DNA of 64,000 nucleotides. Origin: Comamonadaceae bacterium OH2545_COT-014 (lineage in GTDB: Bacteria; Pseudomonadota; Gammaproteobacteria; Burkholderiales; Burkholderiaceae_C). The position numbers and the translations under genes are program-made. The notes under the pieces were generated by a model. That model did no database searches, had not been told where the DNA came from, and was given only the letters and a program-made list of their open reading frames with translations. Of this stretch, positions 1 through 64,000 are shown piece after piece. The stretch spans positions 1-64,000 of the forward strand of contig RQYR01000001.1 in assembly GCA_003859965.1 (NCBI GenBank), written 5' to 3'. Every line of letters starts with the position of its first letter. Position 1 is the stretch's first letter.

Positions 1-157
1 GTTCAAAGTTTCGGCGCGAGTGGGCAACAAGCGGTTTGGGATGGGATGCAAGGCGCAAAACGCCGCCAATAGCGCGTGCTATTGGCAAGTATTACAACGC
101 CGCAGACCGCCCAAATCCGCTTGAGTGCACGCCGCGCAGGGACTTTGAACAGGTTCT
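1..157 (+). repeat. MITE-like inverted repeat, copy A (left end cut by window)
   Basis: This is the first of six related non-coding elements in the window. The right end reads ACTTTGAACAGGTTCT, the reverse complement of the start of the other copies (AGAACCTGTTCAAAGT). The left end begins inside that terminal repeat, so a few bases lie outside the window. Two conserved blocks (GGTTTGGGATGGGATGC near 34-50 and GCCGCAGACCGCCC near 101-114) flank a variable centre containing a small hairpin (CCAATAGC/GCTATTGG). No protein is encoded. Confidence 0.8.
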
Positions 158-201
158 AAACCGTCTTTTCTTCAACGCACTCACGTCAGGAAAGGTTTGC
201 C

Positions 202-1431
202 ATGTCAACCGCCATCCCCCAGCACATTCTCGTGGCTCCGGCCGGTTTCAAGGAATCTCTGGACGCCGCCGTCGTGGCGCGCGCCATCACGGCAGGCGTG
301 CGCCGCGCCGTGCCGGGCGCGCGGGTCAAGGCTATCCCCGTGCCCGACGGCGGCGAAGGCACCGCCGCCATGCTGGCCGAAAGCACGGGTGGGCGGCTGG
401 TGCCCCGGCGCGTGACCGGCCCGGTGGGCGAGCCGGTGGATTCGCACTTTGCCCTGCTGGGCGGGCAAGCCAAGGGCGTGGCCGTGGTGGAAATGGCTGC
501 AGCCGCCGGCCTGCGCCTGGTGCCGCGCGACATGCGCGACCCCACGGTCACCACCACCTACGGCGTGGGCGAGCTGATTCTGGCCGCGCTGGAGCACGAC
601 ATTCACACCATCCTCATCGGCTGCGGCGACTCGGGCACCAGCGATGGCGGCCTGGGCGCGCTGCAAGCGCTGGGCGTGCGCGTGACCGATGCCCAGGGCC
701 AGGAATGCGGCCGCGGCGGCCGCTGCCTGCAATCCGTGGCCCATATCGACATGTCCGCGCTGCCACCCGCGCTGCGCGATGGCAAGGTCAAGATGGTGAT
801 GGCGCTGAACGCACACAACATCCTCACTGGCGAGCGCGGCGTGGCCCGCGTGTTCGGCCCGCAAAAGGGCGCCACGCCTGAACAGGTGCTGGCGCTGGAA
901 AAAGGTTTCGAGAACTGGGCGCGCCAGCTCTCCGAACACTGCCTGCCCCAGATGCGCGGCACCGACTTCGCCAAAGGCGGCGGCACCGGCGCTTCTGGCG
1001 GGCTGGGGGCGGGGCTGGCGGCCATTGGCGCGCAACTGGTGTCACGCTTCGAGGCGCTGCTGGACTCCGGCCTGGCCGGCTTTGACCTGAACGCCTTGCT
1101 CAAAGGGGCGGACCTGGTCATTACCGCCGAAGGCGCCATTGATTTCCAGACCCCGCGCGGCAAGGTGCCGGCCGAGATCGCCCAGCGCGCTGGCCAGATC
1201 GGCGTGCCTGCCGTGGCGCTGGCCGGCACCCTGGGCAAGGGCGCGCAGGACGTGTACGACATCGGCATCGACGCCATTGCCTCCATCGTGCCCATTCCCA
1301 TGAGCCTGGACCAGGCCATCATCGACGGCGAGCGCCTGCTCGTTGAAGCGGCCGAACGGCTGATGCGCACCCTGATCGTCGGCGCTTCCATGGCAGCGCG
1401 GCGCGAAAGCGTGGACACCTCGGCCTGGTAG
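202..1431 (+). CDS. Glycerate kinase (GarK/GlxK family)
   Basis: The 409-residue product matches the type-1 glycerate kinase family, which phosphorylates D-glycerate with ATP and feeds glyoxylate or glucarate breakdown products into lower glycolysis. The N-terminal APAGFKESLDAAVVA segment and the VPDGGEGTAA motif (about residues 50-59) are family hallmarks. GGTGASGGLGAG (about 255-266) and ITAEGAIDFQTPRGKVP (about 308-324) are the nucleotide- and substrate-binding loops. The ATG at 202 is preceded by AGGAAAGG at 187-194. The length is slightly above the usual 380 or so. It stands alone between repeat copy A and a convergent porin gene, so no operon partner shows whether the source pathway is glyoxylate or sugar-acid catabolism. 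Confidence 0.93.
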   Translation: MSTAIPQHILVAPAGFKESLDAAVVARAITAGVRRAVPGARVKAIPVPDGGEGTAAMLAESTGGRLVPRRVTGPVGEPVDSHFALLGGQAKGVAVVEMAAAAGLRLVPRDMRDPTVTTTYGVGELILAALEHDIHTILIGCGDSGTSDGGLGALQALGVRVTDAQGQECGRGGRCLQSVAHIDMSALPPALRDGKVKMVMALNAHNILTGERGVARVFGPQKGATPEQVLALEKGFENWARQLSEHCLPQMRGTDFAKGGGTGASGGLGAGLAAIGAQLVSRFEALLDSGLAGFDLNALLKGADLVITAEGAIDFQTPRGKVPAEIAQRAGQIGVPAVALAGTLGKGAQDVYDIGIDAIASIVPIPMSLDQAIIDGERLLVEAAERLMRTLIVGASMAARRESVDTSAW

Positions 1432-1623
1432 GCGCGCCTGACCACAGCGCCGGCGCAAACTGGCCCAGCGTGTCAGGCGGCGCGCCCGCGCCACCCGCAA
1501 CCGTGCCCAAAGCTGCACGCCCTGGCTCATGGGTTGCGCCCATGGCTCCGGGCCAGCCCCAGCCCCATCCCCAGCCTGGAACCCAAGCCAAAAACCATTT
1601 CAGGCAATACCCTTGCGGATTTA

Positions 1624-1643
1624 TAGCTATATTTAAAATAGCA
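1624..1643. repeat. A/T-rich ATAGC hairpin in the convergent gap 1432-1714
   Basis: GCTAT (1626-1630) pairs with ATAGC (1638-1642) around an A/T-rich loop. It is one of about ten related A/T-rich hairpins between genes in this window. It lies between the 3' ends of the glycerate kinase and porin genes and probably ends transcription from one or both. Nothing else was recognised in the 283-bp gap. Confidence 0.5.
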
Positions 1644-1714
1644 AACTTCTCCCCGCACCTTGCCTTGCGGCGATAGCGACGCAGGGCGGACGGGCCTGAT
1701 CCGCTCAGAATCGC

Positions 1715-2743
1715 TCAGAATTCGTGAAACAAGCCCAGCCCAACGCTGTCACGCCGGACAAAGCCCCGCCCCTGCTGTGCCCTGGCGTTGACCCGCCCAT
1801 AGTCGGCATACAGGTGCGTGCGCTTGGAAAGGCGGTAGTTGGCAAACAGCTCCAGCGCGGCCGCGCCCTCCCACGCCGGCTGCGTGCTGCCCATGATGCG
1901 CGCCGCCTGCGCACCCACGGTGAACGCGCCGGCCGGCACGGCCATGCCCAGCCCCAGACCCTGGCCTGTTTTCTTCGACTCGTCCCGCACATAAATGGCG
2001 CTGGCAACCAGGGCGCCAAAGTCATACCGTGCGCCCACGGCATAGCCGGTGCGGTGGTCCGGATAGTCGGCTTGCCCGGGCCGGTACACGCGCGGCTGCA
2101 ACGCTGCGCCCACACTCAAGCCCCCGGTCTTGAACTGCACCGCTGCCTGCATGAAGTCTTTTTCATGAACGCGCCCGTCCTCCCGGCGTGCATAGGCCAC
2201 CCGTGCCTGAAAGCCACCCAGCACCGGCGTGGCGTATTGCACTTGCCCGCTTCGGCGCGAGCCCATGAAAGCGCTGGATGCCGACAGACCCAGCGCTTTC
2301 AGGGCCGATGCGTCGGTATTGCCGTTCAAGTCAAACTGGCCCATCACGCGGCTTTGCGGCGTGGTGGTACGGCCCAGCATGACGCTGCCGAAACCACCGC
2401 TCAGACCCAGCCATGACTGGCGGGAGAAACCACCGCCTCGCACCTCGCCGTTTTCCAGATCCAGCGCGCCAGACTGAAAGTTGAACTGCAGCGCCAGCCC
2501 ACCGCCCAAATCTTCCTTGCCGCGAATGCCCCAGTGCGAACTGTCCTGAAAGTTCGACTGAAACCCCCAGTCCGAAGCCACCGTGGCATAGCGGCGGCCC
2601 AAACCCGCATCCAGCTCGCCATACAGCGTGACGGAAGACTGCGCCCAAACCACACCGCCGCCGCCAGCCGCCACGCAGGCCAGCAACGCCGCCTTGCACA
2701 TGGCCACGGGCAGTCGCGTCCACTTTCTCTTGTATTGATGCAT
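1715..2743 (-). CDS. Gram-negative general porin (betaproteobacterial Omp32-like)
   Basis: The product is 342 residues, typical of trimeric 16-strand betaproteobacterial porins that let small anions and solutes cross the outer membrane. A signal peptide is evident: a basic N-terminus, a hydrophobic stretch, and cleavage after VVWAQ, giving a mature start SSVTLYGELDAG that is characteristic of the family. The C-terminus GLGLFHEF ends with Phe, as needed for outer-membrane insertion. Alternating polar and hydrophobic beta strands run throughout. The ATG at 2743 was chosen because GGAGAAG lies just upstream. A start at 2755 and longer in-frame extensions to 3028 would spoil the signal peptide. 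It is monocistronic. Confidence 0.9.
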   Translation of the reverse strand: MHQYKRKWTRLPVAMCKAALLACVAAGGGGVVWAQSSVTLYGELDAGLGRRYATVASDWGFQSNFQDSSHWGIRGKEDLGGGLALQFNFQSGALDLENGEVRGGGFSRQSWLGLSGGFGSVMLGRTTTPQSRVMGQFDLNGNTDASALKALGLSASSAFMGSRRSGQVQYATPVLGGFQARVAYARREDGRVHEKDFMQAAVQFKTGGLSVGAALQPRVYRPGQADYPDHRTGYAVGARYDFGALVASAIYVRDESKKTGQGLGLGMAVPAGAFTVGAQAARIMGSTQPAWEGAAALELFANYRLSKRTHLYADYGRVNARAQQGRGFVRRDSVGLGLFHEF

Positions 2744-3061
2744 TCGCTTCTCCATCGGTTTTCGCGCGCCACGCCAAAGGGCGCGCCGCCGCCGGAAAAA
2801 GCATACGTGCGGATGCAACCGCACGGCCCAAGCCCGCGAAACAGGCCGTATCAAAACAACACACTTGCGGGCACACCTCGCCCAACCAGGCCATGCACAT
2901 GGCATGTGGCGTTTGCACTTTTCCGGCTTGCAAAAGCCGCAACACTTCTTGCAAATTGGCGCTGCCGGCACTGCCCCATGGCTGCCTCGGTGACCGACTA
3001 TCCAGCAGCCCAGCGTGCCAATCATCACTGGCCAGGTGCCGGGCTGGATACGGCTTTTGTC
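2744..3061. other. Porin upstream region, no gene seen
   Basis: This 318-bp stretch lies between the porin start and repeat copy B. It must carry the porin promoter, but no convincing -35/-10 pair stood out. In-frame extensions of the porin reading frame cover it, but they have no signal-peptide logic or family similarity. Confidence 0.4.
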
Positions 3062-3187
3062 AGAACCTGTTCAAGATCTCGGCGCGAATGGACAACAAGC
3101 GGTTTGGGATGGGATACAAGTTTCGCAACGCCGCAGACCACCCAATCCGCTTCATTGCCTGCTGCGCAGGACTTTTGAACAGGTTCT
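3062..3187 (+). repeat. MITE-like inverted repeat, copy B
   Basis: It begins AGAACCTGTTCAAGATCTCGGCGCG and ends TTTTGAACAGGTTCT, giving imperfect terminal inverted repeats. The conserved block GCGGTTTGGGATGGGAT is present and the variable centre is shorter than in copies A and D. The last T of the element is also the last base of the TGA stop codon of the lytic transglycosylase gene on the minus strand. Confidence 0.85.
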
Positions 3188-5199
3188 CAAGGCATGTCCG
3201 CCCCGGCGGGGGGTGCATCAGGCGGCAGCGGCGCCACGCGGCCCAGGCGCTCGTGCAGCGACTGGGGGCGGCCAGTCAGCAGGGCCGCGTAATCCACGGT
3301 ATTGGACAGCACGTTCTTGACGTAGGTGCGGGTTTCGTTGAAGGGAATGTTCTCGGCCCAGATTGCCCCTTCCAGCACCGGGCCGTTGCGCCACTGGCGC
3401 GGGCGGCCCGGCCCGGCGTTGTAGGCGGCAGCGGCCAGCGGCAGCGAGCCCTGAAAGCCATCAAGCGCCAGCTTGAGGTAGCTGGTGCCGATGAGAATGT
3501 TGGTGTCGCGCTCGTTGATCTGGCTGGGTGAAAAGCCTTCCAGGCCAATCTGGCGCGCCGTCCAGCGGGCGGTGGCGGGCATGACCTGCATCAGCCCAGA
3601 GGCGCCGGCGCTGGAACGCGCGTCCATCACGAAGCGGCTTTCCTGCCGGATCAGGCCATAGACATAGGCCGCGTCCAGCCCGATAGCCTGCGCCTGCCGC
3701 AGCACGGCGGCACGGTGCGGCGTGGGAAAGCGCTGGGCATAGTCGGCAAAGCTTTGCGTGCGTTCGCTGGTGTTGATGCACCGGTCCCACACTTCGTGCT
3801 GGCAGGCGAAGGCGGCGGCGGCGTGGCGCTGGCGCTCGCCCATGCCGCCGGGGGTGTGCAGGTTGACGGCGTAGTTCCACTCGCGCACGCCTTCGCCGCG
3901 CAGACCCAGGCCAATGGCGTAGAGCGCGCGGTTCAGTCCAGCGTTCAGGCGCGCGCCTTCACGCTCTTCAGGGCTGATGGGCGGCGGCGCGGGCGGCGCG
4001 GCGGCGCGCTGGCCCAGCGCTTCGGCGGCCAGTTTCTCGTAAAAACCGCCACCGCTGGCGCGGGCGATGGACTGGTACAGCGGCGTGGCCTCGGCGGCGC
4101 GGCCGGTGGCGGCCAGCGCACGCGCTTTCCAGTACACCCAAGCAGGGTCGGCAGCCAGTTCGGCGGCCATGCCGCCAATGGCGCGCAGCACCTCGCGCCA
4201 GTCGCCCGCGCGCAAGGCGGCGCGCACCATCCAGGCCTGCGCCTCGGCTTCCATGCGGGCGGGCTGTTGCACGCGGCGGTAGTAGGCGGGCGCGTCGTCT
4301 TGCAAGCGCAGGGCGGCGCGCATGGCCACGGCGCCCCAGACCCAGTCGCCTTCCTCCGGGGTCAGGCGTTCGGCCCAGGTGTCCATGTGCGCGGCGGCCT
4401 GCGCCGGATCGCTGCTGGCGAGCTTGACCAGCGCCAGCGTGGCCAGCGCGCGGCGCAATGCCGCATCGCCCACGCGGGCCGCCTGCGTGGACAGCCAGCG
4501 CACGGGGTTGGCCTGAATGGCGGCCACCTCCGCACTGGCGTCCGGGGCGTGCAGCGCCACGGCGGCGCGCGCCAGTGCGGGCCGGTTGGCGTGCATGGCC
4601 ATGCGCGCCTTGCGCCAGATGTCCAGCGGCGCCAGCTGGCCGCTGCCCGCCAGGCGCGAGGCGGCGAACAGGCAGCCGTCGTCCAGCTCGCGCTGGGCGT
4701 GCCACAGGCGGCGCACTTCGTCGCCCACGGCGGCCTGGCGGGTCATGAACGCCAGCGCCAGCGCGTAGCAGCGCACCTGGGCATCGTCACGCATCCTGAA
4801 CAGGGGTTCGTGCGCCATGAAGGCGGCCCAGTCGCGCCGCTGGCCCAGCAGGCGCAGCCAGTCGTTGCGCAACCGGTCTTCCTGGTAAGTGCCGGCAAAG
4901 CGGCGCAAAAAGGCATCGACCTCGTCCGGCAGGGCTTCGTCCAGCCGCGCCTTCAGCGCCCAGTAGGCGGCCCATGGCTCCAGCGGGTGGCCCGCCGCCA
5001 GCGGCAGCAGCGCGGCCAGCTGCGCCTTGTCACCCTGGCGAAAGGCCTGCCGCATTTGCAGCACGACGGCATCGGCACTGGGCGCTTCAGCCGCCGTCAT
5101 TGGTGCGGCGGGCGCCGGTGGCGCACCGGCGGGCTGTGCCAGCGCCGCCAGCGCGCACGCAGTGCCGAGCAGTGGTGTCAGAATCTTCCATGAACGCAT
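3187..5199 (-). CDS. slt: Soluble lytic murein transglycosylase (Slt70-like)
   Basis: The 670-residue periplasmic enzyme cleaves the MurNAc-GlcNAc bond of peptidoglycan with formation of 1,6-anhydro-MurNAc. A signal peptide is visible (MRSWKILTPLLGTACALAALAQPAGA). A long alpha-helical, TPR-like superhelix rich in Ala and Trp follows. The C-terminal SLT domain carries YGLIRQESRF with the catalytic Glu, then ASGLMQVMPATA and AAYNAGPGRPRQW, all signature motifs. Length fits the family (about 620-690). The open frame continues upstream to 6417, but only this start gives a signal peptide. The gene starts only 9 bp from the divergent cyclo-ligase gene, and its stop codon overlaps repeat copy B. Confidence 0.92.
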   Translation of the reverse strand: MRSWKILTPLLGTACALAALAQPAGAPPAPAAPMTAAEAPSADAVVLQMRQAFRQGDKAQLAALLPLAAGHPLEPWAAYWALKARLDEALPDEVDAFLRRFAGTYQEDRLRNDWLRLLGQRRDWAAFMAHEPLFRMRDDAQVRCYALALAFMTRQAAVGDEVRRLWHAQRELDDGCLFAASRLAGSGQLAPLDIWRKARMAMHANRPALARAAVALHAPDASAEVAAIQANPVRWLSTQAARVGDAALRRALATLALVKLASSDPAQAAAHMDTWAERLTPEEGDWVWGAVAMRAALRLQDDAPAYYRRVQQPARMEAEAQAWMVRAALRAGDWREVLRAIGGMAAELAADPAWVYWKARALAATGRAAEATPLYQSIARASGGGFYEKLAAEALGQRAAAPPAPPPISPEEREGARLNAGLNRALYAIGLGLRGEGVREWNYAVNLHTPGGMGERQRHAAAAFACQHEVWDRCINTSERTQSFADYAQRFPTPHRAAVLRQAQAIGLDAAYVYGLIRQESRFVMDARSSAGASGLMQVMPATARWTARQIGLEGFSPSQINERDTNILIGTSYLKLALDGFQGSLPLAAAAYNAGPGRPRQWRNGPVLEGAIWAENIPFNETRTYVKNVLSNTVDYAALLTGRPQSLHERLGRVAPLPPDAPPAGADMP

Positions 5200-5208
5200 A
5201 AGGCCATT

Positions 5209-5802
5209 ATGGACACCCCGCCCGACAAGAAAACCCTGCGCCAGCGCCTGATCGACGAGCGCCTGCACCTGCCCGACCGCCTGGCCCGCGCCGATGCCTT
5301 GCAAACCGTGATGCGCATCTGGCTCGTGGGCCGCCCGGACACCGTGATCGGCGCCTACTGGCCCATCAAGGGCGAATTCGACCCGCTGCCCACCCTGCAC
5401 CGTTGGAAGGAAGACGGCGAGCTGATGGACGAGCCGCAGCGCCGCCGCATCGGCCTGCCGGTGGTGGACAAGGTACACAAGACGCTGAGCTTTCACGCCT
5501 GGTATCCGGGCTGCCCCATGGAAGAAGACGCCTACGGCATCCCCAAACCCAAGGACACGGAGCTGATCGTGCCCACCCTGCTGTTCGTGCCCTGCGTGGG
5601 CTACGGCCCGGGCGGCTACCGCCTGGGCTACGGCGGTGGTTTTTACGACCGCACGCTGGCGGCGCTGGCGCCGCGCCCCTTCACCGTAGGGCTGGGCTTT
5701 GCCCACGGCTTCATTGATGACCTGCTGCCCGAGCCGCACGACCAGCCGCTGGACGCCATCCTCAACGACCACGGCGTGGTCTGGCCCGTGCCCGGCTTGT
5801 GA
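5209..5802 (+). CDS. 5-formyltetrahydrofolate cyclo-ligase
   Basis: The 197-residue protein belongs to the 5-FTHF cyclo-ligase family (YgfA/Fau), which uses ATP to turn 5-formyl-THF into 5,10-methenyl-THF and so recycles a dead-end folate. The family motifs are present: an N-terminal KKTLRQRLIDER segment, GAYWPIKGEFD (about residues 45-55), and the C-terminal GYGPGGYRLGYGGGFYDRTLA loop that binds nucleotide. The ATG at 5209 has no clear ribosome-binding site and sits 9 bp from the divergent slt start. In proteobacteria the gene is often linked to 6S RNA, but no 6S-like structure was recognised here. Confidence 0.9.
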   Translation: MDTPPDKKTLRQRLIDERLHLPDRLARADALQTVMRIWLVGRPDTVIGAYWPIKGEFDPLPTLHRWKEDGELMDEPQRRRIGLPVVDKVHKTLSFHAWYPGCPMEEDAYGIPKPKDTELIVPTLLFVPCVGYGPGGYRLGYGGGFYDRTLAALAPRPFTVGLGFAHGFIDDLLPEPHDQPLDAILNDHGVVWPVPGL

Positions 5803-5938
5803 AAGCGACCGCGCTGGCACACCTTGCCCGCCGCCCCATGCCTGGGGCCGCCATGCATGCCATTCACGCCATGCCTGCGCCCGCACCCCCTTCAGGGATG
5901 GCGACGCAGCCATCCATTTCAAATCAGGAGAAAAAACG

Positions 5939-7327
5939 ATGAGTACCGACCTCCCACCGGCCACCGCCCCTTCCGCACCGGCCAGCGCCAAAGCCGCTGC
6001 CACGCAATCCGCCGCCACGGCCAGCCGCGCAAAAACCGCCACGAAGCCCGCAGCCAAACCCGCAGCCAAACCCGCAGCCAAATCAACCACCACCTCAACC
6101 ACCCAAACCGCCGTGAAACCGGCGGCCCCTGCCTCCAAGGTCTCCAAGGTCTCCAAGGGCAACGCCAAACCCGCAGCCAGGAAAGCCGCCGCCAAACCGG
6201 CGGCCAAGAGCCAGGCCGCCCTTCGGGAAGTGGATGCCGTGCGCCCCGTCGCCCGTGGCGACACGCCCCCTTCGCTCAAGCGCGAAGCCATTGAAAGCTT
6301 TGTGGCCGAACGCGCCACCGCCGGCGCCCAGGACAAGCTGCTGGCGGCCGCCCTGCGCCTGGTGGATGGCAACGCCCCCGGCACCCCGGCCGAACGGGCC
6401 AAGGCGCTGCGCGCCATGATTGAAGGCGCTTCCCCGGACGATCAAAAGGCGCTACGCAAGGCGCTGAAAGAAACCACAAGCGCCCGCCCGGGAAAAATCA
6501 ACCCCGACGAGGAGCTGGCCGACGACTGGCGCGACGGCGGCTACCCCTACAAGAACCTGCTGCGCCGCGCCGTCTACGAGAAGCAGAAGTTCAAGCTGCA
6601 GGTGGAGCTGCTCAAGCTGCAAGCCTGGGCCAAGGAAAACGGCCAGCGCATCGTCATCCTGTTCGAAGGCCGCGACGCGGCCGGCAAAGGCGGCACCATC
6701 AAGCGCTTCATGGAGCACCTCAACCCGCGCGGCGCGCGCGTGGTGGCGCTGGAAAAGCCCACCGACACCGAGCGCGGCCAGTGGTACTTCCAGCGCTACG
6801 TGCAGCACCTGCCCACCGCTGGCGAGATCGTGCTGTTCGACCGCAGCTGGTACAACCGTGCCGGCGTGGAACGCGTCATGGGCTTTTGCTCCGACGAGGA
6901 ATACCGTGACTTCATGCACCAGGCGCCCGAGTTCGAGCGCCACCTCGTGCACTCCGGCATTCACCTCATCAAGTTCTGGTTCAGCGTCAGCCAGGCCGAG
7001 CAACGCCGCCGCTTCAAGGAGCGCGAAGCCCACCCGCTCAAGCAGTGGAAGCTCAGCCCCATCGACAAGGCCAGCCTGGACAAGTGGGACGACTACACCC
7101 GTGCCAAGGAAGCCATGTTCTTCGAAACCGACACGGCCGACAGCCCCTGGACCGTGATCAAGAGCGACTGCAAGAAGCGCGCCCGCCTGAACGCCCTGCG
7201 CTACGTGCTGCACAAGCTGCCCTACACCAACAAGGACATTGAGCAGATCGGCAAGCTGGACCCGCTGATCGTGGGCCGCGCCCACGTGGTGTACGAACGC
7301 GGTGAAAAGCCCCAGGCGCTGATGTAA
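5939..7327 (+). CDS. ppk2: Polyphosphate kinase 2 with a lysine/alanine-rich N-terminal tail
   Basis: The 462-residue protein ends in a PPK2 domain (about residues 195-455), which transfers phosphate between polyphosphate and nucleotides. Walker A FEGRDAAGKGGTIKRF, Walker B VLFDRSWYNRAGVERVMGFC and the lid segment LKQWKLSPIDKASLDKWDDY are all present. Ahead of it lies a low-complexity tail of roughly 100 residues of Ala, Lys, Pro and Thr with repeated KPAA units, like the C-terminal tails of H1-type histones, and a short helical linker. Usual PPK2 enzymes are about 270-300 residues, so the tail is an addition. The ATG at 5939 follows AGGAG at 5926-5930. The substrate class (ADP, GDP or AMP) cannot be read from sequence alone. 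Confidence 0.92.
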   Translation: MSTDLPPATAPSAPASAKAAATQSAATASRAKTATKPAAKPAAKPAAKSTTTSTTQTAVKPAAPASKVSKVSKGNAKPAARKAAAKPAAKSQAALREVDAVRPVARGDTPPSLKREAIESFVAERATAGAQDKLLAAALRLVDGNAPGTPAERAKALRAMIEGASPDDQKALRKALKETTSARPGKINPDEELADDWRDGGYPYKNLLRRAVYEKQKFKLQVELLKLQAWAKENGQRIVILFEGRDAAGKGGTIKRFMEHLNPRGARVVALEKPTDTERGQWYFQRYVQHLPTAGEIVLFDRSWYNRAGVERVMGFCSDEEYRDFMHQAPEFERHLVHSGIHLIKFWFSVSQAEQRRRFKEREAHPLKQWKLSPIDKASLDKWDDYTRAKEAMFFETDTADSPWTVIKSDCKKRARLNALRYVLHKLPYTNKDIEQIGKLDPLIVGRAHVVYERGEKPQALM

Positions 7328-7373
7328 ACCACCGCCCGCCGCCGCCGCGCCTGGGCAGGGCGCGGCGTCTGTC

Positions 7374-7564
7374 AGAACCTGTGTTCAGGGTCTCGGCGCG
7401 AGCGGGCAGCAAGCGGCTTGGGATGAGGTGCAAGGCGCCTCCTCCTACCTCTGGCATCCATCCACGCAGCCATAGCTCGTGGTGCCATGGCAAGGCTTTG
7501 CAACGGGAGCAGACCGCCCCAATCCGCTTGAATGCCCGCCGCGCAGGGATTTTGAACAGGCTCT
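7374..7564 (+). repeat. MITE-like inverted repeat, copy C
   Basis: The longest copy (about 190 bp). It starts AGAACCTGTGTTCAGGGTCTCGGCG and ends TTTTGAACAGGCTCT, so its ends are less perfect than those of copy D. The CAAGCGGCTTGGGATG and GCAGACCGCCCCAATCCGCTTGA blocks are conserved. The centre carries an insertion not seen in other copies (about 7440-7490). It lies 46 bp after ppk2. Confidence 0.8.
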
Positions 7565-7677
7565 CAGGCCCGGGGGAGAGGCGGGAAAAACGAACCCCGG
7601 CAGCGCGCCGAACCCCGCCGGGGCTGAAGCCACGGCCAGCACAGCCACCCGGCCCAGGTGGGGCTGGCCCGCTTTAT

Positions 7678-8028
7678 TTACTTGGGCGGCAGCGCGCTGG
7701 CCGCACGGGCGCGGCGAACGGCGCGGCGCTTTTTGCCCTTCTTGCGGGCGGCGGACTTGGCCTTGGCCAGTTGGGTGCGAGGCACGCCGTCATACCAGGT
7801 GTCCACCTCGTCGCCACAGCGGTCGTCCGCCACGCCAAAGCTCATGGTCGCGCCTTTGCCGTACTTGTAAGGCACGGTCTGGTGCAACTGGTAAGCCATG
7901 TTGACGGGCGGGTTGGGCGACTGGGAAATGATGTTTCCCTTGGCATCCATCACGGTGTAGCAGGCGGCCTGGGCAACGGCGGCGGACAGGCCGAGAGCCA
8001 GCGCGGCGAGAGAGGGCAGTTTTTTCAT
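7678..8028 (-). CDS. Small secreted protein with strongly basic C-terminus, unknown function
   Basis: The product is 116 residues. A clear signal peptide (MKKLPSLAALALGLSAAVAQA) is followed by a compact domain of about 65 residues with two Cys (one right after the cleavage site in ACYTVMDAKG, one in DDRCGDEVD). The last 35 residues are dominated by Lys, Arg and Ala. The opening CYTVMDAKGNIISQSPNPPV resembles short periplasmic domains that start CYrvyd-GN, but I do not recognise a named family. It is probably monocistronic, since the gap to the M48 gene upstream on the same strand is almost 300 bp. Confidence 0.7.
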   Translation of the reverse strand: MKKLPSLAALALGLSAAVAQAACYTVMDAKGNIISQSPNPPVNMAYQLHQTVPYKYGKGATMSFGVADDRCGDEVDTWYDGVPRTQLAKAKSAARKKGKKRRAVRRARAASALPPK

Positions 8029-8188
8029 GGTTTTGTCAGCGGTGCAACAAATTGTCTGCGCAAGTCTGACGTGCTGACGCAGCTTGTCAAGCGGCTGGCC
8101 GGGCCACAAGGCGGTTTTGGCGCTGTACAGGCGCTGTGGGGCGGATTTGGCGTGGCAGGTGTGGCGCATGGCCCACGCGCCCGCGCCT

Positions 8189-8230
8189 TTGAACGCACAT
8201 TGAACGCACATTGAACGCACTTTGATCGCG
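8189..8230. repeat. 11-bp tandem repeat array in the gap 8029-8321
   Basis: The unit TTGAACGCACA occurs at 8189-8199 and 8200-8210, then TTGAACGCACT at 8211-8221, followed by a partial TTGATCGCG. The period of about one helical turn puts each unit on the same DNA face, as in a protein-binding array. It lies upstream of the small secreted protein gene and downstream of the M48 peptidase gene. Confidence 0.75.
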
Positions 8231-8321
8231 CTTCGTGCGGGCTTGGACAGCCGCGTGCCGATGTCTTTCGGTGGCCAGTCGCCCCGGGCGGCGCAGTCAG
8301 TGCGCCGCGATTCACGGTGTT

Positions 8322-9428
8322 TCAAAGCGGAGGGCACCCCTGCATGTCGCCGGTTCGCAGGCGCGCGGCACGGTCTGCCGTGTCGGGGTGGGTGCTGAGC
8401 CAGTCGGTGCCGGGCGTGCCACTGACAGGGGCATCCAGGGCCAAGAGCAGCGCACTCATAGGCGCGGTGGGCAGCTGGCGGGCGCGCATGAGGGCCATGG
8501 CATAGCAGTCGGCCTGGCGTTCGTGGCTGCGGCTGTAGGACAGGCCGGTCAGCAAGGCCGCGCCGCTGGCGGTGAGCGTGGGCACATCGCCCAGCGCAAG
8601 GCCCAGGCCCACATTGAGCACGCCTTGCTCCACCACCATGCGGGTGACGTGGCGATGGGCCACGTGCCCGATCTCGTGCGCAAGCACGCCCAACAGCGCC
8701 GCATCGCCCGCGCCGGGCACGGTGCGGGCCTTTTCCACCAGGGCATCGGTCATGACGATGGCGCCGCCGGGCAGCGCGAACGCGTTGGGCCCCATGCCCG
8801 AGCGAAATTCCAGCGCCAGCGGCGGGGCATAGCCCCGGTAGGGCTGCAGACTGGCCTGGCCTTGCACGGCTGCGGCCAGCGCGGCAAAGCGCCCGCGCAG
8901 TTCGGCCTGGCGGGCCGGGGCCAGCTTGCTTGGCTTGAAATGGCTTTCGTCCAGACGGGCCAGCGCCTGCCGGGCCATGCTTTGCTCCCAGGCCAGCGGC
9001 ACATGGCGGGTGAGCTGGCTGGCCGCCCAGGGCGTGCCAAAGCGGTAGAAGAGCCACAGCGCGGCGGCCGCCAGCAGCAGCGCGCCCAGCAGCAGCGGCG
9101 CGTGCAGCTGCATGCGCTCGGCCAGCGTGGGGCGTGCGCCTGCCGCAGCCAGCGCGGCATGCCAGGCGGCGGGGTCATCCACTTGCAGGCTGCCGTGCTG
9201 GCGCAAGTCGATCACCAGCGCGGGGGGCGCGTGGCGGGCATGCCAGCGTTCGGGCCAGGTCACTTCATGCGGGGCCAGGCGCAGCGCGGGCTGGCCCTCG
9301 GGCTGGAGCCACAGCGCCGGCCCTTCGGGCGTGGCCTGCAGGCCCAGGCGCACCGGCTGCGCACGGGTGCTGCGGCCATCGAACCACTGGCCCTGCAAGG
9401 GCAAGGGCATGGGCATGGGGGTGGTCAT
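8322..9428 (-). CDS. M48-family zinc metalloprotease, membrane-anchored
   Basis: The 368-residue protein has an N-terminal domain of about 110 residues, one strong transmembrane segment (LLLGALLLAAAALWLFYRFG, about residues 112-131), and a C-terminal M48 peptidase domain. The zinc motif is LAHEIGHVAHRH with HExxH near residue 245. The third ligand region is SRSHERQADCYAMALM, where Glu follows in the usual place. The final WLSTHPDTADRAARL matches M48C (Oma1/BepA/LoiP-like) enzymes. It lies downstream of the DUF898 gene on the same strand, probably as an operon. The start at 9428 (MTTPMPMP) has no strong ribosome-binding site, and an upstream ATG at 9494 is possible. Confidence 0.88.
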   Translation of the reverse strand: MTTPMPMPLPLQGQWFDGRSTRAQPVRLGLQATPEGPALWLQPEGQPALRLAPHEVTWPERWHARHAPPALVIDLRQHGSLQVDDPAAWHAALAAAGARPTLAERMQLHAPLLLGALLLAAAALWLFYRFGTPWAASQLTRHVPLAWEQSMARQALARLDESHFKPSKLAPARQAELRGRFAALAAAVQGQASLQPYRGYAPPLALEFRSGMGPNAFALPGGAIVMTDALVEKARTVPGAGDAALLGVLAHEIGHVAHRHVTRMVVEQGVLNVGLGLALGDVPTLTASGAALLTGLSYSRSHERQADCYAMALMRARQLPTAPMSALLLALDAPVSGTPGTDWLSTHPDTADRAARLRTGDMQGCPPL

Positions 9429-9533
9429 GGATTGGGGCCGGATTGGGGCGCGGTACGGGAAACAGGCTGGGCGGCAGGCGGTGTCATGGGGCAAGGCAAC
9501 TGCGGATACGCCATCAGAAACAAAAAACCCGGC

Positions 9534-10853
9534 TCAGCCAATCAGGTCCAGCCCCAGCGCATCGGCCACGGCATCGCCAAAAGCGCCCTGCTGGCGTACC
9601 AGCTCGCCCGCGATCTGGTCTGTGCCGCCCCGGACATAGAGCGTGACGGAGCGGGCCTTGGGCGCATGTTCACTGACCAGGGCGAAGGGGCGGTACAAGC
9701 CCAGGGTCAGCAAGCTCAGCAGCAGGTTCTTCAGGCGCAGCCAGACGAAGGACGAAGTGCGCAAGTCGCTCTTGAAGCGCGCCACCTGCCCCACGCCGGT
9801 ATGGCTCCACAGCAACCTGAAAAGGCGCGCCTCGCGGTAGGCCCGCGCCGGCAGCGTGCTGAGCACGGCCAGCAGCACCAGGGCCGCCAGCATGATGAGC
9901 GCGGACAGGATGCCGCCCAGGGCCACCATCTGCCCGAACTCCGGCCACGACATGGGCAGGAAAAACACCAGCAAGGCCACGAACACGGCCGCCATCAGCA
10001 TGGCCGACACCAGGCCCACCGCCAGCGTGGCCAGCCACAGGCGCACAAAAAGGCCATACTCCAGCCGCCAGTGGCCGGGCAGCGTCCCCACGCGGGCGCG
10101 CTGCACCAGCAGGCGGCGGTAGTTGTATTCCAGCCGGACGAATGCCAGCGCCGACAGCAGCATCACCCCCAGCCCGGCGCCCGTCAGCCATGTGGCCCGC
10201 GGGCCCGGCCAGACCGGCCACCGGGCCGCCGCCTGCGGGAGCTGTGCGTCTGGCCCGGCGGCGGGCGGCCCATGGCTGGCCAGCAGCATCAGCGCGGCCC
10301 ACAGCGCGGCGGCGACAAACACGGGCCAGCTGGCCAGGTACACCTCGCGCCAGGACGCGGTGAACGCCAGCCGCACGCCACGCCAGCGCGTGGCGCCCAG
10401 CCGGAACCGCATGGCGCTGCCCCACAGAAAAGGCAGCAGCACCGCAAAGCCGGCCAGCATGGCCAGCGCGGCCACGTCCTGCCCGGTGTTGACGGCCAGC
10501 TGGTACACCATATACAGCCCCACCATGAGGGCAAAGCCCAGCAGCATGCGGTGCGGGCGCGCCACCACGAATTCCAGCGGACTGCCCGCCACCAGCGTGT
10601 GCCCATAGAAATACTGCGCCGTGCGGCGGCGCGCATAAGGCGTGTAAAAGCCCAGCGTGACCACGCTCAGCAGCACGTTGACGATCCACACGCGGAAATA
10701 CTCACGCCCCCGGCCCGTGAACACCACCGGGTGGCTCTGGATGGGAAGGCGCGCACGGGGCGCTGAAGCGGGGCGGGCGGAAGGCATGGGCGGCACGGGC
10801 GGCATCGGCAAACGCGGGGGGGAACCAATGGCGCCCAGTGTAGCGGCAGGCAT
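9534..10853 (-). CDS. DUF898 (YjgN-like) multi-pass inner-membrane protein
   Basis: The 439-residue product has about eight hydrophobic segments and the two pseudo-repeats typical of DUF898. The first is FTGRGREYFRVWIVNVLLSVVTLGFYTPYARRRTAQYFY near residues 45-84, and the second is FKSDLRTSSFVWLRLKNLLLSLLTLGLYRPFA near the C-terminus. The W-x2-N-x7-TLG-x2-P/Y-A-R pattern occurs in both. Function in the family is unknown. The next gene on the same strand is an M48 peptidase, and the pair may work together at the membrane. The first 25-35 residues are Pro-rich and poorly conserved, so the real start may be an internal Met at 10805 or 10787. Confidence 0.85.
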   Translation of the reverse strand: MPAATLGAIGSPPRLPMPPVPPMPSARPASAPRARLPIQSHPVVFTGRGREYFRVWIVNVLLSVVTLGFYTPYARRRTAQYFYGHTLVAGSPLEFVVARPHRMLLGFALMVGLYMVYQLAVNTGQDVAALAMLAGFAVLLPFLWGSAMRFRLGATRWRGVRLAFTASWREVYLASWPVFVAAALWAALMLLASHGPPAAGPDAQLPQAAARWPVWPGPRATWLTGAGLGVMLLSALAFVRLEYNYRRLLVQRARVGTLPGHWRLEYGLFVRLWLATLAVGLVSAMLMAAVFVALLVFFLPMSWPEFGQMVALGGILSALIMLAALVLLAVLSTLPARAYREARLFRLLWSHTGVGQVARFKSDLRTSSFVWLRLKNLLLSLLTLGLYRPFALVSEHAPKARSVTLYVRGGTDQIAGELVRQQGAFGDAVADALGLDLIG

Positions 10854-10878
10854 CCGGGGTAAACTTACGGGTTTGCTT

Positions 10879-10912
10879 CATTATTGATAGCTGCCAGCGC
10901 TTTTGTTGAAAG
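10879..10912. repeat. A/T-rich ATAGC-type intergenic repeat (partial hairpin)
   Basis: ATTGATAGCTGCCAGCGCTTTTGTTGAAAGC resembles the other A/T-rich hairpins in this window (ATAGC followed by GCGCTTTT). It touches MITE-like copy D. The pairing is weak. Confidence 0.4.
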
Positions 10913-10917
10913 CCCTG

Positions 10918-11086
10918 AGAACCTGTTCAAAGTCTCGGCGTGAGTGGGCAACAAGCGGTTTGGGATGGGATGCCAGGCGCAAAACGCGGCCAATGCAATG
11001 GCTCGTGCCATTGGCAAGTTTGGCAACGCCGCAGACCGCCCAAAGCCGCTTGAGAGCCCGCCGCGCAGGGGCTTTGAACAGGTTCT
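10918..11086 (+). repeat. MITE-like inverted repeat, copy D (best preserved)
   Basis: Starts AGAACCTGTTCAAAGTCTCGGCG and ends GGGGCTTTGAACAGGTTCT, with terminal inverted repeats that can pair over about 17-20 bp. Both conserved blocks are intact. The centre holds an internal hairpin (CCAATGCAATGG/CCATTGG). It lies about 110 bp upstream of the Rieske gene. Confidence 0.88.
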
Positions 11087-11198
11087 GAGAGCCTTTTTGA
11101 AGCAAGGGCGCCCCGTTGCGCGCCCGCCGCATGCGCCTTCCGCGCCTCTTTGGCGCGCCTACATGCGCCCGGCTTTTCCTGCCCATGACCACCCTCCC

Positions 11199-12197
11199 AT
11201 GATCGAAAAACATCTCTGGCATCCCGTGGCCCAGACGGCCGACCTGACCGCAGCGCCCCTGCCCGTGCAACTGCTGGGTCAGGCGCTGGCGCTGTGGCGC
11301 GACGCCGACGGCCGCGCCCATGCGCTGGCCGACCGCTGCCCGCACCGTGGCGCGCGCCTGTCCATGGGCCGCGTCACCGACGGCCGGCTGGAATGCCCCT
11401 ACCACGGCTGGCAGTTCGAAGGCGGCGGCGCCTGCCGCCACATTCCGGCGCTGCCCGGCTTTGCCCCCACCGCGCGCCACGGCGCCTGCGCGCACGAGGT
11501 GCGCGAGGCCTACGGCCTGCTGTGGGTGCGCCTGGCGCCGCCAGACGGCCCGGCCCTGCCCATTCATGACCTGCCCGCCTTCACCGCCGAGGACGAGCCG
11601 CGCCTGCGCAAAGTCACCAGCGGCCCCTACACCGTGGCCGCCAGCGCGCCGCGCATCATCGAGAACTTTCTGGACATGGCGCACTTCGGCTTCGTGCACG
11701 AAGGCTGGCTGGGTTCGCGCGAGCGCCCCGACATCCCCGCCTACGAAGTGGCCGCCACCGCCCACGGCGTGCGCGCCACCGGCTGCCGCGCCTGGCAGCC
11801 GCGCTCGTCCATCCACGCCGAAACCGGCGCGCAGGTGGAATACGGCTACGAAGTCACCGGCCCCTACAGCGCCGTGCTGACCAAGGTGCCCGAGGCCGGC
11901 ACCACCGCCATCGACGGGTTGCACGAATCCATCGGCATGTTCATCTGCCCGCTGACCGAAGAAACCAGCCTGGTCTGGACGCGCATGGCCATGAACGACT
12001 TCGACTCGCCCGACCAGCGCCTGATCGACTTCCAGAACCACATCTTCAGCCAGGACCAGCCCGTACTCGAATCGCAACAGCCCAAGCGCCTGCCGCTGGC
12101 GCTGGACGCCGAGGCCCACTGCGCCGCCGACCGCCTCTCGGCCAGCTACCGGCGCTTTCTGTGCGACAGCGGCATCACCTGGGGCGTGACGCGCTGA
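11199..12197 (+). CDS. Rieske non-haem iron oxygenase, alpha-subunit type
   Basis: The 332-residue protein resembles vanillate O-demethylase / PaO-type oxygenases. The Rieske [2Fe-2S] motif is complete: CPHRGARLSMG (Cys and His near residues 47-49) and CPYHGW (near 66-71). The catalytic mononuclear iron site is NFLDMAHFGFVHEG, matching N-x2-D-x2-H-x4-H. Electrons should come from a separate reductase, which is not encoded next door, so the substrate is open. An in-frame ATG at 11163 would add 12 residues. MIEKHLWHPVAQTADL is the usual N-terminus for the family. Confidence 0.88.
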   Translation: MIEKHLWHPVAQTADLTAAPLPVQLLGQALALWRDADGRAHALADRCPHRGARLSMGRVTDGRLECPYHGWQFEGGGACRHIPALPGFAPTARHGACAHEVREAYGLLWVRLAPPDGPALPIHDLPAFTAEDEPRLRKVTSGPYTVAASAPRIIENFLDMAHFGFVHEGWLGSRERPDIPAYEVAATAHGVRATGCRAWQPRSSIHAETGAQVEYGYEVTGPYSAVLTKVPEAGTTAIDGLHESIGMFICPLTEETSLVWTRMAMNDFDSPDQRLIDFQNHIFSQDQPVLESQQPKRLPLALDAEAHCAADRLSASYRRFLCDSGITWGVTR

Positions 12198-12208
12198 TGC
12201 GCTGACGC

Positions 12209-12246
12209 GCCGCGCCTTGTGGCAGCCCTGCGGCACAAGGCGCGGC
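12209..12246. terminator. Strong G/C hairpin after the Rieske gene
   Basis: GCCGCGCCTTGTG (12209-12221) and CACAAGGCGCGGC (12234-12246) form a perfect 13-bp stem with a 12-nt loop, 12 bp after the stop codon. There is no T-run, so it may stabilise the mRNA end or pause transcription rather than act as a classical intrinsic terminator. Confidence 0.55.
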
Positions 12247-12352
12247 CCAGGCGCGCGGCCTTGTGCCCACGCACGCAGCGGCCCGCGCCTGCCGCACCCC
12301 GCCCCAGAAGAACCCATAAAAAAACGGCCCCACGGCACAACCCATAAAGATT

Positions 12353-12377
12353 GATTGCTATATTTTAAATAGCAATC
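12353..12377. repeat. A/T-rich palindrome between Rieske and acylase genes
   Basis: GATTGCTAT (12353-12361) and ATAGCAATC (12369-12377) are perfect 9-bp arms around TTTTAAA. It is the clearest A/T-rich member of the intergenic hairpin family. The rest of the 308-bp gap holds the G/C hairpin above and the acylase ribosome-binding site. Confidence 0.6.
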
Positions 12378-12505
12378 CAGACCTTTTTCTCCGGCGCTTG
12401 ACCCACCTTGTAACAAGGTTTCTCAGGCACCGTTTCCGGGCCAACAGGCACGCTATCCTTGTTTTTCCGCCTCGCCGAGGCCGGTTCTACGGGAGAGATC
12501 CGCAC

Positions 12506-14998
12506 ATGCCACAACACCGCCCTGCCCTGCTTTCCGCGCCCTTTTCCCTTCCCTTTGCCCCTCCTTTTGACGCGCACCGGCGCCCCCGCCTGCCGGGCCA
12601 CCGCGCCTTGCTGGCCTGCGTGGCCGCTGCCGCGCTCACGGCCTGCGGCGGCTCGGACAGCGCCGACAACGGCGGCGATGGCAGCCCCCCGCCCGCCACC
12701 CGCCTGCAGGCCGACATCCGACGCACCCAGATGGGCATGGTCCACATCAAGGCCAGCGACTGGCGCGGCCTGGGCTACGGCTTTGGCTACGCGCAAGCGC
12801 AAGACAACCTGTGCACGCTGGCCGACGCCTTTCTCACCTACCGGGGCGAGCGCTCGCGCTACCTGGGCGGCCAGGCGCTGGCGCAGCACCTCGGCACCAT
12901 TGGCCAGCCCGCCAACCTTGATTCCGACTTCTTCCACCGCCACGTGCTTGACGACGAGGCCGTGCAAACCATGGTGGCTGCCCAGCCCGACGACCTGCGC
13001 GCGCTGGTGGCCGGCTTTGCCGCAGGCTACAACCGTTACGTGCGCGAAATCCAGGACGGCGCCGACCGCCAGGCCCATGCCGCCTGCCGCCAGCAGCCCT
13101 GGCTGCTGCCCATTGCCGAAGCCGACGTCTGGCGCCGCATGATGCAAGCCAACCTGGCCGCGGGCTACAGCAACTTCGTGAGCGCCATCGCCAACGCGCA
13201 GCCCCCCGCCGCCAAGGCCGGCCCACCCACCATCGACAGCCCGCTGCGCCCCCCGCCGCTGCAAGTGGGCGGCGCGGCCGGCGTGGGCAGCAACATGTAT
13301 GGCTTTGGCCGCACCGCCACGGGCGGCGCGGGCGTGCTGTTCGGCAACCCGCACTGGTACTGGAAAGGCGCTGACCGCTTCTACCAGGTCCAGCTCACCA
13401 TTCCGGGCCGCATCGACGTCAGCGGCGTCTCCTTCCTCGGCGTGCCGCTGGTGCTGATTGGCTTCAACGCGCATGTGGCCTGGAGCCACACCGTCTCCAC
13501 CGCGCGGCGTTTCGGCCTGTTCCAGCTCCAGCTCGCCCCCAGCGACCCCACCCGCTACCAGGTGGACGGCCGCGCCGTGCCCATGCAGGCCGCCACCATC
13601 CAGGTGCAAGACCTGCTGCCCAACGGCAACGTGCAGACCCGCACCCGCACGCTCTACAAAAGCAGCCACGGCCCCATCGCCCACCTGGGCGCCATGCACC
13701 CCGCGCTGGGCTGGACAGCGGCCAGCGCCATCGCCATCCGCGACATCAACGCCAGCAACCACCGGAGCTTTCGCAACTGGCTGCGCTGGGGGCAGGCGCG
13801 TTCGTTGGACGAATTCATCCGCATCCAGAAAGAAGAAGCCGCCGTGCCCTGGGTCAACACCGTGGCCGTGGGGCGCGACAGCGGCCAGGCCTGGTATGCC
13901 GACATGGGCGCCGTGCCCAATGCCCCGCCCGAGCTGCTGGCCGCCTGCGCTACCCCCGTCAGCGAAGCGCTGGCCAAAGCCCTGCCCGGCGTGCCCGTGC
14001 TCAACGGCTCGCGCAGCGCCTGCCAGTGGCAAAGCGACCCCGACTCGGCCCAGCCCGGCGCCATCGGCCCCGCGCGCATGCCCAGCCTGCGGCACGACGA
14101 CTACGTGGCCAACATGAACGACAGCCACTGGCTTGCCAACCCCGAGCGGCCGCTCACCGGCTTCGACCCCATCTTCGGCCCCACCGGCGTGGCGCAAAGC
14201 CTGCGCACCCGCCTGGGCCACCAGATGGTGCAAGACCGCTTCGACGGCGCCGACGGCCTGCCCGACTGGCGCGCCAGCGCCGACGCCGTGCGCCAGATCG
14301 TGCTGGGCAGCCGCGTCTACAGCGCCGAACTGTTCAAGGCCGACCTGCTCTCGCTCGCCTGCAGCGGCCCCGCCGCCAGCCTGCGCCCCGCCTGCGACAC
14401 CCTGCGCCTGTGGGACAACCGGGGCCACACCCACTCGCGCGGCTCACACCTGTGGGACGAGTTCTGGCGCCGCCTGCCCGCGCCCAACAGCGACGACGGC
14501 AAAAAACTCTTTGCCGTGCCCTTCAACGCGCGCGCCCCGCTGCACACCCCGCGCGGCTTTGCCGCCAACGCGGCGCCCACCCTGCGCGCCACGCTGGAAG
14601 CCGCCGCCGAAGCCGTCACCCGCAGCGGCGCCGCGCTGGACGCCGAACGCGGCAGCCTGCTCTACGCCACGCGCGACGGCGAGGCCATCGCGCTGTACGG
14701 CGGCTGCGGCGAGCACGGCTACTTCACCATCGCCTGCTCCGAAAAACCGCTGGGCCAGGGCGGCTACAGCATGGACGGCCAGCCCCATGGCAACACCTAC
14801 CTGCAAGTAGTGAGCTTCACCCGCACCGGCGTGCAGGCGCACACGCTGCTGGCGCACTCGCAGTCGGACGACCCGGCCTCGCCCCACCATGGCGACTACA
14901 CCCGCGCCTACGCCCGCAAGGAGTGGCTGCGCGTGCCCTTCACCGAAAGCGAAATCACCGCCAGCCCCGGCTACCGGCGCTTCAGCCTGCGCGAGTAA
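12506..14998 (+). CDS. Penicillin acylase / AHL-acylase family N-terminal nucleophile hydrolase, lipoprotein
   Basis: The 830-residue precursor belongs to the Ntn-hydrolase acylases (PvdQ, QuiP, aculeacin acylase group), which are exported, self-cleave into alpha and beta chains and hydrolyse amide bonds of acyl-homoserine lactones, penicillins or lipopeptides. A hydrophobic signal ends in LTAC, a lipobox, so it should be lipid-anchored. An acidic/Gly linker follows. The predicted autoprocessing site is GGAAGVG/SNMYGFG, with the catalytic Ser at about residue 267. FGNPHWYWKG and GFNAHVAWSHTVS are typical beta-chain motifs. The ATG at 12506 follows GGGAGAG. No quorum-sensing synthase is nearby, so the natural substrate is unknown. 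Confidence 0.88.
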   Translation: MPQHRPALLSAPFSLPFAPPFDAHRRPRLPGHRALLACVAAAALTACGGSDSADNGGDGSPPPATRLQADIRRTQMGMVHIKASDWRGLGYGFGYAQAQDNLCTLADAFLTYRGERSRYLGGQALAQHLGTIGQPANLDSDFFHRHVLDDEAVQTMVAAQPDDLRALVAGFAAGYNRYVREIQDGADRQAHAACRQQPWLLPIAEADVWRRMMQANLAAGYSNFVSAIANAQPPAAKAGPPTIDSPLRPPPLQVGGAAGVGSNMYGFGRTATGGAGVLFGNPHWYWKGADRFYQVQLTIPGRIDVSGVSFLGVPLVLIGFNAHVAWSHTVSTARRFGLFQLQLAPSDPTRYQVDGRAVPMQAATIQVQDLLPNGNVQTRTRTLYKSSHGPIAHLGAMHPALGWTAASAIAIRDINASNHRSFRNWLRWGQARSLDEFIRIQKEEAAVPWVNTVAVGRDSGQAWYADMGAVPNAPPELLAACATPVSEALAKALPGVPVLNGSRSACQWQSDPDSAQPGAIGPARMPSLRHDDYVANMNDSHWLANPERPLTGFDPIFGPTGVAQSLRTRLGHQMVQDRFDGADGLPDWRASADAVRQIVLGSRVYSAELFKADLLSLACSGPAASLRPACDTLRLWDNRGHTHSRGSHLWDEFWRRLPAPNSDDGKKLFAVPFNARAPLHTPRGFAANAAPTLRATLEAAAEAVTRSGAALDAERGSLLYATRDGEAIALYGGCGEHGYFTIACSEKPLGQGGYSMDGQPHGNTYLQVVSFTRTGVQAHTLLAHSQSDDPASPHHGDYTRAYARKEWLRVPFTESEITASPGYRRFSLRE

Positions 14999-15110
14999 AG
15001 GCAGGCCGTGCACCACCAGCCACGGGCCGGCGGAAACAAGCCGGGGCTGGCAATGCCCGCCCTTGGCTCCGGCTCATGGTGCCCGCCGCCTTGATGAATG
15101 GTCAAAAAGG

Positions 15111-15151
15111 CGCTTCAGGCCGCATTAACGGCCTGAAGCGCTATCTTTTTT
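15111..15151. terminator. Bidirectional intrinsic terminator after the acylase gene
   Basis: CGCTTCAGGCCG (15111-15122) and CGGCCTGAAGCG (15129-15140) form a perfect 12-bp stem with loop CATTAA, followed by CTATCTTTTTT. An A-run (CAAAAAGG) lies on the other side, so it could also work on the minus strand. It shares the CTGAAGCGCTAT core with other members of the intergenic hairpin family. The rest of the gap 14999-15368 shows no gene. Confidence 0.8.
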
Positions 15152-15368
15152 GAATCAATGGGCCACCCAGGCTGGCCAGCCAGCGACTCACGCGGCCACC
15201 GCCGTGAAGCGCCGCCCCCAATCCGCCTTGATGGCCGCCACGGCGGCTTGAACCGCATCATGGACAGGCCGCGCCAGCAGGGGCCACGATGCGCCCCTGT
15301 TTGGCCTGGGGTTGCACTTGGCTACGCCTGCCCCGCCCCTTTTCGTCTTCACCCGAAAGCCCCCGCCC

Positions 15369-15569
15369 ATGCGCATTGGCAGCATCATCCTCGTCGTTTT
15401 CGTGGCGCAGTGCCTCTACATCGCCATGGCCGTGCTGCGCGCCGCGCTGACGGGCCGCATGGACGAGCCGGACATGGCCGAAACCGCCCGCCACTTTCGC
15501 CGCAAGGCCGTGCGGGCCAGCGTGGCGGCGGCCCTGACACTGGGGTTGTACGCGCTGCTGAAAGGCTAA
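15369..15569 (+). CDS. Small membrane protein, unknown
   Basis: A possible 66-residue product starting MRIGSIILVVFVAQCLYIAMAVLRAAL has an N-terminal hydrophobic segment, a charged loop (GRMDEPDMAETARHFRRKAVRAS) and a second hydrophobic segment at the end (VAAALTLGLYALLKG). This helix-loop-helix shape with inside-positive charges looks like a real two-pass protein. No ribosome-binding site is obvious and no family is recognised. Confidence 0.5.
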   Translation: MRIGSIILVVFVAQCLYIAMAVLRAALTGRMDEPDMAETARHFRRKAVRASVAAALTLGLYALLKG

Positions 15570-15622
15570 GGTCTGAGCCCGCCTGACGGGTTGCCCCGGT
15601 TGCAGAGTCTGTGCAAGGTTTC

Positions 15623-15785
15623 AGAACCTGTTCAAAGTCTCGGCGCAAGTAAGCAACCGGAAACCGGGAATGGGATGCAAGGCGCAAAACACAGCCGGGC
15701 CTTGTGGCCCGGCGAGGCTTTGCAACGGAAGCAGACCGCCCCATCCGCTGGCGGGCCCGCCGCGCAGGGCCTTTGGACAGGCTCT
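15623..15785 (+). repeat. MITE-like inverted repeat, copy E
   Basis: Starts AGAACCTGTTCAAAGTCTCGGCGC and ends CCTTTGGACAGGCTCT. The first conserved block is disturbed (GAAACCGGGAATGGGATGC). The centre has its own hairpin (GCCGGGCC/GGCCCGGC). As with copy B, its last T is part of the TGA stop codon of the neighbouring minus-strand gene, here ispH. Confidence 0.85.
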
Positions 15786-16756
15786 CAGCGCAGATGCGCC
15801 AGATTGACGGCCGCCGCGCCTTCCAGCTTCAGCCCCTTGGGCAGGGGAAACTTCATGGTTTCGGCCGCGCCGTCGAGCGTGCGCACCGACACCGCGCCCA
15901 GCGCGCGCAGGCGGTCGATGACCTGGCGCACCAGGATGTCGGGCGCGGAAGCGCCGGCCGTCAGGCCGATGCGCTGGCGCCCCTGCACCCATTCGGGGCG
16001 CAAGTCGTCGGCGCTGTCGATCATGTGGCTCTCGGTGCCCAGGCGCTGGGCCAGCTCGCGCAGGCGGTTGCTGTTGCTGCTGGTGGGGCTGCCAACGACG
16101 ATGACCACGTCCACTTCGGGGCTGAGCAGCTTCACCGCGTCCTGCCGGTTCTGCGTGGCATAGCAAATGTCCTGCTGCTTGGGCTGGCGCACCTGCGGAA
16201 AGCGCGCCTTCACGGCGGCGGTGATGCCGGCGGCGTCGTCCACGCTGAGCGTGGTCTGCGTGACCACGGCCAGCTTGTCCGTCTGCGCGGGCTGGATGCG
16301 GGCTACGTCCGCCTCGTCTTCCACCAGGTGAATGCAGCCGGGCGGCAGCTGGCCCATGGTGCCTTCCACCTCGGGGTGGCCCTTGTGGCCGATCATGATG
16401 AATTCGTAGCCCTCTCGGTGCAGCTTGGCCACTTCCACATGCACCTTGGTGACCAGCGGGCAGGTGGCGTCAAACACCTGAAAGCCGCGCGCCGCCGCCT
16501 CCGCCTCCACCGCCTTGGGCACGCCGTGGGCGCTGAACACCAGCGTGGCGCCGGGCGGCACGTCGGCCAGGTCTTCGATGAAGATGGCGCCCTTGGCCTT
16601 CAAGTCGTTGACCACGTAGGTGTTGTGCACGATCTCGTGGCGCACGTAGATGGGCGCGCCGAACTTGGCCAGCGCGCGCTCCACGATCTCGATGGCGCGG
16701 TCCACCCCCGCGCAAAAACCGCGCGGCTGCGCCAAAACCACTTCTGCCGATGACAT
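15785..16756 (-). CDS. ispH: 4-hydroxy-3-methylbut-2-enyl diphosphate reductase
   Basis: The 323-residue iron-sulfur enzyme makes IPP and DMAPP in the last step of the MEP isoprenoid pathway. The three cluster-binding Cys sit in the expected motifs: [14 protein letters not shown] (near residue 15), [11 protein letters not shown] (near 99) and ICYATQNRQ (near 196). Substrate-binding His and Thr/Ser residues lie in SAHGVP, GHKGHPE and [11 protein letters not shown]. The ATG at 16756 follows GGAGAG. It lies downstream of an FKBP-type isomerase gene, the same fkpB-ispH order found in E. coli. A 232-bp gap between them without a recognised gene may hold a second promoter. Confidence 0.97.
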
Positions 16757-16988
16757 CCGAAAACTCTCCGTAATCCGCCCGAAGGCGGGCAAACAACACG
16801 GCCCCGCAGGCTCTCTCTGCACCCCGCCCTTTGCCCTTTGCCCTTTTGGCCCCGCATCAGGGCTGGGGCTTGCATACATGGGTTTGGCCCGCATTAGCGC
16901 GGGGCCATGACCGCCCTGGCCGCGCCGGGGAACAGGCCTCAATGCCCCCACGCGCGCACAAACAGGCCAAGGCAGGCCGAGAACACGT

Positions 16989-17435
16989 TCAAAGAATGCC
17001 GATCACCTGCACCTCGAAACTCACCGGCCGGCCCGCCAGCGGGTGGTTGAAGTCCAGCTGCAAGGCCCCGTCACCGCGCACCGCCAGCACCACCCCGGCA
17101 AACGTGCCCTGGCCATCGGGGCGGGCCAGCTCCAGCACCTCGCCTACGGCATAGGTTTCCCCCTCGGCGCCCAGCTCGTCCAGCTCCTGCCGGGCCAGCC
17201 ACTGCACCATGTCCGCGCTGCGCTGGCCAAACGCCTCGCCCGCCGGCAGCTCGAAAGTGGCATGCGCGCCTTCAGCCAGGCCGGTCAGGCGCGCCTCCAG
17301 CGCGGGCGACAGCTCGCCCGTACCCAGCGTCAACGTGGCCGGCGGCCCGGCAAAGGTATTGATGACATCGCCCTGCGGCCCGGCAAGACGGTAATGAAGC
17401 GTGAGAAAAGCACCCGGCTGGACAGTGGTGGTCAT
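16989..17435 (-). CDS. fkpB: FKBP-type peptidyl-prolyl isomerase (SlpA/FkpB-like)
   Basis: The 148-residue protein matches the SlpA/FkpB group of FKBP isomerases with an inserted flap chaperone domain. Motifs seen are [19 protein letters not shown] at the start, [27 protein letters not shown], and the C-terminal [21 protein letters not shown] that closes the FKBP fold. No signal peptide is present, so it is cytoplasmic. It precedes ispH, as in many proteobacteria. The start at 17435 gives [15 protein letters not shown]. An upstream in-frame ATG at 17465 would add ten residues. Confidence 0.92.
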
Positions 17436-17495
17436 GAAACAAGCGGCGGATAAACTGGCCCGCATTCTAGGAAATGGCCCCGCGCCGCGCGCCCC

Positions 17496-18176
17496 ATGAC
17501 GCTGAAAAACCTTCCACCCGACGCCCGCCCGCGCGAAAAGCTGCTGGCGCGCGGCCCCGGCGCCCTGGGCGACGCCGAGCTGCTGGCGCTGCTGCTGCGC
17601 ACCGGCACCGCCGGGCGCGGCGTGCTGCAAATGGCGCAGGAAGTGCTGGACGCCTTTGGCGGCCTGGCCGGCCTGCTGAACGCCAGCGCGGACGACCTGC
17701 GCCGCATCAAGGGCCTGGGCGGCAGCGCCAAGCGCGCCGAACTCGTGGCCGTGCTGGAGCTGGCCCGGCGTGCGCTGGCCCAGCAATTGCAGCAACGCCC
17801 CGTACTGGAAACCCCGGCCGCCGTGCGCGACTGCTTGCAACTGCACCTGGCCGGCCGCCCGCATGAAGTGTTCGCCGTGCTGTTTCTGGACGCGCGCCAC
17901 CGCCTCATCGCGCTGGAGGAGCTGTTTCGCGGCACCCTCACGCAAAGCAGCGTCTACCCGCGCGAAGTGGCGCTGCGCGCGCTGCACCACCACTCCGCCG
18001 CCGTGATACTGGCGCACAACCACCCCAGCGGCAGCGTGGCGCCCTCGGCCGCCGACCAGGCGCTTACGCGCGAGCTGACCGCCGCGCTGGCGCTGCTGGA
18101 CGTGCGCGTGCTCGACCACTGGATCGTGGCCCCCGGCGCCGCCCTGTCCATGGCCGAACAGGGGCTGCTGTCATGA
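17496..18176 (+). CDS. radC: RadC-family JAMM/MPN protein
   Basis: The 226-residue protein has an N-terminal helix-hairpin-helix region ([16 protein letters not shown] and [13 protein letters not shown]) and a C-terminal JAMM metalloprotease-like domain with the zinc motif [14 protein letters not shown], that is HxHPSG-x6-7-D. In spite of the name, a DNA-repair role for RadC is doubtful in other bacteria and the cellular task remains unclear. The stop codon overlaps the ATG of the next gene by 4 bp (ATGA), so the two are translationally coupled. Confidence 0.94.
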
Positions 18177-18835
18177 AAGCGCGCGGCCTGCACGAGCTGA
18201 AAAAACTGCGCCAGCAAGCCGCCGCCCGGCAGGCCGCCGAGCAGGCGCGCGCCGCCGCCGAAGCCCAGGCCCGCCAGGCCCAGGCGCGGCGGCAGGAAAG
18301 CGACCGCGCCCTGTTTCTGCGCGCCATCGGCCCCGTGCAGCCGCTGCCCAGCCAGGGCCGCGCCGAACTGCCCCGCACCCCGGCCACGCCCGAGCCGCGC
18401 CAGCGCCAGCGCGACGAACAGGCCGCGCTGCGCGAGGCCCTGTCCGACGAATTCGACGCCAGCACCCTGCTGCACGTGGACGACTACCTGAGCTTTCGCC
18501 GCCCCGGCATCGGCCACGACGTGACCGCCCGCCTGCGCCGCGGCCAATGGGCCGTGCAACGCGAGATCGACCTGCACGGCTTGCGCGTGGACGAAGCCCG
18601 CGAGGCGCTGGCCGCCTTCGTGCAAAGCGCCCACCGCGCCGGCCTGCGCTGCGTGCGCGTGGTGCACGGCAAGGGACTCGGCTCGCCCGGCCGCACACCC
18701 GTGCTCAAAGGCAAGGTCCACGGCTGGCTGGTGCAGAAAAAAGAAGTGCTGGCCTTCGTGCAAGCCCGTCCGCTGGAAGGCGGCGCCGGCGCTCTGCTGG
18801 TGCTGCTGCGCCCCCCGGGCCATGACGGCCACTGA
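18173..18835 (+). CDS. Smr-domain (MutS2-type nuclease domain) protein
   Basis: The 220-residue protein begins with a charged, Ala/Gln/Arg-rich coiled-coil-like helix (about residues 5-45). It ends with an Smr domain: [19 protein letters not shown], then [27 protein letters not shown]. The LDLHG-like motif and HGKG-G loop are the Smr hallmarks, linked to DNA or RNA endonuclease activity. It overlaps radC by 4 bp. Confidence 0.9.
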
Positions 18836-18881
18836 ACACGGCCAGACGCAGGGCCGCAGCCACCATTACTATCAAAAAAAT

Positions 18882-18921
18882 AGCTGCTTAGGCACAACCA
18901 TATTGCCTTGGCGGCTTTTTT
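18882..18921 (+). terminator. ATAGC-type intergenic hairpin/terminator after radC-smr
   Basis: ATAGCTGCTTAGGCA pairs imperfectly with TGCCTTGGCGGC, followed by TTTTTT. An A-run (CAAAAAAATAGC) precedes it. It belongs to the same intergenic family as the elements at 46963 and 58222 and ends the radC-smr transcript. Confidence 0.6.
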
Positions 18922-19039
18922 CACAAGAAACCACCTTTGCCCTGGCGCCGCAGGCCGACGCCATGAAGGCGGATGGCCGCAGCTGCCTGCCAGCAGCCGT
19001 TTCCGGGGCGAGCCATGAACAGAAGGCGCGCCGTCATAC

Positions 19040-19073
19040 CCTCACCCCGGCCCTCTCCCTGAGGGAGAGGGAG
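19040..19073. repeat. CCCTCACCCC-type palindrome in the gap 18836-19215
   Basis: After CCCTCACCCCGGC come CCTCTCCCT (19052-19060) and AGGGAGAGG (19062-19070), a 9-bp palindrome with a one-base centre. Very similar intergenic palindromes recur in many proteobacterial genomes. It lies between the convergent smr and BMP genes. No gene is seen in the remainder of the gap. Confidence 0.6.
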
Positions 19074-19215
19074 AGGAAGAAAGTGAAAGCACGGCCGGGC
19101 GCAAATCCCGGCCTCGGCCTTTCACGCAACTATGGCAGGCGGCTATACCGGCCACGGCGCACCGCATTGGCAAAGGGCCAGCCCGCAGCGCCTTCCGTGG
19201 GGGCTGTCACCCTCC

Positions 19216-21880
<2,665 letters not shown>

Positions 21881-21903
21881 AAGCCCGTCTCTGCCCCAGC
21901 CCA

Positions 21904-21926
21904 GGCGGCCCGTGGGCCGCCTTTTT
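21904..21926. terminator. Intrinsic terminator of serS (convergent with thiL)
   Basis: GGCGGCC (21904-21910) and GGCCGCC (21915-21921) form a stem with loop CGTG, followed by TTTTT. It runs right up to the last base of thiL, which is read from the other strand. Confidence 0.85.
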
Positions 21927-22933
21927 CATGCCCTGAAGTGGTCGAAGCTGGCCACCGGGGGCAACGGGCCTTCCTGGCCTTGCGCGTTGCGCAGGCGCAG
22001 GCCGGGGCTGGCGTCGATGTGGCCGATGCGGGTGACCGGGGTGGCGCTGGCGCGGGCAGCGGCCTGCACGGCGGCGCGGGCGGCCGTGGGGGCGGTGAAC
22101 AGCAGTTCGTAGTCGTCACCGCCAGTCAGCACATGGCGCAGCCGTGTCTCGTCATCCAGAAACGGCTCCAGGCCCATGGGACTTGCCCAAGAAGCTACCA
22201 AATTCATAGCTTCCTGGGCATACAGAACGGCTCCGGCGCGGCTGGCGTGCAGCAGGTGGCCCACATCGCCGGCCAAGCCGTCGCTCAGGTCGATGGCGCT
22301 GGTGGCGATGCCGCGCAGGGCCAGGCCCAGGGCCACGCGGGGCGTGGGGCGTTCCAGCCGCTGGCGGGCCACGGCCAGGGCGGCTGGCGGCAGCGCAAGC
22401 TGGCCTTGCAGGGCCAGCAGGGCCAGCCGGGCATCGCCCAGGCTGCCGCTGACCCAAAGGTCGTCGCCCGGACGGGCGCCGGCGCGGGTGAGCGCCTGGC
22501 CGGCCGGCACTTCGCCAAAGATGGTGATGCACAGGTTGAGCGGGCCTTGCGTGGTGTCGCCGCCCACCAGGGCGCAGTCATGCGCGTCGGCCAGGGCGAA
22601 GAGGCCGGCGCTGAAGGCGGTGAGCCAGGCTTCGTCGGCCTGTGGCAGGGCCAGCGCCAGCGTGAAGGCCAGCGGGCGGGCGCCGGTGGCAGCCATGTCA
22701 GAGAGGTTGACGGCCAGCGCCTTGTGGCCCAGGGCGGCGGGGTCCACGTCGGCAAAGAAGTGGCGGCCTTGCACCAGCATGTCGCTGCTGATGGCCAGGT
22801 GCATGCCGGGCGCGGGGGCGAGCAGGGCCGCGTCATCGCCCACGCCCAGGGCCACGCCGGGGGCGGCATGGATCCCGGCGCCGGGGGTGGCCGGGCGCTG
22901 GAAGAAGCGGCGGATGAGGTCGAATTCGCCCAT
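21926..22933 (-). CDS. thiL: Thiamine-monophosphate kinase
   Basis: The 335-residue enzyme phosphorylates thiamine monophosphate to thiamine diphosphate, the active cofactor. Family motifs are present: GVGDDAALLAP (near residues 31-41), ISSDMLVQGRHF, KALAVNLSDMAATGA, ALVGGDTTQGPLNLCITIFG, DLSDGLAGDVGHLL and the C-terminal TGGDDYELLFT. The gene follows the amidotransferase gene with a 3-bp gap, suggesting an operon. Residues about 239-250 (AQEAMNLVASWA) are encoded by a 35-bp hairpin of the intergenic type, an apparent insertion tolerated in a loop before the TGGDDYE motif. Confidence 0.95.
   Translation of the reverse strand: MGEFDLIRRFFQRPATPGAGIHAAPGVALGVGDDAALLAPAPGMHLAISSDMLVQGRHFFADVDPAALGHKALAVNLSDMAATGARPLAFTLALALPQADEAWLTAFSAGLFALADAHDCALVGGDTTQGPLNLCITIFGEVPAGQALTRAGARPGDDLWVSGSLGDARLALLALQGQLALPPAALAVARQRLERPTPRVALGLALRGIATSAIDLSDGLAGDVGHLLHASRAGAVLYAQEAMNLVASWASPMGLEPFLDDETRLRHVLTGGDDYELLFTAPTAARAAVQAAARASATPVTRIGHIDASPGLRLRNAQGQEGPLPPVASFDHFRA
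22185..22219. repeat. Hairpin repeat inside the thiL coding region
   Basis: GCCCAAGAAGCTA (22185-22197) and TAGCTTCCTGGGC (22207-22219) pair at 12 of 13 positions around CCAAATTCA. The GAAGCTA/TAGCTTC core and A/T-rich loop look like the short intergenic hairpins of this genome. Its length is not a multiple of three by itself, yet the frame is open. Confidence 0.65.
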
Positions 22934-22936
22934 GCG

Positions 22937-23947
22937 TCAGCACCCGCCGCCGGGTCGGGCGCTGGGGCAATGGGCGGGCGTGTCCGTGCGCTGGCTCGCC
23001 CCGGCGCCCGCTTGCCTGTGGTCATGCGCAGAGGAGGCGCTAGCGGCTTCAGCGGCCGCCACGGCAGCTGCCGGACGGGAGCCCGGGCGGCTGGCCACGC
23101 GCACGCGGGCGCCCACGTCCTGACGCACGCGAGCCATGCCGTTGGCGAGGCGGCGCAGGCGGCCGGCGCGGCGTGCGGCGGCCTTGAGGAAGGCCATCAT
23201 CAGCGGGCCGCTGTCCAGCAGCGGCGTGGCGCCAGGCTCTGGCGTGCCGTTCATGTGGAATTCCGGATGCCACTGCACGCCCATCACGAACGGCTCGCCG
23301 GTGTGGCGGATGGCCTCGGGCACGCCGTCGTCCGGGCTGCACGCCTCGATCACCAGCCCCTGGCCAAGCCGGTCCACGCACTGGTGGTGGATGCTGTTGA
23401 CCTGCCCGGGCGCGCTGCCGTAGAGGCGTTCCAGCAGCGAGCCGGGTTCGAAGCGTACGGCGTGCAGCAGGCGTTCGTAGCAGGTGGTGTCCTGATGCCG
23501 CAGCGCGCCGGGCCACTGGGTGGGGATGTCTTGCACCAGGGTGCCGCCGTAGTACACGTTGAGCAGCTGCGCGCCACGGCACACGCCTAGCACGGGCTTG
23601 CCGGCGCGGATGAAGCCGTTCAGCAACTCCAGCTCGTACTGGTCGCGGATGGCGTCGCTGTCGCTGTCTTCGCGCCAGGGCGTGGCGCCATAGGTCTGGG
23701 CGCAGACGTCCACGCCGCCTTGCAGCACCAGGCCATCCAGGTGACGCACCAGGTCATCCAGCGGCGGGGTGCGGCGCAGCGTGGGGGCGCGGTCGTCAAT
23801 GAAAGGGATCATGAGCGCCACCACGCCGTGCGACATGATCCAGTGCGCCATGTAGCTTTCCAGAAATTGCAGGCGCTTTTGGGGCAGGCCCAGGCCGGGG
23901 GGCGGACGGTGCAGCAGGCGGGCCGAGATGCCGATGCGAAGGGTCAT
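22937..23947 (-). CDS. Class-I glutamine amidotransferase-like (peptidase C26 / PuuD) hydrolase
   Basis: The 336-residue product fits the gamma-glutamyl-gamma-aminobutyrate hydrolase (PuuD) / C26 family. The nucleophile elbow is PVLGVCRGAQLLNVYYGG with Cys near residue 108. The catalytic His-x-Glu is VMGVQWHPEFH, near 234-238. LVLQGGVDV is the usual upstream loop. The last 70-80 residues (after KAAARRAGRLRR) are Ala/Arg/Ser-rich and unlike the family, so the protein has a low-complexity tail. The start at 23947 gives MTLRIGISARL. The ATG at 24007 would add an unlikely extension. It lies 3 bp upstream of thiL. Confidence 0.88.
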   Translation of the reverse strand: MTLRIGISARLLHRPPPGLGLPQKRLQFLESYMAHWIMSHGVVALMIPFIDDRAPTLRRTPPLDDLVRHLDGLVLQGGVDVCAQTYGATPWREDSDSDAIRDQYELELLNGFIRAGKPVLGVCRGAQLLNVYYGGTLVQDIPTQWPGALRHQDTTCYERLLHAVRFEPGSLLERLYGSAPGQVNSIHHQCVDRLGQGLVIEACSPDDGVPEAIRHTGEPFVMGVQWHPEFHMNGTPEPGATPLLDSGPLMMAFLKAAARRAGRLRRLANGMARVRQDVGARVRVASRPGSRPAAAVAAAEAASASSAHDHRQAGAGASQRTDTPAHCPSARPGGGC

Positions 23948-24353
23948 GATGGTGACGGATGGCGCAACAGGAAAGAAGGTGGAGCGGCCGGCGGGGCCGT
24001 TGTGCATGTGGTGTGTGGTCAGAGCACCTGCTGCCAGCGCGCGTGATTGCGATTGTCGCGCACCATGCGGGCCAGTGCCGCCCGCGCGTTACTGGCCTGG
24101 CCGCGCACCTGGGGCAAGGAAAGCACGGTTCATTCAGACATGCGGCCCAGTCTGCCAGGGCCATTCACGCCAAGGGGCAGCCACCGGCAAGGCCTGCGCG
24201 GCGGCACACTTGGCGGCGGATCGGCCTGCCATGCATGGGCAAGGGCTGCGTTCATGCACGGCCGTGCCAGCAGCATTCGTCCGGGGCGCTGCCACGGCCT
24301 TTTCCCCCGCGAACCAGGGGGGCGGCACGGCCGCCCGCGCCCAGACCCGCCCT

Positions 24354-24494
24354 TACACTCGCCGCCATGCTGTCACAGTGCGGGCGCCAGAAGCTTGCTT
24401 CGGCCCGCACGCTCTTTTTCCTTCAAAGGGGATCAGCCGCCTGGGCCTTCCTTCTCGCCCCACTGCCAGCCGCCGCCTTCCGGGCGGCTTTTTT
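24354..24494 (+). ncRNA. Candidate small RNA or leader with intrinsic terminator (gap 23948-24505)
   Basis: TACACT at 24354-24359 resembles a -10 box. About 115 bases later GCCGCC (24471-24476) and GGCGGC (24482-24487) form a stem around TTCCG, followed by TTTTTT. Between them there is a possible stem GTGCGGGC/GCCCGCAC (about 24379-24407). A downstream ATG (24367) opens a frame without protein-like composition that runs through the terminator, so a non-coding transcript fits better. The rest of the gap (23948-24350) shows no gene. Confidence 0.4.
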
Positions 24495-24505
24495 GCGGGT
24501 GATTT

Positions 24506-25789
24506 TCAGGCTCGCCCGTCAGGGCGGGCGGTTTCGCTTCGGTGCAACGCCCCGTATAGCAGCGCCAGCATGAACAGGTAGAACAGATTGCCGCTGTTGT
24601 GGGCAAAAAACACCTGGGTCAAACCAAAGCCCATGTACGCCAGCACCACGCTCACGCCGGCCAGGCGCAGCGCCAGGGCGCTGCGGCGTGCGCTTTCGCC
24701 CAACGCATCCGGCGACGCATCCGCGACCGCGGCCAGGCGCGCGCGGGTGGGCCAGAACACGGTCAGCGGCACCAGATAAAAGGCCAGCAGGCCCAGCACG
24801 CCCAGCAGCCCCCGCCGCACGAAGATATCGAGCATTTCGTTGTGGACATGGTCATATCCGGTCACGGCATGGCTGGTTTCGCCGCGCCGGGCGCGATCGG
24901 CCTTTTCGCGCACGTACTCCGCCCCGCCCCAGCCCCACAAGGGCTTTTCACGCCCCATGTCCCAGGCCAGCTGCCAATGCGCCAGGCGCTGGCCAACGGA
25001 GGTATTGGCCTCGCCCTGCTGCTCGAACAGCTGCACCTCTTGCGCCACCAGCGCCAGCCGGGATTGCAGCGGCGCATGCAGCGCCAATACCAAAGCCCCC
25101 AGCGCCAGCGCCAGCGTGGCGCTGCCGCGTGCCATCAGCCGGCGCGGCAGGAAACGCCAGGCCAGGGCCAGCAGCACCGGCAGCGCCAGCGCCAGCGCCA
25201 GCCAGCCGCCCCGGCTTTGCGACAGGGCCGAAGCCATGAACCCCAACGCGGCGCCGCCTGCCAGCCCGGCGCGCCAGCCAGCGTGCCAGTCGCGCCAGCG
25301 CACAGCCAGCGCCACCAGGCACAGCAGCCCCAGCAGCAGGCTGAGATTGCCGTACTGGATTTCATTGGTGTAGCCAGTGGCGCGCACCAGCCCCTGGCCC
25401 AGCACTTGCCATAACGCGATCGCGCCCGTGCCCCAGGCGCCCGCCATCACGCCATGCCATACCGCCTGCGGGTCAGGCCCGCGCCAGGCCAGCATGAAAA
25501 AGCACGGCAAGGCCGCCAGGTACTTGGCTGGCCGGTCCATGCCCGCCCAGCCGCGCGCCCAGCCTGCTTCGCTGATGAATAGCAGGGCCATCACGGCCAC
25601 GGACGCCGTCAGCGCCCAGACATTGGCGCGCACCGGGTGGCGGCCCCATTGCGGCGCGGTCCACAGCGCCAGCAGCAACAGCCAGACCGCCCCCCACGAA
25701 TAGCCGGAAGGCAGCCACAGCGCCAGCCCGGGCACCATGAAGGCGCCCGCGTTCAAGGCGCGTTGCACAGTGAGCGCGTGCCCGGTCAT
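24506..25789 (-). CDS. O-antigen ligase / Wzy-type polysaccharide membrane protein
   Basis: The 427-residue protein has about ten to twelve transmembrane segments and the Wzy_C signature. The large periplasmic loop contains GYDHVHNEMLDIFVRRGLLGV, with the H-x2-N pattern near residues 315-320 that is conserved in WaaL ligases. An Arg-rich entry (SQSRGGWLALALAL) lies before it. Such enzymes join O-antigen to lipid A-core or polymerise surface glycans. It lies downstream of the fused glycosyltransferase on the same strand, 120 bp away. The start at 25789 (MTGHALTVQRAL) places the first helix correctly. An upstream ATG at 25867 is less likely. Confidence 0.85.
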   Translation of the reverse strand: MTGHALTVQRALNAGAFMVPGLALWLPSGYSWGAVWLLLLALWTAPQWGRHPVRANVWALTASVAVMALLFISEAGWARGWAGMDRPAKYLAALPCFFMLAWRGPDPQAVWHGVMAGAWGTGAIALWQVLGQGLVRATGYTNEIQYGNLSLLLGLLCLVALAVRWRDWHAGWRAGLAGGAALGFMASALSQSRGGWLALALALPVLLALAWRFLPRRLMARGSATLALALGALVLALHAPLQSRLALVAQEVQLFEQQGEANTSVGQRLAHWQLAWDMGREKPLWGWGGAEYVREKADRARRGETSHAVTGYDHVHNEMLDIFVRRGLLGVLGLLAFYLVPLTVFWPTRARLAAVADASPDALGESARRSALALRLAGVSVVLAYMGFGLTQVFFAHNSGNLFYLFMLALLYGALHRSETARPDGRA

Positions 25790-25909
25790 GGCTGGGCAAA
25801 CCCGTGCAGGTGCGTGCCAGCGCGCCGGCGTGTCACGCTGCCCAGGCAGGGCATGGCCCCAGGCCATGCCCTGGCGGCTGGCGGCAGAAAGGAGAGCGGC
25901 ATCGGGATT

Positions 25910-27730
25910 TCAGCGCCGGACACGGTCCGTCAGGGAATCCGCGTCGTATTTGAGCGCGGCATAGCGGAAGAAACACTCCTGCGCCACCATGTAGCAGTAC
26001 AGAAAGCCCTCGCCGCCGCACAGAAAGCCGCGCCGCAGCACGTACAGCCGCAAGAACACGGCCAGCGCCGAGCCCATGCCGCGCAGCACGCCGCCTTGCT
26101 TGCCCTGCTGCGCCCGTTTGGCGGCGCCCAGCATGGCGTATTGCGTAAGCTTTTCCAGGCTGCCGCGCACCGTCTCGCGCGAGTGGTGCAGCAGCTTGGC
26201 GCGCAGCCGGCGCTGTGGCAGGCCGGGGCGTGTCACGGCGTGTTCATGCACCGCGCCTTCGTAACGCAGCAGCGAGGCTGTTTTGAACAGGCGCACCACG
26301 CCGCCGGTGGATTTCATCAGCGTCAGCGCCCGGCCGTAGGCCACCTGTGCCCACTGCACTTCCCACACCGCGTCTTCGCCGCTGGCAACGATGGCCTGAA
26401 GTTCAGCGCGCAGGTCAGGGCCGATTTCCTCATCGGCATCCAGAAAGAAGATGTATTCGGCCTGGCAGGCGGCCAGCTGGTGGTTGCGCTGGGGGCCAAA
26501 GCCGCGCCAGTCGGGCTGGTGCACGACCTGCGCGCCCAGGCGTTCAGCCATGGCGCAGGTTTCGTCGCTGGAGCCGCTGTCCACCACCACCACCTGGTCG
26601 GCGAATGCGGCGCTGCGCAGGCAGTTTTCAATACGGCGCGCTTCGTTGAGGGTGAGCACGGCAATGCACAGGCTGCCGCGGCCCAGCGGCGGTTCGGCCC
26701 AGCGCACAAACGTGGCGCTCTCCTCAGGGGTGGCGCCCGCGGGCGCAGGGGTTGCCGCGGCAGGCGCTGCGGGCATGTCTTTCAGGGCAGCGGAAAAAGG
26801 CATCGTGGTCACGGAAGAAAGTTCGCCAACGGGCGGGCGGCTGGCCGCTGCTGGCCGCGCAGGCAGCCCATGCCACGCCCAGGCGCCACGCCAGCGCCCC
26901 CACATGCGGGCCACCAGGCCGGGCTTGGGCAGCAGCAGCCGCAGTGGCAGGGTGGCCGTGGTTCCCAGCAGCAGTGCGCGGCGCAGTCGGCAAGCATGCG
27001 CTTGATCCTGGTGGATGCTGGCGAAAATCAGTTTCGATTGTGCGTGGTGGTAACCACGCAGGTATTCGGCGCGCCAGGGCTGGCGGCCACGCACCGAGCC
27101 GCGCGAACGGTGCCGCGCGCGCACCTGCGGCGCGATCAGCATGGGCCGGCCCGCCTGTCGCAGGCGCAGACAGAGGTCGTCGTCTTCGTAATAGAGGAAA
27201 AACCGCTCGTCAAAGCCACCCACGCCCTTGAAACGCTCCATGCGCCAGAGCATGGCTGCGCCGCAAATAAAGCCCACGCAGCATTCACCCTCCGCGCCCG
27301 GCCCCCTGGCGGGCCAGTCCGTCAGCGCAAAGCGGTAGTTGACTTCCGGCGCGCCATGGGCCTCGACCAGCTGCGGCGCAACGATGGCCGCCTCCGGCCA
27401 GCGGCGCGCCACCTCCACCAGCGTGCACACGGCCTCGGCGCTCATTTCGCAATCGGGGTTGAGCAGCAGCGCCAGCGGCGTGCGCACCTGGGCCAAGCCA
27501 CGGTTGTTGGCCGCGCCAAAGCCCAGGTTATGCGACAGCGCCAGCACGCGCGCCTGCGGCAAGTGGCGGCGGGCGGCTTCGGGCGAGCCATCACGGCTGC
27601 CGTTGTCCACCACGATCACATGCGGGCAGGCGCGCAGCAACTCGCCCTGGCGGGGCAGGCAGTGCGCGCTGTTGTAGGTGACGATGACGATGGTGACGTC
27701 ATCCAGCGCATGGGCGTTGGCCAAGCTCAC
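25910..27730 (-). CDS. Two-domain GT2-GT2 glycosyltransferase (WbbL-like + WaaE/KdtX-like fusion)
   Basis: One 606-residue frame holds two complete family-2 glycosyltransferases. Domain 1 (about 10-310) has TIVIVTYNSA, VVDNGSRDGS, HNLGFGAANNRGL, LLLNPDCEMS and DERFFLYYEDDDLCLRLR, as in rhamnosyltransferase WbbL-like enzymes. Domain 2 (about 350-606) has IAVLTLNEARRIENCL, VVVDSGSSDETC, YIFFLDADEEIG and a C-terminal half like WaaE/KdtX, which glucosylates the LPS inner core. An Ala/Pro-rich linker of about 40 residues joins them. No frameshift is needed. GTG at 27730 gives VSLANAHALDDVTIVIVTYN and avoids overlap with the zinc-finger gene. Upstream ATG starts would add about 70 Arg/Pro-rich residues. 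Confidence 0.85.
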   Translation of the reverse strand: MSLANAHALDDVTIVIVTYNSAHCLPRQGELLRACPHVIVVDNGSRDGSPEAARRHLPQARVLALSHNLGFGAANNRGLAQVRTPLALLLNPDCEMSAEAVCTLVEVARRWPEAAIVAPQLVEAHGAPEVNYRFALTDWPARGPGAEGECCVGFICGAAMLWRMERFKGVGGFDERFFLYYEDDDLCLRLRQAGRPMLIAPQVRARHRSRGSVRGRQPWRAEYLRGYHHAQSKLIFASIHQDQAHACRLRRALLLGTTATLPLRLLLPKPGLVARMWGRWRGAWAWHGLPARPAAASRPPVGELSSVTTMPFSAALKDMPAAPAAATPAPAGATPEESATFVRWAEPPLGRGSLCIAVLTLNEARRIENCLRSAAFADQVVVVDSGSSDETCAMAERLGAQVVHQPDWRGFGPQRNHQLAACQAEYIFFLDADEEIGPDLRAELQAIVASGEDAVWEVQWAQVAYGRALTLMKSTGGVVRLFKTASLLRYEGAVHEHAVTRPGLPQRRLRAKLLHHSRETVRGSLEKLTQYAMLGAAKRAQQGKQGGVLRGMGSALAVFLRLYVLRRGFLCGGEGFLYCYMVAQECFFRYAALKYDADSLTDRVRR

Positions 27731-27795
27731 GCGGCGTCCGGGTGCAGGCGGCGAATCAGGGGCCGCGCCAGCGGGGCGCGGCACACGCCCCCTGG

Positions 27796-28008
27796 TCAGT
27801 GCGCCGCGCGCAGCGTCTCGCCCGCTTTCAGGCGGTACACCGTGCCGCAGTAGGGGCAGCGCGCCTCGCCCGTGCGCGCCACATCGAGGTAAACGCGCGG
27901 GTGCGCGTTCCACAGTTGCATGCGTGCCTGGGGGTTGGGGCAAAAGGTGCCGCCTTCGTGGTTGAGATCCTTGGCGGCAAGTTCAACGGCGGCGGGGGGC
28001 TGGCTCAT
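27796..28008 (-). CDS. Zinc-finger (CHCC/NDUFS6-like) small protein
   Basis: The 70-residue product has the zf-CHCC pattern: FCPNPQARMQLWNAHPRVYLDV followed by ARCPYCGTVYRL. One Cys, one His and a CxxC pair can bind a zinc ion, as in mitochondrial NDUFS6. Homologues beside ilvE are common in Burkholderiales, and here it follows ilvE by 85 bp on the same strand. Its role is not established. Confidence 0.88.
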   Translation of the reverse strand: MSQPPAAVELAAKDLNHEGGTFCPNPQARMQLWNAHPRVYLDVARTGEARCPYCGTVYRLKAGETLRAAH

Positions 28009-28093
28009 GGGGCGGCTCTTTCCTGGACGCGGTTTTTTCTTCGTGGGGGCGCAGATCGCAAAAGCGCAGACGGACTAGCAGGCAAGCGCCGCC

Positions 28094-29032
28094 TCAAACA
28101 GCGCTCAGCCAGTGGGCGTACTTGGCGTTGCGGCCGCCCACAATGTCGAAGAAGGCGTTTTGCACTTTCTCGGTCACCGGGCCGCGCTCGCCCGCGCCCA
28201 GGGTGATGCGGTCCAGCTCGCGGATGGGGGTGACTTCGGCCGCGGTGCCGGTGAAGAAGGCTTCATCGGCAATGTAGATCTCGTCGCGGGTGATGCGCTT
28301 TTGCACCACGTCCAGCCCCAGATCCTTGGCAATATGCAGCACGGTGTTGCGGGTGATGCCGTTGAGCGCCCCGGCGGACAGATCGGGCGTGTAGATCACC
28401 CCGCCCTTGACGATGAAGATGTTTTCGCCCGCGCCTTCGCTGACGAAGCCTGCGCTGTCAAGCAGCAGGGCTTCGTCGTAGCCGTCGTCGGTGGCTTCCA
28501 TGTTGGCCAGGATGGAGTTGGTGTAGTTGCTCACCGTCTTGGCCTGCGTCATGGTGATGTTGACATGGTGGCGCGTGTAGCTGCTGGTCTTGACGCGGAT
28601 GCCTTTTTTCAGCCCATCCTCGCCCAGATACGCGCCCCAGGCCCACGCGGCCACCATCACGTGAATGGCGTTGGCCTTGGGGCTGACGCCCAGCTTTTCC
28701 GAGCCGATCCACACCAGCGGGCGGATGTAGCAGCTCTCCAGGCCGTTGGCGCGCACCACTTCTTTCTGCGCCTCGTTCACCTCGTCCTGGCTGAAGGGCA
28801 TTTTCATGCGCAGAATCTTGGCGCTGTTGAACAGGCGCTCGGTGTGTTCCTGCAGGCGAAAGACGGCCGTGCCTTTGTCGGTCTTGTAGGCGCGCACGCC
28901 CTCGAAAGCGCCGCAACCATAGTGCAGCGTATGGGTGAGCACATGCACCTTGGCCTCACGCCAGTCAATCAGTTGACCATCCATCCAGATCTTGCCGTCG
29001 CGGTCGGCCAGGGAAAGCGTGGGAGTGCTCAT
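28094..29032 (-). CDS. ilvE: Branched-chain amino-acid aminotransferase
   Basis: The 312-residue fold-type IV PLP enzyme performs the last step of leucine, isoleucine and valine synthesis and the first step of their breakdown. The N-terminus DGKIWMDGQLIDWREAKVHVLTHTLHYGCGAFEGVRAY is characteristic. The PLP Lys lies in HHVNITMTQAKTVSNYTNSILA, near residue 160. EGAGENIFIVKGG and FFTGTAAEVTPIREL complete the active site. AGGA lies 6-9 bases before the ATG at 29032. Confidence 0.96.
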   Translation of the reverse strand: MSTPTLSLADRDGKIWMDGQLIDWREAKVHVLTHTLHYGCGAFEGVRAYKTDKGTAVFRLQEHTERLFNSAKILRMKMPFSQDEVNEAQKEVVRANGLESCYIRPLVWIGSEKLGVSPKANAIHVMVAAWAWGAYLGEDGLKKGIRVKTSSYTRHHVNITMTQAKTVSNYTNSILANMEATDDGYDEALLLDSAGFVSEGAGENIFIVKGGVIYTPDLSAGALNGITRNTVLHIAKDLGLDVVQKRITRDEIYIADEAFFTGTAAEVTPIRELDRITLGAGERGPVTEKVQNAFFDIVGGRNAKYAHWLSAV

Positions 29033-29403
29033 GAGAAGTCCTATGAAGGCGGGGTGAACCGCAGTGAACGATGGGAGAACAAGGGTGGGAAAGCCGCGAT
29101 GCGGCCTGTGCGGCCCCTTGACGCATCGCGGGGCCAAGCGGCAGATTTTATGCCGCCTGCCGGGGGCGCCAAACGCGGTCAGGCGTGCTGATAAGGGGTA
29201 ACGCTGCGCCCGGTAGCGGCCTTCTGCGCTTGAGCAAAGCAAGGAGGCCGGAATATGTGCCCGGCGTGTGCCCGGCGGCGCACCTGCCTTTCGTGTCCCG
29301 CCAAGAAAGGCAGGCCAGGCCATGCGCCTCCATCGCCCCCATTGATGACCAAAAAGGCCGTTACGGCAATTCAGACCTGCCACAAGCGCTATGCTTTTTG
29401 ATT
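29033..29403. other. ilvE upstream / greB downstream region with hairpins
   Basis: No gene is seen in these 371 bp. CCTGCCTTTC (29283-29292) and GAAAGGCAGG (29305-29314) form a perfect 10-bp stem with a 12-nt loop. On the minus strand, just after greB, TGCCGTAACGGCCTTTTT (about 29351-29368) and an AAAAAGCATAGCGCTT segment belong to the A/T-rich intergenic hairpin family and probably end greB transcription. Confidence 0.5.
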
Positions 29404-29964
29404 TCATCCGGGCGCCGGGTAATCCACCGCCAGCACTTCAATATCGCGCGGGCCGGTGGGCGTGAGCAGTTTGAGCTCGTCGCCCACACGGGCGCGCAGC
29501 AAGGTGCGGGCGATGGGGCTGATCCAGCTCACCTCGCCCTGGTGGCTGTCGGCCTCGTCAATGCCCTTGATGGTGACGGTGCGCTCCTCGCCCGTATCGA
29601 CGTCGGCGTAAGTCACGCGCGCGCCAAAGAAGATTTGCCCGCTGCCGTGGTGCGCGCTGGGGTCGGTCACTTCGGCCACTTCCAGCCGCTTGGTCAGAAA
29701 GCGGATGCGGCGGTCGATCTCGCGCAGGCGCTTCTTGCCGTACAGGTAGTCGCCGTTTTCGCTGCGGTCGCCGTTCTTGGCGGCCCAGTGCACGGCCTCC
29801 ACCACCTTGGGGCGCTCGTCATCCATCAGCGCCAGCAGTTCGGCGCGCAGGCGCGCCCAGCCTTGCGGGGTGATGTAGTTGCGCGCGCCGGCCGGCAGCG
29901 CGGGCAGGGCCATGCCTTCGTCGTCATTGTCACCATCGGTTTCGCGGGTGAACGCCTTGCTCAT
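29404..29964 (-). CDS. greB: Transcription elongation factor GreB
   Basis: The 186-residue protein rescues backtracked RNA polymerase by stimulating cleavage of the RNA 3' end. After a short acidic N-terminus come the coiled-coil segment (ITPQGWARLRAELLALMDDERPKVVEAVHWAAKNGDRSENGDYLYGKKRLREIDRRIRFL split at the acidic tip) and the FKBP-like C-terminal domain (VTIKGIDEADSHQGEVSWISPIARTLLRARVGDEL). The basic LYGKKRLREID patch marks GreB rather than GreA. AAGGAG precedes the ATG at 29964. An upstream ATG at 29991 is out of place. Confidence 0.94.
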   Translation of the reverse strand: MSKAFTRETDGDNDDEGMALPALPAGARNYITPQGWARLRAELLALMDDERPKVVEAVHWAAKNGDRSENGDYLYGKKRLREIDRRIRFLTKRLEVAEVTDPSAHHGSGQIFFGARVTYADVDTGEERTVTIKGIDEADSHQGEVSWISPIARTLLRARVGDELKLLTPTGPRDIEVLAVDYPAPG

Positions 29965-30036
29965 GCCAACTCCTTGCAAAATAGACTGCATTGCTGCGGC
30001 GGCGGGCGCTTAGCCCGCCGCCTTCCGTTTTTTCTT

Positions 30037-30095
30037 CCGCCCCGCCGACTTTCCCTCGCCCGCCTTGACCCGCCCCGCCGACTTTCCCTCGCCCG
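30037..30095 (+). repeat. 33-bp-period tandem duplication over the mutS start
   Basis: A 26-base block occurs at 30037-30062 and again at 30070-30095, exactly 33 bases (11 codons) apart. It encodes RPADFPSP twice if read in the mutS frame. The TTG used as mutS start lies between the two copies. An in-frame TAG at 30011 limits any upstream extension, and no ATG occurs before codon 18. Confidence 0.9.
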
Positions 30096-32710
30096 ACCTT
30101 GCCGGCCACACGCCCATGATGGCGCAGTACCTGCGCATCAAGGCGGACTACCCGGACACCTTGCTGTTCTACCGCATGGGCGATTTTTACGAGCTGTTTT
30201 ACGCCGACGCCGAAAAAGCCGCCGGCCTGCTCGACATCACGCTCACGCGGCGCGGCCAGTCCGCCGGGCAGCCCATTCCGATGGCGGGCGTGCCCTTCCA
30301 TTCCGTGGAGAGCTACCTGGCGCGCCTGATCAAACAGGGCGAATCGGTCGCCATCTGCGAGCAGGTGGGCGACGTGGGCGCCAGCAAGGGGCCGGTGGAG
30401 CGCAAGGTGGTGCGCGTGGTCACGCCCGGCACGCTGACCGACACCGAACTGCTGGCCGAGAAAAGCGAATCCGTGCTGCTGGCCGTGCACCAGGGCGCGC
30501 GCCAGCGCTGCGGGCTGGCGTGGCTGGCCGTCACCCAGGGCGCGCTGCACCTGGCCGAATGCGGCGCCGACGAGCTGCCCGGCTGGCTGGCCCGCATCGG
30601 CCCCAGCGAGCTGCTGGCCGCCGCCGACATCTCGCCCGTGTTCGAGCAGCGCCTGCACGCCGCGCTGGCCCAGGCCGGCGGCGCCCCGCTGACGCGCCGG
30701 CCCGAATGGCAGTTCGACCCCGCACTGGGCCGCCGCAAGCTGCAAGAACAGTTGCAGGCCGCCAGCCTCGCCGCCTGGGGCGCCGAAGACTGCGCCGCCG
30801 CCCATGCCGCCGCCGCCGCGCTGCTGGCCTATGCCGAACACACCCAGGGCCGCGCCCTCACCCACGTGCACACGCTGCGCGTGGCCCGCCCCGGCGCGCT
30901 GATCGACCTGCCCGCCACCACGCGCCGCAACCTGGAGCTGGTGCAAACCCTGCGCGGCGACGACGCGCCCACGCTGTTCTCGCTGATCGACACCTGCCAG
31001 ACCGGCATGGGCAGCCGCCTGCTCAAAAGCTGGCTGCTCGCGCCCGAGCGCGACCGCGCCCAGGCCCGCGCCCGGCTGGCCGCCATTGGCGCACTGCATG
31101 CCAGCGCCGACGGCGGCAGCCCGCTCTACCAGCGCCTGCGCGCGCAGCTCAAGGGCACGAGCGACGTGGAGCGCGTGACCGCCCGCATCGCGCTGGCCCA
31201 GGTGCGCCCGCGCGAGCTGGTGGCGCTGCGCGATGCGCTACAGAAAAAAGAGCTTCTGGCACTGATCCAACCTGCCCAGGATGCCTTTTTGAGCCAGATC
31301 GCCGCCGACCTGGCCCCGCCCGCCGAATGCCTGGCGCTGCTGCAACGCGCGCTGCTGGACGAGCCGGCCGCGCTGGTGCGCGACGGCGGCGTGATCGCCC
31401 CCGGCCTGGACGCCGAGCTGGACGAGCTGCGCGCCATCGCCGACAACTGCGACGCCTTTCTGCTCGCGCTGGAAACGCGCGAACGCCAGCGCACCGGCAT
31501 CGCCAACCTGCGCGTGCAGTTCAACAAGGTGCATGGCTTTTACATCGAAGTCACCCAGGGCCAGGCCGCCAAGGTGCCGGCCGACTACCGCCGCCGCCAG
31601 ACGCTGAAGAACGCCGAGCGCTTCATCACCCCCGAACTCAAGGCGTTCGAAGACCGCGCCCTGTCCGCGCAAGAGCGCGCGCTGGCGCGCGAGAAATGGC
31701 TGTACGAGCAGCTCTTGCAGCAGCTGCAGCCGCATGTGGGCGCGCTGGGCCGCTTCGCGCGCGCACTGGCCACGCTGGACGCGCTGGCCGCGCTGGCCGA
31801 GCGCGCCGTCACCCTCCAGTGGTGCGCCCCGCAGTTCGTGCGCGAGCCGTGCATCGACATCCGCGCCGGCCGCCACCCGGTGGTAGAGGCGCGCCTGGCC
31901 GAAACCAGCCAGGCGCCCTTCATCGCCAACGACACGCAGCTCGGCCCCAAGGGCCGCATGCAAATCATCACCGGCCCCAACATGGGCGGCAAAAGCACCT
32001 ACATGCGGCAGGTGGCGCTCATCGTGCTGCTGGCCAGCATGGGCAGCCACGTGCCCGCGCAAAGCTGCCGGCTGGGGCCGATCGACGCCATCCACACCCG
32101 CATCGGCGCGGCTGACGACCTGGCCAACGCCCAGTCCACCTTCATGCTGGAGATGACCGAGGCCGCGCAAATTCTGCGCAGCGCCACGCGCGAATCGCTG
32201 GTGCTGATGGACGAGATCGGCCGCGGCACCAGCACCTTCGACGGCCTGGCGCTGGCCGCCGGCATCGCCGCGCACCTGCACGACAAGGTGCAGGCCTTCA
32301 CGCTGTTTGCCACGCATTACTTCGAGCTGACGGAATTTCCCGCCACCCACCATGCCGCGCTGAACGTGCACGTGAGCGCCGCCGAAAGCGGGGCCGACAT
32401 CGTGTTCCTGCGCGAAATCCAGAGCGGCCCGGCCAGCCGCAGCTACGGCATCCAGGTCGCGCGCCTGGCCGGCGTGCCCGCGCAGGTGCTGCACCACGCG
32501 CGCCACGCGCTGGCCGCGCTGGAAGCCGGCGCCGCCGGCCACCGCGCCCAGGCCGACCTGTTCACGCCGCCGCCCGCCGAGGCTGCCGTCCCCGCCATCA
32601 GCGCCGTCGAAGCGGCGCTGGCCGCCATCGACCCCGACGCCCTCAGCCCGCGCGACGCGCTGGATGCGCTGTACGCGCTGAAGAAAGTGGCGCAAGAAGT
32701 CGCTGGCTAG
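30065..32710 (+). CDS. mutS: DNA mismatch repair protein MutS
   Basis: The 881-residue protein recognises mismatches and small loops and recruits MutL. Domain I holds the mismatch-reading [11 protein letters not shown] (Phe-x-Glu). The connector, lever and clamp domains follow. The ATPase has Walker [15 protein letters not shown] (near residue 640), [16 protein letters not shown] and [13 protein letters not shown]-terminal extension contains a [19 protein letters not shown] motif. The first possible start is TTG at 30065, because the conserved [16 protein letters not shown] must be included. No ribosome-binding site is visible. The start lies inside a tandem duplication. Confidence 0.95.
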
Positions 32711-32818
32711 GCGCTTGAGCCGCCTCTGCACGCCGCGTCCCATCCGGCCCACGCCCGAGATCAGCCGCCCACCCGTTCAGTCAAACGCCGTGGCGCCAGC
32801 CGCCCCGCGAACCGCCCT

Positions 32819-33616
32819 ATGCCCACCCTCTTTTTCTCGCACGCCAACAGCTTTCCGGCCAGCACCTACCGCGTCATCCTTGACAGCCTGCGCGCGCGTG
32901 GCTTCGAGGTGCGGGCCATCGAGAAATACGGGCACGACCCGGCCTACCCCGTCACCGACAACTGGCCCCATCTGGTGCGCCAGCTGGCCGACTTCGCGCG
33001 CCAGCACGGCGCGAGCCGCGAACCGGCGTTCCTGGTCGGGCATTCCATGGGCGGCCTGCTCAGCCTGATGTGCGCGGCCCAGCACCCGGAACTGGCGCGC
33101 GGCGTGCTGATGCTGGATTCGCCCGTGCTGGGCGGCTGGCGGGCCGGCGCGCTGGGCGTAACCAAGCGCACACCGCTCATGCGCCGGCTCTCGCCCAGCG
33201 CCATCAGCCGCAAGCGCCGCAACGCCTGGGAAACGCGCGAGGCCGTGTTCGAGCACTTCCGCACCAAAAAGCCCTTTGCCCGCTGGGACGCGCAGGTGCT
33301 GCACGACTACGTGGACCACGGCGTGTTCAGCGATGGCGGCGGCTGGCAGCTGGCTTTCAGCCGCGAGGTGGAATCGGCCATTTATGACGGCCTGCCGCAC
33401 AACCTGGGCGCGCTGCTGCGCCGCCACCCGCTGCGCTGCCCGGTGGTTTTCGTGGGCGGATTGCAGTCAGCGGAAATGAAGCGCATGGGCATGGAAACCT
33501 CCGCGCGGCTGGCGCGCGGACGGGTGACCATGATGGATGGCACCCACCTGTTTCCGATGGAAAGACCGCTGGCCACGGCCGCAGCCATTGAGGCCGGGCT
33601 GCGCGCCATGGCGTGA
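32819..33616 (+). CDS. Alpha/beta hydrolase
   Basis: The 265-residue protein has the alpha/beta-hydrolase fold: LFFSHANSFPASTYRVIL at the oxyanion region, nucleophile elbow VGHSMGGLLS with Ser near residue 82, and a likely catalytic His in DGTHLFPMERP near 243. The acidic residue is probably Asp in the LMLDSPVLGG or VVFVGG regions. No lid-specific motif reveals the substrate. It follows mutS by about 110 bp on the same strand and could share its transcript. Confidence 0.87.
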   Translation: MPTLFFSHANSFPASTYRVILDSLRARGFEVRAIEKYGHDPAYPVTDNWPHLVRQLADFARQHGASREPAFLVGHSMGGLLSLMCAAQHPELARGVLMLDSPVLGGWRAGALGVTKRTPLMRRLSPSAISRKRRNAWETREAVFEHFRTKKPFARWDAQVLHDYVDHGVFSDGGGWQLAFSREVESAIYDGLPHNLGALLRRHPLRCPVVFVGGLQSAEMKRMGMETSARLARGRVTMMDGTHLFPMERPLATAAAIEAGLRAMA

Positions 33617-33635
33617 GCGCGCGCCCAACCGGCTT

Positions 33636-33995
33636 TCAGCCCGCCATGCAGAAGTCGATCAGCGCATCGATGTCGTTGGACTTGTCGAACACCGCGTCGG
33701 CGCCCAGCTGCGTGCAGCGGGCACGGATGTCGGGCGTGGCGTAGTTGGTCAGCACCACCACCTTCTGCCCCGGCGCGCGCTCCTGGCAGGCGGCCAGCAC
33801 GCCCAAGCCGCTGCCCTGCTTGAGAAAGAGATCCACCACGGCCAAATCCCACTGCCCGGCATGGCCCGTCAGCCAGGCGTTGGCCTGGTCTTGCGTTTCG
33901 GCAAAGCCCACTGCCTGCACATCCGTCAACTCCTCCAGCGTGGCGATGAGGTTTTCGCGGATGGTGGGGTTGTCTTCGACGAAATAGGTACGCAC
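33636..33995 (-). CDS. Receiver-only response regulator (CheY-like)
   Basis: The product is 119 residues if GTG at 33995 is used (VRTYFVEDNPTIRENL), the form expected for a single REC domain. The acidic pair is ED in FVEDNP, the phosphoacceptor Asp lies in DLAVVDLFLKQGSG (near residue 52), Thr is in VVVLTNYAT, and Lys is in VFDKSNDID. There is no DNA-binding output domain. An ATG at 34061 would add 22 residues without family similarity. It lies downstream of the sensor kinase gene on the same strand, so it probably receives phosphate from that kinase and acts by protein contact. Confidence 0.85.
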   Translation of the reverse strand: MRTYFVEDNPTIRENLIATLEELTDVQAVGFAETQDQANAWLTGHAGQWDLAVVDLFLKQGSGLGVLAACQERAPGQKVVVLTNYATPDIRARCTQLGADAVFDKSNDIDALIDFCMAG

Positions 33996-34118
33996 GGGAG
34001 AGAGAGGCCAGTTGGTTACGGAAATGGTACGTTGCAACAGGCTCCGCCTGCCGCCGCACATGGCTTGCAGACAGTCTAGTCACCCCGTGGCAGCAACACT
34101 GACAGCGGTGGCGGGCAG

Positions 34119-34144
34119 GGCCTGTAGGCATGGGCCTACAGGCC
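34119..34144. terminator. Palindrome between kinase and receiver genes
   Basis: GGCCTGTAGGC (34119-34129) and GCCTACAGGCC (34134-34144) form a perfect 11-bp stem with a 4-nt loop. It sits in the gap between the kinase stop codon and the regulator start. Without a T-run it could be a partial terminator, an RNA-processing site or an operator. Confidence 0.6.
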
Positions 34145-34277
34145 ACTGCCAAGGCGCGGCCGCGCCTTGGCTGGCTGCGGGCGTTGGCCACCCAAACCGT
34201 CCCAGCGGCTTGCTGGGCATGCCCAAGGCGCTACATTTTATGAAGCAGAAACCATGCGCGGATGAAGTCTAGCCCGT

Positions 34278-36668
34278 TCACAGCGCCTGCGGCTGGGTGA
34301 TGACGGCGGCAAACGGCACCCGCACCACCAGCAGCGTGCCGCCCGTGGCGCCAGGCATGAAACGGTGGATGCCCCCGAGCTTGCGCACGCGCCGTTCGAT
34401 GTTGGCCAGACCGTGGCCGCTGACGCTGCTGGCGGGCGCGGCCGGATCCAGGCCGCGGCCATCGTCTTCCACCTCGAACTGGATCTCCTGCGGCGACACC
34501 ACCACGTGCACTTCGCAGCGCGTGGCGCCGCTGTGCTGGATGACGTTGGACACCGCTTCGCGCAGCACGCGCGTGAGCTGGACGTGGTTGCGCACGGGGA
34601 TGAGCAGCATCTCGTCGGGCGCCTGCGCGTCCCATTCGGGCTGAATGCCAGCCGCCTCCAGGCGCGAGACGGTTTCGGCCCGCCAGTCGGCCAGCACATC
34701 CATGGCCGGGGCGGGCTGCGCCTTCAGGTTGCGCACGGCCAGCCGCATTTCGTCCAGCGCCTGGCGCGCGGCGGCGGCGATGGCGGGCGAGCCGTCTGGC
34801 CCGGCGCTCACATGCACCAGGGTCAGCAAGGTGGCGCCCAGGTCGTCATGCAAGTCTTCGGCAATGCGCACGCGCTCTTCCGCCGCGCCACGGCCATAGG
34901 CTTCGCGCGTTTGCATGAGCTGGCCCACCAGGCTGCACAGGCTTTGCGCCAGGCGCACATCCGCCACGTCGAACAGGCGGCGCCCCTGGTCACGGTGCCA
35001 CAGCACGGTGGCCGCCATGCCGGCCGTGGGCGGCAGGCGCATGCCGGCGCCGCCGTCCAGCAGTGTCACGCGTTCGCGCAGGCTGACCATGAGCGGATCG
35101 TCAGCGGACGACTCGGCCGGCTCCACCCGTTCGGTGTTGAACATCTCGCCCAGCAGGCGGTGCCAGTGCGCCAGCCGGTCGGCGGCGGGCACGATGCCCA
35201 GCGCCAGAATCTCGCCCGCCACGGCCAGCAGGCTGGGCGCGCGGTGGCCAAAAAGCCGCCGCCACAGCCATATGCTCAGCGGCGTACCCGCCGCGCCCAC
35301 CAGCAGCACGGCGGTGACCAGCGCCACGTCGTGCTCCAGCTTCAAATACGCTGTCAGCGCCGAATCGGCCAGCAGCACGCCCAGCGCCCCCAGGGCGCCA
35401 ACCAGCATGGCGAACGAGCCAATCTGCAAGTCCAGCAGGCGGTAGCGCAGCACCCCCATGCCCAAGCCGGCATACACCAGCACCAGAAGCAGGTACATGG
35501 CGCCTTGCGACGCCGCCCAGCCGTCCCACCATCGCCCAAGCATGAACACCAGCATCAGCCCGGCGCCCGCCACCAGCGACACCATGAGCCACAGCGCCGC
35601 CGCCCGCTCCAGCGCGGCCTCACGGGTGCGCCTGATCTGTTGCCAGCCCAGCAGCAGCGCCATGGCAAAGCAGCTCACGCCCAGACCCAGACAGGCATCG
35701 CCTGGCGCTGGCAGCCAGCGCTGCCAGCAGGCCAGCATCCAGCCCGTGCAAAAAGCCAATATGCCCACCACCCAGGCTGGCGAGGCCAGCGGCCTCGGGT
35801 AGAGCAGGAACAAGCCCACCGCCCCGGTGCCCGCCAATACCACGCCCGCACGCTTGACGTGGAGCAATGCCTCGAACCAGGACTGCGGCAGCGCCAGCTC
35901 GCGCGTGCTGTAAACCGCCACGGCCGCCATCATCATCAACAGCGACCACCCCGCCAGCGCCAAGCAGCCCGTGGCCCAGGCAGAGCGGTGCACGCTCACC
36001 GCGCTGCCCGCAATCAGCGCCACCGCCGCGCTCAAGCTCAGCAGCAGCCAGAACAGCACGGGCAACGCATGCAGCGGGCGGTCGGCCTGCGGCGTCACGG
36101 TGAGCACCTGGGCCGGGCCGCCGCCAGGCGGCGTCAGCGTCAGCGCCAGCGGCCGGCGCTCGGCCAGCAACGTGGCCCATTCGCCTTGCCGCTGGAAAAA
36201 CCGATCCCGCGCCTCATAAGGTGTCAACGCCCCCGGTTCGGCCACACCGTCAATGGGCTGCAACACCTTGGCGGGCTGCCCTGGCTCGCCCATCGCCATC
36301 AGCAGGCTGCCCGGCTGGATGCCAGCCTCCGCCGCCGGACCGCTGACCGCCCGCACGAACAGGCCCACGTCACCGCCCGCCCCGGCCGGAGGCGGCTCCA
36401 GCGCCAGCCCCAGCCACGGCTGTTTCACCGCCAGCAGCAGCGCCGCCAGCCAGCACGCCGCAGCCAGCGCCAGCGCCATCGGCAGGGTGTAGCGCCGCCA
36501 TCCCCCCACCCAGCCCGCGCGCAGCAGGGCGCCCGCTTGCCTGGGGCGTTGCAGGCCGCGCCCGGCGCTCAGGGGCGCGCCGCCATGGGCCTGCATTTGC
36601 GCCACGGACGCGGCGCGGGCGGGGGAAGAACCATGCGACAAGGCAGAGGAAGGCTGTTCAGGTGACAA
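34278..36668 (-). CDS. PDZ-containing membrane sensor histidine kinase
   Basis: The 796-residue protein has an N-terminal tail, a first transmembrane helix (about 65-83), and a periplasmic PDZ-like domain (about 95-195; VGLFVRAVSGPAAEAGIQPGSLLMAMG is the peptide-binding loop pattern). Seven or more further transmembrane helices cover about 200-470. The cytoplasmic kinase has the HisKA_3-type box EERVRIAEDLHDDLGATLLTLVH (phospho-His near 612) and a NarL-class ATPase with EAVSNVIQHSGAT, VEDDGRGLD and SGHGLANIERRVRKLGG. The kinase type is the one that pairs with NarL/FixJ regulators, but the linked regulator has only a receiver. The first 40 residues are poorly conserved and the start may be internal. 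Confidence 0.87.
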   Translation of the reverse strand: MSPEQPSSALSHGSSPARAASVAQMQAHGGAPLSAGRGLQRPRQAGALLRAGWVGGWRRYTLPMALALAAACWLAALLLAVKQPWLGLALEPPPAGAGGDVGLFVRAVSGPAAEAGIQPGSLLMAMGEPGQPAKVLQPIDGVAEPGALTPYEARDRFFQRQGEWATLLAERRPLALTLTPPGGGPAQVLTVTPQADRPLHALPVLFWLLLSLSAAVALIAGSAVSVHRSAWATGCLALAGWSLLMMMAAVAVYSTRELALPQSWFEALLHVKRAGVVLAGTGAVGLFLLYPRPLASPAWVVGILAFCTGWMLACWQRWLPAPGDACLGLGVSCFAMALLLGWQQIRRTREAALERAAALWLMVSLVAGAGLMLVFMLGRWWDGWAASQGAMYLLLVLVYAGLGMGVLRYRLLDLQIGSFAMLVGALGALGVLLADSALTAYLKLEHDVALVTAVLLVGAAGTPLSIWLWRRLFGHRAPSLLAVAGEILALGIVPAADRLAHWHRLLGEMFNTERVEPAESSADDPLMVSLRERVTLLDGGAGMRLPPTAGMAATVLWHRDQGRRLFDVADVRLAQSLCSLVGQLMQTREAYGRGAAEERVRIAEDLHDDLGATLLTLVHVSAGPDGSPAIAAAARQALDEMRLAVRNLKAQPAPAMDVLADWRAETVSRLEAAGIQPEWDAQAPDEMLLIPVRNHVQLTRVLREAVSNVIQHSGATRCEVHVVVSPQEIQFEVEDDGRGLDPAAPASSVSGHGLANIERRVRKLGGIHRFMPGATGGTLLVVRVPFAAVITQPQAL

Positions 36669-36731
36669 GGCAGAGAACCGGCAGGAAATGTCGAAAAAAT
36701 GGCCGGAAAAGCAGGCCCGAAGTGTGTTGCA

Positions 36732-36852
36732 AGAACCTGTTCAAAACCCTGCGTGACGGGCACGCAAGCGGATTGGGGCGGTCTGCGTTTTGCGCCTTGC
36801 ATCCCATCCCAAACCGCTGGTTGCCCGCCCGGGCCGAGATCGTGAACAGGTT
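36732..36852 (-). repeat. MITE-like inverted repeat, copy F (opposite orientation)
   Basis: Read on the minus strand, it has the conserved order GGTTTGGGATGGGATGC then GCAGACCGCCCCAATCCGCTTG. The ends are AAGAACCTGTTCAAAA and GTGAACAGGTTCC. It fills most of the gap between the sensor kinase start and phoH, which means it lies in the 5' region of both divergent genes. Confidence 0.85.
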
Positions 36853-36878
36853 CCAAAAAGAATGACAGAATGCGCGCC

Positions 36879-37841
36879 GTGATTCTCCGGCATAGCTTCA
36901 CCCCCCACAACAATACCCGCCTGGGCCACCTCTGCGGCCCGATGGACGAGCACCTGCGCACCATCGAAGCCGGCCTGCAAGTCAGCGTGGCGCACCGCCA
37001 CGAGCAGTTCAAGATCGACGGCCCCAAGAAAGCCGCCGAACGCGCCCTGACCGTGCTGCAAGCGCTGTATGAGCTGGCCGACCGCCCCATCAAGCCCGAA
37101 ACCGTGCAGCTCATGCTGGTGGGCGACGAGACGCCGCTGGCCACCGGCGAAGACGGCGCGCCGGCGCTGCACACGCGCCGCAGCGACCTGAAGGCGCGCA
37201 CGCCTAACCAGAGCGTGTACCTCAGCCACATCGCCAGCCACGACATCACCTTCGGCATCGGCCCGGCCGGCACCGGCAAGACCTATCTGGCCGTGGCCTG
37301 CGCGGTCGATGCGCTGGAGCGCCACGCCGTGCAGCGCATCGTGCTCACCCGCCCGGCGGTGGAAGCGGGCGAGCGCCTGGGCTTTCTGCCCGGCGACCTG
37401 ACCCAAAAGGTGGACCCCTACCTGCGCCCGCTGTATGACGCGCTGTACGACCTGATGGGTTTTGACCGCGTGACCAAGGCTTTCGAGCGCAACCAGCTCG
37501 AAATCGCCCCGCTGGCCTTCATGCGCGGGCGCACGCTGAACAACGCCTTCGTCATCCTGGATGAAGCGCAGAACACCACGCCCGAGCAGATGAAGATGTT
37601 CCTCACCCGCATCGGCTTTGGCGCCAAGGCCGTGATCACGGGCGATGTCAGCCAGATCGACCTGCCCCGTGGCGCCACCAGCGGCCTGGTGGACGCCGAG
37701 CGCGTGCTCAAGCGCGTGAAAGGCCTGGCCTTCACCCGCTTCACCAGCGCCGACGTGGTGCGCCACCCGCTGGTGGCGCGCATCGTGGACGCTTACGACG
37801 CCGCAGGCAGAGGCCGCGCCAGCGCCGGCAAGCCCGCCTGA
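36879..37841 (+). CDS. PhoH-family ATPase (YbeZ)
   Basis: The protein of 320 residues is the PhoH/YbeZ NTPase linked to ribosome maturation and RNA metabolism together with YbeY. Walker A is FGIGPAGTGKTYLAVA and Walker B is AFVILDEAQNTTPEQMKMFLTRIG. ITGDVSQIDLPRG is the sensor motif. GTG at 36879 gives the usual VILRHSFTPHNNTRLGHLCGP and follows CAGAAT by 7 bases, as in a leaderless start. The ATG at 36870 would add three residues and also lacks a ribosome-binding site. The next genes are an unknown membrane protein and ybeY. Confidence 0.92.
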   Translation: MILRHSFTPHNNTRLGHLCGPMDEHLRTIEAGLQVSVAHRHEQFKIDGPKKAAERALTVLQALYELADRPIKPETVQLMLVGDETPLATGEDGAPALHTRRSDLKARTPNQSVYLSHIASHDITFGIGPAGTGKTYLAVACAVDALERHAVQRIVLTRPAVEAGERLGFLPGDLTQKVDPYLRPLYDALYDLMGFDRVTKAFERNQLEIAPLAFMRGRTLNNAFVILDEAQNTTPEQMKMFLTRIGFGAKAVITGDVSQIDLPRGATSGLVDAERVLKRVKGLAFTRFTSADVVRHPLVARIVDAYDAAGRGRASAGKPA

Positions 37842-37901
37842 ACAACGCCTGAACAACCCCTGGCTCCGCCGTCGTGCAGCCCATGCGCGGCCCCTGGCCG
37901 A

Positions 37902-38558
37902 ATGGCACATCTGGCCATGCTTTTTGACCTGCTCCCGGCCCGGCTCGCCGGCCTCATGCCGCTGATGTTCACGCTGATGCTGATCGGCCTGTCCATCCTG
38001 GCCGCGCGGGCTGCGGTGCGCACGCGGCGCCAAGTGGAAGAAGCCTTGCGTCATGCCCTGCAAACGGCCTTGATGCAGCGTTTCGGCCTGCCCTACGGCG
38101 ATGCGCCCGCCACCGCCGCAGGCCACCCCGGCCAGAAGCCGTCGCCCCCCCGGCTGGAAGGCTTGGGCACGCTCAAAAGCCACCGCATCCTGCGCCGCCA
38201 GCAGCGCCTGACGCCGCCCGGCAAACACCATGCCCACTGGCAGGCCAAAGGCGATGTGCTGCTGCACGATGAGCAAAGGCGCTTCTGGCTGGTTCTCTAT
38301 CAAGCCCAGGCCCGCACACCGGCCTTCAGCTTCTCCCGCCCCCCGCCTGGCAGCGCGGCGGGCGGCATCGTGATCGAACTGCTCAACCTGAACGCCCTGC
38401 CCCTGAACGAGCTGCGCGCCCGCCGCGCCCTTTTCAACAACCCCGCCGCCTACCGCCACGCCTTTGGCCAAGCGCCTACCCGCGCCACACTGGACGCCTG
38501 GCGCAAAGCCCACCCCGAACAAGAACCGCCTGAACCCGCCGACCCCTGGCCCCGCTGA
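37902..38558 (+). CDS. Hypothetical membrane-anchored protein between phoH and ybeY
   Basis: The 218-residue product has one N-terminal hydrophobic segment ([24 protein letters not shown]), then a basic cytoplasmic-type region [22 protein letters not shown], a Pro/Gly linker and a domain with [17 protein letters not shown] and [11 protein letters not shown]. The C-terminus is Pro/Glu-rich. I recognise no family. The last base of its stop codon is the first base of the ybeY ATG (TGATG), so it is translationally coupled to ybeY. The start could also be ATG 37917. Confidence 0.65.
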
Positions 38559-39034
38559 TGTCCAAGCCCACCCCCGCCCTCATCCTGTCTCTGCAGTTCG
38601 CCCGCTTTGCGCAAGCGCCCCTGCACCGCGCCGCCCTGCCCCGCCACCGGGTGCTGCGCTGGCTGCGTGCCGCGCTGGGGCCGGACGTGCAGACCGCCGA
38701 GATCACTGTGCGCATCGTCGATGCCGAGGAAGGCCGCCAGCTCAACCGCGACTTTCGCCGCAAGGACTACGCCACCAACGTGCTGACGTTCGACTACAGC
38801 GGCGCGCCCGTAGTGGCCGCCGACCTGGTGCTGTGCGCCCCGGTAGTGGCGCACGAAGCGCAGCAAATGCGCAAACCGCTGGCCGCGCATTACGCCCACC
38901 TGCTGGTGCACGGCGCGCTGCACGCGCAAGGCTGGGACCACGAAACCAGCGAAGCCGACGCCGAGGCCATGGAGGCCGAAGAAGCACGCATTCTGGCCAC
39001 GCTGGGCCTGCCCAATCCTTACGCCAGCCCCTGA
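38558..39034 (+). CDS. ybeY: Endoribonuclease YbeY (rRNA maturation factor)
   Basis: The 158-residue metalloenzyme acts on single-stranded RNA ends, notably in 16S rRNA 3' processing. The zinc motif H-x3-H-x5-H is present as [15 protein letters not shown], near residues 111-125. The preceding [19 protein letters not shown] strand is a family marker. It completes a phoH-X-ybeY cluster. Confidence 0.95.
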
Positions 39035-39083
39035 TGGCTTGAGTGCCTGAAGCCCCATACGGCACTCACACAAAAAACAAGCG

Positions 39084-39108
39084 TTCAGGCCCACCCACCC
39101 TGCCTGAA
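39084..39108. terminator. ATAGC-type intergenic hairpin between ybeY and dtd
   Basis: TTCAGGC (39084-39090) and GCCTGAA (39102-39108) form a 7-bp stem. An A-run (CAAAAAACAA) lies to the left and TAGCTATAAAAAG to the right. It separates the convergent ybeY and dtd genes and can serve both. Confidence 0.55.
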
Positions 39109-39128
39109 TAGCTATAAAAAGTGTAGCT

Positions 39129-39578
39129 TCAGGCTATCGGCGGCATGCGCAGCGGGATGGTCACCGGGCCGTCATTGACCAGGGCCACCTGCATGTCGGC
39201 CCCAAAAACACCCGTGGCCACTTGCGGGTGCATGGCACGCGCACGGGCCACGAAATCGTCGTACAGCGCCTGCCCCAGCGCCGGCGGCGCAGCGCCGGTA
39301 AAACTGGGCCGGTTGCCACCCGATGTGTCCGCCGCCAGCGTGAACTGGCTGACGATAAGCAAGCCCCCTTGCACGTCCTGCACGCTGCGGTTCATCTTGC
39401 CCGCCTCGTCGGCGAAAACACGCAGTTTCAGGATTTTGGTAAGCAATCGTTGCCCCGTGGCTGGCGTATCGCCCGGCTCCGCGCACACGAAAACCAGCAA
39501 CCCCGCGCCAATGCGGCCCGCGCAAGCGCCCTGGATGCGCACTTTGGCTTCTTTCACACGCTGAATCAGGGCTTGCAT
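39129..39578 (-). CDS. dtd: D-aminoacyl-tRNA deacylase
   Basis: The 149-residue enzyme removes D-amino acids (and glycine from tRNA-Ala) from tRNA. The [23 protein letters not shown] motif and the C-terminal [10 protein letters not shown], containing the Gly-cisPro element, are present. [13 protein letters not shown] is the canonical N-terminus, fixing the start at 39578. It faces ybeY and diverges from a secreted Cys-rich protein gene. Confidence 0.95.
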
Positions 39579-39635
39579 GGTCGGTAAGGGGCCACTATGG
39601 TGAACATGTCCAGAAATTTGGCAAGGGAGTATGTC

Positions 39636-40136
39636 ATGCGATTTTTCCATTCTCTTTCCCGCCAACTCGTGCGCGGCGCGCTGGCCTTGTTGACGGCCCA
39701 GGCGGCCTTGATGGCCCCCACGGCCGCGCTGGCACAGCGCAACTCGCCCGAGGCCGTGAAAGCCGTGCGCCAGCACCGTGCGGAACAAGGCCAGGCGCTT
39801 GACGCTTATTCAACCAGCCGCCGCGTCCAGCAGCGGCGCCACCGCCACGCCGACGCCGCCTTGCGCGCCTGCCTGGCGGATGCGGCACTGGCCGTGGTTC
39901 GGCGCGAGAAGTGCTTCAGAGATCATTGCCAAGGCCGCTGGGGCCAGGGTGAGTGCCCGGCAGGCGCCGACTTCCTGCCCGAAGGTTCGTCTTCCCCCAC
40001 GCCGCTGGGCCGCTGCCTGCGCGCCGCCGGCCGCAACCCCTTCAAGCGTGAGGGCTGCGGCTGGCGCCACTGCCACCGGCGCTGGAATGCACCGGAATGC
40101 GCAGCATTCAAGCCCCAGCCACCGCAGAGCAACTGA
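39636..40136 (+). CDS. Secreted protein with a duplicated four-cysteine module, unknown function
   Basis: The 166-residue product has a signal peptide (cleavage after AALAQ, about residue 34), a basic Arg/Gln/His-rich helix (35-75), then two copies of one cysteine module. Copy 1 has C79, C93, C98, C107. Copy 2 has C127, C141, C146, C155. The spacing C-x13-C-x4-C-x8-C is identical in both, and the pattern HC-x2-RW-x3-EC is shared. A Ser/Pro linker (about 111-124) joins them. Eight Cys in an exported protein suggest four disulfides or a metal or redox role. The ATG at 39636 follows AAGGGAG. No named family is recognised. Confidence 0.72.
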
Positions 40137-40338
40137 TAGGCGTCCAGCCGCGGCACACCTGTTTTCTCCTTATGCGTGCTAGTGTGTCTCCCGCAGATCA
40201 CTGCACGGATAAAACCGATGCATGCAGGGCAAGGCGCAAAGCACGGCGATACCGGGCGAGGCGGTATCTCGCGCATTGGCTACGCGGCCATGGCGCGACA
40301 GGCGCGGTTTGTGATGTGCTGACATTTGCGGGACAGCA

Positions 40339-40367
40339 CACCAAGCATCAGCCCGGGATGCTTGGTG
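40339..40367. repeat. Perfect inverted repeat in the gap 40137-40633
   Basis: CACCAAGCATC (40339-40349) and GATGCTTGGTG (40357-40367) pair around AGCCCGG. There is no T-run. To its left (about 40190-40335), TCCCGCAGAT and ATTTGCGGGA form loose ends, and GCAAGGCGCAAA recalls the MITE-like core. The 497-bp gap holds no convincing gene. Confidence 0.6.
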
Positions 40368-40572
40368 CGCGAGTTTCCGCCTACTGGCCACCGCAGTCAG
40401 CGGCCGTGGCGCCTTCTTGACGCTGTCGCCCTTGCGTCTTTTTCAGGCTGAGCCTCAATCCGCGACCCGGCTTTTGCTGCCACACGTGAGTGCAAGCCAA
40501 AAAGCAAAAGCCATATAGCCAGTCAAATACAACGTTGTATCGACACCCTGAAGCCATGCACACGCTGTTAAC

Positions 40573-40586
40573 TTGACCCAGGTCAT
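40573..40586. promoter_or_regulatory. Possible FNR/ANR-like site upstream of nap
   Basis: TTGACCCAGGTCAT resembles the FNR consensus TTGAT-N4-ATCAA (8 of the 10 fixed bases). It lies about 50-60 bp before the napD start, where an oxygen-responsive activator would act. The resemblance is moderate. Confidence 0.4.
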
Positions 40587-40633
40587 GTAACCGCCACTCA
40601 CCGCTCTCTAACCTTGTTTGCAAAGAGGTTTTT

Positions 40634-41020
40634 ATGAGCGTATTAGGCATCGTTGTCCGAACCCACCCCGACCAGCAGGCCATGCTGGCCGAGCGCTTGG
40701 CCGCGCTGCCGGGTTGCGAGCTGGGCCCCAGCCCGGGCGATGGCCGCTTGGTCATCGTGCTGGAAAGCACGCCCGGCCAGCCCGCCGCCGCCGTCATGGG
40801 CGACGTGGCCCGCTGGCCGGAGGTGCTGAGCATCTCTCTCGTGTACGAACACTCTGACCCCGCAGAAGATGAAGGCGCCCCCATGGCGCTCGACTACCGC
40901 AGCTGGCGCCAGAACATCGGCGCCTTCGCCCGCCAGCAAGAGGCGGCTGACCGCACCGCTCCCCTTTCCCACCCATCCGAACCAATGAGCGCCACATCCG
41001 GCGCAGGAGAACTGCGATGA
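40634..41020 (+). CDS. napD: NapD, chaperone for periplasmic nitrate reductase maturation
   Basis: The 128-residue cytoplasmic protein binds the NapA twin-arginine signal and delays export until the molybdenum cofactor is inserted. The core ferredoxin-like fold is seen in [37 protein letters not shown] and [12 protein letters not shown]. After residue about 90 there is an unusually long tail of about 40 residues. AGAGG precedes the ATG. Its stop codon overlaps the napA start by 4 bp (ATGA). Confidence 0.93.
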
Positions 41021-43551
41021 AAACCGACCGCCGTGCCTTTCTGAAGACGCAGGCCATGACTGCCGCCGCCGCGACCGTGGGCATCCCCGTGGTGGCCGAG
41101 GCCCAAACCGCCGCCCCCTCCCGGGCCGTGCGCTGGGACAAGGCGCCCTGCCGCTTCTGCGGCACGGGCTGTTCGGTCATGGTGGGCGTGCAAGACGGCC
41201 GCGTGGTCGCCACCCAGGGCGACCCGGAAGCGCCCGTCAACCGCGGTCTGAACTGCATCAAGGGCTACTTCCTGAGCAAGATCCTCTACGGCAAAGACCG
41301 CCTGCAAACGCCCCTGCTGCGCAAGAAAAACGGCAAGTACGACAAGAACGGCGAGTTCACCCCCGTCAGCTGGGACGAAGCCTTCGACATCATGGCCGAG
41401 AAGTGGAAGGAAGCCATCAAGAAAGACCCCAACCGGGTCGGCATGTTCGGCTCCGGCCAATGGCCCATCTGGGAAGGCTATGCCGCCGCCAAGCTGTGGA
41501 AGGCCGGTTTCCGCTCCAACAACATCGACCCCAACGCGCGCCATTGCATGGCCAGCGCCGTGACGGGCTTCATGCGCACCTTCGGCATGGACGAGCCCAT
41601 GGGCTGTTACGACGACATCGAGCAGGCCGACGCCTTCGTGCTCTGGGGCAGCAACATGGCCGAGATGCACCCCATCCTGTGGAGCCGCATCACCGACCGC
41701 CGCCTCTCCCACCCCAACTGCAAGGTGGCCGTGCTCTCCACGTTCGAGCACCGCAGCTATGACCTGGCCGACCTGCCGATGACCTTCATCCCGCAGAGCG
41801 ACCTGGCCATCCTGAACTACATCGCCAACTACATCATCACCAACAAGAAGGTCAACCACGACTTCGTCAAGAAGCACGTCAACTTCAAGAAAGGCGTGAC
41901 CGACATCGGCTACGGTTTGCGCCCCAACCATCCGCTGGAAAAGGACGCCACCCAGAACGGCTACCCTGGCGCCGACGGCAAGCCCAAGGGCAACCCCAAC
42001 GCCGCCGACCCCAGCTCCTTCGAAGAGTTCGCCAAGTTCGTCAGCGAATACACGGTCAAGAAAGCCAGCGAACTCTCCGGCGTGCCCGAGCGCCAGCTGG
42101 AAGAGCTGGCCAAGCTCTATGCCGACCCGAAGATCAAGGTCGTCAGCTTCTGGACCATGGGCTTCAACCAGCACACGCGCGGCACCTGGGTCAACAACCT
42201 CATCTACAACATCCACCTGCTCACCGGCAAGATCAGCACGCCCGGCAGCGGCCCCTTCAGCCTCACGGGCCAGCCCAGCGCCTGCGGCACGGCGCGCGAG
42301 GTAGGCACCTTCGTGCACCGCCTGCCCGCCGACATGGTGGTGGCCAACCCCGAGCACCGCAAGATCGCCGAAAAAATCTGGCAACTGCCTGAAGGCACCA
42401 TCCCGTCTGGCGGGGGCTTTCATGCCGTGGCGCAAAGCCGCGCCCTCAAGGACGGCAAGATGAGCTGCCTGTGGACCACCACCACCAACAACATGCAGGC
42501 CGGTCCCAACATCAACGATGAGATCTACCCCGGCTGGCGCAATCCCGAGACGTTCATCGTCGTCAGCGACCCCTACCCCACCGTCAGCGCCATGGCCGCC
42601 GACCTGGTGTTGCCCACGGCCATGTGGATCGAGAAAGAAGGCGCTTTCGGCAACGCCGAGCGCCGCACCCAGTTCTGGCGCCAGCAAGTGCCGCCGCCCG
42701 GCCAGGCCCGCAGCGACCTGTGGCAATACATGGAGTTTTCCAAGCGCTTCAAGGTGGAGGAAGTCTGGCCCGCCGAGCTGATTGCCAAGAAGCCGGAACT
42801 CAAGGGCAAAACCCTGTACGACGTGCTGTTCAAGAACGGCAAGGTAGACAAGTACCCGCTGTCCGACAGCGTGAAAGTCAACGACAAGTTCATCAAGAAC
42901 TACGTCAGCGACGACGCCAAGTCCGCCGGCTATTACGTGCAAAAGGGCTTGTTCGAGGAATACGCCGAATTCGGCCGCGGCCACGCGCACGACCTGGCCG
43001 TGTTCGACGTCTATCACGAAGCGCGTGGCCTTCGCTGGCCGGTGGTGGATGGCAAGGAAACCCTGTGGCGCTACCGCGAAGGCTATGACCCCTACGTGAA
43101 AAAGGGCGAAGACTTCAAGTTCTACGGCCACAAGGACGGCAAGGCTGTCATCTTCGCCCTGCCCTACCAGCCTGCCGCCGAGGCGCCCGACAAGGAATAC
43201 GACCTGTGGTTCTGCACCGGCCGCGTGCTGGAGCACTGGCACACCGGCTCCATGACCCGCCGCGTGGCCGAGCTGCACCGCGCCATGCCCGAGGCCGTGC
43301 TCTACATGCACCCCGACGATGCCAAGAAGCGCGGCATGCAGCGCGGCATGCAGGTCAAGGTGCAGTCACGCCGGGGCGAAGTGCTCATGCAGCTCGACAC
43401 CAAGGGCCGCAACAAAGTGCCGCGCGGCCTGGTCTATGCGGCCTTCTTCGACGAAAGCCGCCTCATCAACAAGCTCACGCTGGACGCCACATGCCCTATC
43501 TCGAAGGAAACCGACTTCAAGAAGTGCGCTGTGAAAGTGATCAAAGCCTGA
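41017..43551 (+). CDS. napA: Periplasmic nitrate reductase catalytic subunit NapA
   Basis: The 844-residue molybdoenzyme reduces nitrate to nitrite in the periplasm. The twin-arginine signal is [12 protein letters not shown]. The [4Fe-4S] cluster Cys lie in [13 protein letters not shown] and [11 protein letters not shown] (C-x2-C-x3-C-x~27-C). The molybdenum ligand Cys is in [18 protein letters not shown], near residue 180. [13 protein letters not shown] and [16 protein letters not shown] are cofactor-binding segments. It receives electrons from NapB and NapC, encoded downstream. Confidence 0.98.
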
Positions 43552-43621
43552 GCGTCTTTCCGCGCTTGCCAGTCAAGCGCGGGTCGCTACCCAACCCATA
43601 GCAAACACCAAACACCACGAC

Positions 43622-44491
43622 ATGTCCATCAACCGCCGCTCTCTCCTGCAAGGTTCAGCCACGGCCGCCACGGCCGCGCTGCTGGCCGGCGGTGCGGCCG
43701 TGGTGGCACGGCCTTCGCTGGCCCGTCCGGCGCAGGCCATCCGGCCGCCCGGCGCACTGCCTGAACGCGAGTTCCTGGGCGCCTGCATACGCTGCGGCCT
43801 GTGCGTGCGCGACTGCCCGCCGCAAAACCTCAAGCTCAGCACCTGGGGCGCCGGCATGGCCGCCGACGTGGCCATTGGCACGCCCTATTTCGTGGCACGC
43901 GAAATCCCGTGCGACATGTGCGAGGACATTCCCTGCGTCAAGGCCTGCCCCACCGGCGCGCTGGACCATTCGCTGACCGACATCACGCAAGCCGAGATGG
44001 GCGTGGCCGTGCTCATCGACGAGGAAAACTGCCTCAACTTCCTGGGCCTGCGCTGTGACGTGTGCTACCGCGTCTGCCCGGTGATCGACAAGGCCATCAC
44101 GCTGGAGAAATTCAACAACCCGCGCTCTGACCGCCACGCCATGCTGCTGCCCACCGTGTGGGCCGAGCACTGCACCGGCTGCGGCAAGTGCGAAAAAAGC
44201 TGTGTACTGGAAGAAGCCGCCATCAAGGTGCTGCCTGCCAAGGTGGCGCGCGGCGAGCTGGGCCACCACTACCGCAAAAACCTCACGCAGCGCAGCGACG
44301 TGGGCCACATCGGCCAAACCCGTTCCGGCGACAAAGTGGAACCCACGCCCGACCTGCCCCGCTTCACCCACCAGCCCGTGCAGCGCCTGCCCGACCAGCC
44401 GGTGCCTGGCGACATCAGCCCGCTGCGCTCTGGCGAACAGCCTTACCAGCCGCAAGCACTCACGGGCGCGCCACCGGAGGGGTTGAAATGA
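43622..44491 (+). CDS. napG: NapG, ferredoxin-type quinol dehydrogenase subunit
   Basis: The 289-residue protein carries a twin-arginine-like N-terminus ([14 protein letters not shown]) and four [4Fe-4S] motifs: [43 protein letters not shown] and [12 protein letters not shown]. With NapH it takes electrons from menaquinol or ubiquinol and passes them towards NapC/NapB. It follows napA by 70 bp. Confidence 0.96.
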
Positions 44492-44732
44492 CGTACCCCC
44501 CTGAATCGTTTCGCGCTTTTCCTCCTGCCAAGGGCTGCACCTTCCTTGGCCGCGCCAAGCCCGCTCCACGGCGGTCGCTGGCCTGGCCTGTTCTGCAGCC
44601 CTCCGAACGGAAACGCCTGCACGATGACAGCCATGGTGGCTGCACCGCGTCATGCCACGGGGGGTCATCAGCCAAACGGGCCGTGGCTGCCCGCCGCATT
44701 ACCCATCGGCCCATGAACCAGGGAGCACGCGC
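44492..44732 (+). other. 241-bp insert-like spacer between napG and napH
   Basis: napG and napH are usually close, yet here about 240 bp separate them. An open frame overlapping the napG stop (ATG 44488; [20 protein letters not shown] onwards) runs the full length to 44736, overlapping the napH ATG. Its composition (Pro, Ala, Arg, Lys) is not clearly protein-like. It may be an inserted repeat or a small unknown gene. No hairpin terminator was seen. Confidence 0.5.
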
Positions 44733-45653
44733 ATGAGCACCGCCGCAACCACCCCGTCCGCTGCGGCCACGGTCGTCCCTGCCAAGCCGGCGCCCGCCGC
44801 CCCGTTGCCCGTGGGCGCGGAAGCCGTGCAAGAAAAAGGCTGGTGGCTGGCCCACCGCTTCCTGATCCTGCGCCGCCTCACGCAGCTATCCATCCTGGGG
44901 CTGTTCATGCTGGGGCCGCTGGCCGGCATCTGGATCGTCAAGGGCAACCTCTCCTCCAGCCTCACGCTGGATGTGCTGCCGCTGACTGACCCGTTCCTGC
45001 TGGCGCAGGTTATCGCCACCCGCCACTGGCCCGAGGCCAGCGCCCTCATCGGCGCGGGCATCGTCATCGCTTTCTATGCACTGGTGGGCGGGCGCGTTTT
45101 CTGCTCGTGGGTCTGCCCCATCAACATGGTGACCGACAGCGCCAGCTGGCTGCGCCGGCGCTTGAACATCACCACCGGCCGTGCGCCCAAGCGCGAGTTG
45201 CGGCTGTGGCTGATGGGCGCCGTTCTGGCCGCCAGCGCCATCACCGGCATCACGGTGTGGGAATCGGTCAACCCCGTCGGCATGATGCACCGCGCCCTCA
45301 TCTTCGGCGGCGTGGCCGCTTGGGGCGCCGTGGCCGCCGTGTTCCTGTTCGACCTGCTGGTCGCCCCGCGCGGCTGGTGCGGCCACGTCTGCCCCATGGG
45401 CGCGGCCTACCGGCTCATCGGCAGCAAGAGCTTGCTGCGCATCTCGGCCCGGCACTCCAGCCGCTGCAATGACTGCGCCGACTGCTTCGCCGTCTGCCCC
45501 GAGCCGCACATCATCCCCGTGCCCCTCAAAGGCAAGGGCGGCAGCACCCCGCTCATCCTCACGTCCGAATGCACCAACTGCGCCCGCTGCCTGGACGTGT
45601 GCGGCCAGAACGTTTTCACCTTCACCCACCGCTTCGACTCCCGGAGAGACTAA
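44733..45653 (+). CDS. napH: NapH, membrane quinol dehydrogenase ferredoxin subunit
   Basis: The 306-residue inner-membrane protein has an Ala/Pro-rich N-terminal tail, four transmembrane helices, the conserved FCSWVCPINMVTD and GWCGHVCPMGAAY motifs, and two cytoplasmic [4Fe-4S] motifs: CNDCADCFAVCPEP and CTNCARCLDVCGQNVF. With NapG it oxidises quinol for nitrate reduction. The ATG at 44733 follows AGGGAG. Confidence 0.96.
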   Translation: MSTAATTPSAAATVVPAKPAPAAPLPVGAEAVQEKGWWLAHRFLILRRLTQLSILGLFMLGPLAGIWIVKGNLSSSLTLDVLPLTDPFLLAQVIATRHWPEASALIGAGIVIAFYALVGGRVFCSWVCPINMVTDSASWLRRRLNITTGRAPKRELRLWLMGAVLAASAITGITVWESVNPVGMMHRALIFGGVAAWGAVAAVFLFDLLVAPRGWCGHVCPMGAAYRLIGSKSLLRISARHSSRCNDCADCFAVCPEPHIIPVPLKGKGGSTPLILTSECTNCARCLDVCGQNVFTFTHRFDSRRD

Positions 45654-45655
45654 AA

Positions 45656-46132
45656 ATGCGCACCCACGCCCAACGCCTGTTCCTTCATCTCACCCTGGCC
45701 GTCTGCGCATTCGGCGCCGCCTTGCCCGCCGCCGCGCAGAAAGCCGCCAACGAAAGCGCCCCCGTCAAGCTCGAAAGCCTGCGCGACGGCACTCCCATCA
45801 CCGAAACCAAGCCGATCAACCCGGCCCGGCAAGAGCGCGACTCCGGCCCGCTGGACCGCGACTTCGTGCAGCAACCCCCGCTGATCCCGCACACCATCAA
45901 CGGCTACCAGATCACCAAGAACTTCAACAAGTGCATGGACTGCCACTCCTTCCAGCGCGCCAAGAGCAGCGGCGCCACCCGCGTCAGCGTCACCCACTTC
46001 CGCACGCGCGAAGGCCAGGAGCTGGACAACATCAGCCCCCGCCGCTACTTCTGCACGCAGTGCCACGTGCCGCAAACCGACGCCAAGCCCCTGATGGGCA
46101 ACACCTTCCAGCGTGCACGCGGCATGCAGTGA
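45656..46132 (+). CDS. napB: NapB, dihaem cytochrome c subunit
   Basis: The 158-residue periplasmic electron donor to NapA has a signal peptide (cleavage near LPAAAQ) and two haem-binding motifs, CMDCH (near residue 94) and CTQCH (near 134). PPLIPHTINGYQITKNFNKC is a typical NapB stretch. The ATG lies 2 bp after the napH stop. Confidence 0.96.
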   Translation: MRTHAQRLFLHLTLAVCAFGAALPAAAQKAANESAPVKLESLRDGTPITETKPINPARQERDSGPLDRDFVQQPPLIPHTINGYQITKNFNKCMDCHSFQRAKSSGATRVSVTHFRTREGQELDNISPRRYFCTQCHVPQTDAKPLMGNTFQRARGMQ

Positions 46133-46149
46133 AGCGGGAGGGCTGACAC

Positions 46150-46806
46150 ATGAGCGACAACCGCAGCGAGAAAAAAGGCCTCATCGCCAGCGCCTGGGCC
46201 TTCATGCGCACCAAGAAATTCATCGTGCTCGCCAGCGCCTTCGTGGGCGGCGTGCTGTTCTGGGGCGCCTTCAACACCGCGCTGGAATGGACCAACCGCG
46301 AAGAGTTCTGCATCTCCTGCCACGAGATGTACGACAACGTGTACGTGGAATACCGCAACACCATCCACTACCAGAACCGCACCGGCGTGCGCGCCACCTG
46401 CCCCGACTGCCACGTACCCAAGGAATGGGTGCCCAAGATGATCCGCAAGGTGCAGGCCAGCAAGGAGCTGTGGCACAAGATGCTGGGCAGCATCGACACG
46501 CCCGAGAAATACAACGCCAAGCGCGGCCAGCTCGCCGCCAACGAATGGGCGCGCATGAAGCGCAACAACAGCCAGGAATGCCGCAACTGCCACCACTTCG
46601 ACTTCATGGACTACGCCGAGCAAAACCGCCGCAGCGCCGCCACCCACCAGGCCGCCTTCAGCGCCGGCATGACCTGCATCGACTGCCACAAGGGCATCGC
46701 CCACACGCTGCCGCCCATTGAGCAGCACATCGGCGCCCCCAAGGCCGACCCGGCTGACCTGGGCAAGCCCGAAGTACAGCCTGAAGAAGCCGCCACCGGC
46801 AACTGA
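46150..46806 (+). CDS. napC: NapC, tetrahaem cytochrome c quinol dehydrogenase
   Basis: The 218-residue NapC/NirT protein is anchored by one N-terminal helix (KFIVLASAFVGGVLFWGAFNTAL). Four haem motifs, CISCH, CPDCH, CRNCH and CIDCH, are present in the usual spacing. It passes quinol electrons to NapB. It ends the cluster napDAGHBC, which has no napF, napE or napK. Confidence 0.97.
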   Translation: MSDNRSEKKGLIASAWAFMRTKKFIVLASAFVGGVLFWGAFNTALEWTNREEFCISCHEMYDNVYVEYRNTIHYQNRTGVRATCPDCHVPKEWVPKMIRKVQASKELWHKMLGSIDTPEKYNAKRGQLAANEWARMKRNNSQECRNCHHFDFMDYAEQNRRSAATHQAAFSAGMTCIDCHKGIAHTLPPIEQHIGAPKADPADLGKPEVQPEEAATGN

Positions 46807-46962
46807 AAAAGCCGCCCGGCCCACTGGCCTGTCCTGCAGGTCATTGCCCGCGCCAGCCGCATCACCCCAGCCCCTCTGGCTGGGGTTTTGCTTTTCAGCA
46901 AGGCATGCACCACACCGCCACCACCAGCCACGCCAATTCAAACCATCAAAAAAATAGCAACC

Positions 46963-46992
46963 CAGGCCGTAGATACGGCCTGAAAGCGCTTT
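46963..46992 (+). terminator. ATAGC-type terminator between napC and the folM-folB gene
   Basis: CAGGCCGT (46963-46970) and ACGGCCTG (46975-46982) form an 8-bp stem with loop AGAT, followed by AAAGCGCTTTT. An A-run with ATAGC precedes it. It probably ends the nap transcript. Confidence 0.6.
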
Positions 46993-47082
46993 TCACCCTC
47001 ATCGTTTTCAATAGGAGCCGCGGCAAACCCATATCGCCCTTGCAGCCCACCCCCGCACAGGCCGGCGCCGGCCCGCCTTGCA

Positions 47083-47088
47083 GACAAT
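47083..47088 (+). promoter_or_regulatory. -10-like box of a leaderless start (folM-folB)
   Basis: GACAAT lies 8 bases before the ATG at 47097, the same spacing as for serS and ttcA. No ribosome-binding site is seen. Confidence 0.45.
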
Positions 47089-47096
47089 ACCGCTCC

Positions 47097-48353
47097 ATGA
47101 CTGAAACCGCCCCCGTTCCTGCCGGCCCCCTGCCTGCGTCCGCCCCTCGCACCCAACCCGCCACCCGTACCGTCCTCGTCACCGGCGCGGGCAAGCGCCT
47201 GGGCCGCGCCATGGCGCTAGCGCTGGCGCAGTCAGGCTGGCAAGTGGCCGTGCACTACCACCGCTCGCGCCAGGCGGCGCTGGACACCGTGGCCGCCTGC
47301 GCCGCGCATGCCGCGTCTGCCGCCTTCCGCGCCGACTTGGCCGAAGAAGCCGCCGTGCGCGCCCTGCTGCCGCGCGTGGCCGCGCACTTCGGCCGCGTGG
47401 ACGCCGTGGTCAACAGCGCCGCGCTGTTCGAGTTCGACGACGCCGCCCGCTTCGGCCACGCCCTGCTCGACGCCCACCTGCACACCAACACCGCCGCGCC
47501 GCTGCTGCTGGCGCAGGCCCTGGCCGCGCACCTGGCCGCGCGCCGCGCGCCGCCAGCCAGCGGCTGCGTAGTCAACCTGCTGGACCAGAAGCTCTTCAAC
47601 CCCAACCCCGACTTTCTCAGCTACACCCTCAGCAAAGCCGCCCTGCACGCGGCCACCACGCTGCTGGCCCAGGCGCTGGCCCCTGCCGTGCGCGTGGTCG
47701 GCGTGGCCCCCGGCCTCACGCTCAGCAGCCATCTGATGGAAAGCGAAGCCGCCTTCGAGCGCCTGCACGCGCAAAGCCCGCTGGGCAAGTCCTCCACCCC
47801 TGAGGACGTGGCCGCCACCGTGCGCTTCGCGCTGGACAACGCCTCCATCACCGGCGCCACGCTGCTGGTGGACGGCGGCCAGCACCTGATGCGCTTCGAG
47901 CGTGATTTTTCCATGATGGAAACGGCCTCAGCGCCCGTCCCTTCTGCCCAAGCAGCTCCTTTTTTTGAAGCAGACCTTGCACCATCGCCCGCGCAGGGCG
48001 GCCAGAGCCTGACGCTGACCGGCCTGCGCTTCAACGCCAACCTGGGCATTCTGGCGCACGAAAAAACCGCGCCCCAGCCCATCCAGGTCGATGCCGAGCT
48101 GAACCTGGGCGCGCAACCGCTGCGCCCGCGCGACGACGACATCACCCACGTGCTCGACTACCGCAAGGTGCGTCAGATCATCATCGACGAATGCACGGCC
48201 GAGCACGTGAACCTGCTGGAAACGCTGATCGGCAAGCTCTGCCAGCGCCTGCTGCGCCTGCCCGGCGTGCACGGCGTGCGCGTGAAGATCACCAAGCTCG
48301 AAATCTTCGACGACTGTGAAGTCGCCATCCGCATGGAAGCCGGGCAGTGGTAA
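47097..48353 (+). CDS. FolM-type pteridine reductase (SDR) fused to dihydroneopterin aldolase (FolB)
   Basis: One 418-residue frame joins two folate enzymes. The N-terminal short-chain dehydrogenase (about 20-270) has TGAGKRLGRAMALAL, the TGxxxRxG variant of pterin reductases, VVNSAALFEFDD, and the active-site Tyr-x3-Lys in SYTLSKAALH. The C-terminal part (about 300-418) matches dihydroneopterin aldolase: LTGLRFNANLGILAHEK, THVLDYRKV, EHVNLLETLIGKLCQRLL and the final VRVKITKLEIFDDCEVAIRM with the catalytic Lys. A Pro/Ala-rich linker of about 35 residues joins them. In relatives the two are usually separate neighbouring genes. The fusion would link dihydrofolate/pterin reduction and dihydroneopterin conversion. 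Confidence 0.88.
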   Translation: MTETAPVPAGPLPASAPRTQPATRTVLVTGAGKRLGRAMALALAQSGWQVAVHYHRSRQAALDTVAACAAHAASAAFRADLAEEAAVRALLPRVAAHFGRVDAVVNSAALFEFDDAARFGHALLDAHLHTNTAAPLLLAQALAAHLAARRAPPASGCVVNLLDQKLFNPNPDFLSYTLSKAALHAATTLLAQALAPAVRVVGVAPGLTLSSHLMESEAAFERLHAQSPLGKSSTPEDVAATVRFALDNASITGATLLVDGGQHLMRFERDFSMMETASAPVPSAQAAPFFEADLAPSPAQGGQSLTLTGLRFNANLGILAHEKTAPQPIQVDAELNLGAQPLRPRDDDITHVLDYRKVRQIIIDECTAEHVNLLETLIGKLCQRLLRLPGVHGVRVKITKLEIFDDCEVAIRMEAGQW

Positions 48354-48518
48354 GTGGCTGAGGCTGGGCCGGCGCGCGTGAGCGCAGCAAAGCCGGCAGC
48401 ACCCAGTCGAGCGAGCGTGCGCCCATCAGGCCCCCTGGTAACGCTACCAACTGTTCAGGCGGCCGTTGTGGCGCTCCAATGTCTGCCTGGATGCAATGAA
48501 TTTTTCAGGGAGATGTTG

Positions 48519-49286
48519 ATGAATACCGTTGCCATGCCTTCCAGCGTTTCGGGCCCAGCACCCTACATGCCTGCGCCTGGGGATGGCGCTGGGCCGTACT
48601 GGCCCGGTGCTGCACTGCCGGCCGCCACCGGCGCCACTGCCCAGCCCCGAACAGACGCACTGGCGCAGCAAGGCCACCACCTGCTGCGTGATATGGCGCA
48701 GGCGGCGCGTGGGCCGGCTATGGCCGAGGTTGCCGCAGCGCAGGCCGAGGCAACTGCCCCGCCGCAAGAACTCAGCGGCAGGGACTGGGTGGCCCGCTTT
48801 CCCACCAGCCGCTCACTGGACGATCTGGCACCGGGCTTTCGTGAAAAAGCCACGGCCTTTGTGGACGCCATGCGGGCTGCGGGGGCCGATGTCCGCATTT
48901 CTGCCACGCACCGGCCGGCCGAGCGGGCGTACCTGATGCGCTACGCTTGGGACATTTCCAAAGGACTCATACAGCCCGACCGAGTGCCCAGCCATCCGAA
49001 CGTGCCCATCAACTGGAATCACGGAACGAAAGTCAAGTCCGTCACGGCCGCCAAGGAGATGGTCAGGGCCTACAACATCGTGCACAGGCCGGCGCTGACC
49101 TCCAACCACATACGGGGCACCGCCATCGACATGACGGTGACCGGCATCATCGGCAAGACCATGACGAACGGCACGGGCCAGCCAGTCAAGATCAAGACCA
49201 TGGAAGATTTGTACAAGGTCGGTGAATCCTATGGCGTCCTCAAGCTGCGCAGCGATCCACCCCACTGGTCGGCCGATGGCCGCTGA
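48519..49286 (+). CDS. M15-family peptidase (VanY/D,D-carboxypeptidase-like) without signal peptide
   Basis: The 255-residue protein has a Pro/Gly/Ala-rich N-terminal region (1-95) and a peptidase M15 domain (about 100-255). The zinc motif SNHIRGTAID (S195, H197, D204) matches SxHxxGxAxD, and the last ligand lies in DPPHWS (D246, H249). Such enzymes cut peptidoglycan peptide bridges. There is no signal peptide or lipobox, which is odd for a cell-wall enzyme. The ATG at 48519 follows AGGGAG. Its end overlaps the next gene, which encodes an exported protein. The pair may be a secreted effector with its immunity protein. Cell-lysis or recycling roles are alternatives. G+C seems lower than in neighbours. 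Confidence 0.75.
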   Translation: MNTVAMPSSVSGPAPYMPAPGDGAGPYWPGAALPAATGATAQPRTDALAQQGHHLLRDMAQAARGPAMAEVAAAQAEATAPPQELSGRDWVARFPTSRSLDDLAPGFREKATAFVDAMRAAGADVRISATHRPAERAYLMRYAWDISKGLIQPDRVPSHPNVPINWNHGTKVKSVTAAKEMVRAYNIVHRPALTSNHIRGTAIDMTVTGIIGKTMTNGTGQPVKIKTMEDLYKVGESYGVLKLRSDPPHWSADGR

Positions 49287-49911
49287 ACGCTTGGCCGAAT
49301 GGCTACGCCTCGCGGCGTTGGCGATGCTGCTGGCCGCCGGCATGGGCGCTGGCGCGCAAACCGCCCCGGTGCGCACAAGCGCCGAGCCGGCAGGCGTCTT
49401 GCCCGCGTCGGGCTTCGTGCTCATCACGCCCGATGGGCAGGCCCATGTGCATCTGTCCCGCCCGCTGGCAGCGGGCGAGCGCCTGTGGGTGCAATGGCCC
49501 GATCGCGCAGGCCAGCCCAGCTGCTGCCGGCGCCTGGCTGCCGATGCGCTTCAGCCCGTGAGCGCATCAGAGCAGAGCGCTGGGGACGACAAACCGCAAC
49601 ACCCCGTGGTCATGGCGCTGGATGGCAGCACGCCCGCGCACTACCGTCTGCGCGTCACCGACGAACTCGCTGGGGACAGTTTTTTGGGCATGGCGCTGGC
49701 AGCGCCGCGCGTGCGCGCCCAAGGCCCCCATGCATTGCACGCCGCGCCAGACATCCGCGTGCGCATGTGCGCAGGGGCCGAGGGCCTGAACCTGCTGACG
49801 CAAGCCGGCCAGCGGCGCCAGGCGCTTTACCTGGGCCTGGGCTATCCGATCGAGTCATCCCACCCCTGCACGCCGCAAGACGAAGACTTCATTCGCCGCG
49901 CAAGTCAGTAA
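49276..49911 (+). CDS. Exported protein of unknown function, candidate immunity partner
   Basis: The 211-residue protein has a signal peptide (RLAALAMLLAAGMGAGAQ) and a soluble domain with VLITPDGQAHVHLSRPL, WPDRAGQPSCCRRLAADAL, FLGMALAAPRVRAQGPHAL, IRVRMCAGAEGLNLLT and ALYLGLGYPIESSHPC. Four Cys (two adjacent) could form disulfides. Its ATG lies inside the peptidase gene, 11 bp overlap, so translation is coupled. No named family is recognised. Its periplasmic location and overlap fit an immunity protein. A half end of the MITE-like repeat begins at its TAA stop. Confidence 0.6.
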   Translation: MAAERLAEWLRLAALAMLLAAGMGAGAQTAPVRTSAEPAGVLPASGFVLITPDGQAHVHLSRPLAAGERLWVQWPDRAGQPSCCRRLAADALQPVSASEQSAGDDKPQHPVVMALDGSTPAHYRLRVTDELAGDSFLGMALAAPRVRAQGPHALHAAPDIRVRMCAGAEGLNLLTQAGQRRQALYLGLGYPIESSHPCTPQDEDFIRRASQ

Positions 49912-49925
49912 GAACCTGTTCAAAG
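49911..49925 (+). repeat. Solo end of the MITE-like repeat
   Basis: AGAACCTGTTCAAAG matches the left end of copies A-F, but no core or right end follows. It overlaps by one base the TAA stop of the exported protein gene. Confidence 0.7.
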
Positions 49926-49952
49926 GCTGAACGTGTGCTGGAAAGCGCCGCC

Positions 49953-50492
49953 TCAGCCGGGGGCTGGCACCAGGCGCGGGATGCGCGCGCGGCAGTTGGG
50001 GTAGGCCTGCTGCACCTTCACCTCGATCAGGCGCGCGGCCGAAGGCCAGTCCTGCCAATAGTCGCCCACTTCGTCGATCACGCGCGCCGTGCCGTTGATG
50101 CGCACGCGCGTGGCGCTGGCAAAGTCGATGAACAGCATGCCGATGCGCGGGTTGGTCAACAAGTTGCCGATGCTGTTGAAGAAGTTGTTGCCGGGGTAGT
50201 CGGGGAAGACGATGGTGCGCTCATCGGGCACGGCGAGCAGCGGCTCCGGGTCGTTTGGCGGGGCGTGCTGGCGGCCCCGGTAGCTGCAATCGCAATCGCC
50301 GCGGTCATTGGCGGTGGCGATGAAGAAAAAGGGCTGGGCCCGCAGAAACGCGATCAGGCGCGGGTTGAGCCGGTCGCGCACCGAGGCGGCCAGCCCGCGC
50401 GTCAGACGCGCGACGCCATAGCGCTGATGGGCTTGCAGCTCGCCGGGGTGAAAAACGCCGAAGCCGGGGTCGTCAGGATCTGCATCATTCAT
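49953..50492 (-). CDS. PPOX-fold flavoprotein (pyridoxamine 5'-phosphate oxidase-like)
   Basis: The 179-residue protein belongs to the split-barrel PPOX family that binds FMN, F420 or haem. Motifs: FIATANDRGDCDCSYRGRQ (FMN phosphate region), VFPDYPGNNFFNSIGNLLTNPRIGMLFIDF, VRINGTARVI and a C-terminal VQQAYPNCRARIPRL. It is not the vitamin B6 enzyme itself. It resembles the stand-alone group often annotated as pyridoxamine 5'-phosphate oxidase family protein. Its ATG overlaps by 4 bp the stop codon of the A/T-rich gene upstream, although its own composition is that of the host. Function unknown. Confidence 0.8.
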   Translation of the reverse strand: MNDADPDDPGFGVFHPGELQAHQRYGVARLTRGLAASVRDRLNPRLIAFLRAQPFFFIATANDRGDCDCSYRGRQHAPPNDPEPLLAVPDERTIVFPDYPGNNFFNSIGNLLTNPRIGMLFIDFASATRVRINGTARVIDEVGDYWQDWPSAARLIEVKVQQAYPNCRARIPRLVPAPG

Positions 50493-51334
50493 GATTCAAT
50501 TTGGTATGTCCAGAAATCAGACCAAAGATCACAATATTCCATACAAATTTTCTCGATCTCATCAAAGCGATCCGGCTCTATAGCTTGAGTCAAGATGACC
50601 CACAAGTCGTCTTCGTGGTCATCATCCGCAGCGGATGCGCTTTCATCCGTACTTACCCCATGAACATGGTAGTAGCCACTGTCAACATCGATACCAACAG
50701 CTCTAGTGGCTTTTCGCAGTGGTGGACTAAAGAGAATAACCTCTTCTTCAGCCACACCAAGAAGTGCCACTACCGAGTCGTAGTTGGCGTAAGCATGCTC
50801 AAGAAAATTCCTGACTCTTTTGGAAGCTTCGCTTGGATTATAGCTCTGCCGAATACTTGCAGACAGGGAAAGACTTTCACAAACATCCTCAAACAAAATA
50901 TAATGCGCATAAGCCGGATTTCCACGAAAGTAGCCTGCAGAGTCCAGCCCTGGAGTGAAGCCAAATTCATCCAAGTCATTGAGCGTAAGCAAAAAGCGAG
51001 GCGGAATCTTGCTCCCTGGCGCCAATCTCGGCTCCAACCTATGGGAAAGATGCTGAGCCATTAACAATGCATCAGTGAAGATCTGCACAATTGCATGGCG
51101 ATACTCAAGGTGAATTTTTTGCATTTTCTCGAAAGAGAATTTACCTTCACTCAATAGTTTGATTGCTTGATGGCGAGATACAGGGTGATGCTTGATCTTC
51201 TCCCTCAGTGATTCAATAAACCTCTCATTTCTCTTCCAATCCTCAATTTTGAGGCTTCTTTTAATTTCATGGATAGCCTTTTCTCTTGGGCCATTGTAAT
51301 CATCCATTTTTTTTGACGAATTGACGACTTGCAT
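50489..51334 (-). CDS. A/T-rich haem-oxygenase-like (iron-containing redox enzyme) family protein
   Basis: The 281-residue, all-alpha product stands out as A/T-rich against a very G/C-rich background, a sign of recent transfer. It resembles the haem-oxygenase-like diiron oxidase scaffold (UndA/BesC/SznF group, Haem_oxygenas_2). Helix 1 has HLEYRH (E77, H80). Next comes LNDLDEFGFTPG (E123) with AYAHYILFE (H144). The C-terminal helix region has YYHVHGVSTD and DDDHEDDLW (H223, H225, D230, D237-239, H240). A Lys/Arg-rich N-terminus (1-60) precedes the core. Its TGA overlaps the ATG of the PPOX flavoprotein. The substrate is unknown, and the metal ligands are a by-eye match. An unrelated all-alpha protein is possible. 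Confidence 0.55.
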   Translation of the reverse strand: MQVVNSSKKMDDYNGPREKAIHEIKRSLKIEDWKRNERFIESLREKIKHHPVSRHQAIKLLSEGKFSFEKMQKIHLEYRHAIVQIFTDALLMAQHLSHRLEPRLAPGSKIPPRFLLTLNDLDEFGFTPGLDSAGYFRGNPAYAHYILFEDVCESLSLSASIRQSYNPSEASKRVRNFLEHAYANYDSVVALLGVAEEEVILFSPPLRKATRAVGIDVDSGYYHVHGVSTDESASAADDDHEDDLWVILTQAIEPDRFDEIEKICMEYCDLWSDFWTYQIES

Positions 51335-51382
51335 GGATATTTACCCCCATCTAATTCTCATGAAGCTTGTGAGCCAGACACC

Positions 51383-51402
51383 TTGATACCTATTTATCAA
51401 GA
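51383..51402. promoter_or_regulatory. 20-bp palindrome, possible operator of the A/T-rich operon
   Basis: CTTGATA (51383-51389) and TATCAAG (51396-51402) are perfect 7-bp arms around CCTATT. It lies 49-68 bp upstream of the start of the haem-oxygenase-like gene. It resembles a dimeric regulator site. The spacing is too wide for FNR. Confidence 0.55.
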
Positions 51403-51483
51403 TAGTGCCCACAAAATAAACAACGGCTGCTGGGCTGCCAGATAACCGTGTATCCAACACCCAGCAAGCAAAACTGCAAGGGT

Positions 51484-53010
51484 TTAGAAGAACCCCATCG
51501 CATTGGCGTTGTAGCTCACCAGCAGGCACTTGGTCTGCTGGTAGTGCTTGAGCGCCATCTTGTGGTTCTCGCGGCCGATGCCCGATTGCTTGTAGCCGCC
51601 AAAGGCCGCGTGCGCCGGGTAGAGGTGGTAGCAGTTGGTCCACACCCGCCCGGCCTGGATGCCGCGGCCCATGCGGTAGGCGCGGGTGCCGCTGCGCGTC
51701 CACACCCCGGCGCCCAGGCCGAAGATGGTGTCGTTGGCAATGGCCAGGGCCTCTTCCTCGTCCTTGAAGGTGGTCACGGCCGCCACCGGGCCGAAGATTT
51801 CCTCCTGGAACACGCGCATGTCGTTCTGGCCGAACAGCATGGTCGGCTGCACGTAAAAGCCCTCGTTGATGCCCTCGCCGGGGCGGCTGCGGGCGCCGCC
51901 GGTGAGCACCTTGGCGCCTTCTTTCTGACCCACATCGAAGTAGCCCAGGATCTTGTCCATCTGCTGCTGCGAGGCCTGCGCGCCCACCATGGTGTTGGCA
52001 TCGAGCGGGTGGCCCAGCTTCATGGCCTGCACGCGCTTGACCGCCTTCTCGATGAAGCGCTCGTAGATCGACTCCTGCACCAGGATGCGCGAGGGGCAGG
52101 TGCAGACCTCGCCCTGGTTGAGCGCGAACATCGACAGCCCCTCCAGCGCCTTGTCCAGAAAGGCGTCGTCGTGGTCCATCACGTCGGCAAAGAAGATGTT
52201 GGGGCTCTTGCCGCCCAGCTCCACGGTGCTGGGGATGAGGTTCTCCGCCGCGCACTTGAGGATGTGCTTGCCCACCGGGGTGGAGCCGGTGAAGGCCACC
52301 TTGGCGATGCGCTTGCTGGTGGCCAGGGCGTTGCCCGCCTCCTTGCCGAAGCCGTTGACCACGTTGACCACGCCCGGCGGCAGCAAGTCACCAATCAGCT
52401 CCATCAGCAGCATGATGGAAGCGGGCGTCTGCTCGGCAGGCTTGAGCACCACGGTACAGCCTGCGGCCAGCGCCACCGGCAGCTTCCAGGCCGCCATCAA
52501 CAGCGGGAAGTTCCACGGAATGATCTGCCCGACCACGCCCACCGGCTCGTTGAAGTGGTAGGCCACGGTGTCGTGGTCGATCTCGGAAATGCCGCCTTCC
52601 TGCGCGCGCAGGCAGCCGGCGAAGTAGCGGAAGTGGTCGATCGCCAGCGGCACGTCGGCGGCCATGGTCTCGCGCAGCGGCTTGCCATTGTCGATGGTCT
52701 CGGCCACGGCCAGGCGCTGGAGGTTCTGCTCCATGCGGTCGGCAATGCGCAGCAAGGTGTTGGAGCGATCCTGCGGCGAAGTCGCAGCCCATTTCGGGAA
52801 GGCCGCGTGCGCCGCATCCAGCGCCAGCTCGATGTCCTCCGCGCCCGAGCGCGCCACCTTGCAGAACGGCTGGCCGGTGATGGGCGAGACGTTCTCGAAA
52901 TACTCGCCCTTGACTGGCGGCACCCACTTGCCGCCGATGTAGTTGTCGTAGCTGGCGCGATAGGGAAAGTCGGTGTCGATGCCCATGCGCTTGAGTTCCT
53001 TGGCGTCCAT
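51484..53010 (-). CDS. NAD-dependent aldehyde dehydrogenase (ExaC/AcoD-type)
   Basis: The 508-residue enzyme oxidises acetaldehyde or related aldehydes to acids. Motifs: [37 protein letters not shown] (catalytic Glu in the ELGG segment), [15 protein letters not shown] with the active-site Cys near residue 305, and EEIFGPV. The length and C-terminal YNANAMGFF fit the 506-residue ExaC/AcoD group. AGGAG precedes the ATG at 53010. A sigma-54 promoter and a divergent AcoR-type activator gene lie upstream, so expression is probably induced by an alcohol, acetoin or aldehyde signal. Confidence 0.94.
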
Positions 53011-53051
53011 GCGTGTCTCCTGTCGATTGGTTGAATAGGGAACCCTGGCTC

Positions 53052-53067
53052 TGCAACGGCCATGCCA
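53052..53067 (-). promoter_or_regulatory. Sigma-54 promoter of the aldehyde dehydrogenase gene
   Basis: On the minus strand TGGCATGGCCGTTGCA matches the -24/-12 consensus TGGCAC-N5-TTGCW with GG and GC exactly 10 bases apart. Transcription would start about 12 bases downstream, near 53040, giving a leader of about 30 nt before the ATG. Confidence 0.88.
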
Positions 53068-53174
53068 AAAACCCGCCGCCGGCCCCAAAGCCAGGGTTTG
53101 TCCGCATGCGCCGCCACCCTCGCGCCCAGCAATCCGCCCGCCCGGCCGCGCCCGCGCCACGGCGCCCCCGCCGC

Positions 53175-53231
53175 ACCGTGCCACAACGGCACAACAGACC
53201 GGCACACCGTGGCACAACACGAGACAACGCG
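53175..53231. promoter_or_regulatory. Enhancer-like repeats (putative AcoR-type activator sites)
   Basis: ACCGTGCCACAAC at 53175-53187 and ACCGTGGCACAAC at 53206-53218 are near-identical direct repeats 31 bases apart. The first overlaps the inverted repeat GTGCC-N5-GGCAC (53178-53192). They lie about 110-165 bp upstream of the sigma-54 promoter, the usual distance for activator binding. The surrounding intergenic region (53011-53400) shows no other gene. Confidence 0.6.
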
Positions 53232-53279
53232 GCACAGGCCCATGCCGCCCATGACACGCCCGGCGCGGGCCAGGGCCGT

Positions 53280-53294
53280 AGAACAGGTTCTTGC
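53280..53294 (-). repeat. Second solo end of the MITE-like repeat
   Basis: AGAACAGGTTCTTGC is the reverse of the repeat terminus (AAGAACCTGTTC). No core sequence is near it. It lies between the enhancer-like repeats and the activator gene. Confidence 0.6.
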
Positions 53295-53400
53295 ACCACC
53301 GTGCTAGCATGGGCCGCGCCAGATACCACGCATGCCCGCCAGCCGCAACGGCGCCGGAAAAAGCGCCTCTGCGGCCAGCGCGGGCGCCAGGAGACAAGCC

Positions 53401-55443
53401 ATGCCGCCTCAGCCCCTCGCCACGCCGGCACGCCCTGCCGTGCCGGATGCCTTGCTCCATCACGCGCGCCAGGCGCTGCAATCCGGCGCGCCGGCCGACG
53501 ACCTGCTGCCCCCCGCGCTGGGCCACGTTTCGCGCTCGTGGCGGCGCAGCATGGCCGCCGGCCTGAACGCCTTCGCCCCGCGCGTGGGCACGGCACCGCT
53601 CACCCGCCTGGAGGTAGCCCGCGCCACCGAGCGCCAGCACGAGCTGCTGGCCCATGCCCGCCCGGTCATGCAATACCTGATGGGCCAGACGCGCGAACAC
53701 GCCGGCATGGTCATCCTGGCCGACGCCGACGGCCTGCTGCTGCACGCCCTGGGCGACGCGCCCTTCCTGCAACGCGCCGAGCGCGTAGCGCTGGCGCCCG
53801 GCGCCTCCTGGCACGAGCACCACCGCGGCACCAACGCCATCGGCACCGCGCTGGCCGAGGCCGCGCCCGTGATGGTGCACGGCGCCGAGCACTTCCTCGA
53901 ATGCAACGGCTTTCTCACGTGCGCCGCCGCCCCCGTCACCGCGCCCGACGGGCAGGTGCTGGGCGTGCTGGACTTTTCCAGCGAACGCCAGCGCCACCAC
54001 CCGCGCATCTTCGACCTGGTGCGCGCCGCCTCGCAGATGATCGAAAACCGCCTCTTCGCCGCCCGCCACGGGCGGCAGCTGCGCCTGCACCTGCACCCCC
54101 TGCCCGAAGGCCTGGGCACCCTGGCCGAAGGCGTGCTCGCCGTGGCCGAGGACGGCCTCGTCACCGGCGCCAACACCGCAGCACTGGCCTTGCTGAACCT
54201 GCCCGCGCGCCAGATCGGGCGCGTGCGCCTGCACGAGCTGCTGGACACCTGCGTCGAAGCCCTGCTGCGCCACGCCCACGGCCACGGCGGCCACGCCCTG
54301 CTCAAGGCACGCCCCCTGGCCGCGCGCGCCGCCCCCCTGCTGCACTTGCGCGTGCAACCCGCCACCGTGCCCGCGCCGCAGTTGCCCGCCGTACCGGCCG
54401 TGCCCGCCGCCGATGCCCTGCACGCCCTGGACACGGGCGACGCCGCTTGGCGCGCCACGCTGCACAAGGCCCGCAAGCTGCTGCCCCAGCCCATCGCCCT
54501 GCTGCTGCACGGTGAATCCGGCACCGGCAAGGAAGTCCTGGCGCGCGCCCTGCACGACAGCGGCCCGCGCCGCGCCCGCGCCTTCGTCGCCGTCAACTGC
54601 GCCGCCCTGCCCGAGCACCTGATCGAAGCCGAGCTGTTCGGCCACGCCCCCGGCGCCTTCACCGGCGCGCGGCGCGAAGGCGCGCCCGGCCTCATCCGCC
54701 AGGCCGACGGCGGCACCCTGCTGCTGGACGAAATCGGCGACATGCCCCTGGCCCTGCAAACCCGGCTGCTGCGCGTGCTGCAAGAGCGCCGCGTCACCCC
54801 GCTGGGCGGCGGCCAGCCGGTGGCGGTGGACTTCGCCCTCATCTGCGCCACCCACCGCGACCTGCGCGCCGAAGTCGCCGCCGGGCGCTTCCGCGCCGAC
54901 CTGTACTGGCGCCTCAACGGCCTGACCCTGCACCTGCCGCCGCTGCGCCAGCGCAGCGACTTCGACGCCCTGGCGCAGCGCATGCTGCAAAACCACGCCG
55001 GCGCCCGCCCGCTGGCGCTGGCCCCCGGCCTGGCCTGCGCCCTGCGCCGCCACGACTGGCCCGGCAACCTGCGCCAGCTCGACAGCGCCCTGCGCACCGC
55101 CATCGCCCTGCTGGACGAGGGCGAAACCCTGATCGACTGGCAGCACCTGCCCGACGACCTGTGCCAGGCGCTGGCGCGCCCTGGCAACGGCGACGATGCC
55201 ACGAGCGGCACGAACGGCATGAGCAACACGAGCGGCACGCACGCCGCCCCCCTCGCCGCCACGCCCCCGCGCCGGCTGGCGCAGCACACCGAGCAGGCCA
55301 TGCACCGCGCCCTCGCCCAGGCCGGCGGCAACATATCGCAAGCCGCGCGCGACCTGGGCATCGGCCGCAGCACCCTGTACCGGTGGCTGCGCCGGGCCCG
55401 CACCGGCGGCGGCACACCCCAGCCCTTTCAGGACTTGCCGTAA
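53401..55443 (+). CDS. acoR: Sigma-54-dependent transcriptional activator (AcoR-type)
   Basis: The 680-residue regulator has an N-terminal GAF-like sensory domain (about 70-240; [17 protein letters not shown] and [20 protein letters not shown] are typical of AcoR). A central AAA+ domain carries Walker [16 protein letters not shown], the sigma-54-contacting GAFTGA loop in [14 protein letters not shown], and Walker [15 protein letters not shown]. The C-terminal Fis-type helix-turn-helix is [32 protein letters not shown]. The start at 53401 follows AGGAG. It is divergent from the aldehyde dehydrogenase gene with a sigma-54 promoter, which it very likely activates in response to a small alcohol, acetoin or aldehyde. 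Confidence 0.93.
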
Positions 55444-55610
55444 ACCACCTTCGCTCCCGTCACCCAGCCCCTGCCGGCCTGTCTGGCCACACTACTGCAA
55501 GAAGCAGTTCAAAGCCGCCCATCCAGGTTTACGCAGAACCACCAGCGCCAAACACTACAAAAACAATAGCTTACTTTGATACCAGGCGGGCCGAAAAGCC
55601 TTTTTCATAG

Positions 55611-55616
55611 GACAAT
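55611..55616 (+). promoter_or_regulatory. -10-like box of a leaderless start (ttcA)
   Basis: GACAAT lies 8 bases before the ttcA ATG, with no ribosome-binding site between. Just upstream (about 55553-55606) is another A-run/ATAGC hairpin of the intergenic family. Confidence 0.45.
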
Positions 55617-55624
55617 CGCTCCCT

Positions 55625-56566
55625 ATGAACGCACCCGCAGAACCCCTTGCCTTGCCGCCCGGCACGGCCACCGGCCCCGCTGCCCGCACCCGCGCCGAGC
55701 GCGAAGCGCTCAAGCTTGAAAAGCGCCTGTGCCGCCAGGTAGGCCAGGCCATCGCCGACTTCAACATGATCGAGGCGGGCGACCGCGTGATGGTCTGCCT
55801 CTCGGGCGGCAAGGACAGCTATGGCCTGCTCGACGTGCTGCTGAAGCTGCAGGCGCGCGCGCCCGTGCCCTTCGAGCTGGTGGCCGTCAACCTGGACCAA
55901 AAGCAGCCCGGCTTTCCCGCGCACGTGCTGCCCGAATACCTGGCCGGGCTGGGCATCGAGCACCACATCGAAACGCAGGACACCTACAGCATCGTCCGCG
56001 CCAAGATTCCCGAGGGCAAGACCACGTGCAGCCTGTGCTCACGCCTGCGCCGGGGCATTCTCTACAGCGTGGCGCGCCGCCTGAAGTGCAACAAGATCGC
56101 GCTGGGCCACCACCGCGACGACATGCTGCAAACCTTCTTTCTCAACATGTTCTTCGGCGGCAAGCTCAAGGGCATGCCGCCCAAGCTGACCAGCGACAAC
56201 GGCGAATTCATCGTCATCCGCCCGCTGGCCTACGTGGCCGAACAAGACCTGATCGACTGGGCCGCGCACCGGGCCTTTCCCATCATCCCGTGCAACCTCT
56301 GCGGCAGCCAGGAGAACCTGCAACGCAAGCAGGTGGGCGACATGCTGCGCGAGTGGGAGAAAAAACACCCCGGCCGGGTGGAGAGCATGTTCACCGCGCT
56401 GCAAAACGTGGCGCCCTCGCACCTGATGGACGCGCGCCTGTTCGATTTCAAGCGCCTGCAAGCCAGCGGCGTGCCGGATGAAGCGGGCGACAAGGCGTTC
56501 GACAACGAGAACTTCGCCGAGCCGGTGGGCCGCCTCTTTGGCGGCGTGACGCTGGTGGCGGGCTGA
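55625..56566 (+). CDS. ttcA: tRNA 2-thiocytidine synthase TtcA
   Basis: The 313-residue enzyme thiolates C32 of several tRNAs with ATP and an iron-sulfur cluster. The PP-loop is [14 protein letters not shown], near residues 58-71. The cluster Cys lie in [14 protein letters not shown] (C-x2-C) and [36 protein letters not shown] is the conserved core. The first 25 residues are Ala/Pro-rich. Confidence 0.96.
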
Positions 56567-56866
56567 TCCACGCCCAAACAGCGTAGCGCCGGGCTGTGGC
56601 CAGCCACTCCACGGCCTTTACGCCAATAAGCAGCCTCCCCCCGCTGCATCAGGACATTGCGCCACGGCCTGAGCGGCGCCTGCGCCAAACCGCGCCGTTT
56701 CTCTACGCTTGGCGCATTTTTCTTGTACGGAGCGAGCGGTTCAAGCAATGCCGTGCAGCCAAGTTTCCTGCCCGCACAACTTGGTGTTTTCCCTTGGCCA
56801 TTTGGGAGCCCGGCAGGGCAGGCGCGGCGCGCGTGGCGAACGGCGCACCTGCCAGGCTAGCGGCGA
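56567..56866. other. 300-bp gap between ttcA and the I78 lipoprotein gene
   Basis: No reading frame here has recognisable features. A stretch around 56650-56760 contains alternating GGCGC and GCGCC motifs that could form weak hairpins, but no clear terminator was seen. The convergent arrangement requires one. Confidence 0.4.
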
Positions 56867-57226
56867 TCAGCCGCAGTACACGCGGCTGACACGGTTGACG
56901 GCATCGACCACAACGTTCACGCGGCCCATCATGTATTCCTTGGTGATCAGGCTGTCGGGCCGCAGCATGCGGGCCACATCGGCGCTGGCGGCCGCGCGGG
57001 CCTTCTCCAACGTGGCAGCGCCCTCGTAAGCCTGGCCAACCAGCGACTGCGCCGCCTGCGCATGGCACTGGTTGCGGGGCGGCTGGCCGCTGTCCACCTG
57101 CGTGACGGGCGCCGCAGGCGCTGCGGTGTGCGGGCCTTTGCTGGCCGGCGCGCTGGCGCCGCAAGCAGTCAGCGCCAGCAGCGCCCCCAGGGCGAAGGGA
57201 TAAGTCTTGACGGATTCAAATGCCAT
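56867..57226 (-). CDS. I78-family protease-inhibitor-like lipoprotein
   Basis: The 119-residue protein has a lipoprotein signal ending LALTACGAS. Its C-terminal part matches peptidase inhibitor I78: AQSLVGQAYEG, RMLRPDSLITKEYMMGRVNVVVDAVNRVSRVYCG with the expected RP, RVN/RLN-like and final V-x-CG. The domain resembles serine-protease inhibitors such as those related to subtilisin/chymotrypsin inhibitor I. GGAG precedes the ATG at 57226. Confidence 0.85.
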   Translation of the reverse strand: MAFESVKTYPFALGALLALTACGASAPASKGPHTAAPAAPVTQVDSGQPPRNQCHAQAAQSLVGQAYEGAATLEKARAAASADVARMLRPDSLITKEYMMGRVNVVVDAVNRVSRVYCG

Positions 57227-57473
57227 GAGTGGTTCTCCACATTGCAGTGCATGAATGAAAGCGCCGGCGGCTTGCTCCGCGCGGCGCCTGCGCATGGTAG
57301 CGCCCCGGCGCTGGCAGGATTGAGACGTTTCGTTTATCTGGGCACTGGGCGGCTGCCTGGCACGGCGCGGCCGAATCCGGCGCACAATGCGTCTGGCTGG
57401 CCGCTTTGCCATGGCGCATGGCGGCGGGCCTGTTTTTGCATTCCGTTGTTCTGAAAGAAGTGAGGTGCCTGCC

Positions 57474-58187
57474 ATGAATGTCACACGAGCCCGACTGGCC
57501 CTTGCCGCCCTGGCGCTGGCCCTGACGGCCTGCGCCAGCGGTCCGCGCGTGGTGGATTCGCAAGTGCAATCGGCCGCCACCACGGCCGCCCAGGCCAGCG
57601 CGCTGCAAGGCGCGCGCTACCGCTTTGAACGCCTGCCATTGCAAGCCAGCCAGCCGGAAACCGCCCGCCTGGAGGCGCTGGCCGAAACGGCGCTGGCGCG
57701 CGTGGGCCTGGTGCGCGATGACCACCGCCCCCGCATCAGCGTGCAGGCGGACGTGCAAGTCACCCGCTTCTGGGCCGACCCCTGGGGCGCGCCGTGGCCC
57801 GGCTACTACGGGCCGCCGGGGCGCTTTTATTTCGGCGTGGGCAGCGGCTGGCGCGGCGCCGGCTTCATGTTCGGCGCCCCCTGGTGGTGGGACAGCCCCA
57901 CCCCCGCCTACGCGCGTGAAGCCCGCCTGGTCATGCGCGATGTGCAAAGCGGGCAGGTGCTCTACGAAACCCGGGCCCGCCATGAAGGGCCGTGGCACGA
58001 TAGCGACGCCCTGATCGGGGCGCTGTTCAGCGCCGCCTTGCAGGACTTTCCCGCTCCACCGGCCGGCTGGCGGCAAGTGCGCATATCGCTGACACCGCCA
58101 GCGCCATCCGCTCCGCCCGCGGCGGCGGCCCCCGCGCCCGCCTCTCCTGCCCCGGCCGTGATTCAGGCGCCCCGCACGGCGCGCTGA
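57474..58187 (+). CDS. DUF4136-like outer-membrane lipoprotein
   Basis: The 237-residue protein has a lipoprotein signal (ALALALTACASGPRVV) and a domain rich in YFGVGSGW-type aromatic/Gly stretches, with RPRISVQADVQVTRFWADPWGAPW and ARLVMRDVQSGQVLYETRARHEGPW. The last part of the domain (ALFSAALQDFP) is typical of DUF4136. A Pro/Ala tail ends it. GAGGTG precedes the ATG. Function is unknown. It diverges from the I78 lipoprotein gene across about 250 bp. Confidence 0.75.
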   Translation: MNVTRARLALAALALALTACASGPRVVDSQVQSAATTAAQASALQGARYRFERLPLQASQPETARLEALAETALARVGLVRDDHRPRISVQADVQVTRFWADPWGAPWPGYYGPPGRFYFGVGSGWRGAGFMFGAPWWWDSPTPAYAREARLVMRDVQSGQVLYETRARHEGPWHDSDALIGALFSAALQDFPAPPAGWRQVRISLTPPAPSAPPAAAAPAPASPAPAVIQAPRTAR

Positions 58188-58221
58188 CGCCGCAGCGCAC
58201 ACCTTCCACTTCCAAAAAAAT

Positions 58222-58260
58222 AGCGGCTGCGGGCTATACAACGGCCCCAGCCGCTGTTTT
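58222..58260 (+). terminator. ATAGC-type terminator after the DUF4136 gene
   Basis: AGCGGCTG (58222-58229) and CAGCCGCT (58248-58255) pair, followed by GTTTTC. CCAAAAAAAT lies just before, so the element can serve both strands. It is another member of the intergenic hairpin family. Confidence 0.65.
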
Positions 58261-58322
58261 CATGAAAAATCACCCCATAGCCCACCCGCACCCCGCAGCG
58301 GCGGCATGGCATCATGCGCGGC

Positions 58323-58970
58323 ATGGAGGCGACACGCATCATTGCCATTCGTCATGGGGAGACGGCCTGGAACGTCGCAGGCCGCCTGCAAGGGCACATG
58401 GACGAGCCACTGAACGAACGCGGCCGCTGGCAGGCCCGCCAGGTGGCGCACGCGCTGGCGAGCGAAGAACTGGCCGCCATCTACAGCAGCGACCTGCAGC
58501 GCGCCCAGGCCACCGCCCGCGCCATTGCCGAGGCCAGTGGCGCGCCGCTCACCCTCACACGCGCGCTGCGCGAACGCTGCTTTGGCTGCATGGAAGGCTA
58601 CACCTTCACCGAGATGGAAGCCGCCCACCCCGAACAGGCCCGCCGCTGGCGCCAGCGCGATCCGGCGTTTGCCCCGGAGGGCGGCGAATCCCTGCTGGCC
58701 ATGCGCCAGCGCATTCTGGATGCCGCCGCCCAACTGGCCGCGCCCCATCTGGGCCAGCAAATCGTGCTGGTCGCCCATGGCGGCGTGCTCGACATGCTTT
58801 ACCGCCACGCCACCGGCCAGCCGCTGGAAGCGCCGCGCGGCTGGCCGCTGGAAAACGCCGCCATCAACCGCCTGCTATGGACGCCCACCGGCCATCTGAC
58901 CGTGGTGGGCTGGGGCCACACCATCCATCTGGAAAACCAAGGGGAGCTACTTGATGAACACAGCCACTGA
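58323..58970 (+). CDS. Histidine phosphatase (phosphoglycerate-mutase-like)
   Basis: The 215-residue protein has the RHG signature IIAIRHGETAWNVAGRLQGHMDEPLNERG near the start, with the phosphohistidine in RHGE. The second His lies in VLVAHGGVLDML near residue 150. YSSDLQRAQATARAIA and LRERCFGCMEGYT are typical of the cofactor-dependent mutase-like/alpha-ribazole phosphatase branch. The true substrate is not shown. The start at 58323 gives MEATRIIAIRHGE, and ATG 58314 would add three residues. Its end overlaps the next gene by 17 bp. Confidence 0.9.
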   Translation: MEATRIIAIRHGETAWNVAGRLQGHMDEPLNERGRWQARQVAHALASEELAAIYSSDLQRAQATARAIAEASGAPLTLTRALRERCFGCMEGYTFTEMEAAHPEQARRWRQRDPAFAPEGGESLLAMRQRILDAAAQLAAPHLGQQIVLVAHGGVLDMLYRHATGQPLEAPRGWPLENAAINRLLWTPTGHLTVVGWGHTIHLENQGELLDEHSH

Positions 58971-60117
58971 AACGGCCCGTTTCGCCGGCCTGATTGGCCA
59001 AGGCGTGGAGGCCATTGAAACGCCCGCGCTCGTGGTGGACGCCGAAGCCGTCAACCGCAACATGCAGCGCATGGCCGAATTCGCTGAAAAGCACCGCCTG
59101 CGCCTGCGCCCGCATGCCAAGCTGCACAAAAGCGCCGACATCGCACGCCTGCAAATGCAGGCCGGGGCCGTGGGCATTTGCGTGCAAACCGTAGGCGAAG
59201 CCGAGGCGCTGGCCGCCGGCGGCGTAAACGACATCTTCATCAGCAATGAAGTGGTGTGCCCCCGCAAACTCCGCCGCGTGGCCGGCTTGGCGCAAATGCT
59301 CAAAGGCCGCGGCGGCCGCCTGGCCATTGCCGTGGACAGCAGCGAAGGCGTGGATTACCTGGCCCAGGCCATGGCCCTGACCTCCGCCGTGATCGACGTA
59401 TTCATCGAAATCAACGTGGGGCAAAACCGCTGCGGCGTGGCGCCCGGCGCCGCTGCCGTGGCGCTGGTGCAGCGCATCGTGCCGCGCCCCACGCTGCGCT
59501 ACGCCGGACTGCACGCCTACCACGGCGGCGCCCAGCATCTGCGCAGCGTGGCCGAACGCCGCGCCGCCATCGCCGAAGCGGCGCAGCACGTCGCCGTCAC
59601 GCGCGACGCGCTGGCCGAGGCCGGTTTCGCCCCGCCCCTCATCACCGGCGCTGGCACCGGCACCTTCAACCTGGAGGCCGCCAGCGGCCTGTGGGGTGAA
59701 ATCCAGCCGGGCAGCTTTCTGTTCATGGACGCGGACTACGCCCGCAACGAACGTGATCCGGCCCAACCCGCTTTCGAGCAAGCGCTGTTCATCAAGAGCC
59801 AGGTGATAAGCGTGGCCGCAGACCACGTGGTCTGCGACGCGGGGCACAAAAGCCACGCCGTGGACTGCGGCCTGCCGCTGGTGCACGCCCTGCCCGGCCA
59901 GCCCGATCTGACCTACGCCAACGGCGGCGACGAACACGGCATCCTGCGCCCGGCCACCCCAGGCGGCGCCCTGCCTGCGCTGGGCGACACGGTATGGCTG
60001 ATTCCCGGCCACTGCGACCCCACAGTGAACCTGCACGACATGATGGTGGCCGTGCGCGGCGGCTTGGCGGAAGGCACCGTCAGCGCCGTGGTGCGGGTGG
60101 ACGCACGCGGCGCCTGA
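58954..60117 (+). CDS. DSD1/D-threonine aldolase-like PLP enzyme
   Basis: The 387-residue protein has the alanine-racemase-like TIM barrel: ETPALVVDAEAVNRNMQRMAEF, then the PLP Lys in RLRPHAKLHKSADIARLQ (near residues 52-58), ITGAGTGTFNLEA (phosphate cup), and a C-terminal metal site HxxxxxxC in LIPGHCDPTVNLHD. Such enzymes split D-threonine into glycine and acetaldehyde or deaminate D-serine. GGGGAG precedes the ATG at 58954. The gene overlaps the phosphatase gene, so the two are coupled. Confidence 0.9.
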   Translation: MNTATETARFAGLIGQGVEAIETPALVVDAEAVNRNMQRMAEFAEKHRLRLRPHAKLHKSADIARLQMQAGAVGICVQTVGEAEALAAGGVNDIFISNEVVCPRKLRRVAGLAQMLKGRGGRLAIAVDSSEGVDYLAQAMALTSAVIDVFIEINVGQNRCGVAPGAAAVALVQRIVPRPTLRYAGLHAYHGGAQHLRSVAERRAAIAEAAQHVAVTRDALAEAGFAPPLITGAGTGTFNLEAASGLWGEIQPGSFLFMDADYARNERDPAQPAFEQALFIKSQVISVAADHVVCDAGHKSHAVDCGLPLVHALPGQPDLTYANGGDEHGILRPATPGGALPALGDTVWLIPGHCDPTVNLHDMMVAVRGGLAEGTVSAVVRVDARGA

Positions 60118-60201
60118 AGCCAACTCGGCCCGTCTTTTCTGGCGCCTGCGCGCGATTCAGACTCTGGACAAGCAGCGCCGAACCGCCGCATCTCCCGGCA
60201 C

Positions 60202-60918
60202 ATGCAACACTTGCCAACCATGTTCTACCTGCAACGCCCCGCCCTGCCTTGGCGCCCGCTGCCAGCCCTGCTGCTGGCACTGGCCTTGGGCCGCCTTGGG
60301 TGTGCATGGGCGCAAGGGGGCGAAACGCCACCAGCGGCAGTGTGGCTGCTGGCTGAAGCGGTGCGCCAAAGCGGCGACGCGCGCGGGCACGGCGCCAGCG
60401 GCCACTTTGGCGTGATAGACAAGACCGGCGCGCGGCTGTGGATTTTTTCACCGCGCGGCCATGTGCTGGCCCACAGCCCGGTGCTGCTGGGCCAGGCTCC
60501 GGGCGACGTGGCGCCGCCCGACATTGGCACACGCCCGCTCAGCCGCGTGCGCGCGCACGAAAAGGTGACGCCCGCTGGGCGCTTTCTGACCGAGGAAGGC
60601 GTGAACCACCAGGGGGAAGACATCGTCTGGCTCGACTACGACAGCGCCCTTTCCATGCACCGCGTGCGCAACGTGGCCGGCGAGCGGCGTCACCAGCGCA
60701 TTGCCTCCGACAACCTGGCCGACAAGCGCATCTCCTACGGCTGCATCAATATCCCTGCCAGCTTTTTCGACCAGCACGTCAAGCCGCTTTTCGGCCACCG
60801 CAAAAGCATGGTTTACATCCTGCCCGAAGAGCAACAGGCGGCAGAGGTCTTTCCTTTCATGCGCGCGGGCGGCACCGCCGCGCCCGCCCCACCGGGCCAC
60901 GCGCCTGCCGCGCGATGA
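60202..60918 (+). CDS. L,D-transpeptidase-like (YkuD-fold) exported protein
   Basis: The 238-residue protein has a signal peptide (LPALLLALALGRLGCAWA) and a domain with FGVIDKTGARLWIFSPRGHVLAHSPVLLGQ and SMHRVRNVAG with KRISYGCINIPASFFDQHV. The H-x~20-SxGCIN pattern is the L,D-transpeptidase active site, Cys near residue 185. The protein may link meso-diaminopimelate residues of peptidoglycan or lipoproteins to them. The start may also be ATG 60220. Confidence 0.83.
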   Translation: MQHLPTMFYLQRPALPWRPLPALLLALALGRLGCAWAQGGETPPAAVWLLAEAVRQSGDARGHGASGHFGVIDKTGARLWIFSPRGHVLAHSPVLLGQAPGDVAPPDIGTRPLSRVRAHEKVTPAGRFLTEEGVNHQGEDIVWLDYDSALSMHRVRNVAGERRHQRIASDNLADKRISYGCINIPASFFDQHVKPLFGHRKSMVYILPEEQQAAEVFPFMRAGGTAAPAPPGHAPAAR

Positions 60919-61111
60919 CCGGATAACGCCGCCACTGGCGCGGCTTGCGTGAGCAATGCCATTGGCCCGCGCGGCCCTTGCCCAACGCCGTGCGCATGGT
61001 GGCGCGGCGGGCCAGCCTTGCCTCATCCGCGGCCCGTGCCCGCCCACAAGCCGCGCTCGCGCGCCGTCCCCGCCTCAAGAGGCGCCTCCTCCTGTGACGC
61101 CCCCCGCCGCC

Positions 61112-61813
61112 TCAGCCGCCCAGGTAGGCGTCGCGCACGCGCGGGTCGGCCAGCAGCTCGGCACCGCTGCCCTGCATGACGATGCGGCCGTTTTCCAGCA
61201 CGTAGCCTCGGTCGGCCAGCTTCAGCGCCTGGTTGGCGTTTTGCTCGACCAGAAACACGGTCACGCCCTCCTGCCGCAGCTGCTCGATCGTCTCGAAGAT
61301 CTTCTGGATGATGATGGGCGCCAGGCCCAGTGAAGGCTCGTCCAGCAGCAGCAGGCGCGGGCCGCTCATCAGCGCGCGGCCAATGGCCAGCATCTGCTGC
61401 TCGCCGCCGGACATGGTGCCGGCGCGCTGGGCGAAGCGCTCTTTCAGGCGCGGAAAGAGTTGCAGCACGTGGTCCATGCGCGCCTGCATGTCGGCGCGTT
61501 CGCCGAAGAAAGCGCCCATGGCCAGGTTTTCCTCGACCGTCAGGCGGGCGAACACGCGCCGCCCTTCGGGCGAGATGGCGATGCCCTTGCGGATGATGTC
61601 GGGCGTGCTTTGGCCCACCAGCTCCTCGCCCTCGAAGGTAATGGAGCCGCTGGCGGCGCGCGGGTCGCCGCACAGGGTCATGAGCAGGGTGGACTTGCCC
61701 GCGCCGTTGGCGCCGATGAGGGTGACGATTTCGCCCTGGCCCACTTGCAGGCTCACGTCGTGCAGTGCCTGGATCTTGCCGTAGTAGGTGTTGACGTTGG
61801 AGAACTGGAGCAT
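61112..61813 (-). CDS. livF: Branched-chain amino-acid ABC transporter ATP-binding protein LivF
   Basis: The 233-residue ATPase has Walker A IGANGAGKSTLLMTL, the signature MSGGEQQMLAIGRALM, Walker B LLLLDEPSLGLAP and the H-loop replaced by the LivF-typical VFLVEQNA. It ends the operon livH-M-G-F and follows livG by 11 bp. Confidence 0.95.
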   Translation of the reverse strand: MLQFSNVNTYYGKIQALHDVSLQVGQGEIVTLIGANGAGKSTLLMTLCGDPRAASGSITFEGEELVGQSTPDIIRKGIAISPEGRRVFARLTVEENLAMGAFFGERADMQARMDHVLQLFPRLKERFAQRAGTMSGGEQQMLAIGRALMSGPRLLLLDEPSLGLAPIIIQKIFETIEQLRQEGVTVFLVEQNANQALKLADRGYVLENGRIVMQGSGAELLADPRVRDAYLGG

Positions 61814-61824
61814 CTGCGAAAGCC

Positions 61825-62588
61825 TCAAGATTCGCCCAGGTAGGCCTTGATGACCTCGGGGTGGTTGCGCACGGCCTCGGGCGCGCCGTCGGCCAGCGGG
61901 CGGCCCTGGTTGACCACGTAGATGTGGTCGGAAATGCTCATGACGAGCTTCATGTCGTGCTCAATCAGCAGCACCGTCAGGCCGTGTTCGTGGCGCAGCT
62001 CGGCGATGAGCTGCTCCAGCTCCTCCGTCTCGCGCGGGTTCAGGCCGGCGGCCGGCTCGTCCAGCATGAGCAGGCTGGGCCGCGTCATCATGCAGCGGGC
62101 GATTTCCAGGCGGCGCTGCTGGCCATAGGCCAGGGTATTGGCGGGGCGGTTGGCCACGTCGGTCAGGCGCACGCGCTCCAGCCACTGGGCGGCGAAGTCC
62201 ATGGCCTGGCGCTCGCTGCGGCGAAACGCGGGGGTCTTGAACAGGCCGGCCAGGTAGCCGGTGTTCAGGTGCCGGTGCTGGGCCACCAGCAGGTTTTCCA
62301 CCGCTGTCATGTCCTTGAACAGGCGCACGTTCTGGAAAGTGCGCACCACGCCCTTGCGCGCGATCTGGTGGCCGGGCAGGCCCTGCACGGCCTCGCCGCG
62401 CAAGAGCACCCGCCCGCCCGTGGGCTTGTAAAAGCCGGTGAGGCAGTTGAACACCGTGGTCTTGCCCGCGCCGTTGGGGCCGATGAGCGAGACGACCTGC
62501 CTGTCATGCACCTGCAGGTTCACGCCATCGACGGCCAGCAGGCCGCCAAAGCGCATTTGCAGGTTTTCCACCTGGAGCAACGGGGCGC

Positions 62589-62592
<4 letters not shown>
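61825..62592 (-). CDS. livG: Branched-chain amino-acid ABC transporter ATP-binding protein LivG
   Basis: The 255-residue ATPase has Walker [52 protein letters not shown] and [12 protein letters not shown]. It overlaps livM by 4 bp (ATGA). Confidence 0.96.
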
Positions 62593-63865
<1,273 letters not shown>

Positions 63866-63869
<4 letters not shown>

Positions 63870-64000
63870 ACCTTCTCCACCTCCGGGCGACCCAGAATGC
63901 CCGTGGGGCGAAACAGCAGCACCAGCACCAGCAGGCTGAAGGCCACCACGTCCTTGTACTGGTCGCCCACCAGGTCGGCGCCAAAGGCCTCGGCCACGCC
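63866..64000 (-). CDS. livH: C-terminal part of LivH permease (cut by window)
   Basis: Forty-four codons and the stop are present. The last residues read [21 protein letters not shown], the characteristic end of LivH. The reading frame continues beyond the window edge. The TGA overlaps the livM ATG. Confidence 0.9.

Follow-up and report, generated by a model that had tools for sequence, protein, structure and literature searches.

A predicted haem-oxygenase-like oxidase gene overlaps a PPOX flavoprotein gene at an apparently young junction in a Comamonadaceae genome

The window, i.e. the entire 64,000-nucleotide stretch of contig RQYR01000001.1 of Comamonadaceae bacterium OH2545_COT-014 analyzed here, contains a gene for a predicted haem-oxygenase-like (HDO-type) oxidase immediately ahead of a gene for a PPOX flavoprotein, with an aldehyde dehydrogenase gene as the upstream neighbor (Table 1). 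The oxidase stop codon TGA shares four bases (ATGA) with the PPOX start codon ATG, and both frames are open. The GC content of the oxidase gene is 43.7% compared to 67.2% for the PPOX gene and 68.2% for the window, and third-position GC is 42.6% and 86.7% in the oxidase and PPOX gene, respectively. Among 1264 sliding 843-bp stretches of the window, the GC minimum lies on the oxidase gene, and all 11 stretches below 50% GC start from 50350 to 50850 and, thus, over this gene. The original prediction of an A/T-rich gene that is unlike the rest of the window and ends in a 4-bp overlap with a G/C-rich PPOX gene was, therefore, accurate as an observation. By eye, a Shine-Dalgarno-like GGGGG lies ahead of the oxidase ATG and no clear Shine-Dalgarno sequence lies ahead of the PPOX ATG. 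This layout fits translational coupling of the two genes, which are probably on one message in this genome, while the aldehyde dehydrogenase gene is probably outside the oxidase-PPOX module. No promoter-like minus-strand match was found in 51335-51485. The inverted repeat in the oxidase leader has perfect 7-bp arms and a 6-bp spacer and differs from the Dyella palindrome described below; that it is an operator is a guess, and it may be a chance match.

Table 1 Features at the oxidase-PPOX locus in window coordinates
Feature	Position	Strand	Comment
HDO-type (haem-oxygenase-like) oxidase gene	50489..51334	-	281 aa; 43.7% GC; open frame
PPOX (PNPOx-like) flavoprotein gene	49953..50492	-	179 aa; PF01243 match
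ATGA stop/start overlap, oxidase/PPOX	50489..50492	-	read from sequence
Segment lacking DNA matches to G086 and G263	50475..51485	.	blastn boundaries and alignment
Inverted repeat CTTGATA-N6-TATCAAG, oxidase leader	51382..51401	.	script scan
Aldehyde dehydrogenase gene, upstream neighbor	51484..53022	-	PF00171, E 2.1e-159

The Pfam model PF14518 (Haem_oxygenas_2) matched the window oxidase with an E-value of 5.8e-5 and 23.4 bits, which is below the curated cut-off of 28.9, and 12 of 14 family members matched it at E 0.01 or better. Of two PDB sequence searches with the oxidase, the first returned no match and the second only one chance match (E 0.16). The structure model of the oxidase (pLDDT 77.5) has the seven-helix haem-oxygenase-like fold, and CADD, HrmI, and BesC were on top of the list of structures matching it, with PolF and UndA also matching, in agreement with the fold anticipated in the original prediction. 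In an alignment of the window oxidase with 22 relatives (omitting L014, L016, L018, L022, L024, and L060-L083; in alignments A1 and A2, the window row is without its first Met), E123, H144, E196, H225, D238, and H240 are unchanged in all 23 rows, and position 237 is D or E throughout. These candidate ligands were picked from the alignment and an MboA-like spacing: E196 and H225 are separated by 29 positions and H144 and E196 by 52, and the spacing at the corresponding positions in MboA is 29 and 54 according to PMC13185094. The previously suggested E/H/D diiron pattern holds insofar as the candidate set is invariant, but several further residues show the same invariance, and the model is of low confidence in the stretch around E123. 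It is plausible that the six residues form a 3-His/3-carboxylate metal-ligand set, and the predicted structure suggests that the window oxidase probably belongs to an uncharacterised subfamily of haem-oxygenase-like dimetal oxidases, with iron as the probable metal.

The PPOX protein matched PF01243 (PNPOx_N) with an E-value of 6e-15 and 56.1 bits, above the curated cut-off of 28.1, and TIGR04025 (MSMEG_1061 family) with 82.7 bits, under the cut-off of 170. Profile searches gave no PDB relative at E 0.01, and a structure model built from two sequences was too poor to use (pLDDT 39.8). PPOX was found neither in viral contigs nor in phage records, and the ten neighbor ORFs of PPOX genes at six other loci revealed no common partner. 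In a PPOX tree without the gammaproteobacterium G937, the Magnetovibrio protein is the nearest to the window row after those of G086 and G263, albeit with a placement that is not firmly supported.

G086 and G263, which belong to another genus of the same family, encode PPOX proteins with 96-97% identity to that of the window. DNA homology to these two genomes stops near the aldehyde dehydrogenase stop codon and restarts at PPOX codon 7, such that 1011 bp in the window, which span the oxidase gene together with its leader as well as PPOX codons 1-6, stand against 175 bp in G086 and 168 bp in G263; by eye, this short spacer includes an apparent terminator hairpin. An oxidase match was present in just one of the 299 family genomes searched, that of the window. 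Because G086 and G263 are without the oxidase at the matching site, the oxidase-PPOX junction appears to be young in this genome. On the simplest reading of these alignments, the oxidase gene would be a recent arrival that replaced the spacer; a loss of this gene from both relatives is the less likely alternative. Outside the unmatched stretch, identity of the block 49306-53021 to G086/G263 is 91.6-99.2% (500-bp steps). For the regulator gene beyond the block, identity is 73-88%, and positions 46000 to 49306 of the window have no DNA match in these genomes. The window's own genus (G015, G146, and G230) contains a distant PPOX match only (E 8.8e-12 to 1.4e-16). Because identity drops outside the block, we suggest that it is a recombined block and that the PPOX and dehydrogenase genes probably also moved between genera.

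Oxidase relatives are scarce and, with the window's genome counted, were found in two of 398 genomes of the phylum and three of 369 of the class, one of them weak. We identified 15 oxidase loci in Dyella, cyanobacteria, and one Magnetovibrio MAG, further relatives in Acinetobacter and on one Moraxella plasmid, and, using an alignment as query, 26 loci in viral contigs, most of which resemble those of Acinetobacter/Moraxella; a scan of the viral contigs with a single oxidase sequence returned none. The oxidase was present in one of 18 in the Magnetovibrio family, and searches of the family of G937 and of its order, with three genomes in each, gave nothing useful. Altogether, 51 further loci were considered (L002-L024, L055, which is available in longer form as L102, L058-L083, and L101; duplicates such as L084-L097 excluded), of which many are near-identical Acinetobacter sequences and two (L013 and L016) have little flank. 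To identify neighbors, we ran tblastn with PPOX and TetR proteins as queries as well as Pfam; the G937 PPOX served as query against the window and L108-L137 only. In the 23-row oxidase tree, the window protein clusters with Dyella (support 88/80) on a long branch.

Across the fetched loci, a TetR gene is a commoner neighbor of the oxidase than PPOX. It lies just upstream of the oxidase on the same strand in six of nine Dyella loci, and an annotated TetR adjoins the oxidase in Acinetobacter loci L017, L019, L020, L021, L023, and L024; in five cyanobacterial loci (one short), neither the PPOX nor the TetR queries found a match. The best reading of these sequence data is that the oxidase subfamily would spread horizontally, often with a TetR gene alongside. 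Several loci have features of their own. The oxidase copy of Dyella silvatica (L014) is damaged, with six stops when read in one frame, and that on the Moraxella plasmid (L022) is split in two separated pieces with transposase genes around. In Acinetobacter, there is a phage integrase gene (L023) or a release factor 3 gene (L019) close to the oxidase relative, many prophage contigs have the relative close to one of their ends (L061-L083), and some Acinetobacter records have relatives at three places. A distant relative in G591 (L102 8519-9346; 33-35% identity) is followed at 9387-17129 by AMP-ligase, ketosynthase, acyltransferase, aminotransferase, and condensation domains in a hybrid synthase, and this locus may be an HDO-containing natural-product cluster.

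Two of the 51 further loci have a PPOX gene of the window's subfamily near the oxidase. In the Magnetovibrio MAG (a 10-kb contig with some N bases), TetR, PPOX, and oxidase genes are in a row on one strand, and the PPOX protein is 45% identical to the window's; in G937, the order on one strand is oxidase-TusA-TetR-PPOX, and the PPOX protein shares 51% identity with that of the window and 58% with that of Magnetovibrio. The TusA-like genes in the G937 group (L101 6940-7230) and immediately after PPOX in G874 (L108 2027-2347) are 47% identical. The gene pair, thus, recurs in these two genomes, and in the Magnetovibrio MAG a homologue does sit beside PPOX, but the remaining 49 of 51 loci yielded no PPOX match of this kind, and gene order differs in all three pairs, both of which count against a module. 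PPOX scored >300 bits in three of 12 oxidase-bearing genomes (window, Magnetovibrio, and G937; of the other nine, seven lack a PPOX match and two have a weaker one at another place in the genome), and in the class it scored >180 bits in five of 369 genomes and reached E 1e-25 in 23 of 369; because the query alignment (A4) includes the PPOX rows of the window, Magnetovibrio, G937, and G086, their high scores are partly by construction. Three of the five class genomes with PPOX >180 bits have no oxidase match (G874, G994, and G941). We conclude that the partnership recurs in three unrelated lineages, yet neither gene depends on the other.

In the six Dyella loci with the TetR gene, the exact palindrome AACCAAACGTTTGGTT lies ahead of the oxidase, at 52-59 bases from its start in the five loci measured. 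Searches of the whole genomes G685, G686, and G687 found one exact site each, at an oxidase gene. With two mismatches allowed, there were 4, 3, and 3 sites in these genomes compared to 2, 1, and 0 for the reversed pattern, whereas G689 and G692 had 0 sites compared to 4 and 3 for the reversed pattern, and G937 had two sites, neither at the module. Scoring of 17 leader regions with the Dyella-derived consensus, against shuffles that preserve letter content only, gave looser palindromes ahead of the G937 oxidase (4 mismatches; 21/2000 shuffles as good), the G937 PPOX (3 mismatches; 1/2000), and the Magnetovibrio TetR-PPOX-oxidase genes (3 mismatches; 4/2000). There was no convincing palindrome in the leader of the G937 TetR gene (6 mismatches; 368/2000) or in Acinetobacter leaders (5 or 6 mismatches in four loci). 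In the window, neither a site resembling the related pattern AAACNAACGTTTGNTTT with up to three mismatches nor a TetR relative (three TetR queries) was found. We infer that the oxidase is TetR-repressed, and would be inducible, in several relatives.

Our working model, for which we see about even odds, is that of a mobile HDO-type oxidase, often TetR-associated, with PPOX as an optional partner for electrons or product. Specifically, a dimetal centre formed by E123, H144, E196, H225, D237 or D238, and H240 would activate O2, and the oxidase would use it to oxidize a small carboxylate-bearing substrate, a substrate class suggested by the known HDOs, as described in PMC13108848, and by the position of the G591 relative before a synthase. 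PPOX, presumably with FMN, would return electrons to the metal centre or reduce the oxidized product, and in this genome the oxidase gene would have come to sit directly ahead of the PPOX gene. We also considered a more specific and previously undescribed arrangement, in which an HDO and a dedicated FMN split-barrel (PPOX) redox partner would make up a two-component oxygenase, encoded by a TetR-switched accessory module that includes a TusA-type sulphur carrier in some genomes and moves between phyla outside antibiotic clusters; this we regard as rather unlikely. The interpretation in the original prediction was right in part.

Alternatively, the oxidase could be a stand-alone enzyme, often TetR-controlled, its adjacency to PPOX an accident of one recent insertion, and the other two pairs coincidence or a loose regulon. 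This has a substantial if lesser-than-even chance of being correct: it accounts for the 49 loci without PPOX of the window's subfamily, the site without oxidase in G086 and G263, and the three genomes with PPOX but without oxidase, while the presence of the same PPOX subfamily adjacent or close to the oxidase gene of two unrelated genomes, and the rarity of PPOX >180 bits in the class (as scored with a query alignment that includes the window and G937), argue against it. Pure chance adjacency is weakened by the two further pairs and is still a rival.

Two other explanations concern the oxidase itself. The fold might serve no dimetal chemistry, the protein being a metal-free enzyme, TenA/PqqC-like or otherwise, or an oxygenase that truly degrades haem; this appears improbable, given the Haem_oxygenas_2 matches of 12 of 14 members, the ranking of CADD, HrmI, and BesC in the structure list, and the three His and three acidic residues that are invariant with an HDO-like spacing. 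Finally, a newly arrived and unexpressed oxidase gene would be a dead or passing foreign gene, which would agree with its base composition, its presence in only one of the family genomes, and the damaged copies elsewhere. We consider this very improbable because the frame is open over its full length with all candidate ligands retained, and because of the Shine-Dalgarno-like sequence and the exact join to PPOX.

If our working model is correct, the combination of a dedicated regulator and a flavoprotein partner in a small module would suggest a role in stress or catabolism, PPOX would be a concrete candidate for electron supply to such HDO enzymes, and inducer and substrate could be searched for by means of the palindrome and of the short gene groups found in Dyella, Magnetovibrio, and G937. 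In a 2026 review, about a dozen HDOs are counted as functionally validated compared to >10,000 sequences (PMC13108848). A literature search of titles and abstract openings found no described HDO-PPOX pair, a weak absence as most subscription papers were outside its scope.

The characterised HDOs HrmI, BesC, PolF, UndA, and FlcD are 11-16% identical to the window oxidase; unlike them, the window pair has an aldehyde dehydrogenase gene next to it, and none of the Pfam-tested neighbors is biosynthetic. CADD and the self-sacrificing p-aminobenzoate synthases, also HDOs, differ from the window subfamily, in which additional residues separate the first candidate ligand from the second and also precede D237, and which has TetR and PPOX neighbors. 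On the PPOX side, the MSMEG_1061 family (TIGR04025) has the PNPOx_N domain in common with the window protein, which scores under that family's cut-off. The mangotoxin proteins MboA/MboB are alike in that an HDO has a separate redox partner and a similar ligand spacing (PMC13185094), and the full MboA reaction requires the dedicated reductase MboB according to PMC13108848 and PMC13185094. MboB, however, is a flavin and Fe2S2 reductase and not a PPOX protein, and MboA functions in mangotoxin biosynthesis. Compared to these systems, the window pair is best described as a variation on the HDO theme that is rare and mobile and in which the flavoprotein partner is optional; the exact coupling of the pair is recent in this genome.
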